Shown here in pieces: positions 1 through 51,793 of a DNA stretch of 51,793 bases. The translations under genes were made by a program, and so were the position numbers. The notes below the pieces were generated by a model that did no database searches, was not told the DNA's origin, and saw nothing but the letters and a program-made list of their open reading frames with translations. Origin of the DNA: an uncultured Erysipelotrichaceae bacterium (GTDB lineage: Bacteria > Bacillota_I > Bacilli_A > Erysipelotrichales > Erysipelotrichaceae); contig CALVGQ010000007.1 of the NCBI GenBank assembly GCA_944327135.1, positions 1-51,793 on the forward strand, given 5' to 3'. How positions within the stretch are numbered: the stretch's first letter is position 1; every line of letters starts with the position of its first letter.

Positions 1-123
1 AGAAGGTCTGATTGTGAAAATTTAAGGGAGAATGACCCTATTCATATAAAGGACTGATTACAGCAAGCAGAAGCTCGTCCCTTTTGGATAGCGCAGAGCT
101 TGGTAAAGAATAACCTAAACAAA
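1..123. other. unassigned window edge
   Basis: No complete gene is visible here. A short open stretch in the second forward frame ends with a stop at about 23-25 and could be the tail of a gene entering from the left, but too few codons are present to identify it. Confidence 0.3.
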
Positions 124-165
124 AAAAACACCCTCTTTTTGAATTACAGCAAAGAGGGTGTTTTT
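124..165. terminator. bidirectional rho-independent terminator
   Basis: A perfect 15-bp inverted repeat (124-138 with 151-165) encloses a 12-nt loop. The arms are A-rich on one side and T-rich on the other, so transcripts from either direction end in a U tract. It lies 29 bp beyond the stop of the reverse-strand lipoprotein gene and probably terminates it. Confidence 0.85.
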
Positions 166-194
166 GAATAGATAAAACAGATGACTGAGTAAGC

Positions 195-539
195 TTATTT
201 CGCAGCTTCAGCCAGAGCAGCATCAACAGCGCTGATGATGGCTTTAGAGGTATTGGTTGCGCCAGAAACGGTTTCTACGCCTTCAGTACCATTGGCTTCT
301 ACGATTGCTGCTGGAACTTTTTCGATGGCAGCCTCACAGATTCCTGCAGTTTCAGCATGATCAGTCACTTTTACTTCAGTGATTTTGCTGGCGTCAACAG
401 TAACTTCTACAGTGACATCCCCATTGTTTCCTTTTCCTGTGCCGGTGTAGGTTCCTGCAGTGTATTTTTCATCACCGCTTCCGCCGCAACCTGCTAGCAG
501 GACGCATGCCATCAAGGCAACGAGTAATTTTTTCATCAT
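195..539 (-). CDS. FMN-binding domain lipoprotein
   Basis: A small exported lipoprotein of 114 residues. It starts with a lysine-bearing hydrophobic signal whose lipobox LAGC ends at Cys18, followed by a Gly/Ser-rich linker. The rest resembles the FMN-binding (NqrC/RnfG-type) domain: a repeated beta-rich segment, then the motif SGATNT, whose threonine is the usual covalent FMN attachment site in this family. The protein probably sits on the outer face of the membrane and takes part in extracytoplasmic electron transfer, but no partner flavoprotein or Rnf gene is nearby. A GGAGG lies 6 nt before the first of two consecutive ATG codons. The gene diverges from the MarR-ftsH operon and has its own near-consensus promoter. 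The family call is good; the physiological role is open. Confidence 0.85.
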   Translation of the reverse strand: MMKKLLVALMACVLLAGCGGSGDEKYTAGTYTGTGKGNNGDVTVEVTVDASKITEVKVTDHAETAGICEAAIEKVPAAIVEANGTEGVETVSGATNTSKAIISAVDAALAEAAK

Positions 540-564
540 TGTTTTCCTCCGTTATCATTAAAGT

Positions 565-579
565 ACACAACTTTTGTGT
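565..579. promoter_or_regulatory. candidate operator, ACACAA-CTT-TTGTGT
   Basis: A perfect 6-bp inverted repeat with a 3-bp centre lies just at or downstream of the predicted transcription start of the reverse-strand lipoprotein gene. Its size and symmetry suit a MarR-type dimer, and a MarR gene starts about 150 bp away in the opposite direction. Binding is inferred only from the symmetry and position. Confidence 0.4.
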
Positions 580-586
580 TATCACG

Positions 587-615
587 ATTGTAACAATCTT
601 CCTATATAAAATCAA
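587..615 (-). promoter_or_regulatory. sigma-A promoter for the FMN-binding lipoprotein
   Basis: On the reverse strand TTGATT (610-615) and TACAAT (587-592) are separated by 17 bp. Both boxes are close to consensus. The predicted start is near 580, giving a leader of about 40 nt that contains the candidate operator. Confidence 0.65.
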
Positions 616-676
616 TATTGTTATGATATTCACAAGACAATCCCATAATCTCACGAAAAGTTCACATTGTAAATAG

Positions 677-705
677 TTGAACTTATAAACTAAATATCGT
701 ACAAT
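677..705 (+). promoter_or_regulatory. sigma-A promoter for MarR-ftsH operon
   Basis: TTGAAC (677-682) and TACAAT (700-705) are separated by 17 bp. The predicted start near 712 leaves a very short leader that begins almost at the ribosome binding site of the MarR gene. Confidence 0.65.
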
Positions 706-727
706 AATGCTTAGAGGTGAAGTACTC

Positions 728-1168
728 ATGAAACAAGGAATGGTTCCGCCGTTTTATCAGATCATGAATCAGTTTCGAATGATGTGCAGAAACGAGCTGC
801 CGGGTTTTGACTTGAGCCAAAATGAGGTATATATTTTAACTTTTTTAATGAAAGTACCGGAAGCGGATACTGCTCGTAAAATTTCAGAATTTCTTGGAAT
901 GTCTCCTAGCCTGGTCAGTCATTCGATTGATTCTCTGCGCAGGAAAAAATTGATCGAGCTGATTCAGGACGAAGCGGACCGGCGGGTTTTCCATATTCGC
1001 CTCGATCCGGAAAATGAAAGCTTGATTCTAAAAATAAGACAGTTAGATAAGAAGCTGTTTGAACATCTTTTAGAAGGGATCGAACCGGAAAAAATCAAGA
1101 TCTTTGAGGAAGTATTAAGGAAAATTCTTCAGAACATTCAGAACCAAGGAAGGGAGGAAAAAAAATGA
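728..1168 (+). CDS. MarR-family transcriptional regulator
   Basis: A 146-residue winged-helix regulator. The central part (about residues 45-100) has the MarR pattern: a helix-turn-helix around ARKISEFLGMSPSLVSHSID, then a wing ending in DEADRRVFHIRL, where the DRR motif is typical of the family. The start was placed at 728 because AGAGGTGA lies 7 nt upstream; an upstream in-frame ATG at 707 has no such site and lies at the promoter. The stop overlaps the ftsH start by four bases (ATGA), so the two are translationally coupled. A MarR protein coupled to a membrane protease is unusual. It may respond to a ligand or membrane stress and control both this operon and the divergent lipoprotein, which carries a short palindrome at its start site. 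The ligand is unknown. Confidence 0.88.
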   Translation: MKQGMVPPFYQIMNQFRMMCRNELPGFDLSQNEVYILTFLMKVPEADTARKISEFLGMSPSLVSHSIDSLRRKKLIELIQDEADRRVFHIRLDPENESLILKIRQLDKKLFEHLLEGIEPEKIKIFEEVLRKILQNIQNQGREEKK

Positions 1169-3033
1169 AAGAGGTCAAGACCCCGAAAAAGCCGCTGATT
1201 TATTATTACATGATCATTCTTTTAGTTATCATGTTTTTAAATGCATTTGTTTTTCCAACGATTTTAGGTACGAAAGTGCAGGATATTGATTATGGAACTT
1301 TTTTGACGATGTTGGAGGAAAAAAATGTCAAGGAAGTGCAGATCGAGGATAATCAGATCCTATTTACCGATAATGAGGAAAAGACCGGTTATTATCGAAC
1401 TGGCGTAATGAACGATCCGGATTTGGTAGATCGTCTGGAAGAATCAGGCGCCATTTATGGAAAAGTCGTGGTCGAGGAAATGTCGCCGCTGATGAATTTT
1501 TTGATTAGCTGGATCTTGCCAACGATTTTTCTGTATGCGGTCGGTACAATCATCATGAAAGGAATCATGAAAAAAATGGGCGGCATCGGCCAGGGCGGCA
1601 TGGGCAGTACAATGACCTTTGGAAAAAGCAATGCCAAGATCTATGTTCAATCCAGTGAAGGAATCAAATTCAAAGATGTTGCTGGGGAGGACGAGGCTAA
1701 GGAATTACTTCAGGAAATCGTTGATTTTCTTCATGAGCCTAAAAAATATGAAGAGATTGGTGCATCCATGCCAAAAGGAGCACTGTTGGTAGGGCCTCCG
1801 GGAACGGGAAAAACGCTGTTGGCGAAAGCTGTTGCTGGAGAAGCCAATGTTCCGTTCTTTTCTATTTCAGGTTCAGAATTTGTAGAAATGTTTGTGGGAA
1901 TGGGGGCGGCAAAGGTTCGTGATCTGTTCAAGCAGGCTAATGAGAAAGCACCGTGCATTGTTTTTATCGATGAGATCGATGCAATTGGTAAAAAGCGGGA
2001 TGGCGGTAATTTTGGCGGAGGAAATGATGAGCGAGAACAGACGCTGAATCAGCTGCTGACTGAAATGGATGGTTTTGATGGCCGTAAGGGGGTTATTATT
2101 CTGGCAGCGACCAACCGGCCGGAAAGCTTGGATCCGGCGCTGCTTCGTCCGGGAAGATTTGATCGGCGAATTCCGGTGGAGCTTCCGGATCTTCAAGGGA
2201 GGGAAGATATCCTGCGAGTCCATGCGAAGAAGATTCGAATCAGCAAGGAAGTGGATTTTGGAGTGATTGCCAGAATGGCAGCCGGAGCCAGCGGTGCAGA
2301 GTTAGCGAATATGATCAATGAGGCGGCTTTACGGGCGGTTCGCGATGGTCGTAAACAGGCCACCCAGCGTGATTTGGAAGAAAGCGTGGAAGTGGTCATT
2401 GCCGGTTATCAGAAAAAGAGCCGGGTTCTTTCGGATAAAGAAAAAATGATCGTAGCTTATCACGAGGTGGGGCATGCACTAATTGCGGCGAAACAGAGTC
2501 ATAGTGCTCCGGTAACGAAAATCACGATCATTCCGCGGACCTCAGGAGCCTTAGGATATACGATGCAGGTGGATGAGGGAGAACATTTTCTGTTAAGCAA
2601 GGAAGAAATTGAAAACAAGATTGCGACGGTAACCGGCGGAAGAGTAGCAGAAGAACTGGTCTTTCATTCAGCTAGTACTGGAGCCTCCAACGATATCGAG
2701 CAGGCGACTAAAATGGCACGGGCGATGGTGACCCGTTATGGAATGACGGAGGAATTTGGCATGGTTGCCCTAGAAACGGTGCAGAATCAGTACATGGGAG
2801 CAGATGCAAATCTGATTTGTTCAGCGGAAACGGCAGCGATCGTTGATCAGAAGGTCGTGGAGATTGTGAAGCAGCAGCAGGAAAAAGCCCGCAAGATCAT
2901 GACTGAAAATATTGGCAAGCTGCATGAATTGGCAAAATATCTATATGAAAAGGAAACCATTACCGGAGAAGAATTTATGAAGATTCTGTATGAACCGGCA
3001 AAAATTGAAGGTTCCTTTGAAAAGAATGGTTAA
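1165..3033 (+). CDS. ftsH: ATP-dependent zinc metalloprotease FtsH
   Basis: A membrane-anchored AAA+ protease of 622 residues that unfolds and degrades membrane and some soluble proteins. Two transmembrane segments (about 12-32 and 109-132) flank a short extracytoplasmic domain. The AAA domain shows Walker A GPPGTGKT (200-207), Walker B with FIDEID (257-262) and the second region of homology [21 protein letters not shown] (305-325). The protease domain has the zinc motif HEVGH (423-427) and a conserved Asp at about 500 as probable third ligand. All key residues are present, so it should be active. The setting differs from the usual tilS-hpt-ftsH locus, so this is probably a second FtsH paralogue under MarR control rather than the housekeeping copy. 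Checking that needs the rest of the genome. Confidence 0.96.
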
Positions 3034-3094
3034 AAACAGTTTTCAATTGACTAAAAAAGGATTAAAATAAAGATGCATATAGGAGGTAATGAAA

Positions 3095-3961
3095 ATGCTA
3101 GTATCAGCAAAAGAAATGATCGAAAAAGCTCATGAAGGGCATTATGCAGTTGGCGCTTTCAACATCAATAACATGGAGTGGACCAAGGCGATCCTGATGG
3201 CAGCTGAGGAATGCAAATCCCCGGTAATGCTGGGGGTTTCCGAAGGTGCCGGAAAGTACATGTGCGGTTACAAGAACGTGGTTGCCATGGTGAAAGAAAT
3301 GCATGATTTCCTGGGCATTACTGTTCCAGTGGCCGTTCATCTGGATCATGGTTCCTTTGAAGGTGCAAAGGCCTGCATTGAAGCCGGATTTACATCTGTC
3401 ATGTTTGATGGTTCTCACTATGATTTTGAAGAAAACGTTGAGAAATCCAAAGAAATTCTTGCTTTGGCTCATTCCAAGGGCATCTCGGTTGAATGTGAAG
3501 TTGGTGGAATCGGCGGTACTGAAGATGGAGTAACCAGCAATGGTGAACTGGCTGATCCGGAAGAGTGCGGAAAGATTGCCGCTTTGGGTGTTGATTTCCT
3601 GGCTGCCGGTATCGGAAACATTCATGGAAAATACCCGGCTGACTGGAAAGGTCTGAACTTTGACCGACTGGCAGAAATCCAAAAGAGCACTGCTGGTAAA
3701 CCGCTGGTTCTGCATGGTGGTTCTGGTATTCCTTCTGATCAGATTGCGAAGGCAATTTCTTTGGGAGTTTCTAAGATTAATGTGAATACTGAACTGCAGC
3801 TGGTATTTGCTGATGCAACACGGAAATATATTGAAGCTGGAAAAGATTTGGAAGGCAAGGGTTATGATCCTCGGAAGCTGTTAGCTCCGGGAACCAAGGC
3901 AATTCAGGAAAAAGTCGTTGCCATGATGAAAGAATTTGGTTCTGCTGGAAAAGCAGAATAA
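3095..3961 (+). CDS. fba: class II fructose-bisphosphate aldolase
   Basis: A zinc-dependent aldolase of 288 residues that cleaves fructose 1,6-bisphosphate to dihydroxyacetone phosphate and glyceraldehyde 3-phosphate in glycolysis. The motif HLDHG (82-86) gives the catalytic Asp and a zinc His; GNIHGKY and HGGSG supply the other ligands and phosphate contacts, and NVNTELQ near residue 230 is typical. The start was placed at 3095 because AGGAGG (3081-3086) is 8 nt upstream of it; an in-frame ATG at 3089 would be only 2 nt away. The sequence could in principle be a tagatose-bisphosphate aldolase (GatY/KbaY), since amino-sugar PTS genes lie downstream, but the FbaA-like sequence and its position near murA and rpmE-like housekeeping genes favour the glycolytic role. 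A terminator follows directly. Confidence 0.92.
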   Translation: MLVSAKEMIEKAHEGHYAVGAFNINNMEWTKAILMAAEECKSPVMLGVSEGAGKYMCGYKNVVAMVKEMHDFLGITVPVAVHLDHGSFEGAKACIEAGFTSVMFDGSHYDFEENVEKSKEILALAHSKGISVECEVGGIGGTEDGVTSNGELADPEECGKIAALGVDFLAAGIGNIHGKYPADWKGLNFDRLAEIQKSTAGKPLVLHGGSGIPSDQIAKAISLGVSKINVNTELQLVFADATRKYIEAGKDLEGKGYDPRKLLAPGTKAIQEKVVAMMKEFGSAGKAE

Positions 3962-3970
3962 CAAAAAACT

Positions 3971-3994
3971 AAAGAGCCTGCGGGCTCTTTTTTA
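3971..3994 (+). terminator. rho-independent terminator after fba
   Basis: An 8-bp stem AAAGAGCC/GGCTCTTT with a TGCG loop is followed by a T run. Confidence 0.85.
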
Positions 3995-4957
3995 TTTGGT
4001 TAAATAAACATTATTGCAGTTTTGAAATTGTTAAATTGATTGATGGAAGAGTACTTTATTTTGTTATATATGTTTTTTTACAAAAGACTGATATGAAGGA
4101 TTTGAGAGTCATCAAGTGAGAGAACATAGAGCTATAAAGAAAGAGGCTTGCATCATGATATTTCAAAAATAGTTGTGCATTCATCCAAATGGGATTAACG
4201 ATTTGGCTTGTGAAAGTACAGCCGTTTTTTCTTTCATTGGCGATGATAGGAGTGCATCAAGTTTATCTTCAGCTCATACGGTTTTTATCGATTAAGATAT
4301 ATTGTGGTTTGTTTGTAAGCAAAAAGAGTGCAGCATCATCCTTGCTTTTTAGATTGAAAAAGAAAAGGGATCGAAAGAAGCTTAGGTAGATTGTCTGCAG
4401 GAATTCATGATATTGAAGAACCATTGATCTGGGACCTCTTTATCATTGGTATATGATTTCTTCGACGTTTTTGCTGATCGATTTGTTCTAGAAATGTTTC
4501 CGGAACTAAGAAAAAGAGAATCAGGATCCATCATTCATGATAAAATTTAATTAAATTAGGTAGATGGGGGAAAGAGAAAATTATCCGAATAAAAGATGTT
4601 TCTGATGAGATGATTGTGTCAGAAGCATTGGGGAATGATTTCGGATGCTTATCTTCTAATCAGATCATCGCTTCATTAAAAGGGAAGATTATCGCTCTTT
4701 TTCCTGACTATCCTGCAATTGGCTTAATCAGGGATAAAGGATCATCAGGATGATCCAAATAGGGAGTGAATTTTTATAAACTGAAAGAAATTAAAGAAAG
4801 TTATGTTAAAGCAAAGAAAGAATTAAAAAGGAGCGCTAGAGAAAAAACGATAATACAATCATCATAGCTGTATGTTTGAGTTAAGAAAAAAGTTATGCTG
4901 TTTCAAGCAAAAAAGTTTGGATCTTAGAAGAATTGGCATAAATAGAGGAGGATTATT
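3995..4957 (+). other. decayed intergenic stretch with coding-like fragments
   Basis: About 960 bp without an intact gene. Forward-strand fragments look protein-like but sit in different frames and are cut by stops: one near 4450-4520 (contains FADRFVLEMFPELRKK), one near 4580-4753 (contains EALGNDFGCLSSNQ and ALFPDYPAIGLIRDK), and one ending with a stop near 4865 (contains ESYVKAKKELKR). They read as the debris of one or more genes upstream of the MupG-like pseudogene. I could not recognise the families. Confidence 0.5.
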
Positions 4958-6077
4958 GTGAAGAAATGCGTGGCTATTTATCCTGAGAAAATTACAGATC
5001 AATATCTTCAGCGTGTTCAAGAGACAGTTTGCCGGGCTTTTCGGTTTCAGTTTGAAGAATTTTTACTTCGATTCATCTGCCAGAATTGGATTTTGAAGAA
5101 CAGCTGACTGCTCTTAAGATCATTCATCATGAGGTGAAAATACACGGGCTAGAGCTTACTGTGGATCTAGGAGGGGATTACATCAATCAAATCCTGCAAA
5201 ATGAGAAGAAAAGACTCTTTTTTAAAGAGATGGATATTGATTTTGTACGGTTGGATTATGGATTTTATAGAGAACAGGTTAAGGAACTATATGATATTTT
5301 TGGGTTAAGAGGATTTGTCATCAATGCTTCGATTTACTGCAAAAAAGAATTGAATGAAATCATTTCTTGGTTTAAAGCGATTGATGAAAAAATAGAATTG
5401 AGAGCCTGTCATAATTTTTATATTCGTGATGAATCTGGATTGGAGGGTGGATTTATACAGATTCAGAATAGCTTTTTTGAGGAACATTCTATACCGGTTT
5501 ATTATTGTATTCCGGTTTATTCTCATCCGCGAGGTCCCTTGCATCGAGGTTTATGTACTTTGGAAAGTCATCGTGATCAATCCATCCAGTCCATTTTATG
5601 TGATCTTGTATTAAATCATCATTTATCGGCATTCATGCTGGCAGATGAATGGGCTAATGAGCAGGAATTCATGGAAGTAGAAAGAACGCTGGCGCTTTTA
5701 AGCATGCCGCTACATGAAGTTGAAGAAATTCCAGTTTATTTTACAAAAGAAGCAACAGCAGAAGAAAGATTGTATTGCAAGAACATCGGTTCCGCTATGA
5801 TTCCCCTTTTCAATTTTTACGATCTCAAACTTCTCGTCAGATGGCAGAATTTGCCAAAGTTGTCAAAGAGAATCATTGTGTAATAAGAAAAGCGGGTGCT
5901 ATTACGATTGATAATGGATTGTATCAACGCTATTCTGGAGAATTACAGGTTGTTACTAAGTCAGCAATCCAGGATAGACGGGTCAATGTGGTAGCAAATT
6001 TGGCAAATATAGAGGATCTGGTAAAACTGCTGCGTCATAAAGAAGGCATTGTTTATCGTTTTATAGAAGTTCAATGA
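4958..6077 (+). pseudogene. frameshifted MupG/DUF871 family gene (6-phospho-N-acetylmuramidase-like)
   Basis: The conceptual product matches the MupG (DUF871) TIM-barrel family, whose characterised member hydrolyses intracellular MurNAc 6-phosphate glycosides during cell-wall recycling. A GTG start at 4958 follows GAGGAGG and opens with the typical AIYPEK. The frame is lost at a T run near 5058-5066 and resumes one frame away with FTSIHLPELDFEEQ. A second shift near 5775-5785 separates the barrel (RLDYGF, ACHNFY, GLCTLESHR) from the C-terminal domain (TIDNGLYQRYSGELQV, RRVNVVA). Two frameshifts and the surrounding debris mean a functional protein is unlikely, unless the shifts are sequencing errors at homopolymers. 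Its decay suggests that a MurNAc or disaccharide uptake locus once lay here. Confidence 0.85.
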
Positions 6078-6129
6078 TTATCTGTGCTGGGATAAGATAT
6101 TCGCTAAATTCATTTTTATTTTCATTGCT

Positions 6130-6577
6130 GATGCACAAATAATAATCTTAAAAAAGCTGTTGCTGTGATTGGTGAAGAGATGAGTGGGATTGCTTCGACT
6201 TTGAAAGCTGAAATTATGGAAGAAAATTCTTGCCTTTCTATCCGGCTGGAACATCAGCAAAAATATTCATATCTCTGGTTAAAAAGGATCTAGAAGAAGG
6301 AAAAGTTGTTGTAAAGCGCAGTTCATTTCGCTTTGTTAATGGAAAAGCGGATCATTGCGCTATCGATGATAATGAAATGCGATTTGGACCCATTGGAATT
6401 GCAAAAAAGGAGCGAAACAAAGGAATAGGAAGTATTTTATTGGAATAGGCTTTGGATGAAATGGTCCAAAGAGACATCTATCGAATGTCTTTTTTAACAA
6501 CAGATGAAGCTGGAAAACGTTATGATGAGCGACGGGGTCTTAAGATTATCCGAACTTTTACTGCATATAAAAAATAG
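6130..6577 (+). pseudogene. broken GNAT-family N-acetyltransferase
   Basis: The second half encodes a recognisable acetyl-CoA-binding core: FGPIGIAKKERNKGIGS, then an amber stop at 6446-6448, then in the same frame LDEMVQRDIYRMSFLTTDEA and ERRGLKIIRTF, ending at 6577. The upstream part is in another frame around 6240. The in-frame stop and the shift show that the gene is dead. It follows the MupG-like pseudogene directly and was probably co-transcribed with it. Confidence 0.75.
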
Positions 6578-6581
6578 CTTT

Positions 6582-6615
6582 AAGCAAAGCAATGATCCCT
6601 GCTTGCTTTTCTTTT
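6582..6615 (+). terminator. weak terminator after the pseudogene pair
   Basis: An imperfect stem (AAGCA-A-AGCA with TGCTTGCTT, one bulge) is followed by TTCTTTT. It is still formed although the genes before it have decayed. Confidence 0.5.
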
Positions 6616-6665
6616 ATAGGATGATTACAATAAATCTGTTAGATTAAAAAAACAGGGAGAATTGG

Positions 6666-7301
6666 ATGACTAAAGCAATTTTTTTTGATCTGGATGGAGT
6701 GTTGATCGATTCAGAAACAGTTCAATATCATTTGTTCTGTGAGCATATCCAGCAGCAGCATTTGGCAGTGCCTAAAGAAGCGTTTGTTGAATTGATTGGT
6801 TCCCATAAAAGCTTGGATCCGTGGGATGAAATGATTCGGAAATATCAGATTCCACTGAGCAAGGAGAAATTGCAGCAGGCAATGTTTGGCAGCGGCAGAG
6901 AGCGTTTTATGCAAATGAATAAACGGGAGATTATGTTTCCGGAGGTGCCTGAAGTGTTAAAAAGGCTGCGTTCTAAAGGAATTCTTCTGGCTTGTGCTTC
7001 CAGCAGCAGCCGGCCTTATATTGAAAAGGCATTGCATCAGTGCGGAATTTTGGAATTATTTGATGTGCTTGCTAGCAGTGATGATTTTGCTGCCAGTAAA
7101 CCAGCTCCCGATATTTATCTGTATTGCATGGCAGCCTTGAAGGTCTTGCCATCAGAATGCTTGGTAATCGAAGATTCACCAATCGGGATCGAGGCGGCAA
7201 AAGCTGCTGGAATTCAGGTGCTGGCGCGTATAAATCCAAATATCAATTTAAACCAAAGTCAGGCTGATGGTTGGATTCTTTCCTTAAACGAAATAGAATA
7301 A
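6666..7301 (+). CDS. HAD-superfamily phosphatase, beta-phosphoglucomutase-like
   Basis: A cytoplasmic HAD hydrolase of 211 residues with a small helical cap. Motif I FDLDGVLIDS (7-16) supplies the two catalytic aspartates, motif II is around CASSSSRPYI, motif III uses the Lys of ASKPAPDIYL, and motif IV is EDSPIGIEAA. The pattern fits the group of beta-phosphoglucomutases and sugar-phosphate phosphatases; Asp-Gly-Val after the nucleophile is common to both. The start has GGGAG 7 nt upstream. It stands alone between the decayed patch and a convergent ABC operon, whose terminator it shares. The substrate is unknown; a second protein of the same group is encoded at 31976-32656. Confidence 0.88.
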   Translation: MTKAIFFDLDGVLIDSETVQYHLFCEHIQQQHLAVPKEAFVELIGSHKSLDPWDEMIRKYQIPLSKEKLQQAMFGSGRERFMQMNKREIMFPEVPEVLKRLRSKGILLACASSSSRPYIEKALHQCGILELFDVLASSDDFAASKPAPDIYLYCMAALKVLPSECLVIEDSPIGIEAAKAAGIQVLARINPNINLNQSQADGWILSLNEIE

Positions 7302-7322
7302 AGACGCTTTTGCAGCGTCTTT
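7300..7322. terminator. shared terminator between convergent genes
   Basis: An 8-bp stem AAAGACGC/GCGTCTTT with a 7-nt loop overlaps the stop codons of both flanking convergent genes. The T tail is short in each direction. Confidence 0.65.
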
Positions 7323-8664
7323 ATTCCGATTTGATGGCTTCCAAGGCCGAAATCTTGACAGCTCGGTTAGCAGGATAGAATCCAGAAAGAATGCCAATAA
7401 GTACTGAGAAGACGATTGCAAACAGCAATAGCCAAAAAGGAATGATCGAGAGGGCGGCAGGGGTGTTTTCGATCCATGGCGTTTCTTGAAATTGATTGAG
7501 AAGGCCAGGCTGATGGGCTGCGGTCAGATTCATCAGAAAGGAAAGAATCAGGCTGAGGAAGCAGCCAATGATCCCGCCTAGCAATCCAATTAATCCTGCT
7601 TCAGTCAGAAAGATTGTCCGAATATCCCGGACCCGACAGCCCAGCGCTTTCATTATACCAATTTCTCGGGTCCGTTCTGTGATCGACATAATCATTGTAT
7701 TCATGATTCCCAACGCGGCGACAAACAGGGAAATGGCTCCTAATCCGCCAAGCATCATCTGTTTCTGCTGGGCTTCTTTTTCCATGGGCTTGCGGATGGA
7801 TTCCATGGAACTGGTCCTGAATCCCATGTGGGTAATTTTTTGTTCTACGGCGGCGACATCTTCAATTCCTCTGACTTTAACAATGGCTTGCGTATAAGTG
7901 TTCTTTTTGGATTTTCCTGGATTGGCTTTATCTAAAAGCTGCTGTAGATCCTTGATATCCATCAGAATGCCATCAAAGGTTTCGTATTTTCCATGGTCTT
8001 CTTCCAGGATTCCGCTGACAGTGATTTTTTGAGTGAACAGCGGATGACCATCCGAAGAAATCACCGTCAGGGTAAGGGGAGTTTTCATTGGATCAAAGAA
8101 AGGCTCTGGAAGACTACCTTTTTCTTCTTTATACAGTGCGCTGAAAAGATCGATTCGGTTGCTGCTTTCTGGACGCAGGGAATCAGTAAAGGAATAGGCA
8201 AAGTAACGACCTCCTAGAATGCTAAAGGGAGCGCTTAGAAGAGGCTTTCCTTCTTTTGCCTGATAGCCTAAAGCCGGAAGGGCTTCTTTGGATAGACCAA
8301 TAATGCTGATGTATTCTGATCGATAACGCTGATCATTCTGGGTCACAAGCTGCAGCTCTACGGCATCGCTGGTAAGCTTGGCTGAAGCAGCTTCAACATG
8401 GTCCAGCTGACGGAATAGCTCAATAGTTTGATCGGTCAGCTGAGCAGCCTTTTTTCCTTGACTTAAGGGAGAAACTTGAATCAGGGTGAGGTCTCCCATC
8501 TGGGCGAGCATTTGTTTTTGAGCTTCTTTCATCCCGATTCCCATGGAGATCATGATAACCACGGAGCAGCAGCCAATAACGACCCCCAAAGTGGTTAAAA
8601 AGACACGAGAACGATGGCGCTGCAGATTTTGCAGGACAATGCCAAGAAGATCATGCCATCTCAT
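7321..8664 (-). CDS. ABC transporter permease, FtsX/MacB type
   Basis: A 447-residue membrane protein with the MacB topology: one transmembrane segment near the N-terminus (about 20-45), a large extracytoplasmic domain (about 50-300), then three C-terminal segments with the FtsX-like signature TRTREIGIMKALG before the second one. The start was placed at 8664 because GGAG lies 8 nt upstream; an in-frame ATG at 8670 is only 2 nt from it. It overlaps the end of the preceding gene by 14 bp, so translation is coupled. Together with the ATPase (10405-11112) and the CARDB-like protein between them it forms an exporter or a mechanotransmission complex. A two-component system diverges from this operon, as is common for peptide-sensing and resistance transporters of this class. 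The substrate is not visible. Confidence 0.9.
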   Translation of the reverse strand: MRWHDLLGIVLQNLQRHRSRVFLTTLGVVIGCCSVVIMISMGIGMKEAQKQMLAQMGDLTLIQVSPLSQGKKAAQLTDQTIELFRQLDHVEAASAKLTSDAVELQLVTQNDQRYRSEYISIIGLSKEALPALGYQAKEGKPLLSAPFSILGGRYFAYSFTDSLRPESSNRIDLFSALYKEEKGSLPEPFFDPMKTPLTLTVISSDGHPLFTQKITVSGILEEDHGKYETFDGILMDIKDLQQLLDKANPGKSKKNTYTQAIVKVRGIEDVAAVEQKITHMGFRTSSMESIRKPMEKEAQQKQMMLGGLGAISLFVAALGIMNTMIMSITERTREIGIMKALGCRVRDIRTIFLTEAGLIGLLGGIIGCFLSLILSFLMNLTAAHQPGLLNQFQETPWIENTPAALSIIPFWLLLFAIVFSVLIGILSGFYPANRAVKISALEAIKSE

Positions 8665-10408
8665 CGTCATCGCTCCAAAGCGTATCGGCTTGATGCAGCT
8701 GAGCTTTCTTTTTGCGAATGAAAAGTAGGGCCCCGCCTGCAGCCAATGCTGAAACGGAAAAAGCGGCTGCTATTGCAACGACCCAAAAGCCGGCTGAGGA
8801 AGGCTTGGAATCTGGTTCTTCAAATGTTTCATCAAGGAAAAATTCCGGATCGGTAACGGTGAACTTCACTGGGAAAGTTAAGGTTTTGCTTTCTTGGTTA
8901 GCATCTTCGTAAGAAATGAGGATCGTGACCGTGGTTTCTTTTACTTCCTGCGGGGTGATTGCGAAGTAAATGCTGCCACTTTTTCCAGATTCAAAGTTGC
9001 CTAAGTTCTGGATTTTGTTCAGACAGTCGACTTCTCCGCTTAATTCGGCTTGAACATTGGAAACTTCACTTTTTCCCCGATTGACATAATTTAAAATCAA
9101 GGTCTGCTCCATGCCGCTTTCGATTTGCTCAGGAAAGCTTTCAAGGGTGAATTCCAAACGATCCATCTGATAGATTGGAATGGATAGATTTTGTGTGCTG
9201 ACTGCACTGATCCGTTTTTCCCCTTCAACATATTCGTATTTAAAGTGGATGGCTGTGCTGACGGTGTTTGTCCGACAGGAAGGAGAAACTTGCATTTTTA
9301 TTTTTTTTCCTGTACTTTTAGCGGCTGGTAAGGAAGAAAAATAAAATGTGTTGGTCGAAGCGTCCATGGATAATCCATCTTGTGGTTCAAGAGTCATGAC
9401 AATATTTTCAATGGCTAGATTCTGGCTGGTGTTTTGAAAATTCAGGTTTAAATCGAAAGCGGTTCCTGCGGCAATGGCTTTTTTTCCGTAATCAACGTGA
9501 TTCAGTATCAGGTTCGGAGCGGCCTGCTCTGTGCTGCTTTTTTCCTTGGTAATGACCACAGGAATCGAGATTCGCGCTGAAGCAGAGCCGGATTCAAGCT
9601 GAGTGCCGTTGTCATAAGTGAATTTCAGCTCAGTTTCGAGGTATTGTATCTCATTGGTAATTTGCTGAATTGCCTTTAATTTGATTTCCATTGTTTCGCT
9701 TTGTCCCGCAGCAAGATCCTTAAGAGTGCGACAATTGCTACTATCTTTAAGAATCAGGGCATCGCTGAGCGCAAGGCTAAGCTGAGGGGTTTTCATGGTG
9801 GAGGCGCCAGTGTTTTGTACGGTCAGCTTGACACTGAATTCCTGTCCGGCGCTGACAGGCTGAAGGGGTGCTCGGTTGATTTGAGCACTTGGAGCGGGAA
9901 GTGAAACTGCACGAGGAAGGCACTCTGTGATTTCAAGATTTCCGCTGTCCTGAGTGATTCCCAAATTGCGATAGTAGATTGAATAGCTGAATGTTTTTTG
10001 ATTTCCCTTGTATTTTAAACCGTTAAAGTCGATCATAAACTCGAGCGGTTGTTCTAATGAAGAGAGAATGACAGGGGCCGATTGCGTACCGGCTTCAAAG
10101 CCATCCAGCATCTTGGTGATATCCAGATCATTTGCAGAAGAAAGCTGCTGAGTCAGAATTCCGCTGTTTTTGAAATGAAGCCGCAGATTGAAAGCCTGAT
10201 CTGGTCGAAGCTCTTTGGCTAAAGGATCCTCCGGCAGAGAAACGGTGTAGTCAAGAAGCATCAAATTGGACGTGATGGCAGCAGTAGGCTGGGGCGATGC
10301 TTCTTCAGGGAGGGAAAGAGGCTCATCGGCTGAAATTCTGCCAAGTGGGAAAAGAATGGAATTAAGCAGCAACAGCATAAGGACAGTGAGGGGGATCTTT
10401 TTTTTCAT
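8651..10408 (-). CDS. secreted, C-terminally anchored CARDB-like adhesion/accessory protein
   Basis: A 585-residue exported protein. Residues 1-27 form a signal peptide with a likely cut after SA. The body is made of about four beta-sandwich repeats of 100-130 residues that resemble CARDB/NEW3 domains, recognisable by recurring FxLxLxFxNxG and SGKSGSIYF-like stretches. One transmembrane helix near residues 545-567 is followed by the positive stop RKKKAQ. It therefore sits outside the cell on a single C-terminal anchor. Its start overlaps the ATPase gene by four bases and its end overlaps the permease gene, which ties it to the exporter as an external subunit or substrate-capture partner. Membrane-anchored CARDB-type proteins occur beside MacB-like transporters in Bacillota, but their role is unproven. 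Confidence 0.75.
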   Translation of the reverse strand: MKKKIPLTVLMLLLLNSILFPLGRISADEPLSLPEEASPQPTAAITSNLMLLDYTVSLPEDPLAKELRPDQAFNLRLHFKNSGILTQQLSSANDLDITKMLDGFEAGTQSAPVILSSLEQPLEFMIDFNGLKYKGNQKTFSYSIYYRNLGITQDSGNLEITECLPRAVSLPAPSAQINRAPLQPVSAGQEFSVKLTVQNTGASTMKTPQLSLALSDALILKDSSNCRTLKDLAAGQSETMEIKLKAIQQITNEIQYLETELKFTYDNGTQLESGSASARISIPVVITKEKSSTEQAAPNLILNHVDYGKKAIAAGTAFDLNLNFQNTSQNLAIENIVMTLEPQDGLSMDASTNTFYFSSLPAAKSTGKKIKMQVSPSCRTNTVSTAIHFKYEYVEGEKRISAVSTQNLSIPIYQMDRLEFTLESFPEQIESGMEQTLILNYVNRGKSEVSNVQAELSGEVDCLNKIQNLGNFESGKSGSIYFAITPQEVKETTVTILISYEDANQESKTLTFPVKFTVTDPEFFLDETFEEPDSKPSSAGFWVVAIAAAFSVSALAAGGALLFIRKKKAQLHQADTLWSDDDEMA

Positions 10409-11112
10409 ATAAAATTCTCCTTTTTTACATCGCGGAGGATCTCTCCGTCTTTTAAAGTAATGATCCGATCGGCATAGGCAGCCATTTCAGGATCATGGGT
10501 GACTAGAATAATGGTTTGATTGTATTTGCGGGCAAATTCAGTAATCATAGTCATGATTTCCTGTGTTGTCTTGCTGTCGAGATTGCCGGTGGGCTCATCG
10601 GCAAAAATGACTGCCGGGTGGTGGATGAAGGCGCGGGCAATGCCCGCTCGCTGCTGCTGTCCGCCTGACATTTGCTTGGGATAATGATCCAAACGATGGC
10701 CTAGCCCAACCCGCTCTAGCATCTTGCGGGCAGCCTGTTCACGCTGTTTTTTATTGATTCCGCGAAATAGCAGCGGCAAGGCAACATTTTCGGTAGCGGT
10801 CATGGTGGGCAGAAGATTGTAGGCCTGGAAAATAAAACCGAGATATTGCTGACGAAAAAGAGCCAGTTCGTTTTCATGAAGATGGCTGATTAAACAATGA
10901 CCGATGCGGACTTTTCCTAAAGTAGGTCTTTCCATTCCCGCTAGCTGATTTAGCAAAGTGCTTTTTCCTGAACCGGAGGTCCCGAAAATACAGAGGATTT
11001 CTCCTTGCATGATTTCTAAATTGATATTCTTTAATGCAATGACCGTTTCTTCACCCATTGAATACTCTTTTCTAAGATTTCTGATTGAGATAATGGGCCT
11101 GTTTTCAGACAT
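10405..11112 (-). CDS. ABC transporter ATP-binding protein, LolD/MacB type
   Basis: A 235-residue nucleotide-binding subunit. Walker A is GTSGSGKST (44-52), the Q-loop is in FIFQAYNLLP, the signature is MSGGQQQR (148-155), Walker B is VIFADEP with the following TGNLDS typical of the LolD/MacB/FtsE class, and the H-loop is THDPEMA. The start at 11112 was chosen because AAAGGAAG precedes it at a good distance; a longer reading up to 11169 has no such site and an atypical N-terminus. It is the first gene of a three-gene reverse-strand operon and overlaps the second gene by ATGA. The 150-bp gap to the divergent response regulator contains a candidate regulator site. Confidence 0.93.
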   Translation of the reverse strand: MSENRPIISIRNLRKEYSMGEETVIALKNINLEIMQGEILCIFGTSGSGKSTLLNQLAGMERPTLGKVRIGHCLISHLHENELALFRQQYLGFIFQAYNLLPTMTATENVALPLLFRGINKKQREQAARKMLERVGLGHRLDHYPKQMSGGQQQRAGIARAFIHHPAVIFADEPTGNLDSKTTQEIMTMITEFARKYNQTIILVTHDPEMAAYADRIITLKDGEILRDVKKENFI

Positions 11113-11180
11113 AAGATCGCTTCCTTTCGTTATCGCTTTAGAGCGTATCAGCTCTTTCTGAAAAAACACCGTGGAAAATT

Positions 11181-11195
11181 CTTAAGAAAACTTAA
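11181..11195. promoter_or_regulatory. candidate response-regulator site, CTTAA direct repeat
   Basis: CTTAA occurs at 11181-11185 and again at 11191-11195, a 10-bp period that suits tandem binding of an OmpR/PhoB-type regulator on one DNA face. It lies in the intergenic region between the ABC operon and the two-component genes, so it could control either or both. The pattern is visible; the binding is inferred. Confidence 0.4.
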
Positions 11196-11208
11196 CTTTT
11201 GCGGGTTT

Positions 11209-11239
11209 TTGGAAGAACGTTGAGAAAGCATGGTAAAAT
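11209..11239 (+). promoter_or_regulatory. candidate extended -10 promoter for the two-component genes
   Basis: TGGTAAAAT (11231-11239) fits an extended -10 element. The nearest -35-like hexamer TTGGAA (11209-11214) is 19 bp upstream, so dependence on the extended element or an activator is likely. Confidence 0.45.
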
Positions 11240-11263
11240 AATGCTGGAAAAAGAGGACAGTTT

Positions 11264-11956
11264 ATGGAGAATAGGAAAACGATCTTAATTGCTGATGATG
11301 ATCCGGAAATTCGTGAGGTATTGAAGATCCTGCTGCAGGCAGAGGGTTATCAGGTGCGAAAAGCCTGTGACGGGGCAGAGGCGGTCTTATTGGCAGAAGA
11401 GTCAGTTGATCTGGTTATTCTCGATGTCATGATGCCAGGCTGTTCCGGAATAGAGGCCTGCGAGCGAATTCGAGCAAAATCTCAGGTACCGATTTTGTTT
11501 CTGACTGCCAAAGGAACAGAAATGGATAAAGTTCATGGCCTGACGGTAGGCGGGGATGATTATCTGGTTAAGCCGTTTTCTTACATGGAACTGACGGCAC
11601 GAGTGAAAGCCCTGTTGCGGCGCTATACGCAGTACGGAAAAGAAGAATCGGGCGCTGCCTTGATTCGAATTCAGGATGTTGTGGTGGATCCGGAAAAACA
11701 TCGAGTTACAAAAAAAGGACGGGAGATTGATTTAACGAATATTGAGTACCAGATCCTGTTGCTGCTGGCTTCTAATCGCCGGAAGATTTTTACTGTGGCG
11801 AATATTTATGAGAGTGTTTGGGAACAGACGTATTTGCCGGTTTCCAACAATACGGTTTGTGTGCACATCCGCAAGCTGCGTCAGAAAATCGAAGAGGACC
11901 AGGATAATCCAAAAATCCTGCTGAATATTTGGGGAAGAGGGTATCGCATTGAATAA
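11264..11956 (+). CDS. OmpR/PhoB-family response regulator
   Basis: A 230-residue DNA-binding response regulator. The receiver domain (about 5-118) has the acidic pocket DDD (11-13), the phospho-acceptor Asp54 in VILDVMMPG, Thr81 in LTAK and Lys103 in LVKPFS. The C-terminal winged helix (about 135-230) contains NTVCVHIRKLRQKIE and ends with GRGYRIE, typical of the OmpR class. The gene overlaps the sensor kinase gene by 8 bp. It diverges from the ABC export operon, which is the expected target in such modules. Confidence 0.94.
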   Translation: MENRKTILIADDDPEIREVLKILLQAEGYQVRKACDGAEAVLLAEESVDLVILDVMMPGCSGIEACERIRAKSQVPILFLTAKGTEMDKVHGLTVGGDDYLVKPFSYMELTARVKALLRRYTQYGKEESGAALIRIQDVVVDPEKHRVTKKGREIDLTNIEYQILLLLASNRRKIFTVANIYESVWEQTYLPVSNNTVCVHIRKLRQKIEEDQDNPKILLNIWGRGYRIE

Positions 11957-13313
11957 GCGAAAGTTCTGGCTGTTTCGCCGGCTGGATGTGCAGTTGCTGG
12001 CAGCTTTGGGGCTTTGCTTTCTCATCGCGTATGGTCCGGTTGCGCTCATTCATCAAGGCCTGGTTTATTATCGAGATATTTGGGTGTGGGAACAAGAAAA
12101 TATGGAAAAAGAAGAAAACTGGGCTGCCAGCCGGATCCAGGAATTTGTGAATCGAAATCAGCTGACGCTTAAAGAACTGGATCAGCTTGACCGTTGGGTC
12201 CATCAGGAACATTATCTTCAGGTCGTTTTGCTGGATAAACAGCAGGTGTATTTGGTTAGCGCGATGGATCTTCCTGTTGAAGAATACGATCAGGTACGCT
12301 CTTTGATTGATGAATATCAGGAGTATTATACAAAAGAGCTGGATGCAGGACGGGCTAAGACGCTGACCTTTGCGGATGGCACGGAGATCAGCATGATCAT
12401 CCATTCTTTTTATTACGAAAAACTTGTGCAAATTTTAAGTCAATTGAATCTGGTTTTGTTTTTCATCATTTTTTTGCTGAGCTTTTTATTTTTTATTCGA
12501 AAGAAAGTTCGTTATATTCGCCGTTTATCAGATGAATTAAAAATCCTGGAGGGAGGAGATCTCGATTATGCAATGAGCGTTCAAGGGGAGGATGAGATTG
12601 CTGAACTTGCTCGGGGAATCAACCAGATGCGTCTTTCGATTCTTGATCGCCGGCATTTGGAAGAAGAAAATCAGCGGGCCAATCAGGATCTGGTGATGCG
12701 GCTGTCTCATGATCTTCGTACGCCGCTGACCGCCTTGATTGGCTACCTTGAAATTGTGCTGCTGAATGAGGAAGATCCAAAACAAAAAAGAAATTATATC
12801 GAAGCGGCCCGAGCAAAGGCATTTCAGATAAAAGAACAATCTGAAAAATTGTTCGAATATTTTTTGATCTCACAAAAAACGGAAGACAGCTACTATCTGC
12901 AGTCTGTCCCTGTGACCCAGCTGCTTGAAAGGATCCGGCAAAATTCCATTCGGGATCTGGAAAGTCATGGATTCAAGGTGGTATTTCAGCCTTCTGGCAA
13001 TGTGTTTAGCGGTAGCGTAGCGGTGGATATGGAAAGCTTTTCACGAGTCATGGATAATTTGGTTTCCAATCTGTTTAAATATGCTGATCCAGCTTTTTTG
13101 ATTCGGTTTGAAACGATTCAAAAAAAAGATCAGATGATCTTTCAAATAATTAATCGGATTCGTTTGACTGGGGCCAGAAGCAGCACAGGAATTGGTATCA
13201 ATACCTGTGAGCGGATCATGAAAGCTCACCAGGGCCGATATCTCTGGAAACGAACAGACGATTGTTTTATTAGTACAGTGGAGCTGCCGCTGAAAGCTTA
13301 TATTGAAGCATAA
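11949..13313 (+). CDS. sensor histidine kinase
   Basis: A 454-residue membrane kinase. Two transmembrane segments (about 15-37 and 166-184) flank a sensor domain of about 130 residues. A HAMP-like segment follows (about 185-235), then the dimerisation domain with the phospho-acceptor His254 in RLSHDLRTPLT, and the ATPase domain with the N-box VMDNLVSNLFKYAD and a G-box GIGINTCERIM. The start is TTG, preceded by AGAGGG at 7 nt and overlapping the response regulator. The N-box and G-boxes are somewhat diverged and the domain is compact, as in VanS-like kinases. The ligand is unknown, but the divergent exporter with its external subunit suggests an extracellular peptide, lipid or antibiotic signal. 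Confidence 0.92.
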   Translation: MNKRKFWLFRRLDVQLLAALGLCFLIAYGPVALIHQGLVYYRDIWVWEQENMEKEENWAASRIQEFVNRNQLTLKELDQLDRWVHQEHYLQVVLLDKQQVYLVSAMDLPVEEYDQVRSLIDEYQEYYTKELDAGRAKTLTFADGTEISMIIHSFYYEKLVQILSQLNLVLFFIIFLLSFLFFIRKKVRYIRRLSDELKILEGGDLDYAMSVQGEDEIAELARGINQMRLSILDRRHLEEENQRANQDLVMRLSHDLRTPLTALIGYLEIVLLNEEDPKQKRNYIEAARAKAFQIKEQSEKLFEYFLISQKTEDSYYLQSVPVTQLLERIRQNSIRDLESHGFKVVFQPSGNVFSGSVAVDMESFSRVMDNLVSNLFKYADPAFLIRFETIQKKDQMIFQIINRIRLTGARSSTGIGINTCERIMKAHQGRYLWKRTDDCFISTVELPLKAYIEA

Positions 13314-13394
13314 ATAAAATCTTTTTGAGGATCTTTGGAATTCTGGAATTTCTGGATAAAATAGAATGATCTTAAAAAAAAGCCGAGAAAAAGG

Positions 13395-13474
13395 TTAAGT
13401 GAAAGGTGTTGATTTGCACTTAAAAATGCCGTATTGTTTATATAGAAGAAATAGACGGTTTATTAAAAGTGAAA
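13395..13474 (+). promoter_or_regulatory. nagA promoter region with AAGTGAAA half-sites
   Basis: TTGATT (13409-13414) and TATTGT (13432-13437) with 17 bp between them form a plausible promoter. AAGTGAAA occurs at 13397-13404 and 13467-13474, the half-site of the palindromes found before both PTS operons. TTAAGTG (13395-13401) and CACTTAA (13417-13423) also form an inverted pair across the -35 box. The half-site match suggests that nagA belongs to the same regulon, more weakly supported than for the PTS operons. Confidence 0.4.
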
Positions 13475-13527
13475 TGGATCAAAATTAAAATTTAGCCGTA
13501 AAGAAATCAAATAAGGAGGACTAAAAG

Positions 13528-14712
13528 ATGGTTATTCATTCGACACGCATTTACACAGAAGAAGGCTGCAAATCGGGATATTTGTTTCTGGAAGGAAAAA
13601 AAATCGTCGATTTCAAAGAGCAGTGGGAAGGTCAGCAGGTCGTCGATTATGGTAATCAACGGATCATTCCAGGGATCTTTGATACGCACAATCATGGAAC
13701 GATGGGGTATGGACTGACTTCTGCACAAAGCAAAGATCCACGTAAAATTGTTCGTGGATATTTAAAGGGATTGGCTTCTCAGGGAGTGACGAATGTTTTC
13801 CCTACTTGTCATATTGATTTGATTAAGACGATTAGTGAAATGGCTGATGAAGAACAGGACGGAGCAACCATTGTGGGCATCCACAGTGAGGGTCCTTGGC
13901 TAAACCGGGTTGGAGAAAAAGGCATTAAAACGGGATGGCCGGAAGTCCGCTTGGAAACGGCGAAAAAAATGGTCCAGGATGGGGCTGGAAAATTACGGCT
14001 GGTTGCATTGGCCCCAGAAATTCCAGGAATTGATGAAATTATAGACTATTTTTTAAGTGAAGGCGTTACGCTGGCTTTTGCCCACAGTGATATGAACTAT
14101 GAAGAAGCTCGTAAGGCGCTTCCGGGACGAATTACGGTGGCGACTCATCTGGGCAATGTCATGAGCGGCCTGCATCATCGTGATATCGGCGGACTGGGGG
14201 CTTGTCTGCTTGATGATGAGATGATGTATGAAGTGATTTGTGATGGCATGCATATTTCGCTGCCGATGATTCAATTATATTTTAAGATGCGGGATTATTC
14301 GCGTTTCATGATGATATCGGATTGTTCTCAGATGGCTGGAGCTCCATGCGGTCAGTATCGCGGCTGGAACAAGAGCATGATCCTGAATGTAACTCCGGAG
14401 GGTTTTGTGCTGAGTGATACGGGCAGAATCTGCGGCAGCAGCAAGCCGGTTTTGTATGGTATCGGCAACCTTGTGGAGAAGCTGCATCTTCCGATGGAAA
14501 CAGTTATTCAGATGGCCTCGTTGAATCCGGCTAAAAAGTATGGTTTGGATAAAGAAAAAGGTTCCTTGGCTGTAGGCAAGGATGCCGATTTTGTAGTGAT
14601 CGATGAGAATTATCAGGCAGTGGCAACCTATGCCAATGGACGTAAGGTTTATGATGCGGCAATCGATCGGGATCTGTTTAATCCGGATTTTTTGCGGGAA
14701 ACAAAAATTTAA
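13528..14712 (+). CDS. nagA: N-acetylhexosamine-6-phosphate deacetylase (NagA/AgaA-like)
   Basis: A 394-residue amidohydrolase-superfamily enzyme that removes acetate from N-acetylglucosamine 6-phosphate (or the galactosamine analogue). The barrel shows the metal motif HNH (54-56), the conserved Glu121 in HSEGPWLN, His residues in FAHSDM and ATHLGN, and the catalytic Asp in MISDCSQMAG. The N- and C-terminal strands form the usual small beta-sandwich, ending with GKDADFVVIDENY. GGAGG is 9 nt from the start. The neighbouring PRD regulator and complete mannose-family PTS suggest that the PTS imports an N-acetylated amino sugar, perhaps N-acetylgalactosamine as in aga operons. No deaminase or isomerase gene is in the window, so the sugar cannot be fixed from context. 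Confidence 0.88.
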   Translation: MVIHSTRIYTEEGCKSGYLFLEGKKIVDFKEQWEGQQVVDYGNQRIIPGIFDTHNHGTMGYGLTSAQSKDPRKIVRGYLKGLASQGVTNVFPTCHIDLIKTISEMADEEQDGATIVGIHSEGPWLNRVGEKGIKTGWPEVRLETAKKMVQDGAGKLRLVALAPEIPGIDEIIDYFLSEGVTLAFAHSDMNYEEARKALPGRITVATHLGNVMSGLHHRDIGGLGACLLDDEMMYEVICDGMHISLPMIQLYFKMRDYSRFMMISDCSQMAGAPCGQYRGWNKSMILNVTPEGFVLSDTGRICGSSKPVLYGIGNLVEKLHLPMETVIQMASLNPAKKYGLDKEKGSLAVGKDADFVVIDENYQAVATYANGRKVYDAAIDRDLFNPDFLRETKI

Positions 14713-14721
14713 AAAAAGATC

Positions 14722-14745
14722 AGGCATGCAGCGCATGCCTTTTTA
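14722..14745 (+). terminator. rho-independent terminator after nagA
   Basis: An 8-bp stem AGGCATGC/GCATGCCT with an AGC loop is followed by TTTT. Confidence 0.85.
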
Positions 14746-14811
14746 AGCAGATCAGAGAAAACCAATTTTTCATTTCCAAACAGAAAGATTGGCAATAGTG
14801 AGGGGGCCATC

Positions 14812-16788
14812 ATGGAACTTGAAAAAAGCAGACATATTCAGATCGTCTTGTATTTTGTGCGTTTGGCTAGAATCATCACGTCAGAGGAGCTGGCTTCGTT
14901 AACTAAGGCAAGCACCCGCACGATCAAAAGTGATATCGCGCAGATCAATGATGTTTTAAAGGAAAAAGGAGCAGAGATCATTTCTCGTCGCAGTGAAGGC
15001 TATCAGCTGCAGATCATAGCAGAAGAAACGTTTGGACAATATCGAAAACAGCTGGAAGTGATAGGAGCGTATACCAATACCGAACAGGAGTTTTCTTATT
15101 TTCTTCGGGTTTCTGCGATTCTTAGAGAACTGCTTTCTTCGAATGATTATATTAATATTGATGAATTGGCGGAACGGATGTTTTTGTCACGCAGTACCGT
15201 GAAACAGGATTTGATAAAGGTGCGAGAATTTCTGGCTAGTTATTTTTTGCAGCTAGAGTCCAAGCCTGGATATGGGTTGCGAATTGTGGGGGAGGAACGG
15301 CATTTTCGCATGGCGATGATTGCCGCTTATGGAATCAATGTGGCAACCCTGGAACGCTCGATCCATCAGCAGCAATATCGATCACAGATGGAAAGCGAGG
15401 ATTATCCAGAGATCCGTCAGCTATTGCTGAGGGTCCTTCGTGAAAGTCATTATTCCATTAAAGATAATGCCTCTCAGGGACTTTCCCGATATCTGCTTGC
15501 GATGCGCAGCCGAATTCGTCTGGGCTATGGGCATATTCATTTTTCAAAACAGGAAAGAATGGAACTGCAGCAGTTTGAGATCCAAGGAAAGGTTACGGAA
15601 AAACTATTTAGTGGTTTGAAGGCTTTTGAAGGATTTGATGTTTCTGATGATGAAAAGGCCTTTGTGACTATGTATTTGGTGGCTTATCACGATTATGAGG
15701 GAGCGGAAATCACTGAAAATACAATGAAGTTCATGTTTCATGATATTAAAAAAATATATTATGAAGCTAGTGAATTTATTAAGACAACGCTGGGTTTGGC
15801 AGATAATTTTACGCGGACGCGGGAGCAGCTGTTCTACAATATCTCTCGTATTGTCATACGGAATCATTTTAAGATGTTGCCTTATAATACGCTGAGTATC
15901 AGCCGGATGTATGAAACCGTTCAGAAAAATTTGGTAGCGGTCAATCTGGCTTCCTATTTAGCGTCTTATCTGGAGGAAAGACTTTTCTGTCAATTGAGCA
16001 CGAAGGATATCTTATACTTAGCGCGTTATTTTGATGAACTTCTGGATCAGATCGAGTTTGATTATCAGCCGCAACGACTCATGACGGTTTCTGGAATTGG
16101 GAAAAATTATTCACAGATTCTGATTGACCGGATCCAGCGTCAGTTTAAAAAACGAATCCTTAGCAATACCGCTATGGAATTATATCAGATCCGTCCTTTG
16201 ACCAAACAGGATGTGGATCTGATCGTACTGGATAATCTGGCTTTTGCCTATCGGTATGATCTTCCGCATGTAGCGGTTGAAAACAAGGATTGCAGCGGAC
16301 TTCAGGAAGCGCTGAAAATGGGCTTTCTTATTGATCAGGAGTGCGAAGAAATTGCAGCCATGACGAAGATTTATCACAGTTATGAGTTTCAAAGCCGAGA
16401 AGATTGTTTTCGGATCATGAGCTATAAGTACGGAGTAGATGAATTGTCGGTCAGTGAAATGATTCGGCTGTTTAAGCGGCATGAAAAGCGGGTTAGCTAT
16501 GGCCGATATGGGTTTGCCGTTTTGTTGGCAGATTACCGGTTTGTACAGCGGAACTGCTTTGAAATTTACGAGCTGAAAAGCCCTTTGATCTGGTCAGAAG
16601 ATTTTTCTGTAGATTATGTCATGTTTCTTTCAGCGGATTTTTTTGCTAATTTGAAGCTGATGAAATCCTTCAGCTGTTTGATCATGGCTCTGGCTGAAGA
16701 GGAGAACTGGATTGAACGTTTACTGAAAGAAGACCGTCAAGAGGTGATCCGATCAGCGATTTTATCGCAGGTTCAGCTGAATGATTAA
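14812..16788 (+). CDS. PRD-containing PTS-dependent transcriptional regulator (MtlR/LicR type)
   Basis: A 658-residue multi-domain regulator. Two N-terminal helix-turn-helix domains are visible: one at about 18-50 (TSEELASLTKASTRTIKSDI) and one at about 115-145 (IDELAERMFLSRSTVKQDL). PRD-like helical domains follow (about 190-400), then regions resembling PTS EIIB (about 415-500) and EIIA (about 515-655). The regulatory domains are diverged and I cannot assign the phosphorylatable histidines. The double DNA-binding domain marks it as a DNA-binding activator rather than an RNA antiterminator. It lies directly upstream of the first PTS operon, separated from it by a terminator and a palindrome that is a good candidate for its binding site. 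A second regulator of the same build is at 27649-29571. Confidence 0.88.
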   Translation: MELEKSRHIQIVLYFVRLARIITSEELASLTKASTRTIKSDIAQINDVLKEKGAEIISRRSEGYQLQIIAEETFGQYRKQLEVIGAYTNTEQEFSYFLRVSAILRELLSSNDYINIDELAERMFLSRSTVKQDLIKVREFLASYFLQLESKPGYGLRIVGEERHFRMAMIAAYGINVATLERSIHQQQYRSQMESEDYPEIRQLLLRVLRESHYSIKDNASQGLSRYLLAMRSRIRLGYGHIHFSKQERMELQQFEIQGKVTEKLFSGLKAFEGFDVSDDEKAFVTMYLVAYHDYEGAEITENTMKFMFHDIKKIYYEASEFIKTTLGLADNFTRTREQLFYNISRIVIRNHFKMLPYNTLSISRMYETVQKNLVAVNLASYLASYLEERLFCQLSTKDILYLARYFDELLDQIEFDYQPQRLMTVSGIGKNYSQILIDRIQRQFKKRILSNTAMELYQIRPLTKQDVDLIVLDNLAFAYRYDLPHVAVENKDCSGLQEALKMGFLIDQECEEIAAMTKIYHSYEFQSREDCFRIMSYKYGVDELSVSEMIRLFKRHEKRVSYGRYGFAVLLADYRFVQRNCFEIYELKSPLIWSEDFSVDYVMFLSADFFANLKLMKSFSCLIMALAEEENWIERLLKEDRQEVIRSAILSQVQLND

Positions 16789-16792
16789 AAGC

Positions 16793-16822
16793 AATCAAAC
16801 GACTTGAATGGGTCGTTTGATT
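16793..16822 (+). terminator. terminator after the first PRD regulator
   Basis: A perfect 11-bp stem AATCAAACGAC/GTCGTTTGATT with an 8-nt loop. The T tail is only three bases and runs into the operator palindrome. Confidence 0.7.
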
Positions 16823-16841
16823 TCACTTTATTAAGTGAAAT
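16820..16841. promoter_or_regulatory. operator palindrome 1 (ATTTCACTT-N4-AAGTGAAAT)
   Basis: A perfect 9-bp inverted repeat with centre TATT. A close relative stands before the second PTS operon at 24128-24146. Here its centre is about 71 bp upstream of the candidate -10 box (16901-16906), a distance that suits an activator. The best candidate protein is a PRD regulator, one of which is encoded immediately upstream. Confidence 0.65.
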
Positions 16842-16900
16842 TTAGCGGCATCTTCCTTTTGAGCGGAAATCATTCAACTTCAAGTTTATGGAAAACCCAA

Positions 16901-16931
16901 TACAATAGAGAATGTAATGTAAGCGTTTTAA
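16901..16931 (+). promoter_or_regulatory. PTS operon 1 -10 box and downstream cre site
   Basis: TACAAT (16901-16906) is a good -10 box without a convincing -35 box 17 bp upstream, which fits activator-dependent transcription. TGTAAGCGTTTTAA (16918-16931) matches the CcpA cre consensus TGWAANCGNTNWCA at 13 of 14 positions and would lie just downstream of the start site, where CcpA represses as a roadblock. Confidence 0.55.
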
Positions 16932-16942
16932 AAGGAGGGCTT

Positions 16943-17356
16943 ATGCGGAAATTCTTTATTTCTTCTCACGGTCATCTGGCCAGTGGCATCAAAAGCTCGC
17001 TCGAGATTCTTTTAGGCAAAGCGGAAAATGTAACTGTCTTTGACGCGTATCTCGATCAGCGCAGTGTTGAGTCTGAGGTGGAAGCTTTTTTCAAAACCGT
17101 CGGGCCGAATGATCAGGCAATTCTGCTTTCGGATCTGCTTGGCGGAAGTGTCAATCAGGTACTGTATCGGTATCTTGATCGGCCGAATACAATGCTGGCG
17201 GCTGGAGTCAATCTGGCTTTGGTGTTGGAATTGGTTGCAATGAGTGAAGCACCGCTGAGTGAAGAGGAGCTGGATCAGCTGATCGAAGCGTCTCGTCAGG
17301 CGATGACACGAGTTGTGCTGGACACGGAAGAAGTTGTTCAGGAAGATTTCTTTTAA
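16943..17356 (+). CDS. PTS EIIA, mannose/fructose/sorbose family
   Basis: A 137-residue cytoplasmic phosphocarrier. The N-terminal strand and loop SSHGHLASG place the phospho-acceptor at His9, and LLSDLLGGS near residue 60 is typical of the EIIA-Man fold. The start at 16943 has AAAGGAGGG 3-9 nt upstream; a reading that begins at 16835 would include the promoter and is rejected. It accepts phosphate from HPr and passes it to the EIIB encoded next. It is the only mannose-type EIIA in the window, so it may also serve the second PTS, which has none. Confidence 0.93.
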   Translation: MRKFFISSHGHLASGIKSSLEILLGKAENVTVFDAYLDQRSVESEVEAFFKTVGPNDQAILLSDLLGGSVNQVLYRYLDRPNTMLAAGVNLALVLELVAMSEAPLSEEELDQLIEASRQAMTRVVLDTEEVVQEDFF

Positions 17357-17377
17357 AATTGGAAAGGTGGAACTAAA

Positions 17378-17866
17378 ATGATTAAATTACTGCGTTTGGA
17401 TGAACGTCTGATTCATGGCCAAATTGCGATCAAATGGTCGCGTCACACCAATGTTGATCACATTGTGGTCGCAAACGATGCGGCTGCGGGAAGCCAGATC
17501 ATTCAGAAAAGTTTGATGATGGCAGCACCTGGTCATATCAAAACAGCGATCAAATCGATGGATGCAGCAATCAAGCTGCTGAATGATCCACGGTGTGAAT
17601 CCATGAGTATTCTGGTGCTGGTAAAGAACCCTTGGGATCTGGCTAGAATGGTGGAATCTGTTCCGGGAATTGAAAAAGTCAACATCGGAAACTATGGCCG
17701 TGTTGAGCCGGAGCATGAAGGTCACCCAAGAAAACGGTACGGCAATAATCTGTACATCGACGATACCGAATTACCGGAATTCAAAAAAGTTGTTGCGAAA
17801 TATAAAGCGATTTATCAGACAACACCGGAAGAACCGGCAGAAGATCTGGCAAAATTGATCGGATAA
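17378..17866 (+). CDS. PTS EIIB, mannose/fructose/sorbose family
   Basis: A 162-residue cytoplasmic EIIB. The opening strand ends in RLDERLIHGQI, which sets the phospho-His at position 13. The rest has the EIIB-Man pattern, including VNIGNYGRVE in the middle and a Lys-rich C-terminal helix. It transfers phosphate from EIIA to the sugar during transport through IIC-IID. It follows EIIA by 21 bp. A cre-like sequence (17872-17885 on the reverse strand, 12 of 14 positions) lies in the gap before the EIIC gene. Confidence 0.94.
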   Translation: MIKLLRLDERLIHGQIAIKWSRHTNVDHIVVANDAAAGSQIIQKSLMMAAPGHIKTAIKSMDAAIKLLNDPRCESMSILVLVKNPWDLARMVESVPGIEKVNIGNYGRVEPEHEGHPRKRYGNNLYIDDTELPEFKKVVAKYKAIYQTTPEEPAEDLAKLIG

Positions 17867-17914
17867 ATTCTCGCTGAACGCTTACATGAGAAATTAAGAA
17901 AGGGATAGATATTT

Positions 17915-18715
17915 ATGGTACAAAGTGCACTTATCGTCGCATTTGTCTACTGGCTGATCATGGCAGTCGATTATCTGATTGCTTGGCAGACCCTGACAAG
18001 ACCAATCGTTGTTGCTCCGGTAACAGGTTTATTCCTGGGTGATTTACACACAGGTATTATTATGGGTGCTTCCCTGGAAGCGATCTTCATGGGAATTTCA
18101 GCAATCGGTGGATCCGTTCCAGCGGATGCTACTTCCAGCTCGATCTTGGCGGTTGCCTTTACAATCCTGTCGGGAGCTGACGTAGAAACCGGTTTGGCGA
18201 TTGCTATGCCAATTGGTACGTTGATGGCTTCATTCAAGAGCATGACGACTCCAATTTATGCGGCGTTGTCTCCTTATTGGGAAGAATTGGCGGCTTCTGG
18301 AAACATGAAGAGCTTCCGGATCCAGACCATTGCTTTCCAGCTGACGCTGGCGAACATTACAGGCGTTTTGATTCTGTTCTTTAGCGTTGCTTACGGAACG
18401 ACTGCATTGGAAAGCCTGCTGGCTTCTATGCCTGGCTTTGTGACTCGCGGTCTGGCTGCTGCTAGCTCAATGATGACCGGTGTCGGATACGCCATCCTGC
18501 TGAGCATGCTGTGGACCAAAGAAGTTGGCGGATTCTTCTTCGTTGGTTATGTTCTGGCAAAATATCTGGGAATGGATTCTTTGTCAATCGCTATCCTGGG
18601 TGCGGTTATTGCGATTACCTCATTCATGAATGAAAAACGGTATATCGATCTTAAAAATTCACTCAGCAGCAAAGGTGCTGCTGCAGCAGCAAACGATGAG
18701 GAGGACTTCTTCTAA
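17915..18715 (+). CDS. PTS EIIC, mannose/fructose/sorbose family
   Basis: A 266-residue membrane subunit with the EIIC-Man pattern: an early hydrophobic segment, then RPIVVAPVTGLFLGDLHTGI and a run of small-residue-rich segments (MGASLEAIFMGISAIGG, VPADATSSSILAVAF) that line the sugar path, followed by further hydrophobic helices. It forms the translocation channel with IID, whose gene overlaps its stop by one base (TAATG). The C-terminal tail is acidic and Ala-rich. Confidence 0.94.
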   Translation: MVQSALIVAFVYWLIMAVDYLIAWQTLTRPIVVAPVTGLFLGDLHTGIIMGASLEAIFMGISAIGGSVPADATSSSILAVAFTILSGADVETGLAIAMPIGTLMASFKSMTTPIYAALSPYWEELAASGNMKSFRIQTIAFQLTLANITGVLILFFSVAYGTTALESLLASMPGFVTRGLAAASSMMTGVGYAILLSMLWTKEVGGFFFVGYVLAKYLGMDSLSIAILGAVIAITSFMNEKRYIDLKNSLSSKGAAAAANDEEDFF

Positions 18716-19533
18716 TGGCTAAGAATACATTAACTCCTACTGAAAACAGTATTTTAAGAAAAATGTTTATGAACTCCGGCATGGTGTTTGTAACCTTCAC
18801 CATGACAAAGATGGAAGCTAACGGATTTACGATGATGATGCAGCCGGCTCTGGATGTTCTGTATAAGGATGATCCGGAAGGAAGAAAGGTTGCGCTTCGC
18901 CGTCATAATCAGTTCTTCAATACGCATGCGGTTCTGTTTAGCTTTATTGCGGGTCTGACTTTCGCTTTGGAAAAACAGAAAGTGGAAAACGGCTCTATCG
19001 ATGATGAAACGATCCAGAACATCAAGGTTGCCTTGATGGGACCGACCGCAGGTATGGGAGATGCCTTCTTCTTCAACTGCGTTCGTGTTATTGCTGCAGG
19101 TGTTGGTATTGGACTTTGCGAACAGGGAAATATTCTGGGTACGCTGCTGTTTATCGCGCTGTATGGCGGATCTCAGCTGGTTGCTCGTTGGTATTTGCTG
19201 AAGATTGGCTACTCGATGGGTACAAGCTTCATCGATACGATGTTTGAATCTGGATTGATGGATGCTTTGACAAAGGCAGCTTCTATTCTGGGTATGGTCA
19301 TGGTTGGTGCGATGGTTGCGTCTCAGGTAAACGTCAACTTGGCTTGGAACATCAGCGTTGGAGATACCACTGTTATCGTAAATGACATTGTCAACTCCAT
19401 CATGCCAGGTATTCTTTCGATTGCCTTGGTCTTTGGATTGATGAAACTGATCAAGAAGGGTCAGAAGCCTTCTACTTTGGTTATTGGTATCCTGATCGGA
19501 TCGATCGTTCTGGCATTCTTTGGAATTTTCTAA
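18715..19533 (+). CDS. PTS EIID, mannose/fructose/sorbose family
   Basis: A 272-residue membrane partner of EIIC. The N-terminal cytoplasmic part contains MVFVTFTMTKMEANGF and RRHNQFFNTH, the usual EIID start, and LMGPTAGMGDAFFF is the family signature. Hydrophobic segments follow at the C-terminus. It is the last gene of the IIA-IIB-IIC-IID operon and is followed by a terminator. Confidence 0.94.
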   Translation: MAKNTLTPTENSILRKMFMNSGMVFVTFTMTKMEANGFTMMMQPALDVLYKDDPEGRKVALRRHNQFFNTHAVLFSFIAGLTFALEKQKVENGSIDDETIQNIKVALMGPTAGMGDAFFFNCVRVIAAGVGIGLCEQGNILGTLLFIALYGGSQLVARWYLLKIGYSMGTSFIDTMFESGLMDALTKAASILGMVMVGAMVASQVNVNLAWNISVGDTTVIVNDIVNSIMPGILSIALVFGLMKLIKKGQKPSTLVIGILIGSIVLAFFGIF

Positions 19534-19541
19534 AAAAAGAA

Positions 19542-19571
19542 AGAGGCTGCTTTCGGGCAGCCTCTTATATT
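19542..19571 (+). terminator. terminator after PTS operon 1
   Basis: A 9-bp stem AGAGGCTGC/GCAGCCTCT with a TTTCGG loop, followed by an interrupted T tail. Confidence 0.7.
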
Positions 19572-19585
19572 TAAGGGTGAAAGGT

Positions 19586-20077
19586 ATGGAGAAGGAAAAC
19601 AAAACTCAGCTGAATGTTCAATCAAAACCGGTATTGCGGCGCTTTTTTCTGAAACCGAAGAAAACGATTTTTATATTTCTGATCGGCGGGCTGAGCATAA
19701 TCCTGATTTTCCGCAGCATAGAAGCGGTGTTGATTGCGGGTATTTTTGTGATCATTCCATTGATCAATTTGATTTTGGTCAAAAACCGGCCGTTGCTGGA
19801 TATTCAAGATGAGGGCGTTTTTGTTTATGATGCGAAAGATTCCAAACAAGGGATCTTTCTGGGCTGGAATCAGATTGAGGAGTATGGCTATGAAACAGGG
19901 CCGCATGGCACCGATATTTTCATGGTGCATACGGTCGATGGACGAAGCTTGATGATTCCTTCCGCTGACTATGGAATCATTCAGGAATTTAAAAAACGAA
20001 TTCCGGATGCAGAGCGGATCCGCAAGGCACAAAAAGAGCGTGAGGAACGCAAACAGCGGCGGCGCAAAAGACGGTAA
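19586..20077 (+). CDS. small membrane protein, PH-like
   Basis: A 163-residue protein of unknown function. Two transmembrane segments (about 27-43 and 47-66) are followed by a soluble domain with a pattern like bacterial PH domains: LLDIQDEGVFVYD, a Trp in LGWNQIEEYGY, and a closing RSLMIPSADYG. The last 25 residues are extremely basic (Lys/Arg/Glu-rich helix). The start at 19586 is preceded by GAAAGG, just downstream of the PTS terminator. It may be transcribed by read-through or its own weak promoter. It shows no link to sugar transport. Confidence 0.75.
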   Translation: MEKENKTQLNVQSKPVLRRFFLKPKKTIFIFLIGGLSIILIFRSIEAVLIAGIFVIIPLINLILVKNRPLLDIQDEGVFVYDAKDSKQGIFLGWNQIEEYGYETGPHGTDIFMVHTVDGRSLMIPSADYGIIQEFKKRIPDAERIRKAQKEREERKQRRRKRR

Positions 20078-20091
20078 TTTGTTTTCATACT

Positions 20092-20118
20092 AAAAAAAGG
20101 AATTGGATTCCTTTTTTT
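20092..20118. terminator. bidirectional terminator
   Basis: A 12-bp perfect stem (20092-20103 with 20107-20118) and a TGG loop lie between two convergent genes. A runs on one side and T runs on the other let it work in both directions. Confidence 0.85.
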
Positions 20119-20563
20119 ATTGATTGGAGCGAGAAATTTCTTTTTCGGCGATGTGGGATAAAAGCTCAAACAATTCTTTGAGTTGAACTGCCTTTTCAAA
20201 TCCGATGCTGCGAATAAAAGCATCGATCAACTCTAAGATTTTTTGATGCTGGCAATTAAAACGTCGGCGGCCTTCTTCCAGCAGGAGGACATTGATTTTT
20301 CTTTTATCTTCTGAAGAACGCTGGCGAAGAATCAGCTCTTTTTCTTCTAGGACGGTGAGGGTTCGATTCATCTGTGATTTTTTCATCTTCATTTGCTGGC
20401 ATAGCTGGGTCGCGGTTAAAGGCTCTGATCTTTCTTGTAAAAAACGCAGAATCAGCGATTCATTGAAAGTCAGATCAGAGACCAGGCGGTCATTGTTTAA
20501 AATGGTAGTTAACTCAATCCAGGCGGCTAAAATTTCTTCATGAAGTGCCGATTGATGGGGCAT
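20117..20563 (-). CDS. MarR-family transcriptional regulator
   Basis: A 148-residue winged-helix regulator. The recognition region TATQLCQQMKMKKSQMNRTL (about 55-75) and wing RSSEDKRKINVLL are typical of MarR proteins. AAGGAGG stands 6 nt before the ATG. It is the last gene of a reverse-strand operon with aldehyde and alcohol dehydrogenases and probably represses that operon through the palindromes at its promoter (23179-23195), a common autoregulatory arrangement. The inducer may be an aldehyde or quinone-like electrophile, which is a guess from the neighbours. Confidence 0.88.
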   Translation of the reverse strand: MPHQSALHEEILAAWIELTTILNNDRLVSDLTFNESLILRFLQERSEPLTATQLCQQMKMKKSQMNRTLTVLEEKELILRQRSSEDKRKINVLLLEEGRRRFNCQHQKILELIDAFIRSIGFEKAVQLKELFELLSHIAEKEISRSNQ

Positions 20564-20579
20564 GCTTTTTCCTCCTTAA

Positions 20580-21947
20580 TTAGCGCAAAAAGAGTCGGAT
20601 CAACCTTTCCTTGAGCAAGGAATATGGCTGATAGCGAAAAGGCAGATCAAGCCAAGTGGCTTTATGAACAATGGACTTGAAATGGCTGAAGGTTTCAAAG
20701 CCGGCTTTCCCATGATAACAGCCCATTCCGGAATTTCCGACTCCGCCAAAGGGCATGGCGGAGGTAGCCAGATGAATGATCGTATCATTGATGCAGCCGC
20801 CGCCGAATTTCATTTGCTGCTGAACCTTTTGAATGGCTTGGGTATTTTTAGAGAAAAAATAAAAGGCCAAGGGAGCAGGTTTTTGAGCGATGATCTGAAG
20901 ACAGTCTTCCAGCTTATCAAACGTCAGAATGGGTAAAACCGGACCAAAGATCTCTTCTTGCATGATGGCATCCTGCCATGTGATTGAATCCATCAAAGTA
21001 GGAAAAATCTGTTGCGTAGAATGTAGAATTTCGCCTCCAAAAATGACTTTTGCAGGATCGATCAAAGCCTGCAGCCGCTGAAAATGCTTTTCGTTAATGA
21101 TCTTTCCATAGGCTTTTTTGCTGGCAAACTGCTGCTGAATTTCCTGGATCAGCGCTTTGATCAGCGCTTCTTTGACGGTTTGCTGCACATAGAGATAATC
21201 TGGTGCAACACAGGTTTGACCCAAATTCAAAAATTTACCAAAGACGATCCGGCGGGCTGCGATTTTAAGATCTGCAGTTTCATCCACGATGCAAGGTGAT
21301 TTTCCGCCTAGCTCCAAGGTGACAGGGGTAAGATGAACGCTGGCTTTTCGCATGACTTCATGGCCTACGGCACAGGACCCAGTAAAGAAAATATAATCAA
21401 AGGATTCATCGAGCAAGGCCTGATTTTCCTTGCGTCCACCTTCGATGACTGCCACGATTTCTTCCGGGAAAACCTCTTTTAGGATGGAAGCAAGAAGGGC
21501 GCTGGTGGCCATGGAATAAGCGCTAGGTTTGACACAAACGCAGTTTCCAGCGGCGATGGCATCAATCAGAGGCTCCATGGTCAGCATGAAAGGATAATTC
21601 CAGGGACTCATGATTAGCACAACCCCATAAGGGGAAGGCAGCCGATAACTGAGTGAGGGAAACTGGGCCAAAGGAGTGGGAACGATTCGTTTTCGAGCAT
21701 ACCGGCGGGTATGGCGCAGCATATGATCGAGTTCGCTTAAGACCATTCCGGTTTCTGACATATAGCTTTCCGTAGACGATTTGCCAAGATCCTGATACAA
21801 GGCAGCATGGATCTTGGATTCATTTTGACGAATTACTGATCGCAACTTTTTAAGATAGGTTAATCGAGCGGTGACGCTTAGCGTGGCTCCGCTGGCAAAG
21901 GCTGTGCGCTGTTTGTTGACAATTGCATGGATTTCATGGCTTTCCAT
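20580..21947 (-). CDS. aldehyde dehydrogenase (class 3, NAD(P)-dependent)
   Basis: A 455-residue enzyme that oxidises aldehydes to acids. It is of the short class 3/fatty aldehyde type. The conserved Glu is in TLELGGKSPCIV and the nucleophilic Cys in LGQTCVAPDY; the cofactor-binding stretch is SPWNYPF and FTGSCAVG. The C-terminus PFRYQPYSLLKERLIRLFLR is amphipathic, as in membrane-associated fatty aldehyde dehydrogenases. The start has AAGGAGG at 7 nt, within the 3' end of the upstream alcohol dehydrogenase frame, which it overlaps by 70 bp. With that enzyme it could convert an alcohol to its acid or detoxify aldehydes. Confidence 0.93.
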   Translation of the reverse strand: MESHEIHAIVNKQRTAFASGATLSVTARLTYLKKLRSVIRQNESKIHAALYQDLGKSSTESYMSETGMVLSELDHMLRHTRRYARKRIVPTPLAQFPSLSYRLPSPYGVVLIMSPWNYPFMLTMEPLIDAIAAGNCVCVKPSAYSMATSALLASILKEVFPEEIVAVIEGGRKENQALLDESFDYIFFTGSCAVGHEVMRKASVHLTPVTLELGGKSPCIVDETADLKIAARRIVFGKFLNLGQTCVAPDYLYVQQTVKEALIKALIQEIQQQFASKKAYGKIINEKHFQRLQALIDPAKVIFGGEILHSTQQIFPTLMDSITWQDAIMQEEIFGPVLPILTFDKLEDCLQIIAQKPAPLAFYFFSKNTQAIQKVQQQMKFGGGCINDTIIHLATSAMPFGGVGNSGMGCYHGKAGFETFSHFKSIVHKATWLDLPFRYQPYSLLKERLIRLFLR

Positions 21948-23155
21948 TGTGTTTCCTCCTTCATCACGGCCCGATAAAAGACTTCAAGCTGACGGGCATT
22001 ATATAAAACTGGAACAGGATAGAGCGGATTGGCTTCTTTGGCAGCATGGGCACACAGATAAGGCAGATCCTGAGGCTGGATTTCTGGAATGCTTGATGGT
22101 ATTGCGAAACATCGATTCATCGCTTCGATGGATTCGATAAAATGCAGCGCTGCGGCTTGCGGATCAGTATTGGAATCAGCCAGACCGGCGGCGATAGCAC
22201 AATCCTTTAATTTCTGATGGATTGCAGAGCCATAGCCACGAAGGACCACAGGAAGCAGCACCGCATTGGCCAAACCATGAGCGCTCCCGTATACTCCGCC
22301 CAAGGCATGCGCCAGGGCATGGACATAGCCGACATAGGACTTGGTGAAAGCCAAACCAGCCAGATAGGCGGCCTGAGCCATGCTTTCACGTGCTTTTTGA
22401 TCCTGACCGTTGGCATGGGCCCGTGGAAGAAAAGCGAAGATCAGATGAATGGCTTTTAAGGCAGCCTCTCGCGTGTCCTGCGTCGTAGAGCGTCCTATAT
22501 AGGCTTCGACCGCATGGGTCAAAGCGTCCAATCCGGTCGTGGCGGTAAGAAATGGCGGCATGCTGAAGGTCATGCGGGCATCCAGCAAAGCATATTTCGG
22601 AATCAGTGGAAAATCATTGATGGCATACTTGGTTTGTGCTTTTGGATCGGTGATGACGGCGGCCAGGGTACATTCACTGCCGGTTCCTGCCGTCGTTGGA
22701 ATGGCAATTAAAACAGGAAGCCTGCGCCAGACCTTCAAAACTCCGCGCATTCGATGAAGAGAAGTGTGAGGGCGGACAACACGGGCCCCTACACCTTTGG
22801 CACAGTCGATAGAAGATCCGCCACCAAGGGCAATCAGCCCCTTACAATGGTGTTGCTGATAAAGGGCGAGCGCTTCTTCGACATTACTCACTGTGGGATT
22901 GACCTGAGTTTTATCATAACAGATCACGGTGATCCCGTTTTGGCTTAGGGTGTGGACGACCGGCTGATGAAGTCCTAATTTTACGATGCCAGGATCACTG
23001 ACTAACAGGACGCATTGGCAATTCTCTTGATCAAGAACATGCGGAAGATCTTCTATGCGTGCAATTTGCTGAGGCTTTCGGTAAGGAAGAAATGGGATAG
23101 CGAGGCGAAAACAGCTTTGAAAAGCTCGACAATAGAGCTGATTGATCCAATTCAT
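21878..23155 (-). CDS. iron-containing alcohol dehydrogenase
   Basis: A 425-residue member of the group III alcohol dehydrogenases. The NAD-binding motif GGGSSIDCAKG, the AIPTTAGTGSE stretch and metal-binding histidines in DALTHAVEAY and HALAHALGGVYGSAHG are all present. The gene is the first of a reverse-strand operon, read from a near-consensus promoter. The last 27 or so residues after YRAVMKEE extend beyond the usual family end and overlap the aldehyde dehydrogenase gene by 70 bp, which suggests that an earlier stop was lost. GGAG is 6 nt upstream of the ATG. Confidence 0.93.
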   Translation of the reverse strand: MNWINQLYCRAFQSCFRLAIPFLPYRKPQQIARIEDLPHVLDQENCQCVLLVSDPGIVKLGLHQPVVHTLSQNGITVICYDKTQVNPTVSNVEEALALYQQHHCKGLIALGGGSSIDCAKGVGARVVRPHTSLHRMRGVLKVWRRLPVLIAIPTTAGTGSECTLAAVITDPKAQTKYAINDFPLIPKYALLDARMTFSMPPFLTATTGLDALTHAVEAYIGRSTTQDTREAALKAIHLIFAFLPRAHANGQDQKARESMAQAAYLAGLAFTKSYVGYVHALAHALGGVYGSAHGLANAVLLPVVLRGYGSAIHQKLKDCAIAAGLADSNTDPQAAALHFIESIEAMNRCFAIPSSIPEIQPQDLPYLCAHAAKEANPLYPVPVLYNARQLEVFYRAVMKEETQWKAMKSMQLSTNSAQPLPAEPR

Positions 23156-23178
23156 AAGAGTCTCCTTTGACTTATAAT

Positions 23179-23195
23179 AGTTAACTATGTTAACA
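23179..23195. promoter_or_regulatory. candidate MarR operator, tandem palindromes
   Basis: Two perfect palindromes stand side by side, TAGTTAACTA (23179-23188) and TGTTAACA (23188-23195), inside a larger inverted pair TATAATAGT (23173-23181) and ACTATTATA (23200-23208). They cover the predicted start site of the dehydrogenase operon, whose last gene is a MarR regulator, so repression at this point is likely. Confidence 0.55.
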
Positions 23196-23202
23196 GTTCA
23201 CT

Positions 23203-23230
23203 ATTATAACCATTATTTTCTGCTTGTCAA
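23203..23230 (-). promoter_or_regulatory. strong promoter of the adh-aldh-marR operon
   Basis: On the reverse strand TTGACA (23225-23230) and TATAAT (23203-23208) are both exact consensus, with 16 bp between them. Such a promoter would be very active unless repressed by the operator just downstream. Confidence 0.8.
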
Positions 23231-23249
23231 ACCGTCTTTTTTGGACTAA

Positions 23250-23996
23250 TTAAATGAAGCAATGGATGTACCAGCTTAGCATTGGCTCTCCCCAAAACAA
23301 TGCAAAAATAATTCCCAAAGCGAGGAAAGGACCCAGCGGAATTTTTTCTTTTCCGCTTTTTTTCTGGATCAAAAGCTGATGGAGAGCCACAAGACTTCCA
23401 GCAAAAGAGGCAATCAACATGGCCAAAAGAATATTTGGCCAGCCTAACAGCAAACCGGCGGCAGCCATCAGTTTAACATCGCCATAACCGATTCCCTGTG
23501 TTATCCAAGCCAGCAGGAACAATGGTCCGCTCACCGCCACTGCACCAAAGAGATGAGAAAACAGCGACTGAGAAGAGTACATGATCAAGATCCCTCCGCA
23601 GCAGGCCAGAGCCAACACAAAACGATCATAGATCAGCATCGTATCATAATCGATCCAGGCGATGATGACAAGAATGCAGAGGACTAGCAAAATAGGAATG
23701 AGCTTCCAGCCAATTCCAAATTGCAGAGCAGACTGAAAAAAAAGCAAAGCAAGGATAAGTTCTGACAGCGGATAACGAATTGAAAGTTTCTGATGGCAAT
23801 AGCGGCAACGGCCGCGAAGTCTTAGCCAACTGATGAGGGGAATCAGATCCTTCCAATGTAATGGCTGCTGACAATGGGAACAGAAAGAGCGGCGGATAAA
23901 AATGGACTCTTTCTGTTGCAAAGCCAGGGCAAAGGCATGACAGAAAGAGCCCATCACCAAACCAAGAAGAAAGAGAAATAGTGCGTTCAGATTCAT
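23250..23996 (-). CDS. prepilin peptidase (type IV prepilin leader peptidase)
   Basis: A 248-residue integral membrane aspartic protease that cleaves, and often methylates, type IV pilin-like precursors. The N-terminal cytoplasmic loop has two Cys pairs (39/42 and 64/67) as in bifunctional PilD/ComC enzymes. The two catalytic aspartates are expected in WIDYDTMLIYD and in the GIGYGDVKLM motif. About seven hydrophobic segments follow. GAGGTGA lies 3 nt before the ATG. No pilin, competence or secretion gene is in the window, so it stands alone; orphan comC-type genes are frequent in Bacillota. It is probably for competence pseudopili. Confidence 0.92.
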   Translation of the reverse strand: MNLNALFLFLLGLVMGSFCHAFALALQQKESIFIRRSFCSHCQQPLHWKDLIPLISWLRLRGRCRYCHQKLSIRYPLSELILALLFFQSALQFGIGWKLIPILLVLCILVIIAWIDYDTMLIYDRFVLALACCGGILIMYSSQSLFSHLFGAVAVSGPLFLLAWITQGIGYGDVKLMAAAGLLLGWPNILLAMLIASFAGSLVALHQLLIQKKSGKEKIPLGPFLALGIIFALFWGEPMLSWYIHCFI

Positions 23997-24127
23997 GGTT
24001 CACCTCGTTTGACATCATTATAACCAATGGCGGGAGAAATAGAGAAGAATTTTCTGTTGAGTCATTTCCGGAATCGAAAAAAAGGAAAAAGAAAAATCAG
24101 AACTAACTATCCAAGCATAAATATTAT

Positions 24128-24146
24128 TTTCACTTGTCAAGTGAAA
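24128..24146. promoter_or_regulatory. operator palindrome 2 (TTTCACTTG-T-CAAGTGAAA)
   Basis: A perfect 9-bp inverted repeat around a single base. Its half-site TTTCACTT/AAGTGAAA is the same as in the palindrome before PTS operon 1, with a 3-bp instead of 4-bp core spacing. Its centre is 71 bp upstream of the candidate -10 box, equal to the distance in operon 1. Confidence 0.65.
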
Positions 24147-24184
24147 GAATTAATAATTACTTTACGCTAATGAAAATTCAAAAA

Positions 24185-24213
24185 TTGAATACGCTTACAA
24201 AATCAACAATAAT
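24185..24213 (+). promoter_or_regulatory. PTS operon 2 promoter with overlapping cre site
   Basis: TTGAAT (24185-24190) and AATAAT (24208-24213) are 17 bp apart. Read on the reverse strand, 24186-24199 is TGTAAGCGTATTCA, matching the cre consensus at 13 of 14 positions. It overlaps the -35 box, so CcpA would block polymerase directly. Confidence 0.55.
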
Positions 24214-24244
24214 GAAACCAGGATGTCAGGAAAGGAGGGAAACC

Positions 24245-24745
24245 ATGAAAATACTGAACATACGAGTGGATGATCGACTAGTGCACGGTGTTGTTGCAAC
24301 AAATTGGATTCCGCGTTTGAATGTGGACCGGGTAATTGTGATTGACAAGGAAAGCGCTAATAATCAAATGCTGAAAAGTGTCTTGAGAATGGCCACTCCT
24401 AAAAATGTTAATCTGTCAGTGATTACTTTGGAAAAGACGCTGGATAATTTCAAGATCAACAAATATGGCAATGAAAAAATCATGATCGTAGTAAAAACAC
24501 TGGAGCCGATTCTTGAGCTGCTGGAAGGTGGATTTCAGTTTGAAAAGCTGACGATCGGGAATATGGGTAATCAGGTCAAGACAGAAAGTACAGTGCCATT
24601 AACCAAATACGTATCGATCAATGATGAAACGCTTCCTCAGGTCAAAGCGATTGCCGCTAAAGGGGTGGCCGTAAAAGCACAGCTGATTCCTGAGGACGAA
24701 GAAGAAGACGTCATGGAAATTTTAAACAAAAAAAATATTGGATAG
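24245..24745 (+). CDS. PTS EIIB, mannose/fructose/sorbose family (second system)
   Basis: A 166-residue EIIB. RVDDRLVHGVV gives the phospho-His at position 14, and LTIGNMGNQ matches the family middle motif. The start at 24245 has AAAGGAGGG 6 nt upstream; a longer reading from 24134 would start inside the operator and is rejected. It heads an operon that continues with IIC, IID and a ceramidase-like gene, but has no EIIA, so it must receive phosphate from an EIIA encoded elsewhere, possibly the one at 16943. Confidence 0.93.
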   Translation: MKILNIRVDDRLVHGVVATNWIPRLNVDRVIVIDKESANNQMLKSVLRMATPKNVNLSVITLEKTLDNFKINKYGNEKIMIVVKTLEPILELLEGGFQFEKLTIGNMGNQVKTESTVPLTKYVSINDETLPQVKAIAAKGVAVKAQLIPEDEEEDVMEILNKKNIG

Positions 24746-24757
24746 GGAGGAATTCAA

Positions 24758-25546
24758 ATGATTTCAGTATTTCAGATTATTCTGATTCTGATCGCAATCA
24801 CTTTAGTTTCCTATGAAGTGTTGATGACACAAATGATGGTCAAATGCTGCGGTGAATCCGTTTTGCTTGGCTTGCTTGTAGGCTTGATCATGGGGGATGC
24901 GACAACGGGCTTATTGATTGGCGGCACAATGCAGTTGATGAGCTTGGGATTAGCAGGTTATGGCGGTGCTTCTGTACCGAATTATCGGGTAGGAACGACC
25001 GTGGGAACCGCTTTTGCAATTGCCACGGGCGGCGGATTAGAGGTCGCTTTGGTTGTAGGAATTCCAGCAGCTACGTTGGGAGTTCAATTAGATGTTTTGG
25101 CGAAAATGCTGGGAACCTATTTTCTGCATCTGGCAGAGAAGGCGGCAGAAAAAGGACAGTACAAAAAAAGCTATGGAATTATTTTCTGGGGAAATCTTTT
25201 TGCAAGCCGTGTCGCTTTAACCAATACATATCCTGCTTTGATTTTCTTGCTTCTGGGCTCTGCTTTTGTAGAAAACCTTCTGGCAATTATTCCGGCTTGG
25301 TTTATTTCTGGTTTAACGACTTGCGGAAATGTGCTTCCGGCTTTAGGTATGGCTATTTTGCTGAAATACATGCCGTTAAAGGGAAACCTTCAGTACTTGG
25401 TTTTAGGTTTTATCCTTTCCGTTTATTTTGGCTTGGATATTCTTCCGATTGCGATTGTCGGCGGAATCATTGCGGTGCTTCTTTATCAGAGATTGCAGCG
25501 TGAAAGCAAGCAGCAGGTTGTTACAGGAGGAATCGGCGATGAGTAA
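24758..25546 (+). CDS. PTS EIIC, mannose/fructose/sorbose family (second system)
   Basis: A 262-residue membrane channel subunit. Typical stretches are LGLLVGLIMGDATTGLLIGG, MQLMSLGLAGYGGASVPNYR and a series of Gly/Ala-rich hydrophobic helices; SVPNYR replaces the VPAD-type segment in the first system, so substrate contacts probably differ. It starts 12 bp after the EIIB gene and overlaps EIID by 8 bp. Confidence 0.93.
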   Translation: MISVFQIILILIAITLVSYEVLMTQMMVKCCGESVLLGLLVGLIMGDATTGLLIGGTMQLMSLGLAGYGGASVPNYRVGTTVGTAFAIATGGGLEVALVVGIPAATLGVQLDVLAKMLGTYFLHLAEKAAEKGQYKKSYGIIFWGNLFASRVALTNTYPALIFLLLGSAFVENLLAIIPAWFISGLTTCGNVLPALGMAILLKYMPLKGNLQYLVLGFILSVYFGLDILPIAIVGGIIAVLLYQRLQRESKQQVVTGGIGDE

Positions 25547-26342
25547 TGAAAGATTAACAAAAAAAGAATTATGGAACTTTTCAACACGGTATGCACTAAC
25601 AGCACAGGCCTGTCAGAACTATGAAACGATGCAGTCTTGTGCGGTTATTTACAGCATGGGACCTTATCTTGAGAAAATCTATGCAGATGATCCAGAACTT
25701 TTGAAAGAAAAATTCAAAGCTCATTTCCAGTTCTTTAATTGCCAGACATATTTTGGTGCAGCGATCATTGCGGCTGCTTTGGCGATTGAAGAAACCAAAT
25801 CCAGTGATGCGACAGCGGTGGCTTCTGCGATTAAAACTTCCCTGATGGGACCATTCTCAGGAATTGGAGATGCCTTGTTTAACACCATGCCAAAAGTGAT
25901 TTTGGCAGCATTATCTGCGTATGCTGCACTGGAAGGCAGCTTTATGACAGGAGCGATCCTGTTGGTTATCTTTACTCCACTGCTGGTCTTTTTGCGCTGG
26001 AAGATTATAGAATTAGGCTATTATAAAGGAGCAGAAATCATTACTGAGCATCAGGAACAGCTCAACAATGTCCGTGAAGCGATCTCGGTTCTTGGAATTA
26101 TTGTTGTGGGAGCACTGATTGCGACGACGGTCAAAGTCAGCACGCCGCTGACAATCACGGCTGGAGAATCGACACAGAGTATTCAGGATTTGATTGACAG
26201 TATTTTCCCTAAACTTCTTCCTGCTGTAGCAACTTTCTTGGTCTATAAAGGGCTGGATATGAAAAAGATGAATACCGTCAGAATGGTTTGGGTCATTATT
26301 GTGGTTGTGATGACTCTTTCGGTATTGAAGGTGATTGCTTAA
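25539..26342 (+). CDS. PTS EIID, mannose/fructose/sorbose family (second system)
   Basis: A 267-residue EIID subunit. FSTRYALTAQACQNYETMQS replaces the usual N-terminal stretch, and LMGPFSGIGDALFN is the family signature near residue 100. The start at 25539 has GGAGG 8 nt upstream and overlaps EIIC by 8 bp; an earlier in-frame start at 25428 would lie deep in the EIIC gene and is rejected. Its stop is immediately followed by the ATG of the ceramidase-like gene, so the two are tightly coupled. Confidence 0.92.
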   Translation: MSNERLTKKELWNFSTRYALTAQACQNYETMQSCAVIYSMGPYLEKIYADDPELLKEKFKAHFQFFNCQTYFGAAIIAAALAIEETKSSDATAVASAIKTSLMGPFSGIGDALFNTMPKVILAALSAYAALEGSFMTGAILLVIFTPLLVFLRWKIIELGYYKGAEIITEHQEQLNNVREAISVLGIIVVGALIATTVKVSTPLTITAGESTQSIQDLIDSIFPKLLPAVATFLVYKGLDMKKMNTVRMVWVIIVVVMTLSVLKVIA

Positions 26343-27566
26343 ATGTCTATAGGAATTGTTTGTAAAACAGTCGATATTACTCCTGAAATTCCGGTCTTTT
26401 TACGTGGACATGCAATGCGTAAAGAAAAATCAAAAGGGGTTCATGACCGCCTTGAGGCAGTAGTGAGCTGGCTGAAAATCGGTGAGATCAGAAATTTGTT
26501 TGTGAATGGAGATGTCTCTGGCTGGGATTATGAATTTGTTCATGCTTTTAAAAGAAAGGTAATGGAACAGTGTAATGTGAAAGCTGAGCATATCGTGCTC
26601 AGCGCCACCCATACTCATTCCGGTCCGACCTTATTTACAGTGGATCAGGATCAGCCGCATGATGAAGCGTATCGCCAGGAAGTGTTAAAGAAATTGGTTG
26701 AAACAGCGGTGTCCATTTATGATCAGGAGGTTCCGGTTTCTCAGGTTGTTTGCTCTTCTGGAAATTCAGAAGGATATTATGGAAATCGCAACGGCAAAGA
26801 TAAGTACGGCGATCAGAAAATCACTCTTCTGGAATTTAAGAACGAGAAAAATGAAAATCTTGCTGCTTTTGTTCATCTATCCTGTCATTCTACGGTTTTA
26901 AGCCCGCAGGAATATCAGATCAGCGGAGATCTGCTGGGAGCATTAAGAAGAAAATTAACACCGCTGCTTCATGTGACTCCGATGATGATGAATGGCAATG
27001 CCGGAGATATGAGCAATCGCTTGTATCGGAAAAACAATGATTTTAAGGAATTGGATCGAATCAGTCAGGGAATTGCCTATCAGATTATGGGATTTTCTGA
27101 AAAAATGACGCTTGATTTAAGTGATGAACAAGAGAATAGCTTTACATTTGAGGTTGCTTATGATACAGATAAAGAAACCTTGAAGAAAAAAATTGAAGAG
27201 TTTAATGTCAAGCTTGAAAGTACCACTGAATTTGACGCAAGAAAATGGCTGATCTCAGAAATCGCGGGATTTAAGCGCAAGCTGGCGGTAGACCATGTGG
27301 ATCTGAAGTTTGAAACAACGATCCTTCGAATGAAAGATTTGGAATTGGTCATTCTCCCATGTGAGCTAGTTTCGGCATTTGGAAAACAAATTAAAAAAAC
27401 CTCGACGGCAAAGTGCTGCATAGTTTGGGGTTATGCGAATGGGCAGACAACTTATGTCGTCGAAGCTTCCGAATTTAATGGCGGGCATGATGGGATTGCG
27501 ACTCATCTGCCAAAGGGAAAAGCGGAAGAATATGTAGCGTTGATTTTACAGCATTTATTTGACTGA
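26343..27566 (+). CDS. leaderless neutral/alkaline ceramidase-like hydrolase A
   Basis: A 407-residue protein that I relate to the N-terminal catalytic domain of neutral/alkaline ceramidases. By comparison with the Pseudomonas enzyme, the zinc site would be His90/His92 in ATHTHSGP, His182 in CHST, Glu341 in PCELVSAFG and Tyr371 in QTTYVVEASEF, and the nucleophile Ser224 in GNAGDMSNR. All are present. There is no signal peptide and it lacks the C-terminal domain of secreted ceramidases, which are usually near 650 residues. It begins right after the EIID stop, so it should act in the cytoplasm on the PTS product. I infer cleavage of an N-acyl amide or similar bond in an amino sugar phosphate. 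The fold call is fairly secure; the substrate is a hypothesis. Confidence 0.8.
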   Translation: MSIGIVCKTVDITPEIPVFLRGHAMRKEKSKGVHDRLEAVVSWLKIGEIRNLFVNGDVSGWDYEFVHAFKRKVMEQCNVKAEHIVLSATHTHSGPTLFTVDQDQPHDEAYRQEVLKKLVETAVSIYDQEVPVSQVVCSSGNSEGYYGNRNGKDKYGDQKITLLEFKNEKNENLAAFVHLSCHSTVLSPQEYQISGDLLGALRRKLTPLLHVTPMMMNGNAGDMSNRLYRKNNDFKELDRISQGIAYQIMGFSEKMTLDLSDEQENSFTFEVAYDTDKETLKKKIEEFNVKLESTTEFDARKWLISEIAGFKRKLAVDHVDLKFETTILRMKDLELVILPCELVSAFGKQIKKTSTAKCCIVWGYANGQTTYVVEASEFNGGHDGIATHLPKGKAEEYVALILQHLFD

Positions 27567-27648
27567 ATTTGGAAAAGGGCTGCAGCAAAATAGAGAGTAT
27601 TCTATTCGTGACAGCTCTTTTCATCATTATGCGTAGGGAGGATTGAAG

Positions 27649-29571
27649 ATGCGGTTAAATCAAAGACAAATGAAATTATTGAAACTTCTTTTCTCCCAGC
27701 AGCGTTATTGGACGACCGAAGAGCTGGCAGGAAAGCTCAATGTGACTTCTCGAACGATCAAAAGCGATCTGAATTTGATTCGTGATGAAATCAGGCAATA
27801 TCAAATAGAAATTCAGGCAATTCGTGGCAAAGGAGTGTCTTTGATCGTCCATGATCAGGAAGACTACTATCGGTTATGCGGGGATATTTCCAATCTTACT
27901 TACAATCTTGGCGGTTTCCGTAGTGAATTTCAGCAAAGAGCATTCATTCTTTATCGGATGATTGTGAATAAAATCGGCTATCTTTCAGTGAATGAGCTGG
28001 CTGAGAAACTCAATCTGAGCCGCAGTGTGATCAATCAGGAGATTCCTGAAGTGAAAAAGCGTTTGGCAATGTTTCATTTAACTTTAAAAAACATTCCATA
28101 TCATGGACTCTTGTTAGAGGGAACGGAAATTGCGATCCGAGCCAGCATTATCGACAGTTTTGATAATAAAAATGAAGATATTTCTTCAGATTATTATCTG
28201 GAAGAATATCGGGAATTGAATTTCTTTGATGCAGTCGCGATCAGAAATAAGATTACTGAGCTTTTTCAGCAGGAACAGCTGGAAGCAACTTCTATCATGA
28301 TTGACCGGATTACAGTAGCTTATATGATTTCCAAGATTCGTTCTGCCCGCGGAAGAAAAGTAGAGGAAGAACGGTTGGCTGTCCTGAAGCATTCTCAGAT
28401 GATTCGAGTGATCGAAAAATTGCTGAAGCGCATGAATGATGAGCTGTCTTCAGCAGACATATCATTTTTGGCGGTATATTGTTTGTCCTGTGTCAATCCG
28501 CCTAAAGAACGTTTTCGTGATTATTATGGTGAATTTTACGAGGTCAGCTTGGAAATCTATCATGTTTTAAAAGAAGAGGTTTTTCCACAATGGAAGTTGA
28601 ATCCGCAGCAGCCGTTTTTTGAAGAAGAATGTTTAAGAATCTTGTTGCAGAACTGTGTTATTTCAGAATATTCGCTGTATCGAATGTATTATACCAACGA
28701 TATTCGTGAATATTGCCGGACGTCTTTCTTTTTGGAAATCGCTTGCCGTACATGTATGATCCTGGAAAAGCGTTTCAATTTTCTGGTATCTAGAGGGCTT
28801 TTATATTTATTTACTTTGTTTTTTGAATATGGATATAATGGATTAAAGGAGCCAGAAGGCAGCTTTACGCCAATTAAAATTGTTCCGAATTTTGATCGTA
28901 TTTCCGCCATGCTGTATAAAGATTATTTAACTGCACAGAAGGATTTTCCTTATTCGAAGATTTTGATTGCAGATCATTATGATGATCATGATAAAGATTC
29001 ACTTTATTTGATTCTGGATAATCCTTCCTTGTCTGGAAGGAATATTGTGAATTGCAGTTATCTTTTTGAACGGGAAAAGATGAATCGGTTGATTCGCCAG
29101 AAATATGCAGAGTTAAACAAGGAAGCGTTCATGAATACGACCGATTTTAAAAAAATTTATCTTTTTACACTCAATGAAGCGGCAACAAAAAAAGAACTAT
29201 TTTGGCTGATTAGCGGGATTTTTAATAGAGATCCGCAAAAACAACTGCAGACGATGAATTTTATTAATCAGCGTGAAAACATGGTGAGCTATGAAAATCA
29301 AAAGAATAATTTAGCAGTGATTCCTTTATTTGAACAAGATGAAACAGGATTATGTATTTTAAAATTAACCAAGCCAATTACTTTTAAGAACTGGTCGGTT
29401 GATTTTATCATGGTTTTTTCAATTCGCAAGAAAGTTCGGCTGATTCATTTTGTATCTCAGTTTGTTCGGTATGCGATGCTAGATCCGGAAGGGTTGAAAA
29501 AAATGGTTTCAGATTTTGATCGAGAAGAAGATTTGTTGGAAGAATTTATAAAGAAATCAGCGTTGATGTAA
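27649..29571 (+). CDS. PRD-containing PTS-dependent transcriptional regulator (second)
   Basis: A 640-residue regulator of the MtlR/LicR build. Two helix-turn-helix domains are at about 20-45 (TTEELAGKLNVTSRTIKSDL) and 110-135 (VNELAEKLNLSRSVINQEI). Helical PRD-like regions follow (about 180-400), then diverged EIIB- and EIIA-like regions. The start at 27649 has AGGGAGG 7 nt upstream; a TTG two codons earlier is less likely. It lies between the two ceramidase-like genes and is probably part of their operon or read from a weak promoter in the 82-bp gap. It is the natural candidate to bind the palindrome at 24128-24146. Confidence 0.87.
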   Translation: MRLNQRQMKLLKLLFSQQRYWTTEELAGKLNVTSRTIKSDLNLIRDEIRQYQIEIQAIRGKGVSLIVHDQEDYYRLCGDISNLTYNLGGFRSEFQQRAFILYRMIVNKIGYLSVNELAEKLNLSRSVINQEIPEVKKRLAMFHLTLKNIPYHGLLLEGTEIAIRASIIDSFDNKNEDISSDYYLEEYRELNFFDAVAIRNKITELFQQEQLEATSIMIDRITVAYMISKIRSARGRKVEEERLAVLKHSQMIRVIEKLLKRMNDELSSADISFLAVYCLSCVNPPKERFRDYYGEFYEVSLEIYHVLKEEVFPQWKLNPQQPFFEEECLRILLQNCVISEYSLYRMYYTNDIREYCRTSFFLEIACRTCMILEKRFNFLVSRGLLYLFTLFFEYGYNGLKEPEGSFTPIKIVPNFDRISAMLYKDYLTAQKDFPYSKILIADHYDDHDKDSLYLILDNPSLSGRNIVNCSYLFEREKMNRLIRQKYAELNKEAFMNTTDFKKIYLFTLNEAATKKELFWLISGIFNRDPQKQLQTMNFINQRENMVSYENQKNNLAVIPLFEQDETGLCILKLTKPITFKNWSVDFIMVFSIRKKVRLIHFVSQFVRYAMLDPEGLKKMVSDFDREEDLLEEFIKKSALM

Positions 29572-29622
29572 AAGAAATAATTTAATAAGGGAAGAATGCC
29601 TAAGAAGAAGGAGGGATTCGTA

Positions 29623-30852
29623 ATGCTTAGCGTTTCATTGAAACAAACGATAGTTAATCCTGACCATCCTGTATGGCAGGCTGGCGGGGCAACCCGGACA
29701 CAGAAAGCACGAGGGGTATACAGTGATGTCAAGGTCATGGCGCTAACGCTGAAAATCAACCAAAAATGGATGATCCTGACGACAGTAGATGCGACGGCTT
29801 TGGAAACAAAAGACGTGGAAGACTTACAGGAGCAAATCAGTGCGGCAACAGGGATTGATCAAGAAGCGATTTTGATTGTTGCGACTCATACCCATTCCGC
29901 TCCAGCGCTGAAGGAAAGCTCGTCAACTTCAAAACAAGTGGATGAGGGTTATAAACGATCTGTGTTTGCAGCATTGGTGGATACGGCCGTATCTAGCGCG
30001 CAAAGCTGCCAAGAGGCGACAGCCTATGCTCAGACAGGGGAACTGATTGGGTATTATGGCAATCGCGATCAAAAAGAAAAGGAAGGAGATCAGAGCGCTT
30101 GTCTTTTGACCTTTAGGGACCAAGCTGGCAAGGTGATTGCTGCTTTGGTCCAGCTGCATTGTCATCCAACCTTTCTGGATCAATCCTGGCTGATGATCAG
30201 TGCAGATTTAGCCGGAGCTTTGAGGGAAGCCTTAGGGCGTTCTTTGGGAGTGGAACCGATGTTTGTCTGCGGGGTGACTGGCGATATGAGCTCCCGCTAT
30301 TGGAGAAAAAGCCAGGACTATTTTACTCTGGAAAAAAGCGCTCAGGAGATGGCTGATCGGATCCTGAAGTTTAGACCAGAAAAACCTCTTGAATTGAATA
30401 CGCTTCGGATCGAACAGGTAGAGAAACATATCCATCATCCGGTGAATCTTATAGATTTGAAGAACAAGCTGGATAGGTATCTTCAGCAGCAAAAAACAGA
30501 GACCGATCCCATCGAACAGCGACTGCTGGCGACCAAGATTCGCAATGCAAGAGCCTCTTTGGATTCTGGTGAAACAGAAATCGATCTGATGTGGAAAACT
30601 TCGATTATCACTCTGGGCGATTTGCAGCTGGTGACATTCAACAATGATCCGGTTGTTTACTTTGGAAAGCAGATCAAAGCGGCTTCATCCAAAAAGCTTT
30701 GTCTTACCTTGAATCATGTCAACGGAGAGGTAGGATATTTGGTCGAAAAGTCAGATTATCAAACCGGCTATATTGGAAACGTAACCAAAGCCTTGCCGGG
30801 AGAAGCAGAAGAATATATTGCTGCAATTGTTGAACGAGTGAAACAAATTTAG
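29623..30852 (+). CDS. leaderless neutral/alkaline ceramidase-like hydrolase B
   Basis: A 409-residue paralogue of the protein at 26343. It keeps His89/His91 in ATHTHSAP, His181 in CHPT, Ser223 in VTGDMSSR and Tyr372 in EVGYLVEKSDY, but the position of the conserved zinc ligand Glu is Asp342 in FNNDPVVYFG. Asp may still bind zinc, or activity may differ. There is no signal peptide. The start at 29623 follows GGAGG at 9 nt; an upstream in-frame ATG at 29596 lacks a site. It is the last gene of the second PTS cluster and is followed by a terminator. Two divergent paralogues in one operon suggest a heteromer or two acyl or sugar specificities. Confidence 0.8.
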   Translation: MLSVSLKQTIVNPDHPVWQAGGATRTQKARGVYSDVKVMALTLKINQKWMILTTVDATALETKDVEDLQEQISAATGIDQEAILIVATHTHSAPALKESSSTSKQVDEGYKRSVFAALVDTAVSSAQSCQEATAYAQTGELIGYYGNRDQKEKEGDQSACLLTFRDQAGKVIAALVQLHCHPTFLDQSWLMISADLAGALREALGRSLGVEPMFVCGVTGDMSSRYWRKSQDYFTLEKSAQEMADRILKFRPEKPLELNTLRIEQVEKHIHHPVNLIDLKNKLDRYLQQQKTETDPIEQRLLATKIRNARASLDSGETEIDLMWKTSIITLGDLQLVTFNNDPVVYFGKQIKAASSKKLCLTLNHVNGEVGYLVEKSDYQTGYIGNVTKALPGEAEEYIAAIVERVKQI

Positions 30853-30890
30853 GATTGAGTTAGCGAAAGCCATCTTATGGGAATACATTA

Positions 30891-30919
30891 AAAAGGCATG
30901 CGGATAAGGCATGCCTTTT
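30891..30919 (+). terminator. terminator after PTS cluster 2
   Basis: An 11-bp stem AAAAGGCATGC/GCATGCCTTTT with a 7-nt loop; the T run is in the right arm. Confidence 0.8.
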
Positions 30920-30980
30920 GTTAACAGAAGTAAAAAAGAAATGAGTTTAGCTTGACAAGCTCGTTTGTTTTATGAGAGGT

Positions 30981-31787
30981 CTAAAGCAAATGCTGTTCGA
31001 CGTATTCCGCCCAGCCCTCATCTTCAACGCTTTTTTCAGTGATGACATCCGCAGCCTGTTTAGTGTCTTCTGAACCATTGAGCATACAGACACCGGTTCC
31101 AGCAGCCTCAAGCAGACTGATATCATTGGTCATATCACCAAAAGCGACCACTTCCTGAAGATCGATCGCATTCCGCTGGCAGAACAATTTAAGCAGTTCT
31201 CCTTTGGAGGCCTTGGCATGACAGAATTCAAACATGGTATTTTCTGTTTTGAATCCGATATAGTTTTTCGATGGATGTTCTGCAACACGCTTTTCAATGG
31301 CTGGCATGTCCTCTGCTTTGACATGAAATCCGACTTTAAAAGCCGGTCCTGCCCAGAATTCGCTGTCATCCTTAACAAGATGGACCGTATGCCGTTGCTT
31401 AAGATAGGCCTGGGAAGAGGCAATGGATGGATCATTGGGGCGGGCATAACTGATTCCTTCTCGACTAAGCCGCGGACTGGTATCAAAAGGCGCCATCAGT
31501 TCAATGCATTCTTTGATCCATTCCGGCTCCATGATGTAAAACTGTTCTGTTTTCTTGCTGAAGTCATCATAAAGCTCGGATCCATTCAGACCAATTAGCA
31601 GCTCGCAATGGATTTGCCATTGGTCTTCAAGCAGATGAAGCTGTTCCACGGATCGACCGGAAGCCAAGCCGAATAGCGTACCTTGCTCGACTAAACGGTC
31701 AATAGCCTGTTTGGCTCTTGAGGTGAGGTGTTTATGTTTTGGAACTAGCGTATTATCAATATCACAGACGACCAGTTTTGGTTTCAT
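30981..31787 (-). CDS. Cof-type HAD phosphatase
   Basis: A 268-residue HAD-IIB hydrolase. Motif I is VCDIDNTLV (8-16) with both aspartates, motif II is in FGLASGRS, motif III uses Lys near 194-198, and motif IV is VVAFGDMTNDISLLEAAG. A large alpha/beta cap lies between motifs II and III (about 80-185). These enzymes dephosphorylate sugar phosphates or cofactors in the cytoplasm. AAGGGGG lies 9 nt before the start. It stands alone on the reverse strand between two forward units. The substrate cannot be read from sequence. Confidence 0.92.
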   Translation of the reverse strand: MKPKLVVCDIDNTLVPKHKHLTSRAKQAIDRLVEQGTLFGLASGRSVEQLHLLEDQWQIHCELLIGLNGSELYDDFSKKTEQFYIMEPEWIKECIELMAPFDTSPRLSREGISYARPNDPSIASSQAYLKQRHTVHLVKDDSEFWAGPAFKVGFHVKAEDMPAIEKRVAEHPSKNYIGFKTENTMFEFCHAKASKGELLKLFCQRNAIDLQEVVAFGDMTNDISLLEAAGTGVCMLNGSEDTKQAADVITEKSVEDEGWAEYVEQHLL

Positions 31788-31975
31788 TCTGAATTTTCCC
31801 CCTTTTGTTCTCTATTATAACAAAATTTTCTTGAATCAGAACAGCGAGTTTTGCCTCATTAAGGGCGAAAAAAATGATGCATAACGTTAAAAAAACAACT
31901 TGAGGTTTTTTTATCCCTCTAAAAAGACGCTGGACTTCCAACGAAGCTTCTTTTATGATAATAGGGGTGATCAAG

Positions 31976-32656
31976 ATGGGATGCAAAGCAGTGTTGTTCG
32001 ATATGGATGGTGTGCTGATTGACAGTGAAACTTTTTATGTAAAAGGGACCTTTGATTGGATGCAGCAGCTTGGCTATCAGGGACCGATCGAAGGAATCTA
32101 TCAGATGCTGGGGACCACGATGGAAGTGACCTATCAAATCCTAGCAAAGCTACTTCATCATACCTATACTACCAAGCAGCTGGAAGCGATTAATGAACGT
32201 TATTTTGCCGAGCATCCGCTGCCTTATGATCGCATCTTAAAACCAGGAGTATGGGAATTGCTGCACTGTTTAAAAGATGCTGGAATTTTGATTGCGGTAT
32301 GTTCTTCTTCCCCGCAGGAAACAATAGAAACAGCAATCACGGAATGCGGAATTCGACCGTTTTTTGATTTTGTAGTCAGCGGAGAACAGTTCGTGGAAAG
32401 CAAACCTAATCCCCAAATTTATCTGCACGCGGCCGAAGTGTTGAATGTTGCACCAAAGGATTGTCTTGTTGTGGAGGATTCAACACTGGGAATCCAGGCT
32501 GGACGCAATGCGGGAATGCGGGTCATTGCACTGCGGGATCCGCAGTTTGAACTGGATCAGCATGAGGCTACCTGGATTGTCGACAGCATGCAGCAGGCCC
32601 AAGATCGGATCCTGCAAGAAAGCGCTGGTAATTCAGAAGGGCGAATGATAGAATAA
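31976..32656 (+). CDS. HAD-superfamily phosphatase, beta-phosphoglucomutase-like
   Basis: A 226-residue HAD hydrolase with a helical cap. Motif I is FDMDGVLIDSE (9-19), motif II CSSSPQETI, motif III Lys in VESKPNPQIYL and motif IV VVEDSTLGIQAG. AGGGGTGATCAAG precedes the ATG at 31976; an upstream in-frame ATG at 31955 lacks a site. A candidate promoter TGGACT/TATGAT with 17 bp spacing is about 31930-31957. It belongs to the same group as the protein at 6666-7301 and ends 64 bp before murA. Confidence 0.9.
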   Translation: MGCKAVLFDMDGVLIDSETFYVKGTFDWMQQLGYQGPIEGIYQMLGTTMEVTYQILAKLLHHTYTTKQLEAINERYFAEHPLPYDRILKPGVWELLHCLKDAGILIAVCSSSPQETIETAITECGIRPFFDFVVSGEQFVESKPNPQIYLHAAEVLNVAPKDCLVVEDSTLGIQAGRNAGMRVIALRDPQFELDQHEATWIVDSMQQAQDRILQESAGNSEGRMIE

Positions 32657-32720
32657 TTTTGAATGGTGGAACCAATTTTTAAAATTCGGATAGGATAATA
32701 ATGAGAGAGGAAGGTCGCAA

Positions 32721-33983
32721 ATGAAAGAAGTTATTCAAATTGAAGGAGGCCATAAGCTGAGCGGGAATGTGCGAATCAGCGGTTCGAAAAACGCTACGGT
32801 TGCCTTGATTCCAGCGTCAATTTTGGCAAATGGCCCAGTGACCATCTGTGGTGTGCCGAATATTTCCGATGTAGAGTCCCTAGCTATTTTATTGCGGGAA
32901 TTGAATGTTCAGGTCATTCAGAATTCAACTGATCATCTGGTCATTGATACAACTGAAATGCGCAATAAACCGTTGGATCATCCGGCGGTGACTCGGCTGC
33001 GTGCTTCCTATTATTTTATGGGCGCATTGCTTGGAAAGTATGGCGAGGTTAAAATGAAAATGCCGGGAGGGTGCTACTTGGGACCACGGCCGATCGACCT
33101 GCATTTAAAAGGCTTTGAGGCTTTGGGAGCGACGGTAGACTATTCCCAGGGCTATTACACGATCAAGGCCAAGAAGCTAGTGGGGGCAAAAATCTTTTTG
33201 GATATTTCTTCGGTGGGAGCGACGATCAATATCATGATGGCAGCAGTTCATGCCGAGGGTCGGACTACGATTGAAAATGCGGCCAAAGAGCCGGAAATCA
33301 TTGATGTGGCCACCTTGCTGAATAAGATGGGAGCACAGATTCGCGGAGCAGGAACCAATGTGATTACCATCGACGGGGTCGATCATTTGAGCGGGTGTTT
33401 CCATGAAATCATTCCGGATCGAATTGAAGCAGGAACTTTCATTATCATGGCCGCGGCGGCAGCAGAAAAAATGACGATCGAAAACATCATTCCGCAGCAT
33501 CTGGAAAGTCTTCTTTCTAAATTATCGGAAATGGGAGTATCGATGGAAGTGAATGTGGATCGGGTGACGATTACCGGAGGCTGCAAGCTGAAAGCGGTCG
33601 ATGTGAAGACGCTGCCTTATCCGGGATTTGCCACGGATCTGCAGCAGCCGCTGACGGCACTTTTGACGCAAGCGGAAGGGGATTCTCGAATTATCGAAAC
33701 GATTTATTCTGAGCGTTTTAAGCATTGCGTAGAATTGCAGCGGATGGGGGCAGATATCGAAGTGGGGCCATCAAATAGTTTGATTCATGGTCCAAGCAAG
33801 CTGTTTGGAGAGCGGGTAACTGCGACGGATTTGCGCTGCGGAGCAAGCCTGGTGATTGCCGGATTGCTGGCGGAGGGCATCACGGAAATTCATGAGATCT
33901 ATCACATTGATCGGGGTTATGATGATCTGGATGGCAAACTGAATGCGCTGGGAGCCAAGATCCGGCGTGTTGAAATCGAATAA
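32721..33983 (+). CDS. murA: UDP-N-acetylglucosamine 1-carboxyvinyltransferase
   Basis: A 420-residue cytoplasmic enzyme that transfers enolpyruvate from phosphoenolpyruvate to UDP-GlcNAc, the first committed step of peptidoglycan synthesis. Lys23-Asn24 in [11 protein letters not shown] bind substrate, and Cys118 in [14 protein letters not shown] is the active-site cysteine attacked by fosfomycin, so the protein should be sensitive at that residue. The inverted alpha/beta barrel halves are complete. Bacillota often have two copies; its place near rpmE and tdk matches the Bacillus murAB (murZ) position, but no second copy is visible to compare. GAGGAAGG precedes the ATG. Confidence 0.95.
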
Positions 33984-33989
33984 GGAACA

Positions 33990-34009
33990 GGGAGGCTGGG
34001 CCTCCCTTT
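33990..34009 (+). terminator. terminator after murA
   Basis: A 7-bp GC-rich stem GGGAGGC/GCCTCCC with a TGG loop and a short T tail. Confidence 0.7.
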
Positions 34010-34043
34010 CAAAAAGAGCATAGAAGAAAGAAGGAAGAAAACA

Positions 34044-35282
34044 ATGACACCAACCATTTATCAACAGCGGCGAGCGGCCTTGATGGAACAATGCGCTGAG
34101 GAAAGCCTCGTTTTTCTTTTCTCCGGATCGGGGATCATGCGTTCGGAGGATGAAGCATGGCCTTTTTCGGTCAATCGGAATTTTTATTATTTGACCGGAT
34201 TAGATCGGGAGGATATGGTACTGCAACTTCAAAAGCATGCCGGGCAGGTGATTTCGACGCTGTATATCCAGCCATTTGATGAGGTGCAGGCACGCTGGGT
34301 CGGCGGTCGGATGCGAAAAGAGGAAGCCCAGAAGAAAGCGCAGGTGGATCGGGTATTTGAAGTGACCGAATTGGAGGAAGCTGTCGCTTCTTTGTATAAT
34401 CGGCTGCGTTCTGCAGCGAATCTGAAAGTTTATGTGGATGGCTGGCATTATCGCTGGAATCAGAGTGATTCTTCTGCCATGCAGTTTGTCCGTCAGCTGA
34501 AGGAACGTTATCCATTATGGTCGGTGTGTGATCTTTATCCGCTGCTGACGGGGCTGCGGATGATCAAGGATGAAACTGAGATCGAGGCCATCCGCAAAGC
34601 CAATGAAATCACGCGTGATGGGGTCATCGCCATGATGAAAACGATTCAGGATGGAAAACGGGAAATGGAGCTGGAAGGAACCTTTCTTCTGGAGCTGATG
34701 AAAAAGGGCTGTAAGACAACGGCTTTTCCAACGATTGCCGCCAGTGGGAAGAATGCTGCTGTGCTGCATTACAGCAGCAACACGGATTTCTGCCGGGATG
34801 GGGAGTTGTTTTTGTGTGATTTAGGGGCAACGTACGATTATTACTGTGCCGATATCAGCCGAACTTTTCCAGTCAATGGCACCTTTACAAAGCGGCAAAG
34901 AATGATCTATGAATGTGTCTTGCAGGCGCAGCAGCTGGTGGAAAAAAACTGCCGTCCGGGAATCACGCTGCGTCAGCTGAATCAGCAGGTCGTGCAGTTT
35001 TATCAGTCCAAACTGGAAGAGCTGCAGCTGAGCGGACCAGTGCAGGAATATTATTTCCATAGCGTATCGCATCATTTGGGCCTAGATACGCATGATGTTA
35101 ACCTGGAAAATGCCGTGCTGAAACCGGGCATGGTGATCACCAATGAACCGGGATTGTATATCGAAGAGGAAGGAATGGGCATCCGGATCGAAGATGATCT
35201 GCTGGTCACGGAATCCGGCTGTGAAAATCTTTCCTGTACGCCAAAAACGATCGAGGAGATCGAGTCGATCATGCGGAAATAA
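34044..35282 (+). CDS. Xaa-Pro aminopeptidase / M24 family peptidase
   Basis: A 412-residue pita-bread metallopeptidase with the aminopeptidase P architecture: an N-terminal domain (about 1-170) and a catalytic domain. The dinuclear metal ligands are Asp in LFLCDLGATYDYYCADISR (two), His in VSHHLGLDTHD, and Glu in NEPGLYIEEEG and RIEDDLLVTESG. It removes N-terminal residues next to proline in the cytoplasm. The start has AAGGAAG at 8 nt. It is a single gene between murA and rpmE. Confidence 0.93.
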   Translation: MTPTIYQQRRAALMEQCAEESLVFLFSGSGIMRSEDEAWPFSVNRNFYYLTGLDREDMVLQLQKHAGQVISTLYIQPFDEVQARWVGGRMRKEEAQKKAQVDRVFEVTELEEAVASLYNRLRSAANLKVYVDGWHYRWNQSDSSAMQFVRQLKERYPLWSVCDLYPLLTGLRMIKDETEIEAIRKANEITRDGVIAMMKTIQDGKREMELEGTFLLELMKKGCKTTAFPTIAASGKNAAVLHYSSNTDFCRDGELFLCDLGATYDYYCADISRTFPVNGTFTKRQRMIYECVLQAQQLVEKNCRPGITLRQLNQQVVQFYQSKLEELQLSGPVQEYYFHSVSHHLGLDTHDVNLENAVLKPGMVITNEPGLYIEEEGMGIRIEDDLLVTESGCENLSCTPKTIEEIESIMRK

Positions 35283-35303
35283 AACGAATTTATAAAAATC
35301 AGC

Positions 35304-35332
35304 TTGCGCTTTACAAAGGGGTATGATATATT
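35304..35332 (+). promoter_or_regulatory. rpmE promoter
   Basis: TTGCGC (35304-35309) and TATATT (35327-35332) are 17 bp apart. The predicted start is near 35339, leaving a leader of about 50 nt with the segment GGAGACCTAAGG that could hold an autoregulatory L31 leader element. Confidence 0.65.
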
Positions 35333-35387
35333 AAATAAGCACTTACTTTGGGTACGCAGGAGACCTAAGGCGGAAGGAGAGAATAGT

Positions 35388-35594
35388 ATGAAAGCAGGAA
35401 TTCATCCAGAATACAAGCGGGTTACCGTCACTTGTACCAGCTGTGGCGCAACATTTGAGACCGGTTCTACCAAGGGAGATATCAAGGTAGATACCTGCTC
35501 CAACTGTCATCCATTCTTTACTGGAAGACAGCGTTTCGCAGCCGCTCAGGGAAGAATTGACAAGTTCAACAAAAAGTACGGGCTCAACAAATAA
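35388..35594 (+). CDS. rpmE: 50S ribosomal protein L31, zinc-binding type
   Basis: A 68-residue ribosomal protein. It has the four zinc cysteines (16, 19, 37, 40) of the zinc-containing form, which is often replaced by a Cys-free paralogue under zinc starvation. The start at 35388 follows AAGGAGAG at 6 nt; the open frame upstream contains the promoter and leader. The sequence KAGIHPEYK and HPFFTGRQR is highly typical. A terminator follows. Confidence 0.97.
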
Positions 35595-35604
35595 GCATGC
35601 AGGG

Positions 35605-35636
35605 AAACAAGGACCTTTTTCAGTCCTTGTTTTTTT
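35605..35636 (+). terminator. terminator after rpmE
   Basis: A 10-bp stem AAACAAGGAC/GTCCTTGTTT with an 8-nt loop and a long T run. Confidence 0.88.
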
Positions 35637-35713
35637 GAAGGTGCTTAAAATCAGCGGCGATTCATGCTATCATAAAGACGCTGAAAAAACAGGATAAGGA
35701 TGGAGTGAAAACA

Positions 35714-36325
35714 ATGTATCATCAGTATCGTCCAGGATGGGTCGAAGTCATTGCCGGATGCATGTTTGCCGGGAAAACTGAGGAATTGATCCGCCGGATC
35801 AAGGTCCTTGAGTTTGCGAAAAAAAAGGTGATGGTCTTCAAACCGAAAATTGATGATCGTTATAGTGCGACCCAGGTTGTCAGCCATGCCGGATCGTCGG
35901 TGGCCAGCATCGTGATTGAGCAGGCGATCGAGATCCTCGATCATGTGACGGAGCAAATCGATGTCGTTGCCATTGATGAGGTCCAATTTTTTGACAAGCA
36001 GATCGTGGAGGTGTGCGATCAGCTGGCAAAACAGGGAAAGCGGGTCATGGTTGCGGGCTTGGATATGGATTTTAAGGGAGAACCGTTTGGCGTGATGCCG
36101 ATTTTGATGACGGAAGCAGAATTTGTAACCAAGCTGACCGCGGTCTGTGTAAAATGCGGGGCCCCGGCCACTCGAACCCAGCGGCTGGTTAACGGACAGC
36201 CGGCAGATTATCATGATCCGATTGTCCAGGTAGGGGCAGCGGAAAGCTATGAAGCGCGCTGCCGGCACTGTCATGAAGTACCTGGGAAACCGCAGTTAAC
36301 GTGGAAGAAAACCAAGCCGCAATAA
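35714..36325 (+). CDS. tdk: thymidine kinase
   Basis: A 203-residue type II thymidine kinase for the pyrimidine salvage pathway. Walker A is GCMFAGKT (15-22), Walker B includes [11 protein letters not shown], and two Cys pairs (CVKC and CRHC) bind the structural zinc of the lasso domain. GGAG lies 8 nt before the ATG at 35714; a GTG nine bases earlier is less likely. It is followed by prfA after 24 bp, the order found in Bacillus. Confidence 0.96.
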
Positions 36326-36349
36326 CGAAGAAAGAAAGGAGGACGTTTT

Positions 36350-37435
36350 ATGGATGCCATGCTGAAACGTCTTGAAACAATTCATCAACGCTATGAAGAA
36401 CTGAATGATCTTCTGGTGAGTGAAGAAGTCATTGCTAATCCGCGTGAAATGACCCGGCTGGCAAAGGAACAGGCTTCTTTGAAACAACAGGATGAGGCTT
36501 ATTTGCAGCTCAGCCAGCTTTTAAAGCATATTGAACAGGCAGAGATCATGAAAAAGGAAGAAGATCATGAACTGCGTGAAATGGCAGAAATGGAATTGGA
36601 AGAGCTGCTTCCCAAAAAAGAAAAACTCGTTGAACACATTGAGCTGTTGCTGATCCCGCGTGATCCGAACGATGACCATAATGTGATCATGGAGATCCGA
36701 GGGGCAGCCGGCGGAGATGAAGCCAATATTTTTGCGGGCGATTTGTATCGGATGTATTGCCGGTATGCAGAAATAATGGGCTGGAAAGTAGAAGTCATGG
36801 AGGCCAATGAATCCGAGGCCGGAGGATTTGCATTGATCTCGTTTATGGTGAAGGGCGAAGATGTATACAAGCATCTGAAGTTTGAGTCAGGCTCCCATCG
36901 GGTCCAGCGCGTGCCAAAGACGGAAACGCAGGGACGGATCCACACTTCTACGGCGACGGTCTTGGTTCTTCCAGAAGCAGAAGAGACGGATATTGAGATC
37001 GATCCGGCGGATTTGACGATTGAAACCCACCGGGCTTCGGGGGCAGGCGGACAGCACATCAACAAAACCGACAGTGCGGTGCGGATCGTCCATCTTCCCA
37101 CCGGCATTACGGTCAACTGTCAGGACGGGCGTTCTCAGCACGCCAACCGTGAAACGGCGATGCGGCTGATTCGGGCCCGTGTATATGAAGAATATCAGCG
37201 CCGCAAAGAAGAGGAAGAAGGCGCCCAGCGGCGGGCAAAGATCGGAACCGGGGATCGTTCAGAAAAGATCCGGACATACAATTATCCGCAGAATCGGGTG
37301 ACCGATCATCGGATCGGCTTTACCGTGAACCAGCTGGATCGAATCATGGAAGGCAAGCTTCAGGATGTCATCGAGGCTTTGCTTCAGGAAGAACAGCGTC
37401 AGAAAATGACGGGTGAGAGCCATGCCCACCTTTAA
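36350..37435 (+). CDS. prfA: peptide chain release factor 1
   Basis: A 361-residue class I release factor that ends translation at UAA and UAG. GGQ (233-235) in [11 protein letters not shown] enters the peptidyl transferase centre; PKT (189-191) fits the PxT codon-reading motif that separates RF1 from RF2. AAAGGAGG is 8 nt upstream. The 3' end overlaps prmC, the methyltransferase that modifies the GGQ glutamine, by 14 bp. Confidence 0.97.
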
Positions 37436-38273
37436 TCAGGAAGTTCATGCCGCCAGAAAAGCCCTGCGAAAGAAGGCGCTGCCGGAGGAAACCGCTTCTT
37501 TGTTCATGGTCGAGCTGAGTCAGCTGGATCGGACGGATTTGTATCTTCATTATGATGAGGAAATGCCCAAGGAGCTGCTGGAAGCGTATCGAAGCGGGAT
37601 GGCACGGATCTTAAAGGAAGAACCGATGCAGTATGTGCTGGGTTTTTCCTGGTTTTATGGCTATCGGTTTGAAGTGGATGAGCGGGTCTTGATCCCGCGG
37701 CCGGAAACGGAAGAACTGGTAGCGAATATTCTGATTGAAATGGATGAACATTTTGCAGATCAGAAAACTATTCAAGTTGTGGATATCGGGACAGGTTCCG
37801 GAGCGATTGCGATCAGTGTAGCCAAGGAAGAGCCCAAGGTAATCATGATGGCGACCGATATCAGCGAGGCGGCAATAGAGGTGGCTAAAAAAAATGCGAA
37901 AAATCTGGAAGCGAATATTGAATTTGCTGTAGGGGATCTGCTTCAGCCGCTGATCGAGCGCCAGCGCAAGGTGGATTTTCTGATCTGCAATCCGCCCTAT
38001 ATTCCACAAGAGGAAGCGCTGGAAAACAGCGTGAAAAATTACGAACCGCATGTGGCACTGTTTGGCGGAGAAGACGGACTGAAATTTTACCGTCAGCTGT
38101 TTGAAGAAGCGCTCAAGGTATTGAATACCAAAGCCATCATGGCGTTTGAAATCGGCTATAATCAAAAATCTGCTTTAATGGCGGAAGTAGAAAAGGTCTT
38201 TCCAACGGCTCAGGCCGAGGTTCTCAAAGATATCAATGGAAAAGATCGGATGCTGATCGTGCGTTTTTTGTAA
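37422..38273 (+). CDS. prmC: release factor glutamine methyltransferase
   Basis: A 283-residue SAM-dependent enzyme that N5-methylates the GGQ glutamine of release factors. A helical N-terminal domain is followed by the Rossmann domain with [14 protein letters not shown] (motif I) and CNPPYIP (motif IV), which holds the substrate glutamine. The ATG at 37422 has GGGTGAG at 4 nt; a GTG at 37413 is the alternative start. It overlaps its substrate gene prfA, so the pair is co-expressed. Confidence 0.95.
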
Positions 38274-38282
38274 AACCTGAAT

Positions 38283-38338
38283 AAAAAGGATTTCGCCTTA
38301 GACCAGAATTTTGCTGATTTAAGGAGAAATCCTTTTTT
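38283..38338. terminator. long hairpin terminator between prmC and patatin gene
   Basis: An 18-bp stem with one mismatch (38283-38300 with 38320-38338) and a 19-nt loop ends in six T residues on the forward strand and in an A run (U tract) on the reverse strand, serving both convergent genes. Confidence 0.8.
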
Positions 38339-39191
38339 ACTGCTGCAGAAACGCTTTTAAAGCTTCAAGCTGCGCAAGACCATCCGCTTTGCCGGTCTGA
38401 TAAAGGGCATTAAGCTGATCCCGGTCTTTTTCCAGTCGTCCGATAGTGACCGGTTCCTGTGGCTGGATGATCAAAACGCGGCCTTCTTTTTGTAATGAGC
38501 GAAGCGTTTTTAGGGCTGCATTGTAGCGCAGATGCCGGGTCTTTAACGCATCGATCAGCTGCGGATAGCGATGGTAGCGAAGACGAAGCAGCGGCAAGAG
38601 GGCATTGGGCTTTTTTTGATACGACGGGCATTGCGTGAGGACGACCACATTGCGCAAGCAGCCAAAGCGGATCGCCGCTTCAATCGGAATGGAATCGCTG
38701 ATCCCGCCATCCAGATAACCTTGACCGTTGATTTCTACGATCCGTGAAAGCAATGGCAAAGAACTGGAGGCCCTTAGCCATATCGTGTCCTGCTGCATCT
38801 GCTCGATCAGCGGATATTCTGCCTGCCCGGTTTGAACATTGGTGACGACTGCTCGAAACCATCCTTTTCGCTGGGCAAAAGCGGCATGATCATAAGGGTC
38901 CAGCTGATTGGGAATGATGTCGTATAACATTTCTGCCCCAAAGAAATCGCCTGTTTTCAGCCAACTGCGTACGCTGCAATAACGCCAGTCCTGAAGATAA
39001 TTCACGTTGACCCGAAAAGCTCTTCCTTTTTGACGGGAAAGGAAGCTGGCGGCATGACAGCTGCCGGCAGAAACCCCAAGACATCCGTCAAAATCCAATC
39101 CGGCTTCCAAGAAGGCATCCAAGACCCCGGCCGTATAAACCCCTCGCATTCCTCCGCCTTCCAGGACCAATCCGATTTTCTCTGTTTTCAT
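38337..39191 (-). CDS. patatin-like phospholipase
   Basis: A 284-residue lipid acyl hydrolase. The glycine-rich oxyanion loop is EGGGMRGVYTAG, the nucleophile elbow GVSAG contains the catalytic Ser, and the catalytic Asp is in YLDGGISDSIP. No signal peptide is visible, so it acts in the cytoplasm or at the inner face of the membrane, as in YjjU-like bacterial proteins. It interrupts the otherwise forward housekeeping block on the opposite strand, which suggests insertion into it. GGAGGAGGA precedes the start. Confidence 0.9.
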   Translation of the reverse strand: MKTEKIGLVLEGGGMRGVYTAGVLDAFLEAGLDFDGCLGVSAGSCHAASFLSRQKGRAFRVNVNYLQDWRYCSVRSWLKTGDFFGAEMLYDIIPNQLDPYDHAAFAQRKGWFRAVVTNVQTGQAEYPLIEQMQQDTIWLRASSSLPLLSRIVEINGQGYLDGGISDSIPIEAAIRFGCLRNVVVLTQCPSYQKKPNALLPLLRLRYHRYPQLIDALKTRHLRYNAALKTLRSLQKEGRVLIIQPQEPVTIGRLEKDRDQLNALYQTGKADGLAQLEALKAFLQQ

Positions 39192-39301
39192 TGTCCTCCT
39201 CCTCTTGCGAACTGATCTTATTCTAGCACAGCACGGAAAGGTTGTGCGAAATTCTGTTTAAAAAAGCTTCTTTCTTCCCATAATGAGGATGAGGTGAAGG
39301 T

Positions 39302-39682
39302 ATGCTTAAAAAAATCAATTTTCTGATCGTTCTTTGGCTGGCGTTTTTTACCTTGCAATGCAGTGGAGAATCCAGTCCGCTGCGTTATCAGATCATGTTT
39401 GATTCGAACTGTCAAAATGAATGGGAAATCAAGGAACAAATTTTTGAGATTTATGAAGAAATCGTTTATGGTCTGGACCCATCCAGTCGTCCGGCTTGGG
39501 TTTTAAAAAATCTTGACCGTTTTCAGATCTGTGAAGAGATCCAGGTCGAGGCGCTTCAGGATCAGATTAAAATTACGATCGGAGATGGTAAGGGAACGCT
39601 GATTAGCGGAGAGTTTGATTGGGCAATGTGCAGCAATCAGGTCAAACCGCATTCCTGGCTGCGGGAAGTGTTGGGATTTTAA
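39302..39682 (+). CDS. small exported protein, possibly a diverged SpoIIR
   Basis: A 126-residue protein with an N-terminal hydrophobic signal or anchor (about 5-22). Its family is uncertain. The segment LRYQIMFDSNCQNEWEIKEQ resembles the opening IRxxIxANSDSxxDQxLK of SpoIIR, and ITIGDGKG resembles a later SpoIIR motif. The position between prmC and the sua5/tsaC gene is where spoIIR lies in Bacillus. The protein is about 100 residues shorter than SpoIIR and lacks its WWC region. If this is a relic of SpoIIR, the signalling function (activation of SpoIIGA in the mother cell) is probably lost. AGGTGAAGG lies before the ATG. The call rests on place more than on sequence. Confidence 0.35.
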   Translation: MLKKINFLIVLWLAFFTLQCSGESSPLRYQIMFDSNCQNEWEIKEQIFEIYEEIVYGLDPSSRPAWVLKNLDRFQICEEIQVEALQDQIKITIGDGKGTLISGEFDWAMCSNQVKPHSWLREVLGF

Positions 39683-39754
39683 TGCAAAGTCTACAGAACG
39701 CGGTATAATAAAAACGTTCAAAGTGTGATTTCAGGGAACATAAGGGGGCAAAGT

Positions 39755-40357
39755 ATGAATACAAAAATCATTGATGCGAATCAGCTGGATCTGCTGATCG
39801 AAGCCTTGAAATGTAAAGAGGTCGTGGCCTTTCCTACAGATACGGTATTTGGCATTGCGTGCATTCCTTCTAGTAAAGAGGCGATTGCGAAAATGAAATG
39901 GGTCAAGGGAAGGGATGAAAAAAAGCCGTTTCCTATGATGGTTTCCAGCAAGCAGCAGATTGAAGAAATCGCAGAAATTCCACCCATTGCGCTTCCGATA
40001 ATTGAGCATTTCATGCCAGGAGCCTTGACAATCATTTTGAAGAAAAAACCGATAATCGACGATGAAGTGACCAACGGACAGCCGACGATTGCGATCCGGA
40101 TGCCGGATGATGAAACGGTGCTGAAAATTTTGCGTCAAACTGGTCCGCTGTTGGTGACCAGTGCGAATTTAAGTGGTCAGCCGGCAGGACATACCGATCA
40201 GGAGGTGCTTGAGCAGCTGGCAGGACGGATTAGCTGTATTCTTCCAGGGGAAAGCGGACGGCAAACAGCCAGCACGATCGTCGACTGTACGCAGGAGAAG
40301 TTGGTAATCCTGCGAGAGGGCCCGATTACTTTGAAGATGCTTCAAGAGGTCAAATAA
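39755..40357 (+). CDS. threonylcarbamoyl-AMP synthase (TsaC/YrdC-like)
   Basis: A 200-residue protein of the Sua5/YciO/YrdC family that makes threonylcarbamoyl-AMP for the t6A modification at position 37 of ANN-reading tRNAs. FPTDTVFGIAC and KGRDEKKPFPMMV form the substrate pocket, PGALTIILK and TSANLSGQPAG are typical. It lacks the extra C-terminal domain of Bacillus YwlC, so it is a TsaC-type short form. The start at 39755 has AAGGGGG at 8 nt; TATAAT at 39704-39709 is a likely -10 box. The symbol could be tsaC or sua5. Confidence 0.9.
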   Translation: MNTKIIDANQLDLLIEALKCKEVVAFPTDTVFGIACIPSSKEAIAKMKWVKGRDEKKPFPMMVSSKQQIEEIAEIPPIALPIIEHFMPGALTIILKKKPIIDDEVTNGQPTIAIRMPDDETVLKILRQTGPLLVTSANLSGQPAGHTDQEVLEQLAGRISCILPGESGRQTASTIVDCTQEKLVILREGPITLKMLQEVK

Positions 40358-40388
40358 AAAGTGCCTGATTTTTGAATGCGGATGAAAA

Positions 40389-40529
40389 ATGAACCGCATG
40401 CTGATTATGACTTTTAAAAATACGGAAGCTTTGTCTTTGGAAACTTGCAAAGAAGCACTGGGCGATAAGAGACTTTCCGTCCGTTTTTTTTTGGTGTATT
40501 CTAGAGATAGACTGGAACAGGAGGAATGA
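40389..40529 (+). CDS. short open frame before glyA (46 codons)
   Basis: A small frame, [18 protein letters not shown] to [11 protein letters not shown], ends inside the glyA ribosome binding site. The composition is protein-like, and the opening loosely recalls DUF3343-type proteins, but I cannot assign it. There is no strong ribosome binding site, and the start could be any of three Met codons. It crosses a run of nine T residues (40484-40492). It may be a real small coupled gene or a remnant. Confidence 0.3.
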
Positions 40530-40531
40530 AG

Positions 40532-41755
40532 TTGAAGGATACGTGGATTGCTCAGGCCATCGAGCAGGAAAAAAATCGTCAGGCTCATAACATTGAGCTG
40601 ATTGCTTCAGAAAATTTTGTGTCGGCGGATGTTTTGGAAGCGGCTGGATCGATTTTGACCAACAAATATGCAGAAGGCTATCCAGGCCGGCGTTATTATG
40701 GCGGCTGCCGTTATGTGGATGAGGTCGAAGAGCTGGCTAGAAAAAGGCTATGTACGATATTTGGGGCGGAGCATGGCAATGTGCAGCCGCATTCTGGATC
40801 GCAGGCCAACATGGCAGTTTATCTGACGGCACTGAATCCGGGGGATCGGGTCTTAGGAATGGATCTGAGTGCGGGAGGGCATCTGACCCATGGCCATCCA
40901 TTAAATTTTTCCGGGCGCTTGTATGAGTTTCATGGATATGGCGTTAATCAGGAAACAGAAATGCTGGATTATGAGGAGATCCGGAAGCAGGCTCTGGCAT
41001 TGAAGCCGAAGCTGATCGTGGCCGGCGCCAGCGCTTATCCGCGAAAAATCGACTTTGCAAAGTTCAAAGAGATCGCTGAAGAAGCAGGGGCGCTTTTGAT
41101 GGTGGATATGGCCCATATTGCCGGGCTGGTTGCGGCAGGACTGCATCCTAATCCGGTACCGTATTGTGATTTTGTCACCTCCACTACGCATAAGACGCTG
41201 CGAGGGCCGCGCGGCGGCATCATTCTGTGCAAAGAAAGATATGCGAAAGAGCTGGATCGCAATGTATTTCCTGGAATGCAGGGAGGACCTTTGATGCATA
41301 TCATTGCAGCTAAAGCCGTCTCCTTTTATGAAGCCCTGCAGCCAGAGTTTAAAGACTATGCTCAGCAGATCATTCGAAATGCACGGGAGCTTTCCGAGAC
41401 ACTGAAAGAAGAAGGCTTCCGGATCGTTTCTGGTGGAACCGACAATCATCTGCTGCTGGTAGATGTGAAAGGATCGATCCAGATGACTGGCAAGGCCGCA
41501 GAGACGCTGCTGGATGAGGTATCAATTACCTGCAACAAGAATACGATCCCCTTTGATACGGAAAAACCATTTACGACCAGCGGTATCCGGCTTGGTACGG
41601 CGGCAATGACGACGCGGGGATTGAAAGAAAAGGAATTTAATCAAATTGGACGCTGGATTGCCGATGTTTTAAAGGATCCGGAAAATGAAGGTTTGAAAGA
41701 GAAAGTACGAAATGAAGTTTGGGAATTGACTGAACGGTTTCCGCTGATTCGATAG
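40532..41755 (+). CDS. glyA: serine hydroxymethyltransferase
   Basis: A 407-residue PLP enzyme that interconverts serine and glycine while forming methylene-tetrahydrofolate. [11 protein letters not shown] is the typical N-terminal motif, [12 protein letters not shown] contains the PLP lysine, and GGHLTHGH is the PLP pocket. The start is set at TTG 40532 because AGGAGG (40519-40524) is 7 nt upstream of it, whereas an ATG at 40526 is only 1 nt away; the ATG would add MK. It closes the conserved housekeeping block. I see no riboswitch upstream. Confidence 0.95.
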
Positions 41756-41881
41756 AAAGAGAATCCTTTTTAACCTTTTGTCCTTGGAAAAGAATTCCAG
41801 GGGTCATCAAAAACAGCAAGAAGAGAAATCAAGAAGATTTCAAAAGGCAGAGAACTGTCTGTTTTTGATAAGGAGAAAAAA

Positions 41882-42397
41882 ATGAAAAAAACCAAACAGC
41901 TTGTCATCACTGCGCTTTGCATTGCCTTAGGATTAGTGCTTCCGATGGCCTTTCATGCCATTCCGAATGCTGGAAGCGTGATGCTTCCGATGCATATTCC
42001 TGTACTGCTTTGCGGCTTGATTTGCGGCCCTGGATCAGGATTGATCGCGGGTATCTGTACACCGATTTTATCGAGCGTTTTAACGGCGATGCCGCCGGTG
42101 GGCATCTTACCGGGAATGACTTTTGAGCTGGCTGTGTATGGAGGGGTCAGCGGAGCATTGATTCGAACGATCAAAACAGAACGTCCGTGGATGAATTTGT
42201 ATTTCTCTTTGATCACGGCGATGATCGCAGGACGGATCGTTTCCGGCTTGCTGAACGGGTTGATTTTTCGGGCCGGGGCATATTCGATGGAAATTTGGAT
42301 TGCCGCTTCCCTGACTACGGCTTTACCGGGGATCGTGCTGCAGCTGGTCTTGATCCCGACTTTGGTGATGATCCTGCATAAGGCCCGGCTGATTTAA
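41882..42397 (+). CDS. ECF transporter substrate-binding (S) component
   Basis: A 171-residue integral membrane protein with about five to six hydrophobic segments. It resembles the S subunits of energy-coupling factor vitamin transporters, especially in LPMHIPVLLCGLICGPGSGL and the following helices with MPPVGILPGMTFELAVYGG. No ECF ATPase or T subunit is nearby, so it is group II type, sharing a module encoded elsewhere. The vitamin is not evident; the 126-bp upstream region holds no riboswitch I can recognise. AAGGAG is 6 nt before the ATG. Confidence 0.85.
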   Translation: MKKTKQLVITALCIALGLVLPMAFHAIPNAGSVMLPMHIPVLLCGLICGPGSGLIAGICTPILSSVLTAMPPVGILPGMTFELAVYGGVSGALIRTIKTERPWMNLYFSLITAMIAGRIVSGLLNGLIFRAGAYSMEIWIAASLTTALPGIVLQLVLIPTLVMILHKARLI

Positions 42398-42423
42398 GAA
42401 ACAGAAGCTCTGTTTCTTTTTTT
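42396..42423 (+). terminator. terminator after the ECF S gene
   Basis: A 10-bp stem AAGAAACAGA/TCTGTTTCTT with an AGC loop and a long T run; the stop codon is part of the stem. Confidence 0.85.
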
Positions 42424-42425
42424 AT

Positions 42426-42450
42426 AAAAAAATCTCCCTGCAGGGAGATT
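42426..42450 (-). terminator. terminator after the MalY-type aminotransferase
   Basis: A perfect 20-bp palindrome (42431-42450, AATCTCCCTG and its complement) is followed on the reverse strand by a U tract. The tight centre reduces the loop to the middle bases. Confidence 0.75.
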
Positions 42451-43629
42451 TTATTTGAGCCAGCCTTTTTTTCTCATTGTATCCACGACGCGCTGCATGC
42501 CTTTTTTTAAAGTGGCTTGCGGACAGGCGACATTGATGCGATGATAACCGTTGCTGTTTTTGAAACCACGGCCATCCTGTAGTTCAACACCGCCTTCAAA
42601 TTTTAGAATTTCCTGAAAGTTGTCAGGAACATGATAAGCGCTGAAATCGACCCATGCCAAATAAGTCGATTCCGGCAGATCGAATCGGCATAATGGCAAT
42701 TCCCGATCCAGAAAGTCTTTCAGCCAATGAAGGTTGTCTTGAATTGCTTGCAGGCAGGCTTCTAGCCAGGCATCACCATGCTGATAGGCAGCGGTCAGCG
42801 CTTCATAGCCAAAAATATTGATGCTGGATAAGCCACTGGCCTTGGCCCGGCGGGCAAATTCAGTGCGCAGTGCTTCATTGGGAATCAGGGCATATGAAAT
42901 TTTAAGTCCGGCCAGATTGAAGGTCTTGGTAGGGGCGCCCAGCTGAATGATGCGTTGGTTAAAGCGTTCATCGACTGCCAGCATGGATACATGCTGATGC
43001 GGAGGAAAAACCAGGTCCGCATGGATCTCATCGGATAAAAGAGTAAGGTCATAACGCTCCAGGATTTCAAGCAGTGCAGTTAGTTCCTCTTTGGTCCAGG
43101 ATTTTCCAATCGGATTATGCGGATTACAGAAAATCATCACACGAATGGATGGATCCTCTTTCAGCAGCTGTACCAATTCTTCCAGGTTCATGCGCGGCTG
43201 ACCGTCAAGCAGCAGCGGATTGTAGACAACGGTCCGGTTCAAACTGAGCGGAGTATTAAAAAATGGCGGATAGACGGGCGGCTGTACCAGCACTTTTTCA
43301 TCCGGTCGGGTCAGCATTTCGACGGCTGTATAAAGCGCATAAACGACTCCTGTAGTAAAAACGATGTCCTCTTGCCGAAGGGTCACCTGATGATGACGCT
43401 TTTCCCAATCCACGACTGCCTCAAGACATTCGCTGCCGGCATCGGTATAGCCGAAAATTCCATGTCTGGCGCGCTGAATGATTCTTTCTGTTACCTCCTC
43501 AGGGCATTGAAAGTCCATGTCCGCGACCCAAAGCGGAATGACATCATCGAGCTGCCAGCGCTTTTGATAGCGATCCCATTTGGTAGAGTTGGTTCCTAAA
43601 CGGCTGTTGGCTTCTTGAAAATTAAACAT
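42451..43629 (-). CDS. PLP-dependent aminotransferase, MalY/PatB (cystathionine beta-lyase) type
   Basis: A 392-residue fold-type I PLP enzyme. WVADMDFQCP near the N-terminus, NPHNPIGKSW, and LLSDEIHADL are typical of the MalY/PatB group of C-S lyases. The PLP lysine is in GAPTKTFNLAGLKIS. The enzymes cleave cystathionine or related sulfur amino acids to pyruvate, ammonia and a thiol. It is a single reverse-strand gene; AAGGAG precedes the start. The exact substrate is open. Confidence 0.92.
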   Translation of the reverse strand: MFNFQEANSRLGTNSTKWDRYQKRWQLDDVIPLWVADMDFQCPEEVTERIIQRARHGIFGYTDAGSECLEAVVDWEKRHHQVTLRQEDIVFTTGVVYALYTAVEMLTRPDEKVLVQPPVYPPFFNTPLSLNRTVVYNPLLLDGQPRMNLEELVQLLKEDPSIRVMIFCNPHNPIGKSWTKEELTALLEILERYDLTLLSDEIHADLVFPPHQHVSMLAVDERFNQRIIQLGAPTKTFNLAGLKISYALIPNEALRTEFARRAKASGLSSINIFGYEALTAAYQHGDAWLEACLQAIQDNLHWLKDFLDRELPLCRFDLPESTYLAWVDFSAYHVPDNFQEILKFEGGVELQDGRGFKNSNGYHRINVACPQATLKKGMQRVVDTMRKKGWLK

Positions 43630-43740
43630 ATTCTTTTCTCCTTGATCCCTTTCTTTTATTATAGCGAAATTGTCAAAGTGCGAACAGGAATTTTAAAAAG
43701 GACGCTTTTCTGTTAAACTAAATCTAAGGAGGAAGTCAAA

Positions 43741-44577
43741 ATGGAGATTGGACTTTGCAGCGGATTTGTGAAAAATTCCGATGATCTTGCGGCAGTCCGT
43801 CAGCTTTTAGAGTGGGGCTATCGACGGATCGATTACGGCTATAATGCCTATGCTTCTTTTTATGAAGGAAAAGACTGGAAGAACCATGCAGAGGCATTGA
43901 AAGCGCTGATGGAAGAATATGGAGCGAAGATCCATCAGATTCATGGACCATGGGTCCGTTATCTCGATGAGGAAAAGGATGTTCCAAAAAAACTTGCCCG
44001 GATTCAGCGTGGCATTGAGCTGTGCGGAGTTTTGGAATGCCCGATTTATGTAATGCATCCGGTCAAATTTAAAATTCCGGAGAAATATACCTTGGCTGAG
44101 GCACTGGAATACAACGTTCAGCTGTTTTCCTCTTTGATTCCGCTGGCGAAGAGAAATCATGTTCAAATTGCGCTTGAAAATCTGTATCGATACGATGAAA
44201 CGACCCGTTTAGGACTGAAAACCGGCTGCAATACAGCGGAAGAGCTGCTTCAGCTTTTGGATCGTTTGGATCGCAGTGTTTTTGGCATTTGCGTGGATAC
44301 GGGGCATGCGCTGATCAATCAGCTGGATCCTGCGGAAATGATCGAAAAGATCGGAAAGGATCTATTGACGGTTCATCTGCATGATAATGATCAGTATACT
44401 GATGCCCATCTGCCAATGACTTATGGAAAGCTGGATTGGCTGCGAATCATGCAGGCCTTGCGGAGGGTGGATTATCAGGGAGTCTTTTCGATGGAGGTCG
44501 TTGCCCGAGACGAACGGTTTGCTAAAGAAGAAGCGGCCTTGCTTCATGAACTGGCTGAAAAACTGGTGTCATATTAA
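43741..44577 (+). CDS. sugar phosphate isomerase/epimerase-like TIM-barrel protein
   Basis: A 278-residue protein of the xylose isomerase-like TIM-barrel (AP endonuclease 2) superfamily. Likely metal ligands are His in IHGPWVRYL, Glu in ALENLYRY, Asp/His in VDTGHA, His in VHLHDND and Glu in SMEVVAR. Members include hexulose epimerases and inosose-like dehydratases, and I cannot narrow it further. AAGGAGG is 7 nt from the ATG. A terminator follows, so it is monocistronic. Confidence 0.85.
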   Translation: MEIGLCSGFVKNSDDLAAVRQLLEWGYRRIDYGYNAYASFYEGKDWKNHAEALKALMEEYGAKIHQIHGPWVRYLDEEKDVPKKLARIQRGIELCGVLECPIYVMHPVKFKIPEKYTLAEALEYNVQLFSSLIPLAKRNHVQIALENLYRYDETTRLGLKTGCNTAEELLQLLDRLDRSVFGICVDTGHALINQLDPAEMIEKIGKDLLTVHLHDNDQYTDAHLPMTYGKLDWLRIMQALRRVDYQGVFSMEVVARDERFAKEEAALLHELAEKLVSY

Positions 44578-44609
44578 AAGGATTCCGAAATTATACGGAA
44601 TCCTTTTAA
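44576..44609. terminator. bidirectional terminator
   Basis: A 12-bp stem AAAAGGATTCCG/CGGAATCCTTTT with an 8-nt loop lies between the TIM-barrel gene and the convergent small gene. Confidence 0.85.
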
Positions 44610-44613
44610 TCAG

Positions 44614-44865
44614 TTATCCCTGCAACCCCTCAGCCTGACGTTCCATGTTTTCAACGACGATGTCATAGATTTCTCCCAGTGAGGCACAGTATTCCAGTAC
44701 TTTCCAGGGTTCATTGGTGTGAAAGTGAATTTTGATCAGTTCATCATCGCCAACGGCAAGAAGACAGTCGCCTTTGAAATTACGGGTAATGGTGTCATTG
44801 ATTTCATCTTCATTAAGATTTTTCCCGGAAATCAATAGCTGCGTATCAAATTTAAATTCCAGCAT
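44614..44865 (-). CDS. stand-alone FakA/YloV C-terminal-type domain
   Basis: An 83-residue protein that resembles only the C-terminal part of FakA/YloV (DAK2 fusion) proteins: FDTQLLISGKNL, DCLLAVGDDELIKIHFHTNEPWKVLEY and LGEIYDIVVENM follow the family pattern closely, including the HxHTN motif. FakA binds fatty acids through FakB and phosphorylates them; its middle and C-terminal domains interact with FakB. Here no kinase (DAK2) domain precedes it, and AGGAGGG is 5 nt before the ATG, so it is a true small gene rather than a truncated fragment. It could act as a regulator or decoy partner for FakB/DegV proteins. That is speculation. Confidence 0.75.
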   Translation of the reverse strand: MLEFKFDTQLLISGKNLNEDEINDTITRNFKGDCLLAVGDDELIKIHFHTNEPWKVLEYCASLGEIYDIVVENMERQAEGLQG

Positions 44866-45281
44866 CGGCTTCCCTCCTGTTTATTTCAGTATAGCACGCT
44901 TTGAAGAAGACCGGAAGATTCCAAAGGCAGTTGGGATCAAGATCAAAAAAAGCTCTTATGTTAAAACTGGTCGATTAAGCAAAAGATGTGGTTTTGCATT
45001 TTTGAACATGAAAGCGTTCTTTGAGATGCGTTCTCTCATTTCAAAAAGGAAACTGCAAGAAGTAAAAGAAAAGCATTCAGGAAAGAAAAAAAAGAGGATC
45101 GGATTCTGCCGGTCTGGCTTGCCGTATCGTCAATGTCCCTTTGTTTGGCTAGGAAGATTGGATTGCTTATTCGTATATGGGATAAGAGTCAGAAAAAAAT
45201 AGCGGAAACAACCAAATTTTGAAACAAAACCTCTTCGGGCTTGCGGTACAATAAATTCAAGCAATAAAAAGGAGGAATATT
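44866..45281. other. gap with no confident gene
   Basis: A 416-bp stretch. One forward frame stays open to a stop at 45202 and another carries a protein-like end (contains PVWLAVSSMSL, stop near 45219), but neither has a start site with a ribosome binding site, and neither resembles a family I know. They may be gene remnants. TACAAT at 45247-45252 is a possible -10 box for the next gene. Confidence 0.4.
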
Positions 45282-45882
45282 GATGCAACGAATGGCAATG
45301 AAGAGCCTTTCTTATCTTCCAGATTTTCCTTTTACGACCCAACGCAACAATGAGCAGGTAACCGTAACAAAAGAACAAACCTATGATGATTTTGATGTAG
45401 AACAGTACTGCTGGATCGGATTGGATCTTTCCGGTGTGACTCGGATGGTGGTGGAGATCGTCCAGGAAGAAATAAACCGGGTGATTGATCAAACCCAGCC
45501 GGGGCATTTGTTTATCAATCGGACCCATCCGCACAGCGGTCCTAATTTTACGCTGCATCCCAAGTTTAATCAGCAGGGACCGGAACGCCGCGAAGAGATA
45601 GCGCCCATTGTTTTCCATATTGGGAAAAAGGCGGCAGAGCTGGTTCAGGCCTGCAAGAAGGAACTGGTTCCGTTTACCAGTGAGATCAAGGTAAACCCTG
45701 ATCGTCGGCGGGCTGTCTGCTATATCAATGATCGGGTAAGTTATTTGGCAGAACGCAAGGAATATGGAAAGAACTTTGAAAGTCTTTCCAGCATCATTCC
45801 AATGGGGATGCCAAAGGTATTGACAGAAATGATGATCAAAGAGCTGGATCAGTTCGATCTTATGGAAAGGGAAAAACAATGA
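45282..45882 (+). CDS. miniature ceramidase-like protein C (internally shortened)
   Basis: A protein of about 200 residues that aligns by motif with both ends of the two 400-residue ceramidase-like proteins. The N-terminal part has LDLSG and RTHPHSGPNF (His at 82 and 84), matching DVSG and ATHTHSGP in protein A. The C-terminal part has NDRVSYLAERKEYG, matching NGEVGYLVEKSDYQ of protein B including the Tyr. About 200 residues between are missing, with the second zinc His, the Ser nucleophile and the Glu ligand. It therefore should not be a classic ceramidase; it may bind a ligand or use different chemistry. AAGGAGG is 8 nt from the ATG, the frame is intact, and its end overlaps the aldose-epimerase-like gene by 4 bp. 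Confidence 0.65.
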
Positions 45883-46721
45883 AAACAATCCTGTTAGAAA
45901 ATGAAGTCTGTCTGGCAGAAATCAGTGCTCAGGCTGCCGAGGTTCACCGATTTTATGATAAGTCACGCGGAATTGAAACGATTTGGTGCGGGGACCCGCA
46001 GCATTGGGCTAACCGCAATCCGATTCTGTTTCCGCATCTGGGCTCGCTTCCGCAAGGCAAAATGGTGATTGAAGGAAAGGAATATCATTCCGGAAATCAT
46101 GGCTTTGCCCGGCATGCCCTTTTTGAATGGGGAACGATCGAGGCAGACCGGGTTTCTTTGGTTTTAACGAATACCGCAGAGCGCAAAGCGCAGGAATATC
46201 CTTTTGATTTCAAGCTGGAAGTGGTTTATCAGCTGATACAGAAATGTCTGAAGATGACGATTACAGTGACGAATCTGGATTCGCAGAAGCTTCCGTTTGA
46301 AATTGGCCTGCATCCGGCTTTTGCGGTTCCTTTAGAACGATTTGAACAATTTTGGATCGAGTTTGAGCAGCCGGAACAGGCAGAAGCAGAGCTGCGCTCA
46401 AAGGAACCCTTTTTATTAAAAGGCCGGATGCTGAAGTTTGCGGATCGTCCGTTTGAGCGCTCTAAAGCGTTATTTTTTCAAGGATTGAAATCCCGCTGGT
46501 GCACGCTGACCGATGGAAATTACGGACTGCGGGTCAAAATCGAGCACATGGAAAAAGTAGGTTTCTGGCGTCCAAACAGTGAGGCGCCGATGGTGTGCAT
46601 CGAGCCATGGCTGCCGCTGAATACATTGGCTCGGCAGGATACCTTTGGCCGCGGCAAAGAAAATTGGCTGCTTTTGCCCAAGGCGTCTTTCTCCTTTGAA
46701 ACTTATTATGAAATCATATAA
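45879..46721 (+). CDS. aldose 1-epimerase family protein (LacX-like)
   Basis: A 280-residue galactose-mutarotase-fold protein. NRNPILFPHLGSLPQGKM and YHSGNHGFARHALFEW are typical of the LacX-like branch; the catalytic His pair would be in HGFAR and LHPAFAVPL, and Glu in CIEPW. It interconverts anomers of aldoses or sugar phosphates in the cytoplasm. Translation is coupled to the miniature ceramidase-like gene, so they probably act on the same sugar. A terminator follows. Confidence 0.88.
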   Translation: MKTILLENEVCLAEISAQAAEVHRFYDKSRGIETIWCGDPQHWANRNPILFPHLGSLPQGKMVIEGKEYHSGNHGFARHALFEWGTIEADRVSLVLTNTAERKAQEYPFDFKLEVVYQLIQKCLKMTITVTNLDSQKLPFEIGLHPAFAVPLERFEQFWIEFEQPEQAEAELRSKEPFLLKGRMLKFADRPFERSKALFFQGLKSRWCTLTDGNYGLRVKIEHMEKVGFWRPNSEAPMVCIEPWLPLNTLARQDTFGRGKENWLLLPKASFSFETYYEII

Positions 46722-46745
46722 AATCCCGGCGAACCGGGGTTTTTA
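46721..46745 (+). terminator. terminator after the epimerase-like gene
   Basis: Stem AAATCCCGG/CCGGGGTTT (one G-T pair) with a CGAA tetraloop and a T run. Confidence 0.82.
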
Positions 46746-46819
46746 TTCTTGGTGGAAGGGTTTGTATCAAACTGGGATTTCATGTAAGATAAAGGAAAGA
46801 GGAAGGGGAGGGAGCGCCA

Positions 46820-47284
46820 ATGAAGCTTCAGGATTTTGAGGAATATCGGGAAAATAACCGGCTGGAAGCAAAAAAGGCGCTGGGTGGTCTTCCGGAGAGC
46901 TTATGGGAGACGGTTTCGGCCTTTGCGAACACTCGGGGCGGGGTGATCTTTTTAGGCGTGGAGGAATATCCCGATCATTCTCTGCACCCGATCGATTTGC
47001 CGGATCCGCAGCGGTTGGTGGATGAATTCTGGCAGATCATTCAGGATCCTCGACGGTTTAGCTCCTGTATTCTGAAAAAAAAGGATGTGCAGATCATTGA
47101 ACTGGAAGGCAAGCATATCGTCCGGATCTTTGTGCCGCATGCTTCCCGTTTACAGCGTCCGGTTTATATGGGAACCGATCCGTTTTCTGGCAGTTATCGC
47201 CGCAATGGTGAAGGCGATTATCGGATGAGCCCGGATGAAGTGAAACAGTGGCTGAAACAGCAGACAAAGGAGGATGAGCGATGA
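46820..47284 (+). CDS. AlbA_2 (Schlafen-type) domain protein, stand-alone
   Basis: A 154-residue protein that consists almost only of an AlbA_2 domain: ENNRLEAKKALGGLPES, SAFANTRGGVIFLGVEE and, at the end, YRRNGEGDYRMSPDEV are the family blocks. The domain binds nucleic acid or divalent metal and is usually joined to a C-terminal ATPase-like and winged-helix part in proteins of about 400-480 residues, absent here. GGGAGGG is 8 nt before the ATG. It overlaps the next gene by 4 bp. It may be a small regulator or part of a defence or stress function, which is not certain. Confidence 0.75.
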   Translation: MKLQDFEEYRENNRLEAKKALGGLPESLWETVSAFANTRGGVIFLGVEEYPDHSLHPIDLPDPQRLVDEFWQIIQDPRRFSSCILKKKDVQIIELEGKHIVRIFVPHASRLQRPVYMGTDPFSGSYRRNGEGDYRMSPDEVKQWLKQQTKEDER

Positions 47285-47619
47285 CCAGACGATGGAAATG
47301 GTGCTTAGGAATTTGGAGCTTTTTGGTGCTGTGCGGCTTTGTGGTTTTGAAGCTGCTGCAGATCGAAACGCTGCTGTGGCTTTGGGGGATCATCCTGATA
47401 TTATCTGGGCTGCTTTTTTTGACAGAGACCCGCTCAGCCCGCTTCTTTTCTTCCATTACCGGTCAGCCGGCGCTGGATGCTTATGCGATGGAAGATCTGG
47501 AACAGCGGGAAAAATTGCTGCGGAATCAAAGAGATGGCTTGAATGATTGCAATGCGAAAATCCTACTGATGCTTCTGATGCCAATCGTATGCCTGCTTTT
47601 GGATTATTTTGTCTTATAA
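47281..47619 (+). CDS. small membrane protein of unknown function
   Basis: A 112-residue protein with three predicted transmembrane segments (about 10-22, 27-44 and 93-111) and a central cytoplasmic or external helix rich in Glu, Gln and Arg (about 65-88). It is translationally coupled to the AlbA_2 gene by ATGA overlap. I do not recognise the family. Confidence 0.7.
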   Translation: MTRRWKWCLGIWSFLVLCGFVVLKLLQIETLLWLWGIILILSGLLFLTETRSARFFSSITGQPALDAYAMEDLEQREKLLRNQRDGLNDCNAKILLMLLMPIVCLLLDYFVL

Positions 47620-47655
47620 AACTGAAAAATCTCGATTTCAATTGGAACGGAGGAT

Positions 47656-47682
47656 AAAAAAGACCGGATTTCCGGTCTTTTT
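47656..47682. terminator. bidirectional terminator
   Basis: A 12-bp stem AAAAAGACCGGA/TCCGGTCTTTTT with a tight 2-3-nt loop between convergent genes. Confidence 0.85.
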
Positions 47683-47705
47683 GAATTATTGAAGATCATA
47701 AACGA

Positions 47706-48578
47706 TTATTTCTGGTCAAGATCGATCAGTTCATATTCGCGGCTTCCATAACCCAATGCTGCGGCCGCTTCGATCGTGTGGATGCCGTTGCGGGATTCGA
47801 TCCGCTCGATCAGATGTTTCTTTCCTTCATCTTCGCAGCGGTATACCAAATCGATGCAGGCCTGATCCAGAGCAATCGGATCCAACGAGGAAAGAATACC
47901 GATGTCCCGGATCTTTGGATCTTCTGCGACAGCACAGCAGTCGCAGTCGACGGACATGTTGCACATGACGTTGATGAAGGCAATGTTGTCCTTTTCATAG
48001 TCCACGATGGATTGGGCTGCATCAGCCATGGCTTCCAGGAAACGGTCATGATCGGCGGTCCAGATTTCTTCCGGAACCCCGGCACCATGGATATAAGCTT
48101 TCCCGTAGCTTGAAGCGATTCCAATCGAGATATTTTTCAAAGCGCCGCCATAACCTCCCATCGGATGTCCTTTGAAATGAGAAAGAACCAGCAGGGAATC
48201 ATAATTGGCCAGATGTTTTCCGACATAGTTTTTCTGGATGACTTTGCCGTTGGGAATGCTCAGTTCCATCTCCCCTTCTTCATCCATGATATCCACCTTG
48301 CAAAGATCGCACCAGCCATGCAGCTTCATCGTGGCCCAGTGCTTTTCGGTCGTATTGCGTTCTCCTTCGTAGGCGGTGTTGCATTCAACAATGGTGCCGT
48401 GCACATGTTCAATAATGTTTTTCATGAATGCCGGACGAAGAAAATTCTGATTGCCGACTTCTCCGCTATGCAGCTTGACTGCTACGTTTCCCTTCAGGGA
48501 ACGTCCGAGAACTTCATACATTGTGATCATTTTTTCCGGTGTGATTTCTTTTGTGAAATAAACCTTTGATTTTTCCAT
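47706..48578 (-). CDS. DUF362 domain protein
   Basis: A 290-residue cytoplasmic protein of the DUF362 family, often annotated as a putative Fe-S-cluster-associated protein. KLHSGEVGNQNFLRPAF, ECNTAYEGERNTT and LSHFKGHPMGGYGGALKNISIG are the conserved blocks, and a cysteine-rich patch is at VDCDCCAVAEDP. It lacks the C-terminal ferredoxin domain present in longer members. The function is unknown; conserved Asp and Cys suggest a redox or metal role. AAGGAGG is 8 nt before the start. It stands alone. Confidence 0.85.
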   Translation of the reverse strand: MEKSKVYFTKEITPEKMITMYEVLGRSLKGNVAVKLHSGEVGNQNFLRPAFMKNIIEHVHGTIVECNTAYEGERNTTEKHWATMKLHGWCDLCKVDIMDEEGEMELSIPNGKVIQKNYVGKHLANYDSLLVLSHFKGHPMGGYGGALKNISIGIASSYGKAYIHGAGVPEEIWTADHDRFLEAMADAAQSIVDYEKDNIAFINVMCNMSVDCDCCAVAEDPKIRDIGILSSLDPIALDQACIDLVYRCEDEGKKHLIERIESRNGIHTIEAAAALGYGSREYELIDLDQK

Positions 48579-48686
48579 GGTGTCACCCTCCTTGCAGTGA
48601 ATTCAGAAAGAATCATTCCTGTACTTCTATCTTACATCCGGCAGTATAGGGCTCGTCAACAGGAAATGATGATTTATCTTAAAAAT

Positions 48687-49214
48687 TTAAGATCCCGGAT
48701 GGATCGCGGGCGAAAAAGAATCGGGATTCAGGCTCACCGCAGTTTGATGCTGGATCTGGATGACTTGATCAAAATAAGCCAGCTGTTTCAAATCGATGTG
48801 ATGAGAAACATAAAGCACGGCATATTCTTGATTTTGCAGAAAAAGATCTTCAATGAGGCGAAGGTTTTCTTTGTCTAAAACCGAGGTTCCTTCGTCGATC
48901 AAGAAAACCTTTTTTTCTGAAATAAGGCACGGGCAATCAGAAACCGCTGGAGCTGACCGCAGAAAAATTGTTGTTGAGCTCCTAGATCGGAGTGTGAAGT
49001 CCTTGTTCCAGATTGCGGACTGCGCAATCCAGGTTCAATTGCTTCAGCAGCTGCATGACTTCTTCTTCGTTTCCTTGTTCCTGAAAGGTAATGTTATATA
49101 GCAGGCTTTCATTGAATAGATGATCCTGCTGCTTGATATAGAAAATCTGATCATACAAGCTGGTAAGATCGACCTGGGCAAGCTCGATGCCGTTGATGCA
49201 GATGGCCCCGGAAT
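48687..49214 (-). pseudogene. ABC transporter ATPase remnant
   Basis: Read on the reverse strand, this stretch encodes the second part of an exporter-type nucleotide-binding domain in pieces: YSGAICINGIELAQVDLTSL, then LYNITFQEQ, a stop near 48985, FCGQLQRFLIARALFQ (the signature region), a frameshift at a run of A residues near 48910-48920, and FLIDEGTSVLDKEN to YVSHHID (Walker B and H-loop). Walker A and everything before it are missing. It is joined at about 49214 to a HAD phosphatase fragment, with an in-frame join that is not natural, so a deletion has probably fused the two genes. Confidence 0.8.
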
Positions 49215-49712
49215 AATTGCTGCTTGAGCTGTTCTAATTGTTCGTTTCGTACATAAACCTGGGTCCGAGTGATTCCATGGTTGGGATCTAACAAAGCAAG
49301 ATCCGGGATCTGGATCGATCGTTCAGCTTCAAGGCGAAAAAGACCGGTATGCAGCGGGTAGGCATTCGGCCTGTTCCAGCACCATTGTCCGTAAAGCTCG
49401 GTGGCAATTCCGACATCAAGGGAAGTGCTTTCGATCCAACGGCAAAGCTCGATAAACACGCGGCAAGGCAGAATGGTTTGGACGATTTCCTTGGAGGACA
49501 GACGGATTTCGGCGCCGTTGGCCCCAAGATAGGGAAAATTAAAACCGAGTTTTTTTTAACCGGGGAGTGTGATGAAGGCCTCTGGCGCTGGCAACGGCAA
49601 ATTGGTTTCCGGCTGCGATCCACTGATGAACCGCTGCGATACTGCGTTTTTGCTGGGCAGGATTTGAAATCGGATAGAATGTTCTGCCTAAATCAAAAAG
49701 CAAAAGTTTCAT
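49215..49712 (-). pseudogene. HAD (Cof-type) phosphatase remnant
   Basis: The start at 49712 has AGGAAG upstream and encodes KLLLFDLGRTFYP, where the second catalytic Asp of motif I (DxDGT) has become Arg. GNQFAVASARGLHH matches motif II. A shift at a run of eight A residues near 49551-49558 separates this from YLGANGAEIRL and the cap domain to RNEQLEQLKQQ. The C-terminal motifs III and IV are absent, replaced by the ABC ATPase remnant. The damaged motif I shows that it was inactive in any case. Confidence 0.8.
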
Positions 49713-49777
49713 TGTTTTTTCTTCCTGCTTTGAGCATAACAAAAGCGAGGAAAAGAGATCTCTGCCGTAAAGAAAGT

Positions 49778-51031
49778 TTATTTCTGGCTGCGCAGCAGAC
49801 GAATCAGCTGGTTTTGATAGCTGAGGATTCGATCCGGAAAAAGTGCTTGCGGATTTTCCTGGAGAATCCATTCCAGAATAAAGACTTGTTCGGCCTCGCC
49901 TTCACTAAGAAGTGCTTGCTGATAAGCTTTTTCTAAAAGATCCAGAGCCGTGGAAGAATCGGAAAAAAGGGCCTGGGCCCACAGGCGATAGTAAAGAGGG
50001 GGCTCAAGCTCAAGCAGAAGGCGCTGGGTTTGTTTGGCCTGCCGTTTATCGTGAAGCTTGTAGGCAGAAATCATCATAAAATAAAGAATCCTGGCATCCT
50101 GTGGGAAAAGCGCGGATGCCGTTTTTAAACAGGCAGCATAATCCTTCAGATAAAAAGAAGCGGTACAGAGATTGATTTGCAATGGCTTTTTTAATGTTGG
50201 CTGATCGAGCAGATCGGATAATTCCAAGGCGCGCTGGGATTGTTTGATGGCGTTTTGATACTGTCGCATTTGCGTATAGAGAAAGCTTAGCTGTGCTTCA
50301 CATTGTAATGAAAGCCGGTAATGATTGCTTTGATCAAAATAATCCTTGGCTTTTCGATTGGCGAAGATGGCTTTGGTGAAATCGTTTGTTTTTCCCTGAA
50401 TCAAAGACGCCTGATAAAACAGCAGTCCGACCAAGCCATATTTCAGATCCTCAGCGGCTTTGGCGGTAAAGGCGCATTCCAGTCCGGTCTCGAATTGATC
50501 GAACGCTTCATGGAGCTGATGGTTTTGGGCAAGATGAAGGCCTTTAAATAGATGGAAGCATTTTTTCTGCATGCCATCCAGTGCCGAATCCATCATTTTC
50601 AGATTGGATTCGAGTTCTTCCAGGGAAGCGGAACCATGCAAAACAGCGAGGATGTACTCGGCAAGAAGAGAATAGGGATAGGCAAAGGACGTTTTGAATT
50701 CTGAATTTTGAAGTGATAATAAAAAAGTTTCGGCTTCGCTTTTTTGAGCGAAATAGGCATATAAAAAATCAGAAAAGAGCTGTCTTGCCTGTTCTATAAG
50801 AGAATAAGAAGGATTGAAGGAAAGGGATAAGGTTGAAAAGACGGCAGTGAGGGCATGCCAGGAAAGCTTCTTTTTTCCTCGCTCAATTTCTGAAAGAGAT
50901 TGCTGGGAAATCCCTGAGAGCGCGGCTAAATGTTCAGTGCTGAAGCCTCTTTCTTTTTTGGTTTTTCGAATCAAAGCACCGATGATTTTCGCTTGCTGCG
51001 GATCGATTCCATCTTTTTCTGTAAAGGGCAT
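49778..51031 (-). CDS. XRE-family regulator with TPR-like repeat domain
   Basis: A 417-residue regulator. The N-terminal helix-turn-helix (about 17-65, LAALSGISQQSLSEIERGKKK) is of the XRE/Cro type. The rest is a helical array of tetratricopeptide-like repeats (e.g. AIKQSQRALELSDLL and YFMMISAYKLHDKRQAKQ), as in RRNPP regulators (Rgg, PlcR, Rap) that respond to small peptides. No short peptide gene with a good ribosome binding site is apparent next to it, although such genes are hard to see. The start at 51031 has AAGGAG 8 nt upstream; a start at 51061 lacks a site. Peptide sensing is inferred. Confidence 0.85.
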   Translation of the reverse strand: MPFTEKDGIDPQQAKIIGALIRKTKKERGFSTEHLAALSGISQQSLSEIERGKKKLSWHALTAVFSTLSLSFNPSYSLIEQARQLFSDFLYAYFAQKSEAETFLLSLQNSEFKTSFAYPYSLLAEYILAVLHGSASLEELESNLKMMDSALDGMQKKCFHLFKGLHLAQNHQLHEAFDQFETGLECAFTAKAAEDLKYGLVGLLFYQASLIQGKTNDFTKAIFANRKAKDYFDQSNHYRLSLQCEAQLSFLYTQMRQYQNAIKQSQRALELSDLLDQPTLKKPLQINLCTASFYLKDYAACLKTASALFPQDARILYFMMISAYKLHDKRQAKQTQRLLLELEPPLYYRLWAQALFSDSSTALDLLEKAYQQALLSEGEAEQVFILEWILQENPQALFPDRILSYQNQLIRLLRSQK

Positions 51032-51078
51032 AGGTTCTTCTCCTTCTTGCTTATATTCCATTAATATGAGTTGAAAAT

Positions 51079-51112
51079 AAAAAAACGCGATGAGCCAGCA
51101 GGGACTTTCGCG
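51079..51112 (-). terminator. terminator after tRNA-Val
   Basis: On the reverse strand a stem CGCGA/TCGCG (51108-51112 with 51086-51090) closes an inner imperfect hairpin and is followed by seven U residues (51079-51085). Confidence 0.75.
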
Positions 51113-51122
51113 GTCTATTTCA

Positions 51123-51198
51123 TGGTGGACGTTAAGGGACTCGAACCCCTGACCCCTTCCACGTCAAGGAAGTGCTCTCCCAACTGAGCTAAACGTCC
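51123..51198 (-). tRNA. tRNA-Val (anticodon GAC)
   Basis: A complete cloverleaf on the reverse strand. The acceptor arm pairs GGACGTT (51192-51198) with AACGTCC (51127-51133); the discriminator is A and CCA is encoded (51123-51125). The D-arm has AGCTCAGTTGGGAGAGC, the anticodon arm is CTTCC-TTGACGT-GGAAG, giving GAC (Val, GUC/GUU), and the T-arm contains GGTTCGAGTCC. The gene is intact and not split by the neighbouring insertion sequence, whose left end lies about 90 bp upstream of it. Confidence 0.96.
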
Positions 51199-51265
51199 GT
51201 GCTCATAAATGATAACAAATCCCTTCTTTTTTCGCAAGTCCCTTTTTAAAAAAGCGGTCTGGAGG

Positions 51266-51281
51266 ATTGTAGCGCTACAAT
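51266..51281. repeat. 16-bp perfect palindrome near the IS left edge
   Basis: ATTGTAGCGCTACAAT is a perfect palindrome just upstream of the insertion sequence. It could be part of the target site or a regulator site; the element's exact end cannot be set because the right end is outside the window. Confidence 0.4.
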
Positions 51282-51310
51282 ACATCTTGGACAGTAGAAT
51301 AAAAAAAGAG

Positions 51311-51387
51311 ATGAAGGATACGGCCTCAATCGGTTATAGTTGAGTTGTCACACAAAACTTACCGAGAAAGGAGACCATATCCTTCAT
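51311..51387 (+). promoter_or_regulatory. inverted repeat masking the transposase start
   Basis: The left arm (51311-51327, from ATGAAGGATA) pairs with the right arm (51371-51387, ending in TATCCTTCAT) over 17 positions with two mismatches, the outer 10 bp being perfect. The right arm includes the last bases of the GGAG site and the first two bases of the ATG start codon. In an RNA that reads in from outside the element, this stem would hide the translation start. Confidence 0.6.
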
Positions 51388-51793
51388 GTATAAAAGCATA
51401 ACACAAGACATGGCCTATCGGCAATCCCTAATGAAGTACGCAGAAAAATACGGTGTGAGCCGTGCCAGTCGAAAATACAACAAAAGCCGGTCATACATCT
51501 ACTTCTGGAAGGAACGCTGGGATGGGAGTGCTGCATCCCTGGCTTGCCACTCCCGGCGCCCTCTCAGCCATCCCAACCAGCATACTGATGAAGAACTCAA
51601 ATTGATCCGGGATATGCGTCGGCGTAATCCGAATTTGGGAATGGTGGAGCTGTGGCACCGGCTGCGCAAACGAGGCTACACCCGCCGCCCAGAGAGCCTG
51701 TTTCGGGTCATGCGTAAATTGGGGCTGTTTCCTGCTCCCGAGAAGAAGAAAGCATACAAGCCCAAGCCTTACGAGCAGATGACTTATCCCGGC
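51386..51793 (+). CDS. transposase, IS481/IS3-like, partial (3' end outside window)
   Basis: 136 codons are visible without a stop. Residues 8-35 form a helix-turn-helix (YAEKYGVSRASRKYNKSRSY), then a second DNA-binding helical region (DEELKLIRDMRRRNPNLG, LWHRLRKRGY). The DDE integrase core would follow beyond the window after KPYEQMTYPG. The build matches rve-type transposases common in gut Clostridia and Erysipelotrichia. GAAAGGAG lies 12 nt before the ATG within a hairpin. Codon use is richer in C and G than in the neighbouring genes, which fits recent arrival. Confidence 0.85.
   Translation, partial: MYKSITQDMAYRQSLMKYAEKYGVSRASRKYNKSRSYIYFWKERWDGSAASLACHSRRPLSHPNQHTDEELKLIRDMRRRNPNLGMVELWHRLRKRGYTRRPESLFRVMRKLGLFPAPEKKKAYKPKPYEQMTYPG

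Follow-up and report, generated by a model that had tools for sequence, protein, structure and literature searches.

A Mannose-Family PTS Operon of an Erysipelotrichaceae Bacterium Encodes Two Ceramidase-Fold Proteins with a Possible Role in the Hydrolysis of Modified Amino Sugars

Introduction

Why are two proteins related to neutral ceramidases, enzymes of lipid metabolism, encoded in one operon with a sugar transporter of the phosphotransferase system (PTS)? This question is raised by a locus on a 51,793 nt stretch of DNA from an uncultured Erysipelotrichaceae bacterium, which is referred to here as the window. A preliminary description of the locus had suggested that the hydrolases are intracellular deacylases of N-acylated or conjugated amino-sugar phosphates, unrelated to NagA. 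This interpretation is partly supported by the analysis presented here.

Results

Organization of the Operon

The region 24245–30852 of the window comprises six genes:

24245..24745, + strand: PTS EIIB (mannose/sorbose family), 166 aa; PF03830, E 1.9e-41
24758..25546, + strand: PTS EIIC, 262 aa; PF03609, E 5.3e-59
25539..26342, + strand: PTS EIID, 267 aa; PF03613, E 4.5e-76
26343..27566, + strand: ceramidase-fold hydrolase copy 1, 407 aa; PF04734, E 1.6e-11
27649..29571, + strand: regulator with HTH_11 and Mga domains (PRD-like class), 640 aa; HTH_11, E 2.5e-15; Mga, E 4.6e-10
29623..30852, + strand: ceramidase-fold hydrolase copy 2, 409 aa; PF04734, E 3.8e-9

The Pfam matches assign all three transporter subunits to the mannose family. 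The best NCBIfam match of EIIC was AgaW, with a score far below the cut-off of that model. The ATG of the EIIB gene at position 24245 is preceded by a ribosome-binding site (AAAGGAGG), which makes a longer open reading frame starting at 24134 unlikely. The EIIC and EIID genes overlap by 8 bp, and the ATG of copy 1 directly follows the TAA of the IID gene with a spacing of 0 bp. The order of IIB, IIC and IID with a ceramidase-like protein directly behind them, as well as the second such protein further downstream, were correctly recognized in the preliminary description. The regulator gene, which starts 82 bp past copy 1, had been assigned to a PRD regulator. The PRD model PF00874 did not match its product, for which only HTH_11, Mga and weaker HTH matches were obtained, while PF00874 was detected in a similar regulator encoded at position 14812. 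Because of the lacking PF00874 match, "PRD-like" is the safer label for the 640 aa protein. No EIIA gene was found within the operon. The genome has ten EIIA-man genes, all of which are located outside the operon; one lies at 16955–17275 of the window.

Predicted Fold and Zinc Site of the Two Hydrolases

The two copies share 32% identity, and both exceeded the Pfam cut-off for PF04734 of 32.1 bits (44.0 bits for copy 1, 36.2 bits for copy 2). Their predicted structures (pLDDT 95.5 and 95.3) matched the Pseudomonas neutral ceramidase 2ZWS with Z scores of 39.7 for copy 1 (residues 1–407 covered, 365 aligned) and 38.7 for copy 2 (384 residues aligned), compared to values of ≤7.4 for unrelated folds. 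This was the match that the preliminary description had expected from structure prediction. Both models aligned to residues 3–486 of 2ZWS only, so the C-terminal domain is absent from both copies.

According to the alignment, copy 1 contains H90, H92, R149, H182, S224, E341 and Y371, which include equivalents of all four zinc ligands of 2ZWS (His97, His204, Glu411 and Tyr448). All zinc-site residues are present in copy 1. The preliminary description had reported the catalytic motifs for both proteins. Copy 2 retains THTHSAP, CHPT, GDMS and the Tyr that binds zinc. However, an Asp replaces its ligand corresponding to Glu411 of 2ZWS, and GYAN is replaced by HVN. The complete set of H90, H92, R149, H182, E/D341 and Y371 was retained by 190 of 196 homologues and by 44 of the 45 PTS-linked ones. 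The models and the alignment together supported the assignment of copies 1 and 2 to the fold of the neutral ceramidase superfamily with its zinc-site residues, apart from the Asp of copy 2.

Ser224 was less conserved: it is replaced by Asn or Gly in 44 of the 196 homologues, which makes a serine nucleophile doubtful as the mechanism of the PF04734 family. Gly was present at this position in 8 of the 45 PTS-linked copies. The human neutral ceramidase is reported to use His196, Arg257, Tyr579 and Tyr591, with Ser354 only positioning Arg257 (PMC6952831). Catalysis would therefore be compatible with the Gly-containing copies.

A crude hydrophobicity test did not reveal a signal-like N-terminus in copy 1 or copy 2, which bore out the reported absence of a signal peptide. 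By the same test, signal-peptide-like N-termini were found in 0 of 40 members of the clade that contains most PTS-linked enzymes, in 3 of 88 other family members and in 17 of 68 relatives from elsewhere. Since short leaderless PF04734 relatives of about 400–440 aa are widespread, the absence of a leader is nothing special, and the contrast to secreted ceramidases of 650 aa had been overstated. These N-termini support a cytosolic location of the enzymes in the PTS-linked clade.

Linkage of the Hydrolases to PTS Genes

Homologues were present in 67 of 146 surveyed genomes of the family. In a phylum-wide search, 10 of 295 genomes contained close members, and eight of these ten belonged to the same family. 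Linkage was surveyed for 131 homologues from 62 Erysipelotrichaceae genomes. An IID gene was located within 6 kb of 52 homologues (at most 10.8 expected), and a PTS gene on the same strand within 150 bp of 35 (about 1.2 expected). These numbers rule out a chance neighborhood and establish the conserved linkage for which the preliminary description had proposed a genome survey. In the smallest operons (loci L139 and L167), the hydrolase is the sole enzyme next to PTS and regulator genes.

The transporter subunits cluster together with the enzyme. In one EIID clade (support 97), to which the EIID of the window belongs, each of the 29 sampled proteins was linked to a gene for a ceramidase-like protein; of 40 control EIIDs, none fell within this clade. 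When the proteins were searched with a model built from linked EIIDs, 29 of the 38 top matches were linked according to their gene positions, the top ranks being circular because of the origin of the model. Unlinked relatives appeared from rank 26, which weakens the idea of a transporter subfamily exclusive to the ceramidase-fold enzyme. In the open-access papers searched, we did not find a description of a PF04734 protein that is linked to a PTS or acts on sugars.

A true ceramidase or N-acyl-lipid hydrolase, for which the adjacent PTS genes would be functionally meaningless, has the same fold and zinc-site residues as the proteins studied here. A linkage that by far exceeds chance in many genomes, the co-clustering of a transporter subunit and the lack of signal peptides in the clade all argue against this explanation. 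The neutral ceramidase equivalog NF041649 did not support it either, with 18 bits for copy 2 against a cut-off of 1200 and no match for copy 1. We regard this explanation as scarcely credible.

Active-Site Changes in the PTS-Linked Clade

Most of the PTS-linked enzymes belong to a single clade, in which positions 146 and 382 have changed as a pair. Y146 together with F, H, Q, P or A at position 382 was found in 34 of its 40 members, while most other homologues have G146 and Y382. Position 229 was R or K in all 45 PTS-linked copies, versus 2 of 13 copies linked to an FGGY kinase. Most enzymes of the PTS-linked clade have a different residue at the position that corresponds by spacing to the catalytic Tyr591 of the human neutral ceramidase, and the chemistry may therefore have shifted in this clade. 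The zinc site might then hydrolyze esters or lactones, such as O-acyl sugar phosphates, instead of amides. Zinc-activated water is also able to cleave esters, and the HAD phosphatases, PfkB and metallo-beta-lactamase-fold proteins encoded next to the hydrolases need no amino sugar. Yet those members of the fold that have been characterized act as amidases, and the context that recurs across phyla consists of amino-sugar genes, so ester or lactone hydrolysis is clearly unlikely.

Amino-Sugar Genes around the Homologues

An amino-sugar gene context recurred around the homologues. PTS-linked operons contained NanE, NagA, SIS_2 sugar-isomerase and ChbG-like genes; in KSB1, Planctomycetes and others, genes for an FGGY kinase, NagA and NagB-like proteins were located beside the relatives. 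The partners varied in the largest PTS-linked clade (HAD phosphatases, NIF3, metallo-beta-lactamase fold, 1-phosphofructokinase-like PfkB, YdjC), and many minimal PTS operons had no amino-sugar-specific gene. For the 1-phosphofructokinase-like partner, which was present at five loci (L013, L126, L128, L129 and L158), a ketose or a hexose product would be equally suitable.

NagA was present in all 67 family genomes with a ceramidase-fold enzyme, usually in several copies, and in both genomes tested from outside the family that encode such an enzyme. The copy number of the enzyme correlated with that of NagA (rho 0.72, or 0.65 when allowing for PTS number; 0.28 for PfkB as a control; all values uncorrected for shared ancestry). 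NagA adjoins the enzyme at L036 and lies within the same stretch at L199 and L202. Neither copy matched the NagA model TIGR00221 in the NCBIfam profile search.

These data bear on the possibility that the enzyme is a non-homologous replacement of NagA and itself deacetylates GlcNAc-6-phosphate or GalNAc-6-phosphate. Two loci would fit such a role. At L246, the enzyme and a SIS_2 gene lie beside AgaS and tagatose-bisphosphate aldolase genes and the locus lacks NagA; at L184, the order GntR-PTS-enzyme-SIS_2 puts the enzyme and SIS_2 genes in the place of NagA and NagB in classical operons. Against this, all tested genomes with the enzyme keep NagA, in some cases next to it, and the copy numbers of both rise together. 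We therefore reject NagA replacement as a general role and consider it very unlikely for the operon studied here. As NagA co-occurs in all 67 genomes and adjoins the enzyme in several phyla, the enzyme seems to act beside NagA, not instead of it.

The same co-occurrence, together with the adjacent NagA and NagB-like genes, would also suit an enzyme that cuts the amide of another sugar conjugate (GlcNAc-asparagine, a muramoyl-peptide or a sugar-amino acid adduct) and delivers GlcNAc-6-phosphate or a similar product to NagA. MurQ-like, M20 peptidase and SIS genes recurred near the homologues, in line with such a substrate, but there was no constant asparaginase, etherase or peptidase partner, and most operons of the largest PTS-linked clade had none of these. 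We consider such a conjugate rather unlikely.

Discussion

The pairing of importer and enzyme, which is conserved in the family, suggests that the ceramidase fold was adapted for an enzyme that handles modified amino sugars inside the cell. We propose, with the chances about evenly balanced, that the operon is a dedicated uptake-and-hydrolysis module for such a sugar, in which copy 1 would be a cytosolic zinc amidase whose substrate is an N-acylated or N-conjugated amino-sugar phosphate imported by the PTS; this substrate is inferred from the gene context only. EIIB, EIIC and EIID would import and phosphorylate the sugar with an EIIA encoded elsewhere in the genome. Copy 1, with zinc expected on H90, H182, E341 and Y371 and with H92 and R149 assisting, would then cut an amide bond of the phosphorylated sugar. 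The resulting amino-sugar phosphate, or a simpler N-acetylated one, would be processed to completion by NagA/NagB-type enzymes of the cell. The HTH/Mga regulator probably turns on the operon once the PTS reports the substrate, and copy 2, a paralogue that has diverged, may act on a related substrate.

More tentatively, a class of intracellular amidases that act on phosphorylated amino sugars may have evolved from the ceramidase fold, with mannose-family transporters supplying the substrate in Erysipelotrichaceae and FGGY kinases doing so in several further phyla. Where a cluster contains both NagA and the enzyme, the sugar could carry two N-acyl groups, each enzyme removing one.

PF04734 proteins in gut genomes are likely to be annotated as "ceramidase" from the Pfam name, which directs attention to sphingolipids, while the evidence presented here points to sugar uptake. 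If confirmed, our proposal would add a new fold for the hydrolysis of amino-sugar phosphates, predict the use of many uncharacterized PTS operons in a common gut family and tie active-site changes in a lipid enzyme to a new class of substrates.

Among known systems, the neutral/alkaline ceramidases (Pseudomonas 2ZWS, human ASAH2 4WGK) share the predicted fold over the entire length of both window proteins, and by alignment also the zinc ligands and the His/Arg pair. The window proteins differ from them by their size of about 400 aa, the missing C-terminal domain and signal peptide and an identity of only 13–19%, and the PTS-linked clade by the altered residue pair 146/382 and the PTS operon context. 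The short PF04734 proteins of KSB1, Planctomycetes, Verrucomicrobia and relatives have the same length class, zinc-site residues and amino-sugar neighbors, but they are often encoded next to an FGGY kinase gene instead of a PTS, mostly have G146/Y382, and some have possible signal peptides. Mannose-family amino-sugar PTS operons of the Aga and Nag types share the EIIB/C/D families, and NagA, NanE, AgaS or SIS partners occur in some relatives. In the operon described here, the hydrolase next to the transporter has the ceramidase fold, and the transporter subunits score far below the equivalog cut-offs. NagA is likewise encoded beside PTS and amino-sugar genes; it belongs to Amidohydro_1, in contrast to PF04734 here, and accompanies the ceramidase-fold enzyme.

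Organization of the operon and its regulator

The genome carrying the window (2.05 Mb, 117 contigs) belongs to the same family as Holdemania. The operon comprises the following features:

24245-30852, + strand: operon (EIIB, EIIC, EIID, copy 1, regulator, copy 2)
+ strand: EIIB, 166 aa
+ strand: EIIC, 262 aa
+ strand: EIID, 267 aa
+ strand: copy 1, PF04734 protein, 407 aa
+ strand: regulator, 640 aa, HTH_11 and Mga models
+ strand: copy 2, PF04734 protein, 409 aa

The IIC and IID genes overlap by 8 bp, the ATG of copy 1 directly follows the IID stop codon, and spacings of 82 bp and 51 bp separate the regulator gene from copy 1 and copy 2, respectively. No EIIA gene was found within 24245-30852; the 10 EIIA-man genes of the genome all lie outside the operon. 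PRD-like is a safer term than the PRD regulator of the preliminary description, since the protein matches HTH_11 and Mga and not PF00874. A possible inverted repeat (AAAAGGGCTG ... CAGCTCTTTT) at 27570-27620, in the gap separating the regulator gene from copy 1, is possibly an attenuator. On the - strand, aldehyde dehydrogenase and iron-containing alcohol dehydrogenase genes overlap (20580-23155).

Fold and zinc site

Copies 1 and 2 share 32% identical residues, and a sequence search of solved structures matched neutral ceramidase weakly (E 0.01 and 0.25). The predicted models (mean pLDDT 95.5 for copy 1 and 95.3 for copy 2) bore out the proposed match to Pseudomonas neutral ceramidase (2ZWS), with Z 39.7 over 365 residues at 2.4 A and Z 38.7 over 384 residues at 3.3 A, respectively. 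Human neutral ceramidase (4WGK) gave Z 37.1 and 35.7, and the folds ranking next after the ceramidases reached Z 7.4 or below with both models. Since the models cover residues 3-486 of 2ZWS alone, the C-terminal domain is missing from both copies, as had been stated.

In alignments, the 2ZWS residues His97, His99, His204, Ser274, Glu411 and Tyr448 pair with H90, H92, H182, S224, E341 and Y371 of copy 1, whose numbering is used here. We take His97, His204, Glu411 and Tyr448 to be the zinc-binding residues of 2ZWS. Copy 1 has the whole aligned set; copy 2 has Asp at the E341 position. Among 196 homologues, conservation is at least 97% for each of H90, H92, R149, H182, E341 and Y371; at position 224, 149 have Ser, 24 have Asn and 20 have Gly. 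A review assigns catalysis by human neutral ceramidase to His196, Arg257, Tyr579 and Tyr591, and the positioning of Arg257 to Ser354 (PMC6952831). On this assignment, the Ser could be lost and activity kept.

One PTS-linked copy (L151, 6001-7239) has lost zinc ligands, having Cys for H90, Tyr for H182 and Ala for E341, and judging from these residues may be inactive. Holdemania-related genomes carry tandem ceramidase-fold gene pairs upstream of PTS genes (L134, 5998-8781; L136, 5998-8687), in which, unlike the pair of the window, both members keep the zinc-site residues.

Linkage to PTS genes

A profile built from four copies detected homologues (the enzyme) in 67 of 146 Erysipelotrichaceae genomes, with 7 in the window's own genome. 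In 120 neighbourhoods, ORFs were called and PTS subunits were labelled with profiles from the window's own genes. An EIID gene lay within 6 kb of 52/131 homologues, while at most 10.8 were expected from genome size and EIID count, genome by genome; the suspected PTS linkage is thus conserved. Thirty-five homologues, in 23/62 genomes, lay no more than 150 bp from a PTS gene on the same strand (about 1.2 expected).

In the enzyme tree, a 40-row group (support 87) is nested in a 49-row group (support 96); these hold 32 and 34, respectively, of the 45 same-strand PTS-linked rows. The EIID tree contains a group with support 97 whose 29 members are all linked to an enzyme gene; the 40 controls, EIIDs of the same family, all fall outside it. 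In a separate reverse search, this transporter type proved strongly but not exclusively linked to the enzyme.

The window holds a second mannose-family PTS operon (13528-19533), which lacks a ceramidase-like gene and whose EIID lies outside the linked clade. It encodes a NagA paralogue (TIGR00221, 200 bits; cut-off 225.65, not reached), a regulator of 658 aa with Mga and PRD domains, and EIIA, EIIB, EIIC and EIID.

Active-site changes in the PTS-linked clade

Position 146 sits in GYYGNR, three residues ahead of the conserved Arg; position 382, judged by its spacing to Tyr579, would correspond to human Tyr591. Most of the enzyme family has Gly/Tyr at 146/382, whereas 34/40 members of the PTS-linked clade combine Tyr at 146 with Phe, His, Gln, Pro or Ala at 382. 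R26, R229 and K351 are nearly invariant in this clade, and position 229 is Arg or Lys in 45/45 PTS-linked copies versus 2/13 beside FGGY kinases. Such basic residues, fixed together with PTS linkage, would fit a phosphorylated substrate.

Gene neighbourhoods and NagA

In PTS-linked operons of the family, the enzyme is accompanied by, among others, HAD phosphatases, NIF3, YdjC/ChbG-like proteins, a metallo-beta-lactamase-fold (MBL) protein, a 1-phosphofructokinase-like PfkB with DeoR, NanE and a protein with a SIS_2 'sugar isomerase domain'. The enzyme also recurs in a second order, GntR-enzyme-SIS_2, with no PTS genes; a SIS_2 gene lies within three genes of 29/123 homologues. A further copy in the window's genome (L013, 9618-10859), with Gly for the conserved-motif Ser, belongs to an operon ordered PfkB-IIB-IIC-IID-IIA-enzyme-MBL fold-DeoR. 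Another copy adjoins a 590-aa ORF (L014, 5966-7738) that, by eye, resembles a fusion of a DNA-3-methyladenine glycosylase with an M20 peptidase.

Outside the family, the enzyme and SIS_2 adjoin AgaS and tagatose-bisphosphate aldolase (L246), or the enzyme adjoins a cellobiose-family EIIC and a chitin disaccharide deacetylase homologue (L245). Among loci from KSB1, Planctomycetes, Verrucomicrobia and others, 15 have an FGGY kinase gene near the enzyme gene, and in 14 of these it is directly adjacent. Also near the enzyme gene are NagA and a NagB-like protein (8 loci each), Gfo/Idh oxidoreductases (11 loci) and class III aminotransferases (9 loci). A cluster of NagA, NagB-like protein, ceramidase-fold protein and FGGY kinase, often with Gfo/Idh and class III aminotransferase, recurs across phyla (L020, L044, L049, L053, L060) and looks like an undescribed amino-sugar pathway.

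NagA was present in 67/67 family genomes with the enzyme versus 62/79 without it (P 1.3e-5, ancestry ignored). Again with ancestry ignored, and with NagA counted up to a maximum of 12 per genome, the copy numbers of enzyme and NagA correlated with rho 0.72, or 0.65 given EIID number and 0.69 given PfkB; the PfkB control gave 0.28.

These data show a ceramidase-fold protein with zinc-site residues kept, in conserved pairing with mannose-family transporters and in an amino-sugar gene setting. A search confined largely to open-access papers turned up no description of such a system, so its novelty is provisional. The likeliest reading, at about even odds, is a cytosolic amidase whose substrate is an N-acylated or N-conjugated amino-sugar phosphate and which works beside NagA and not in its place.
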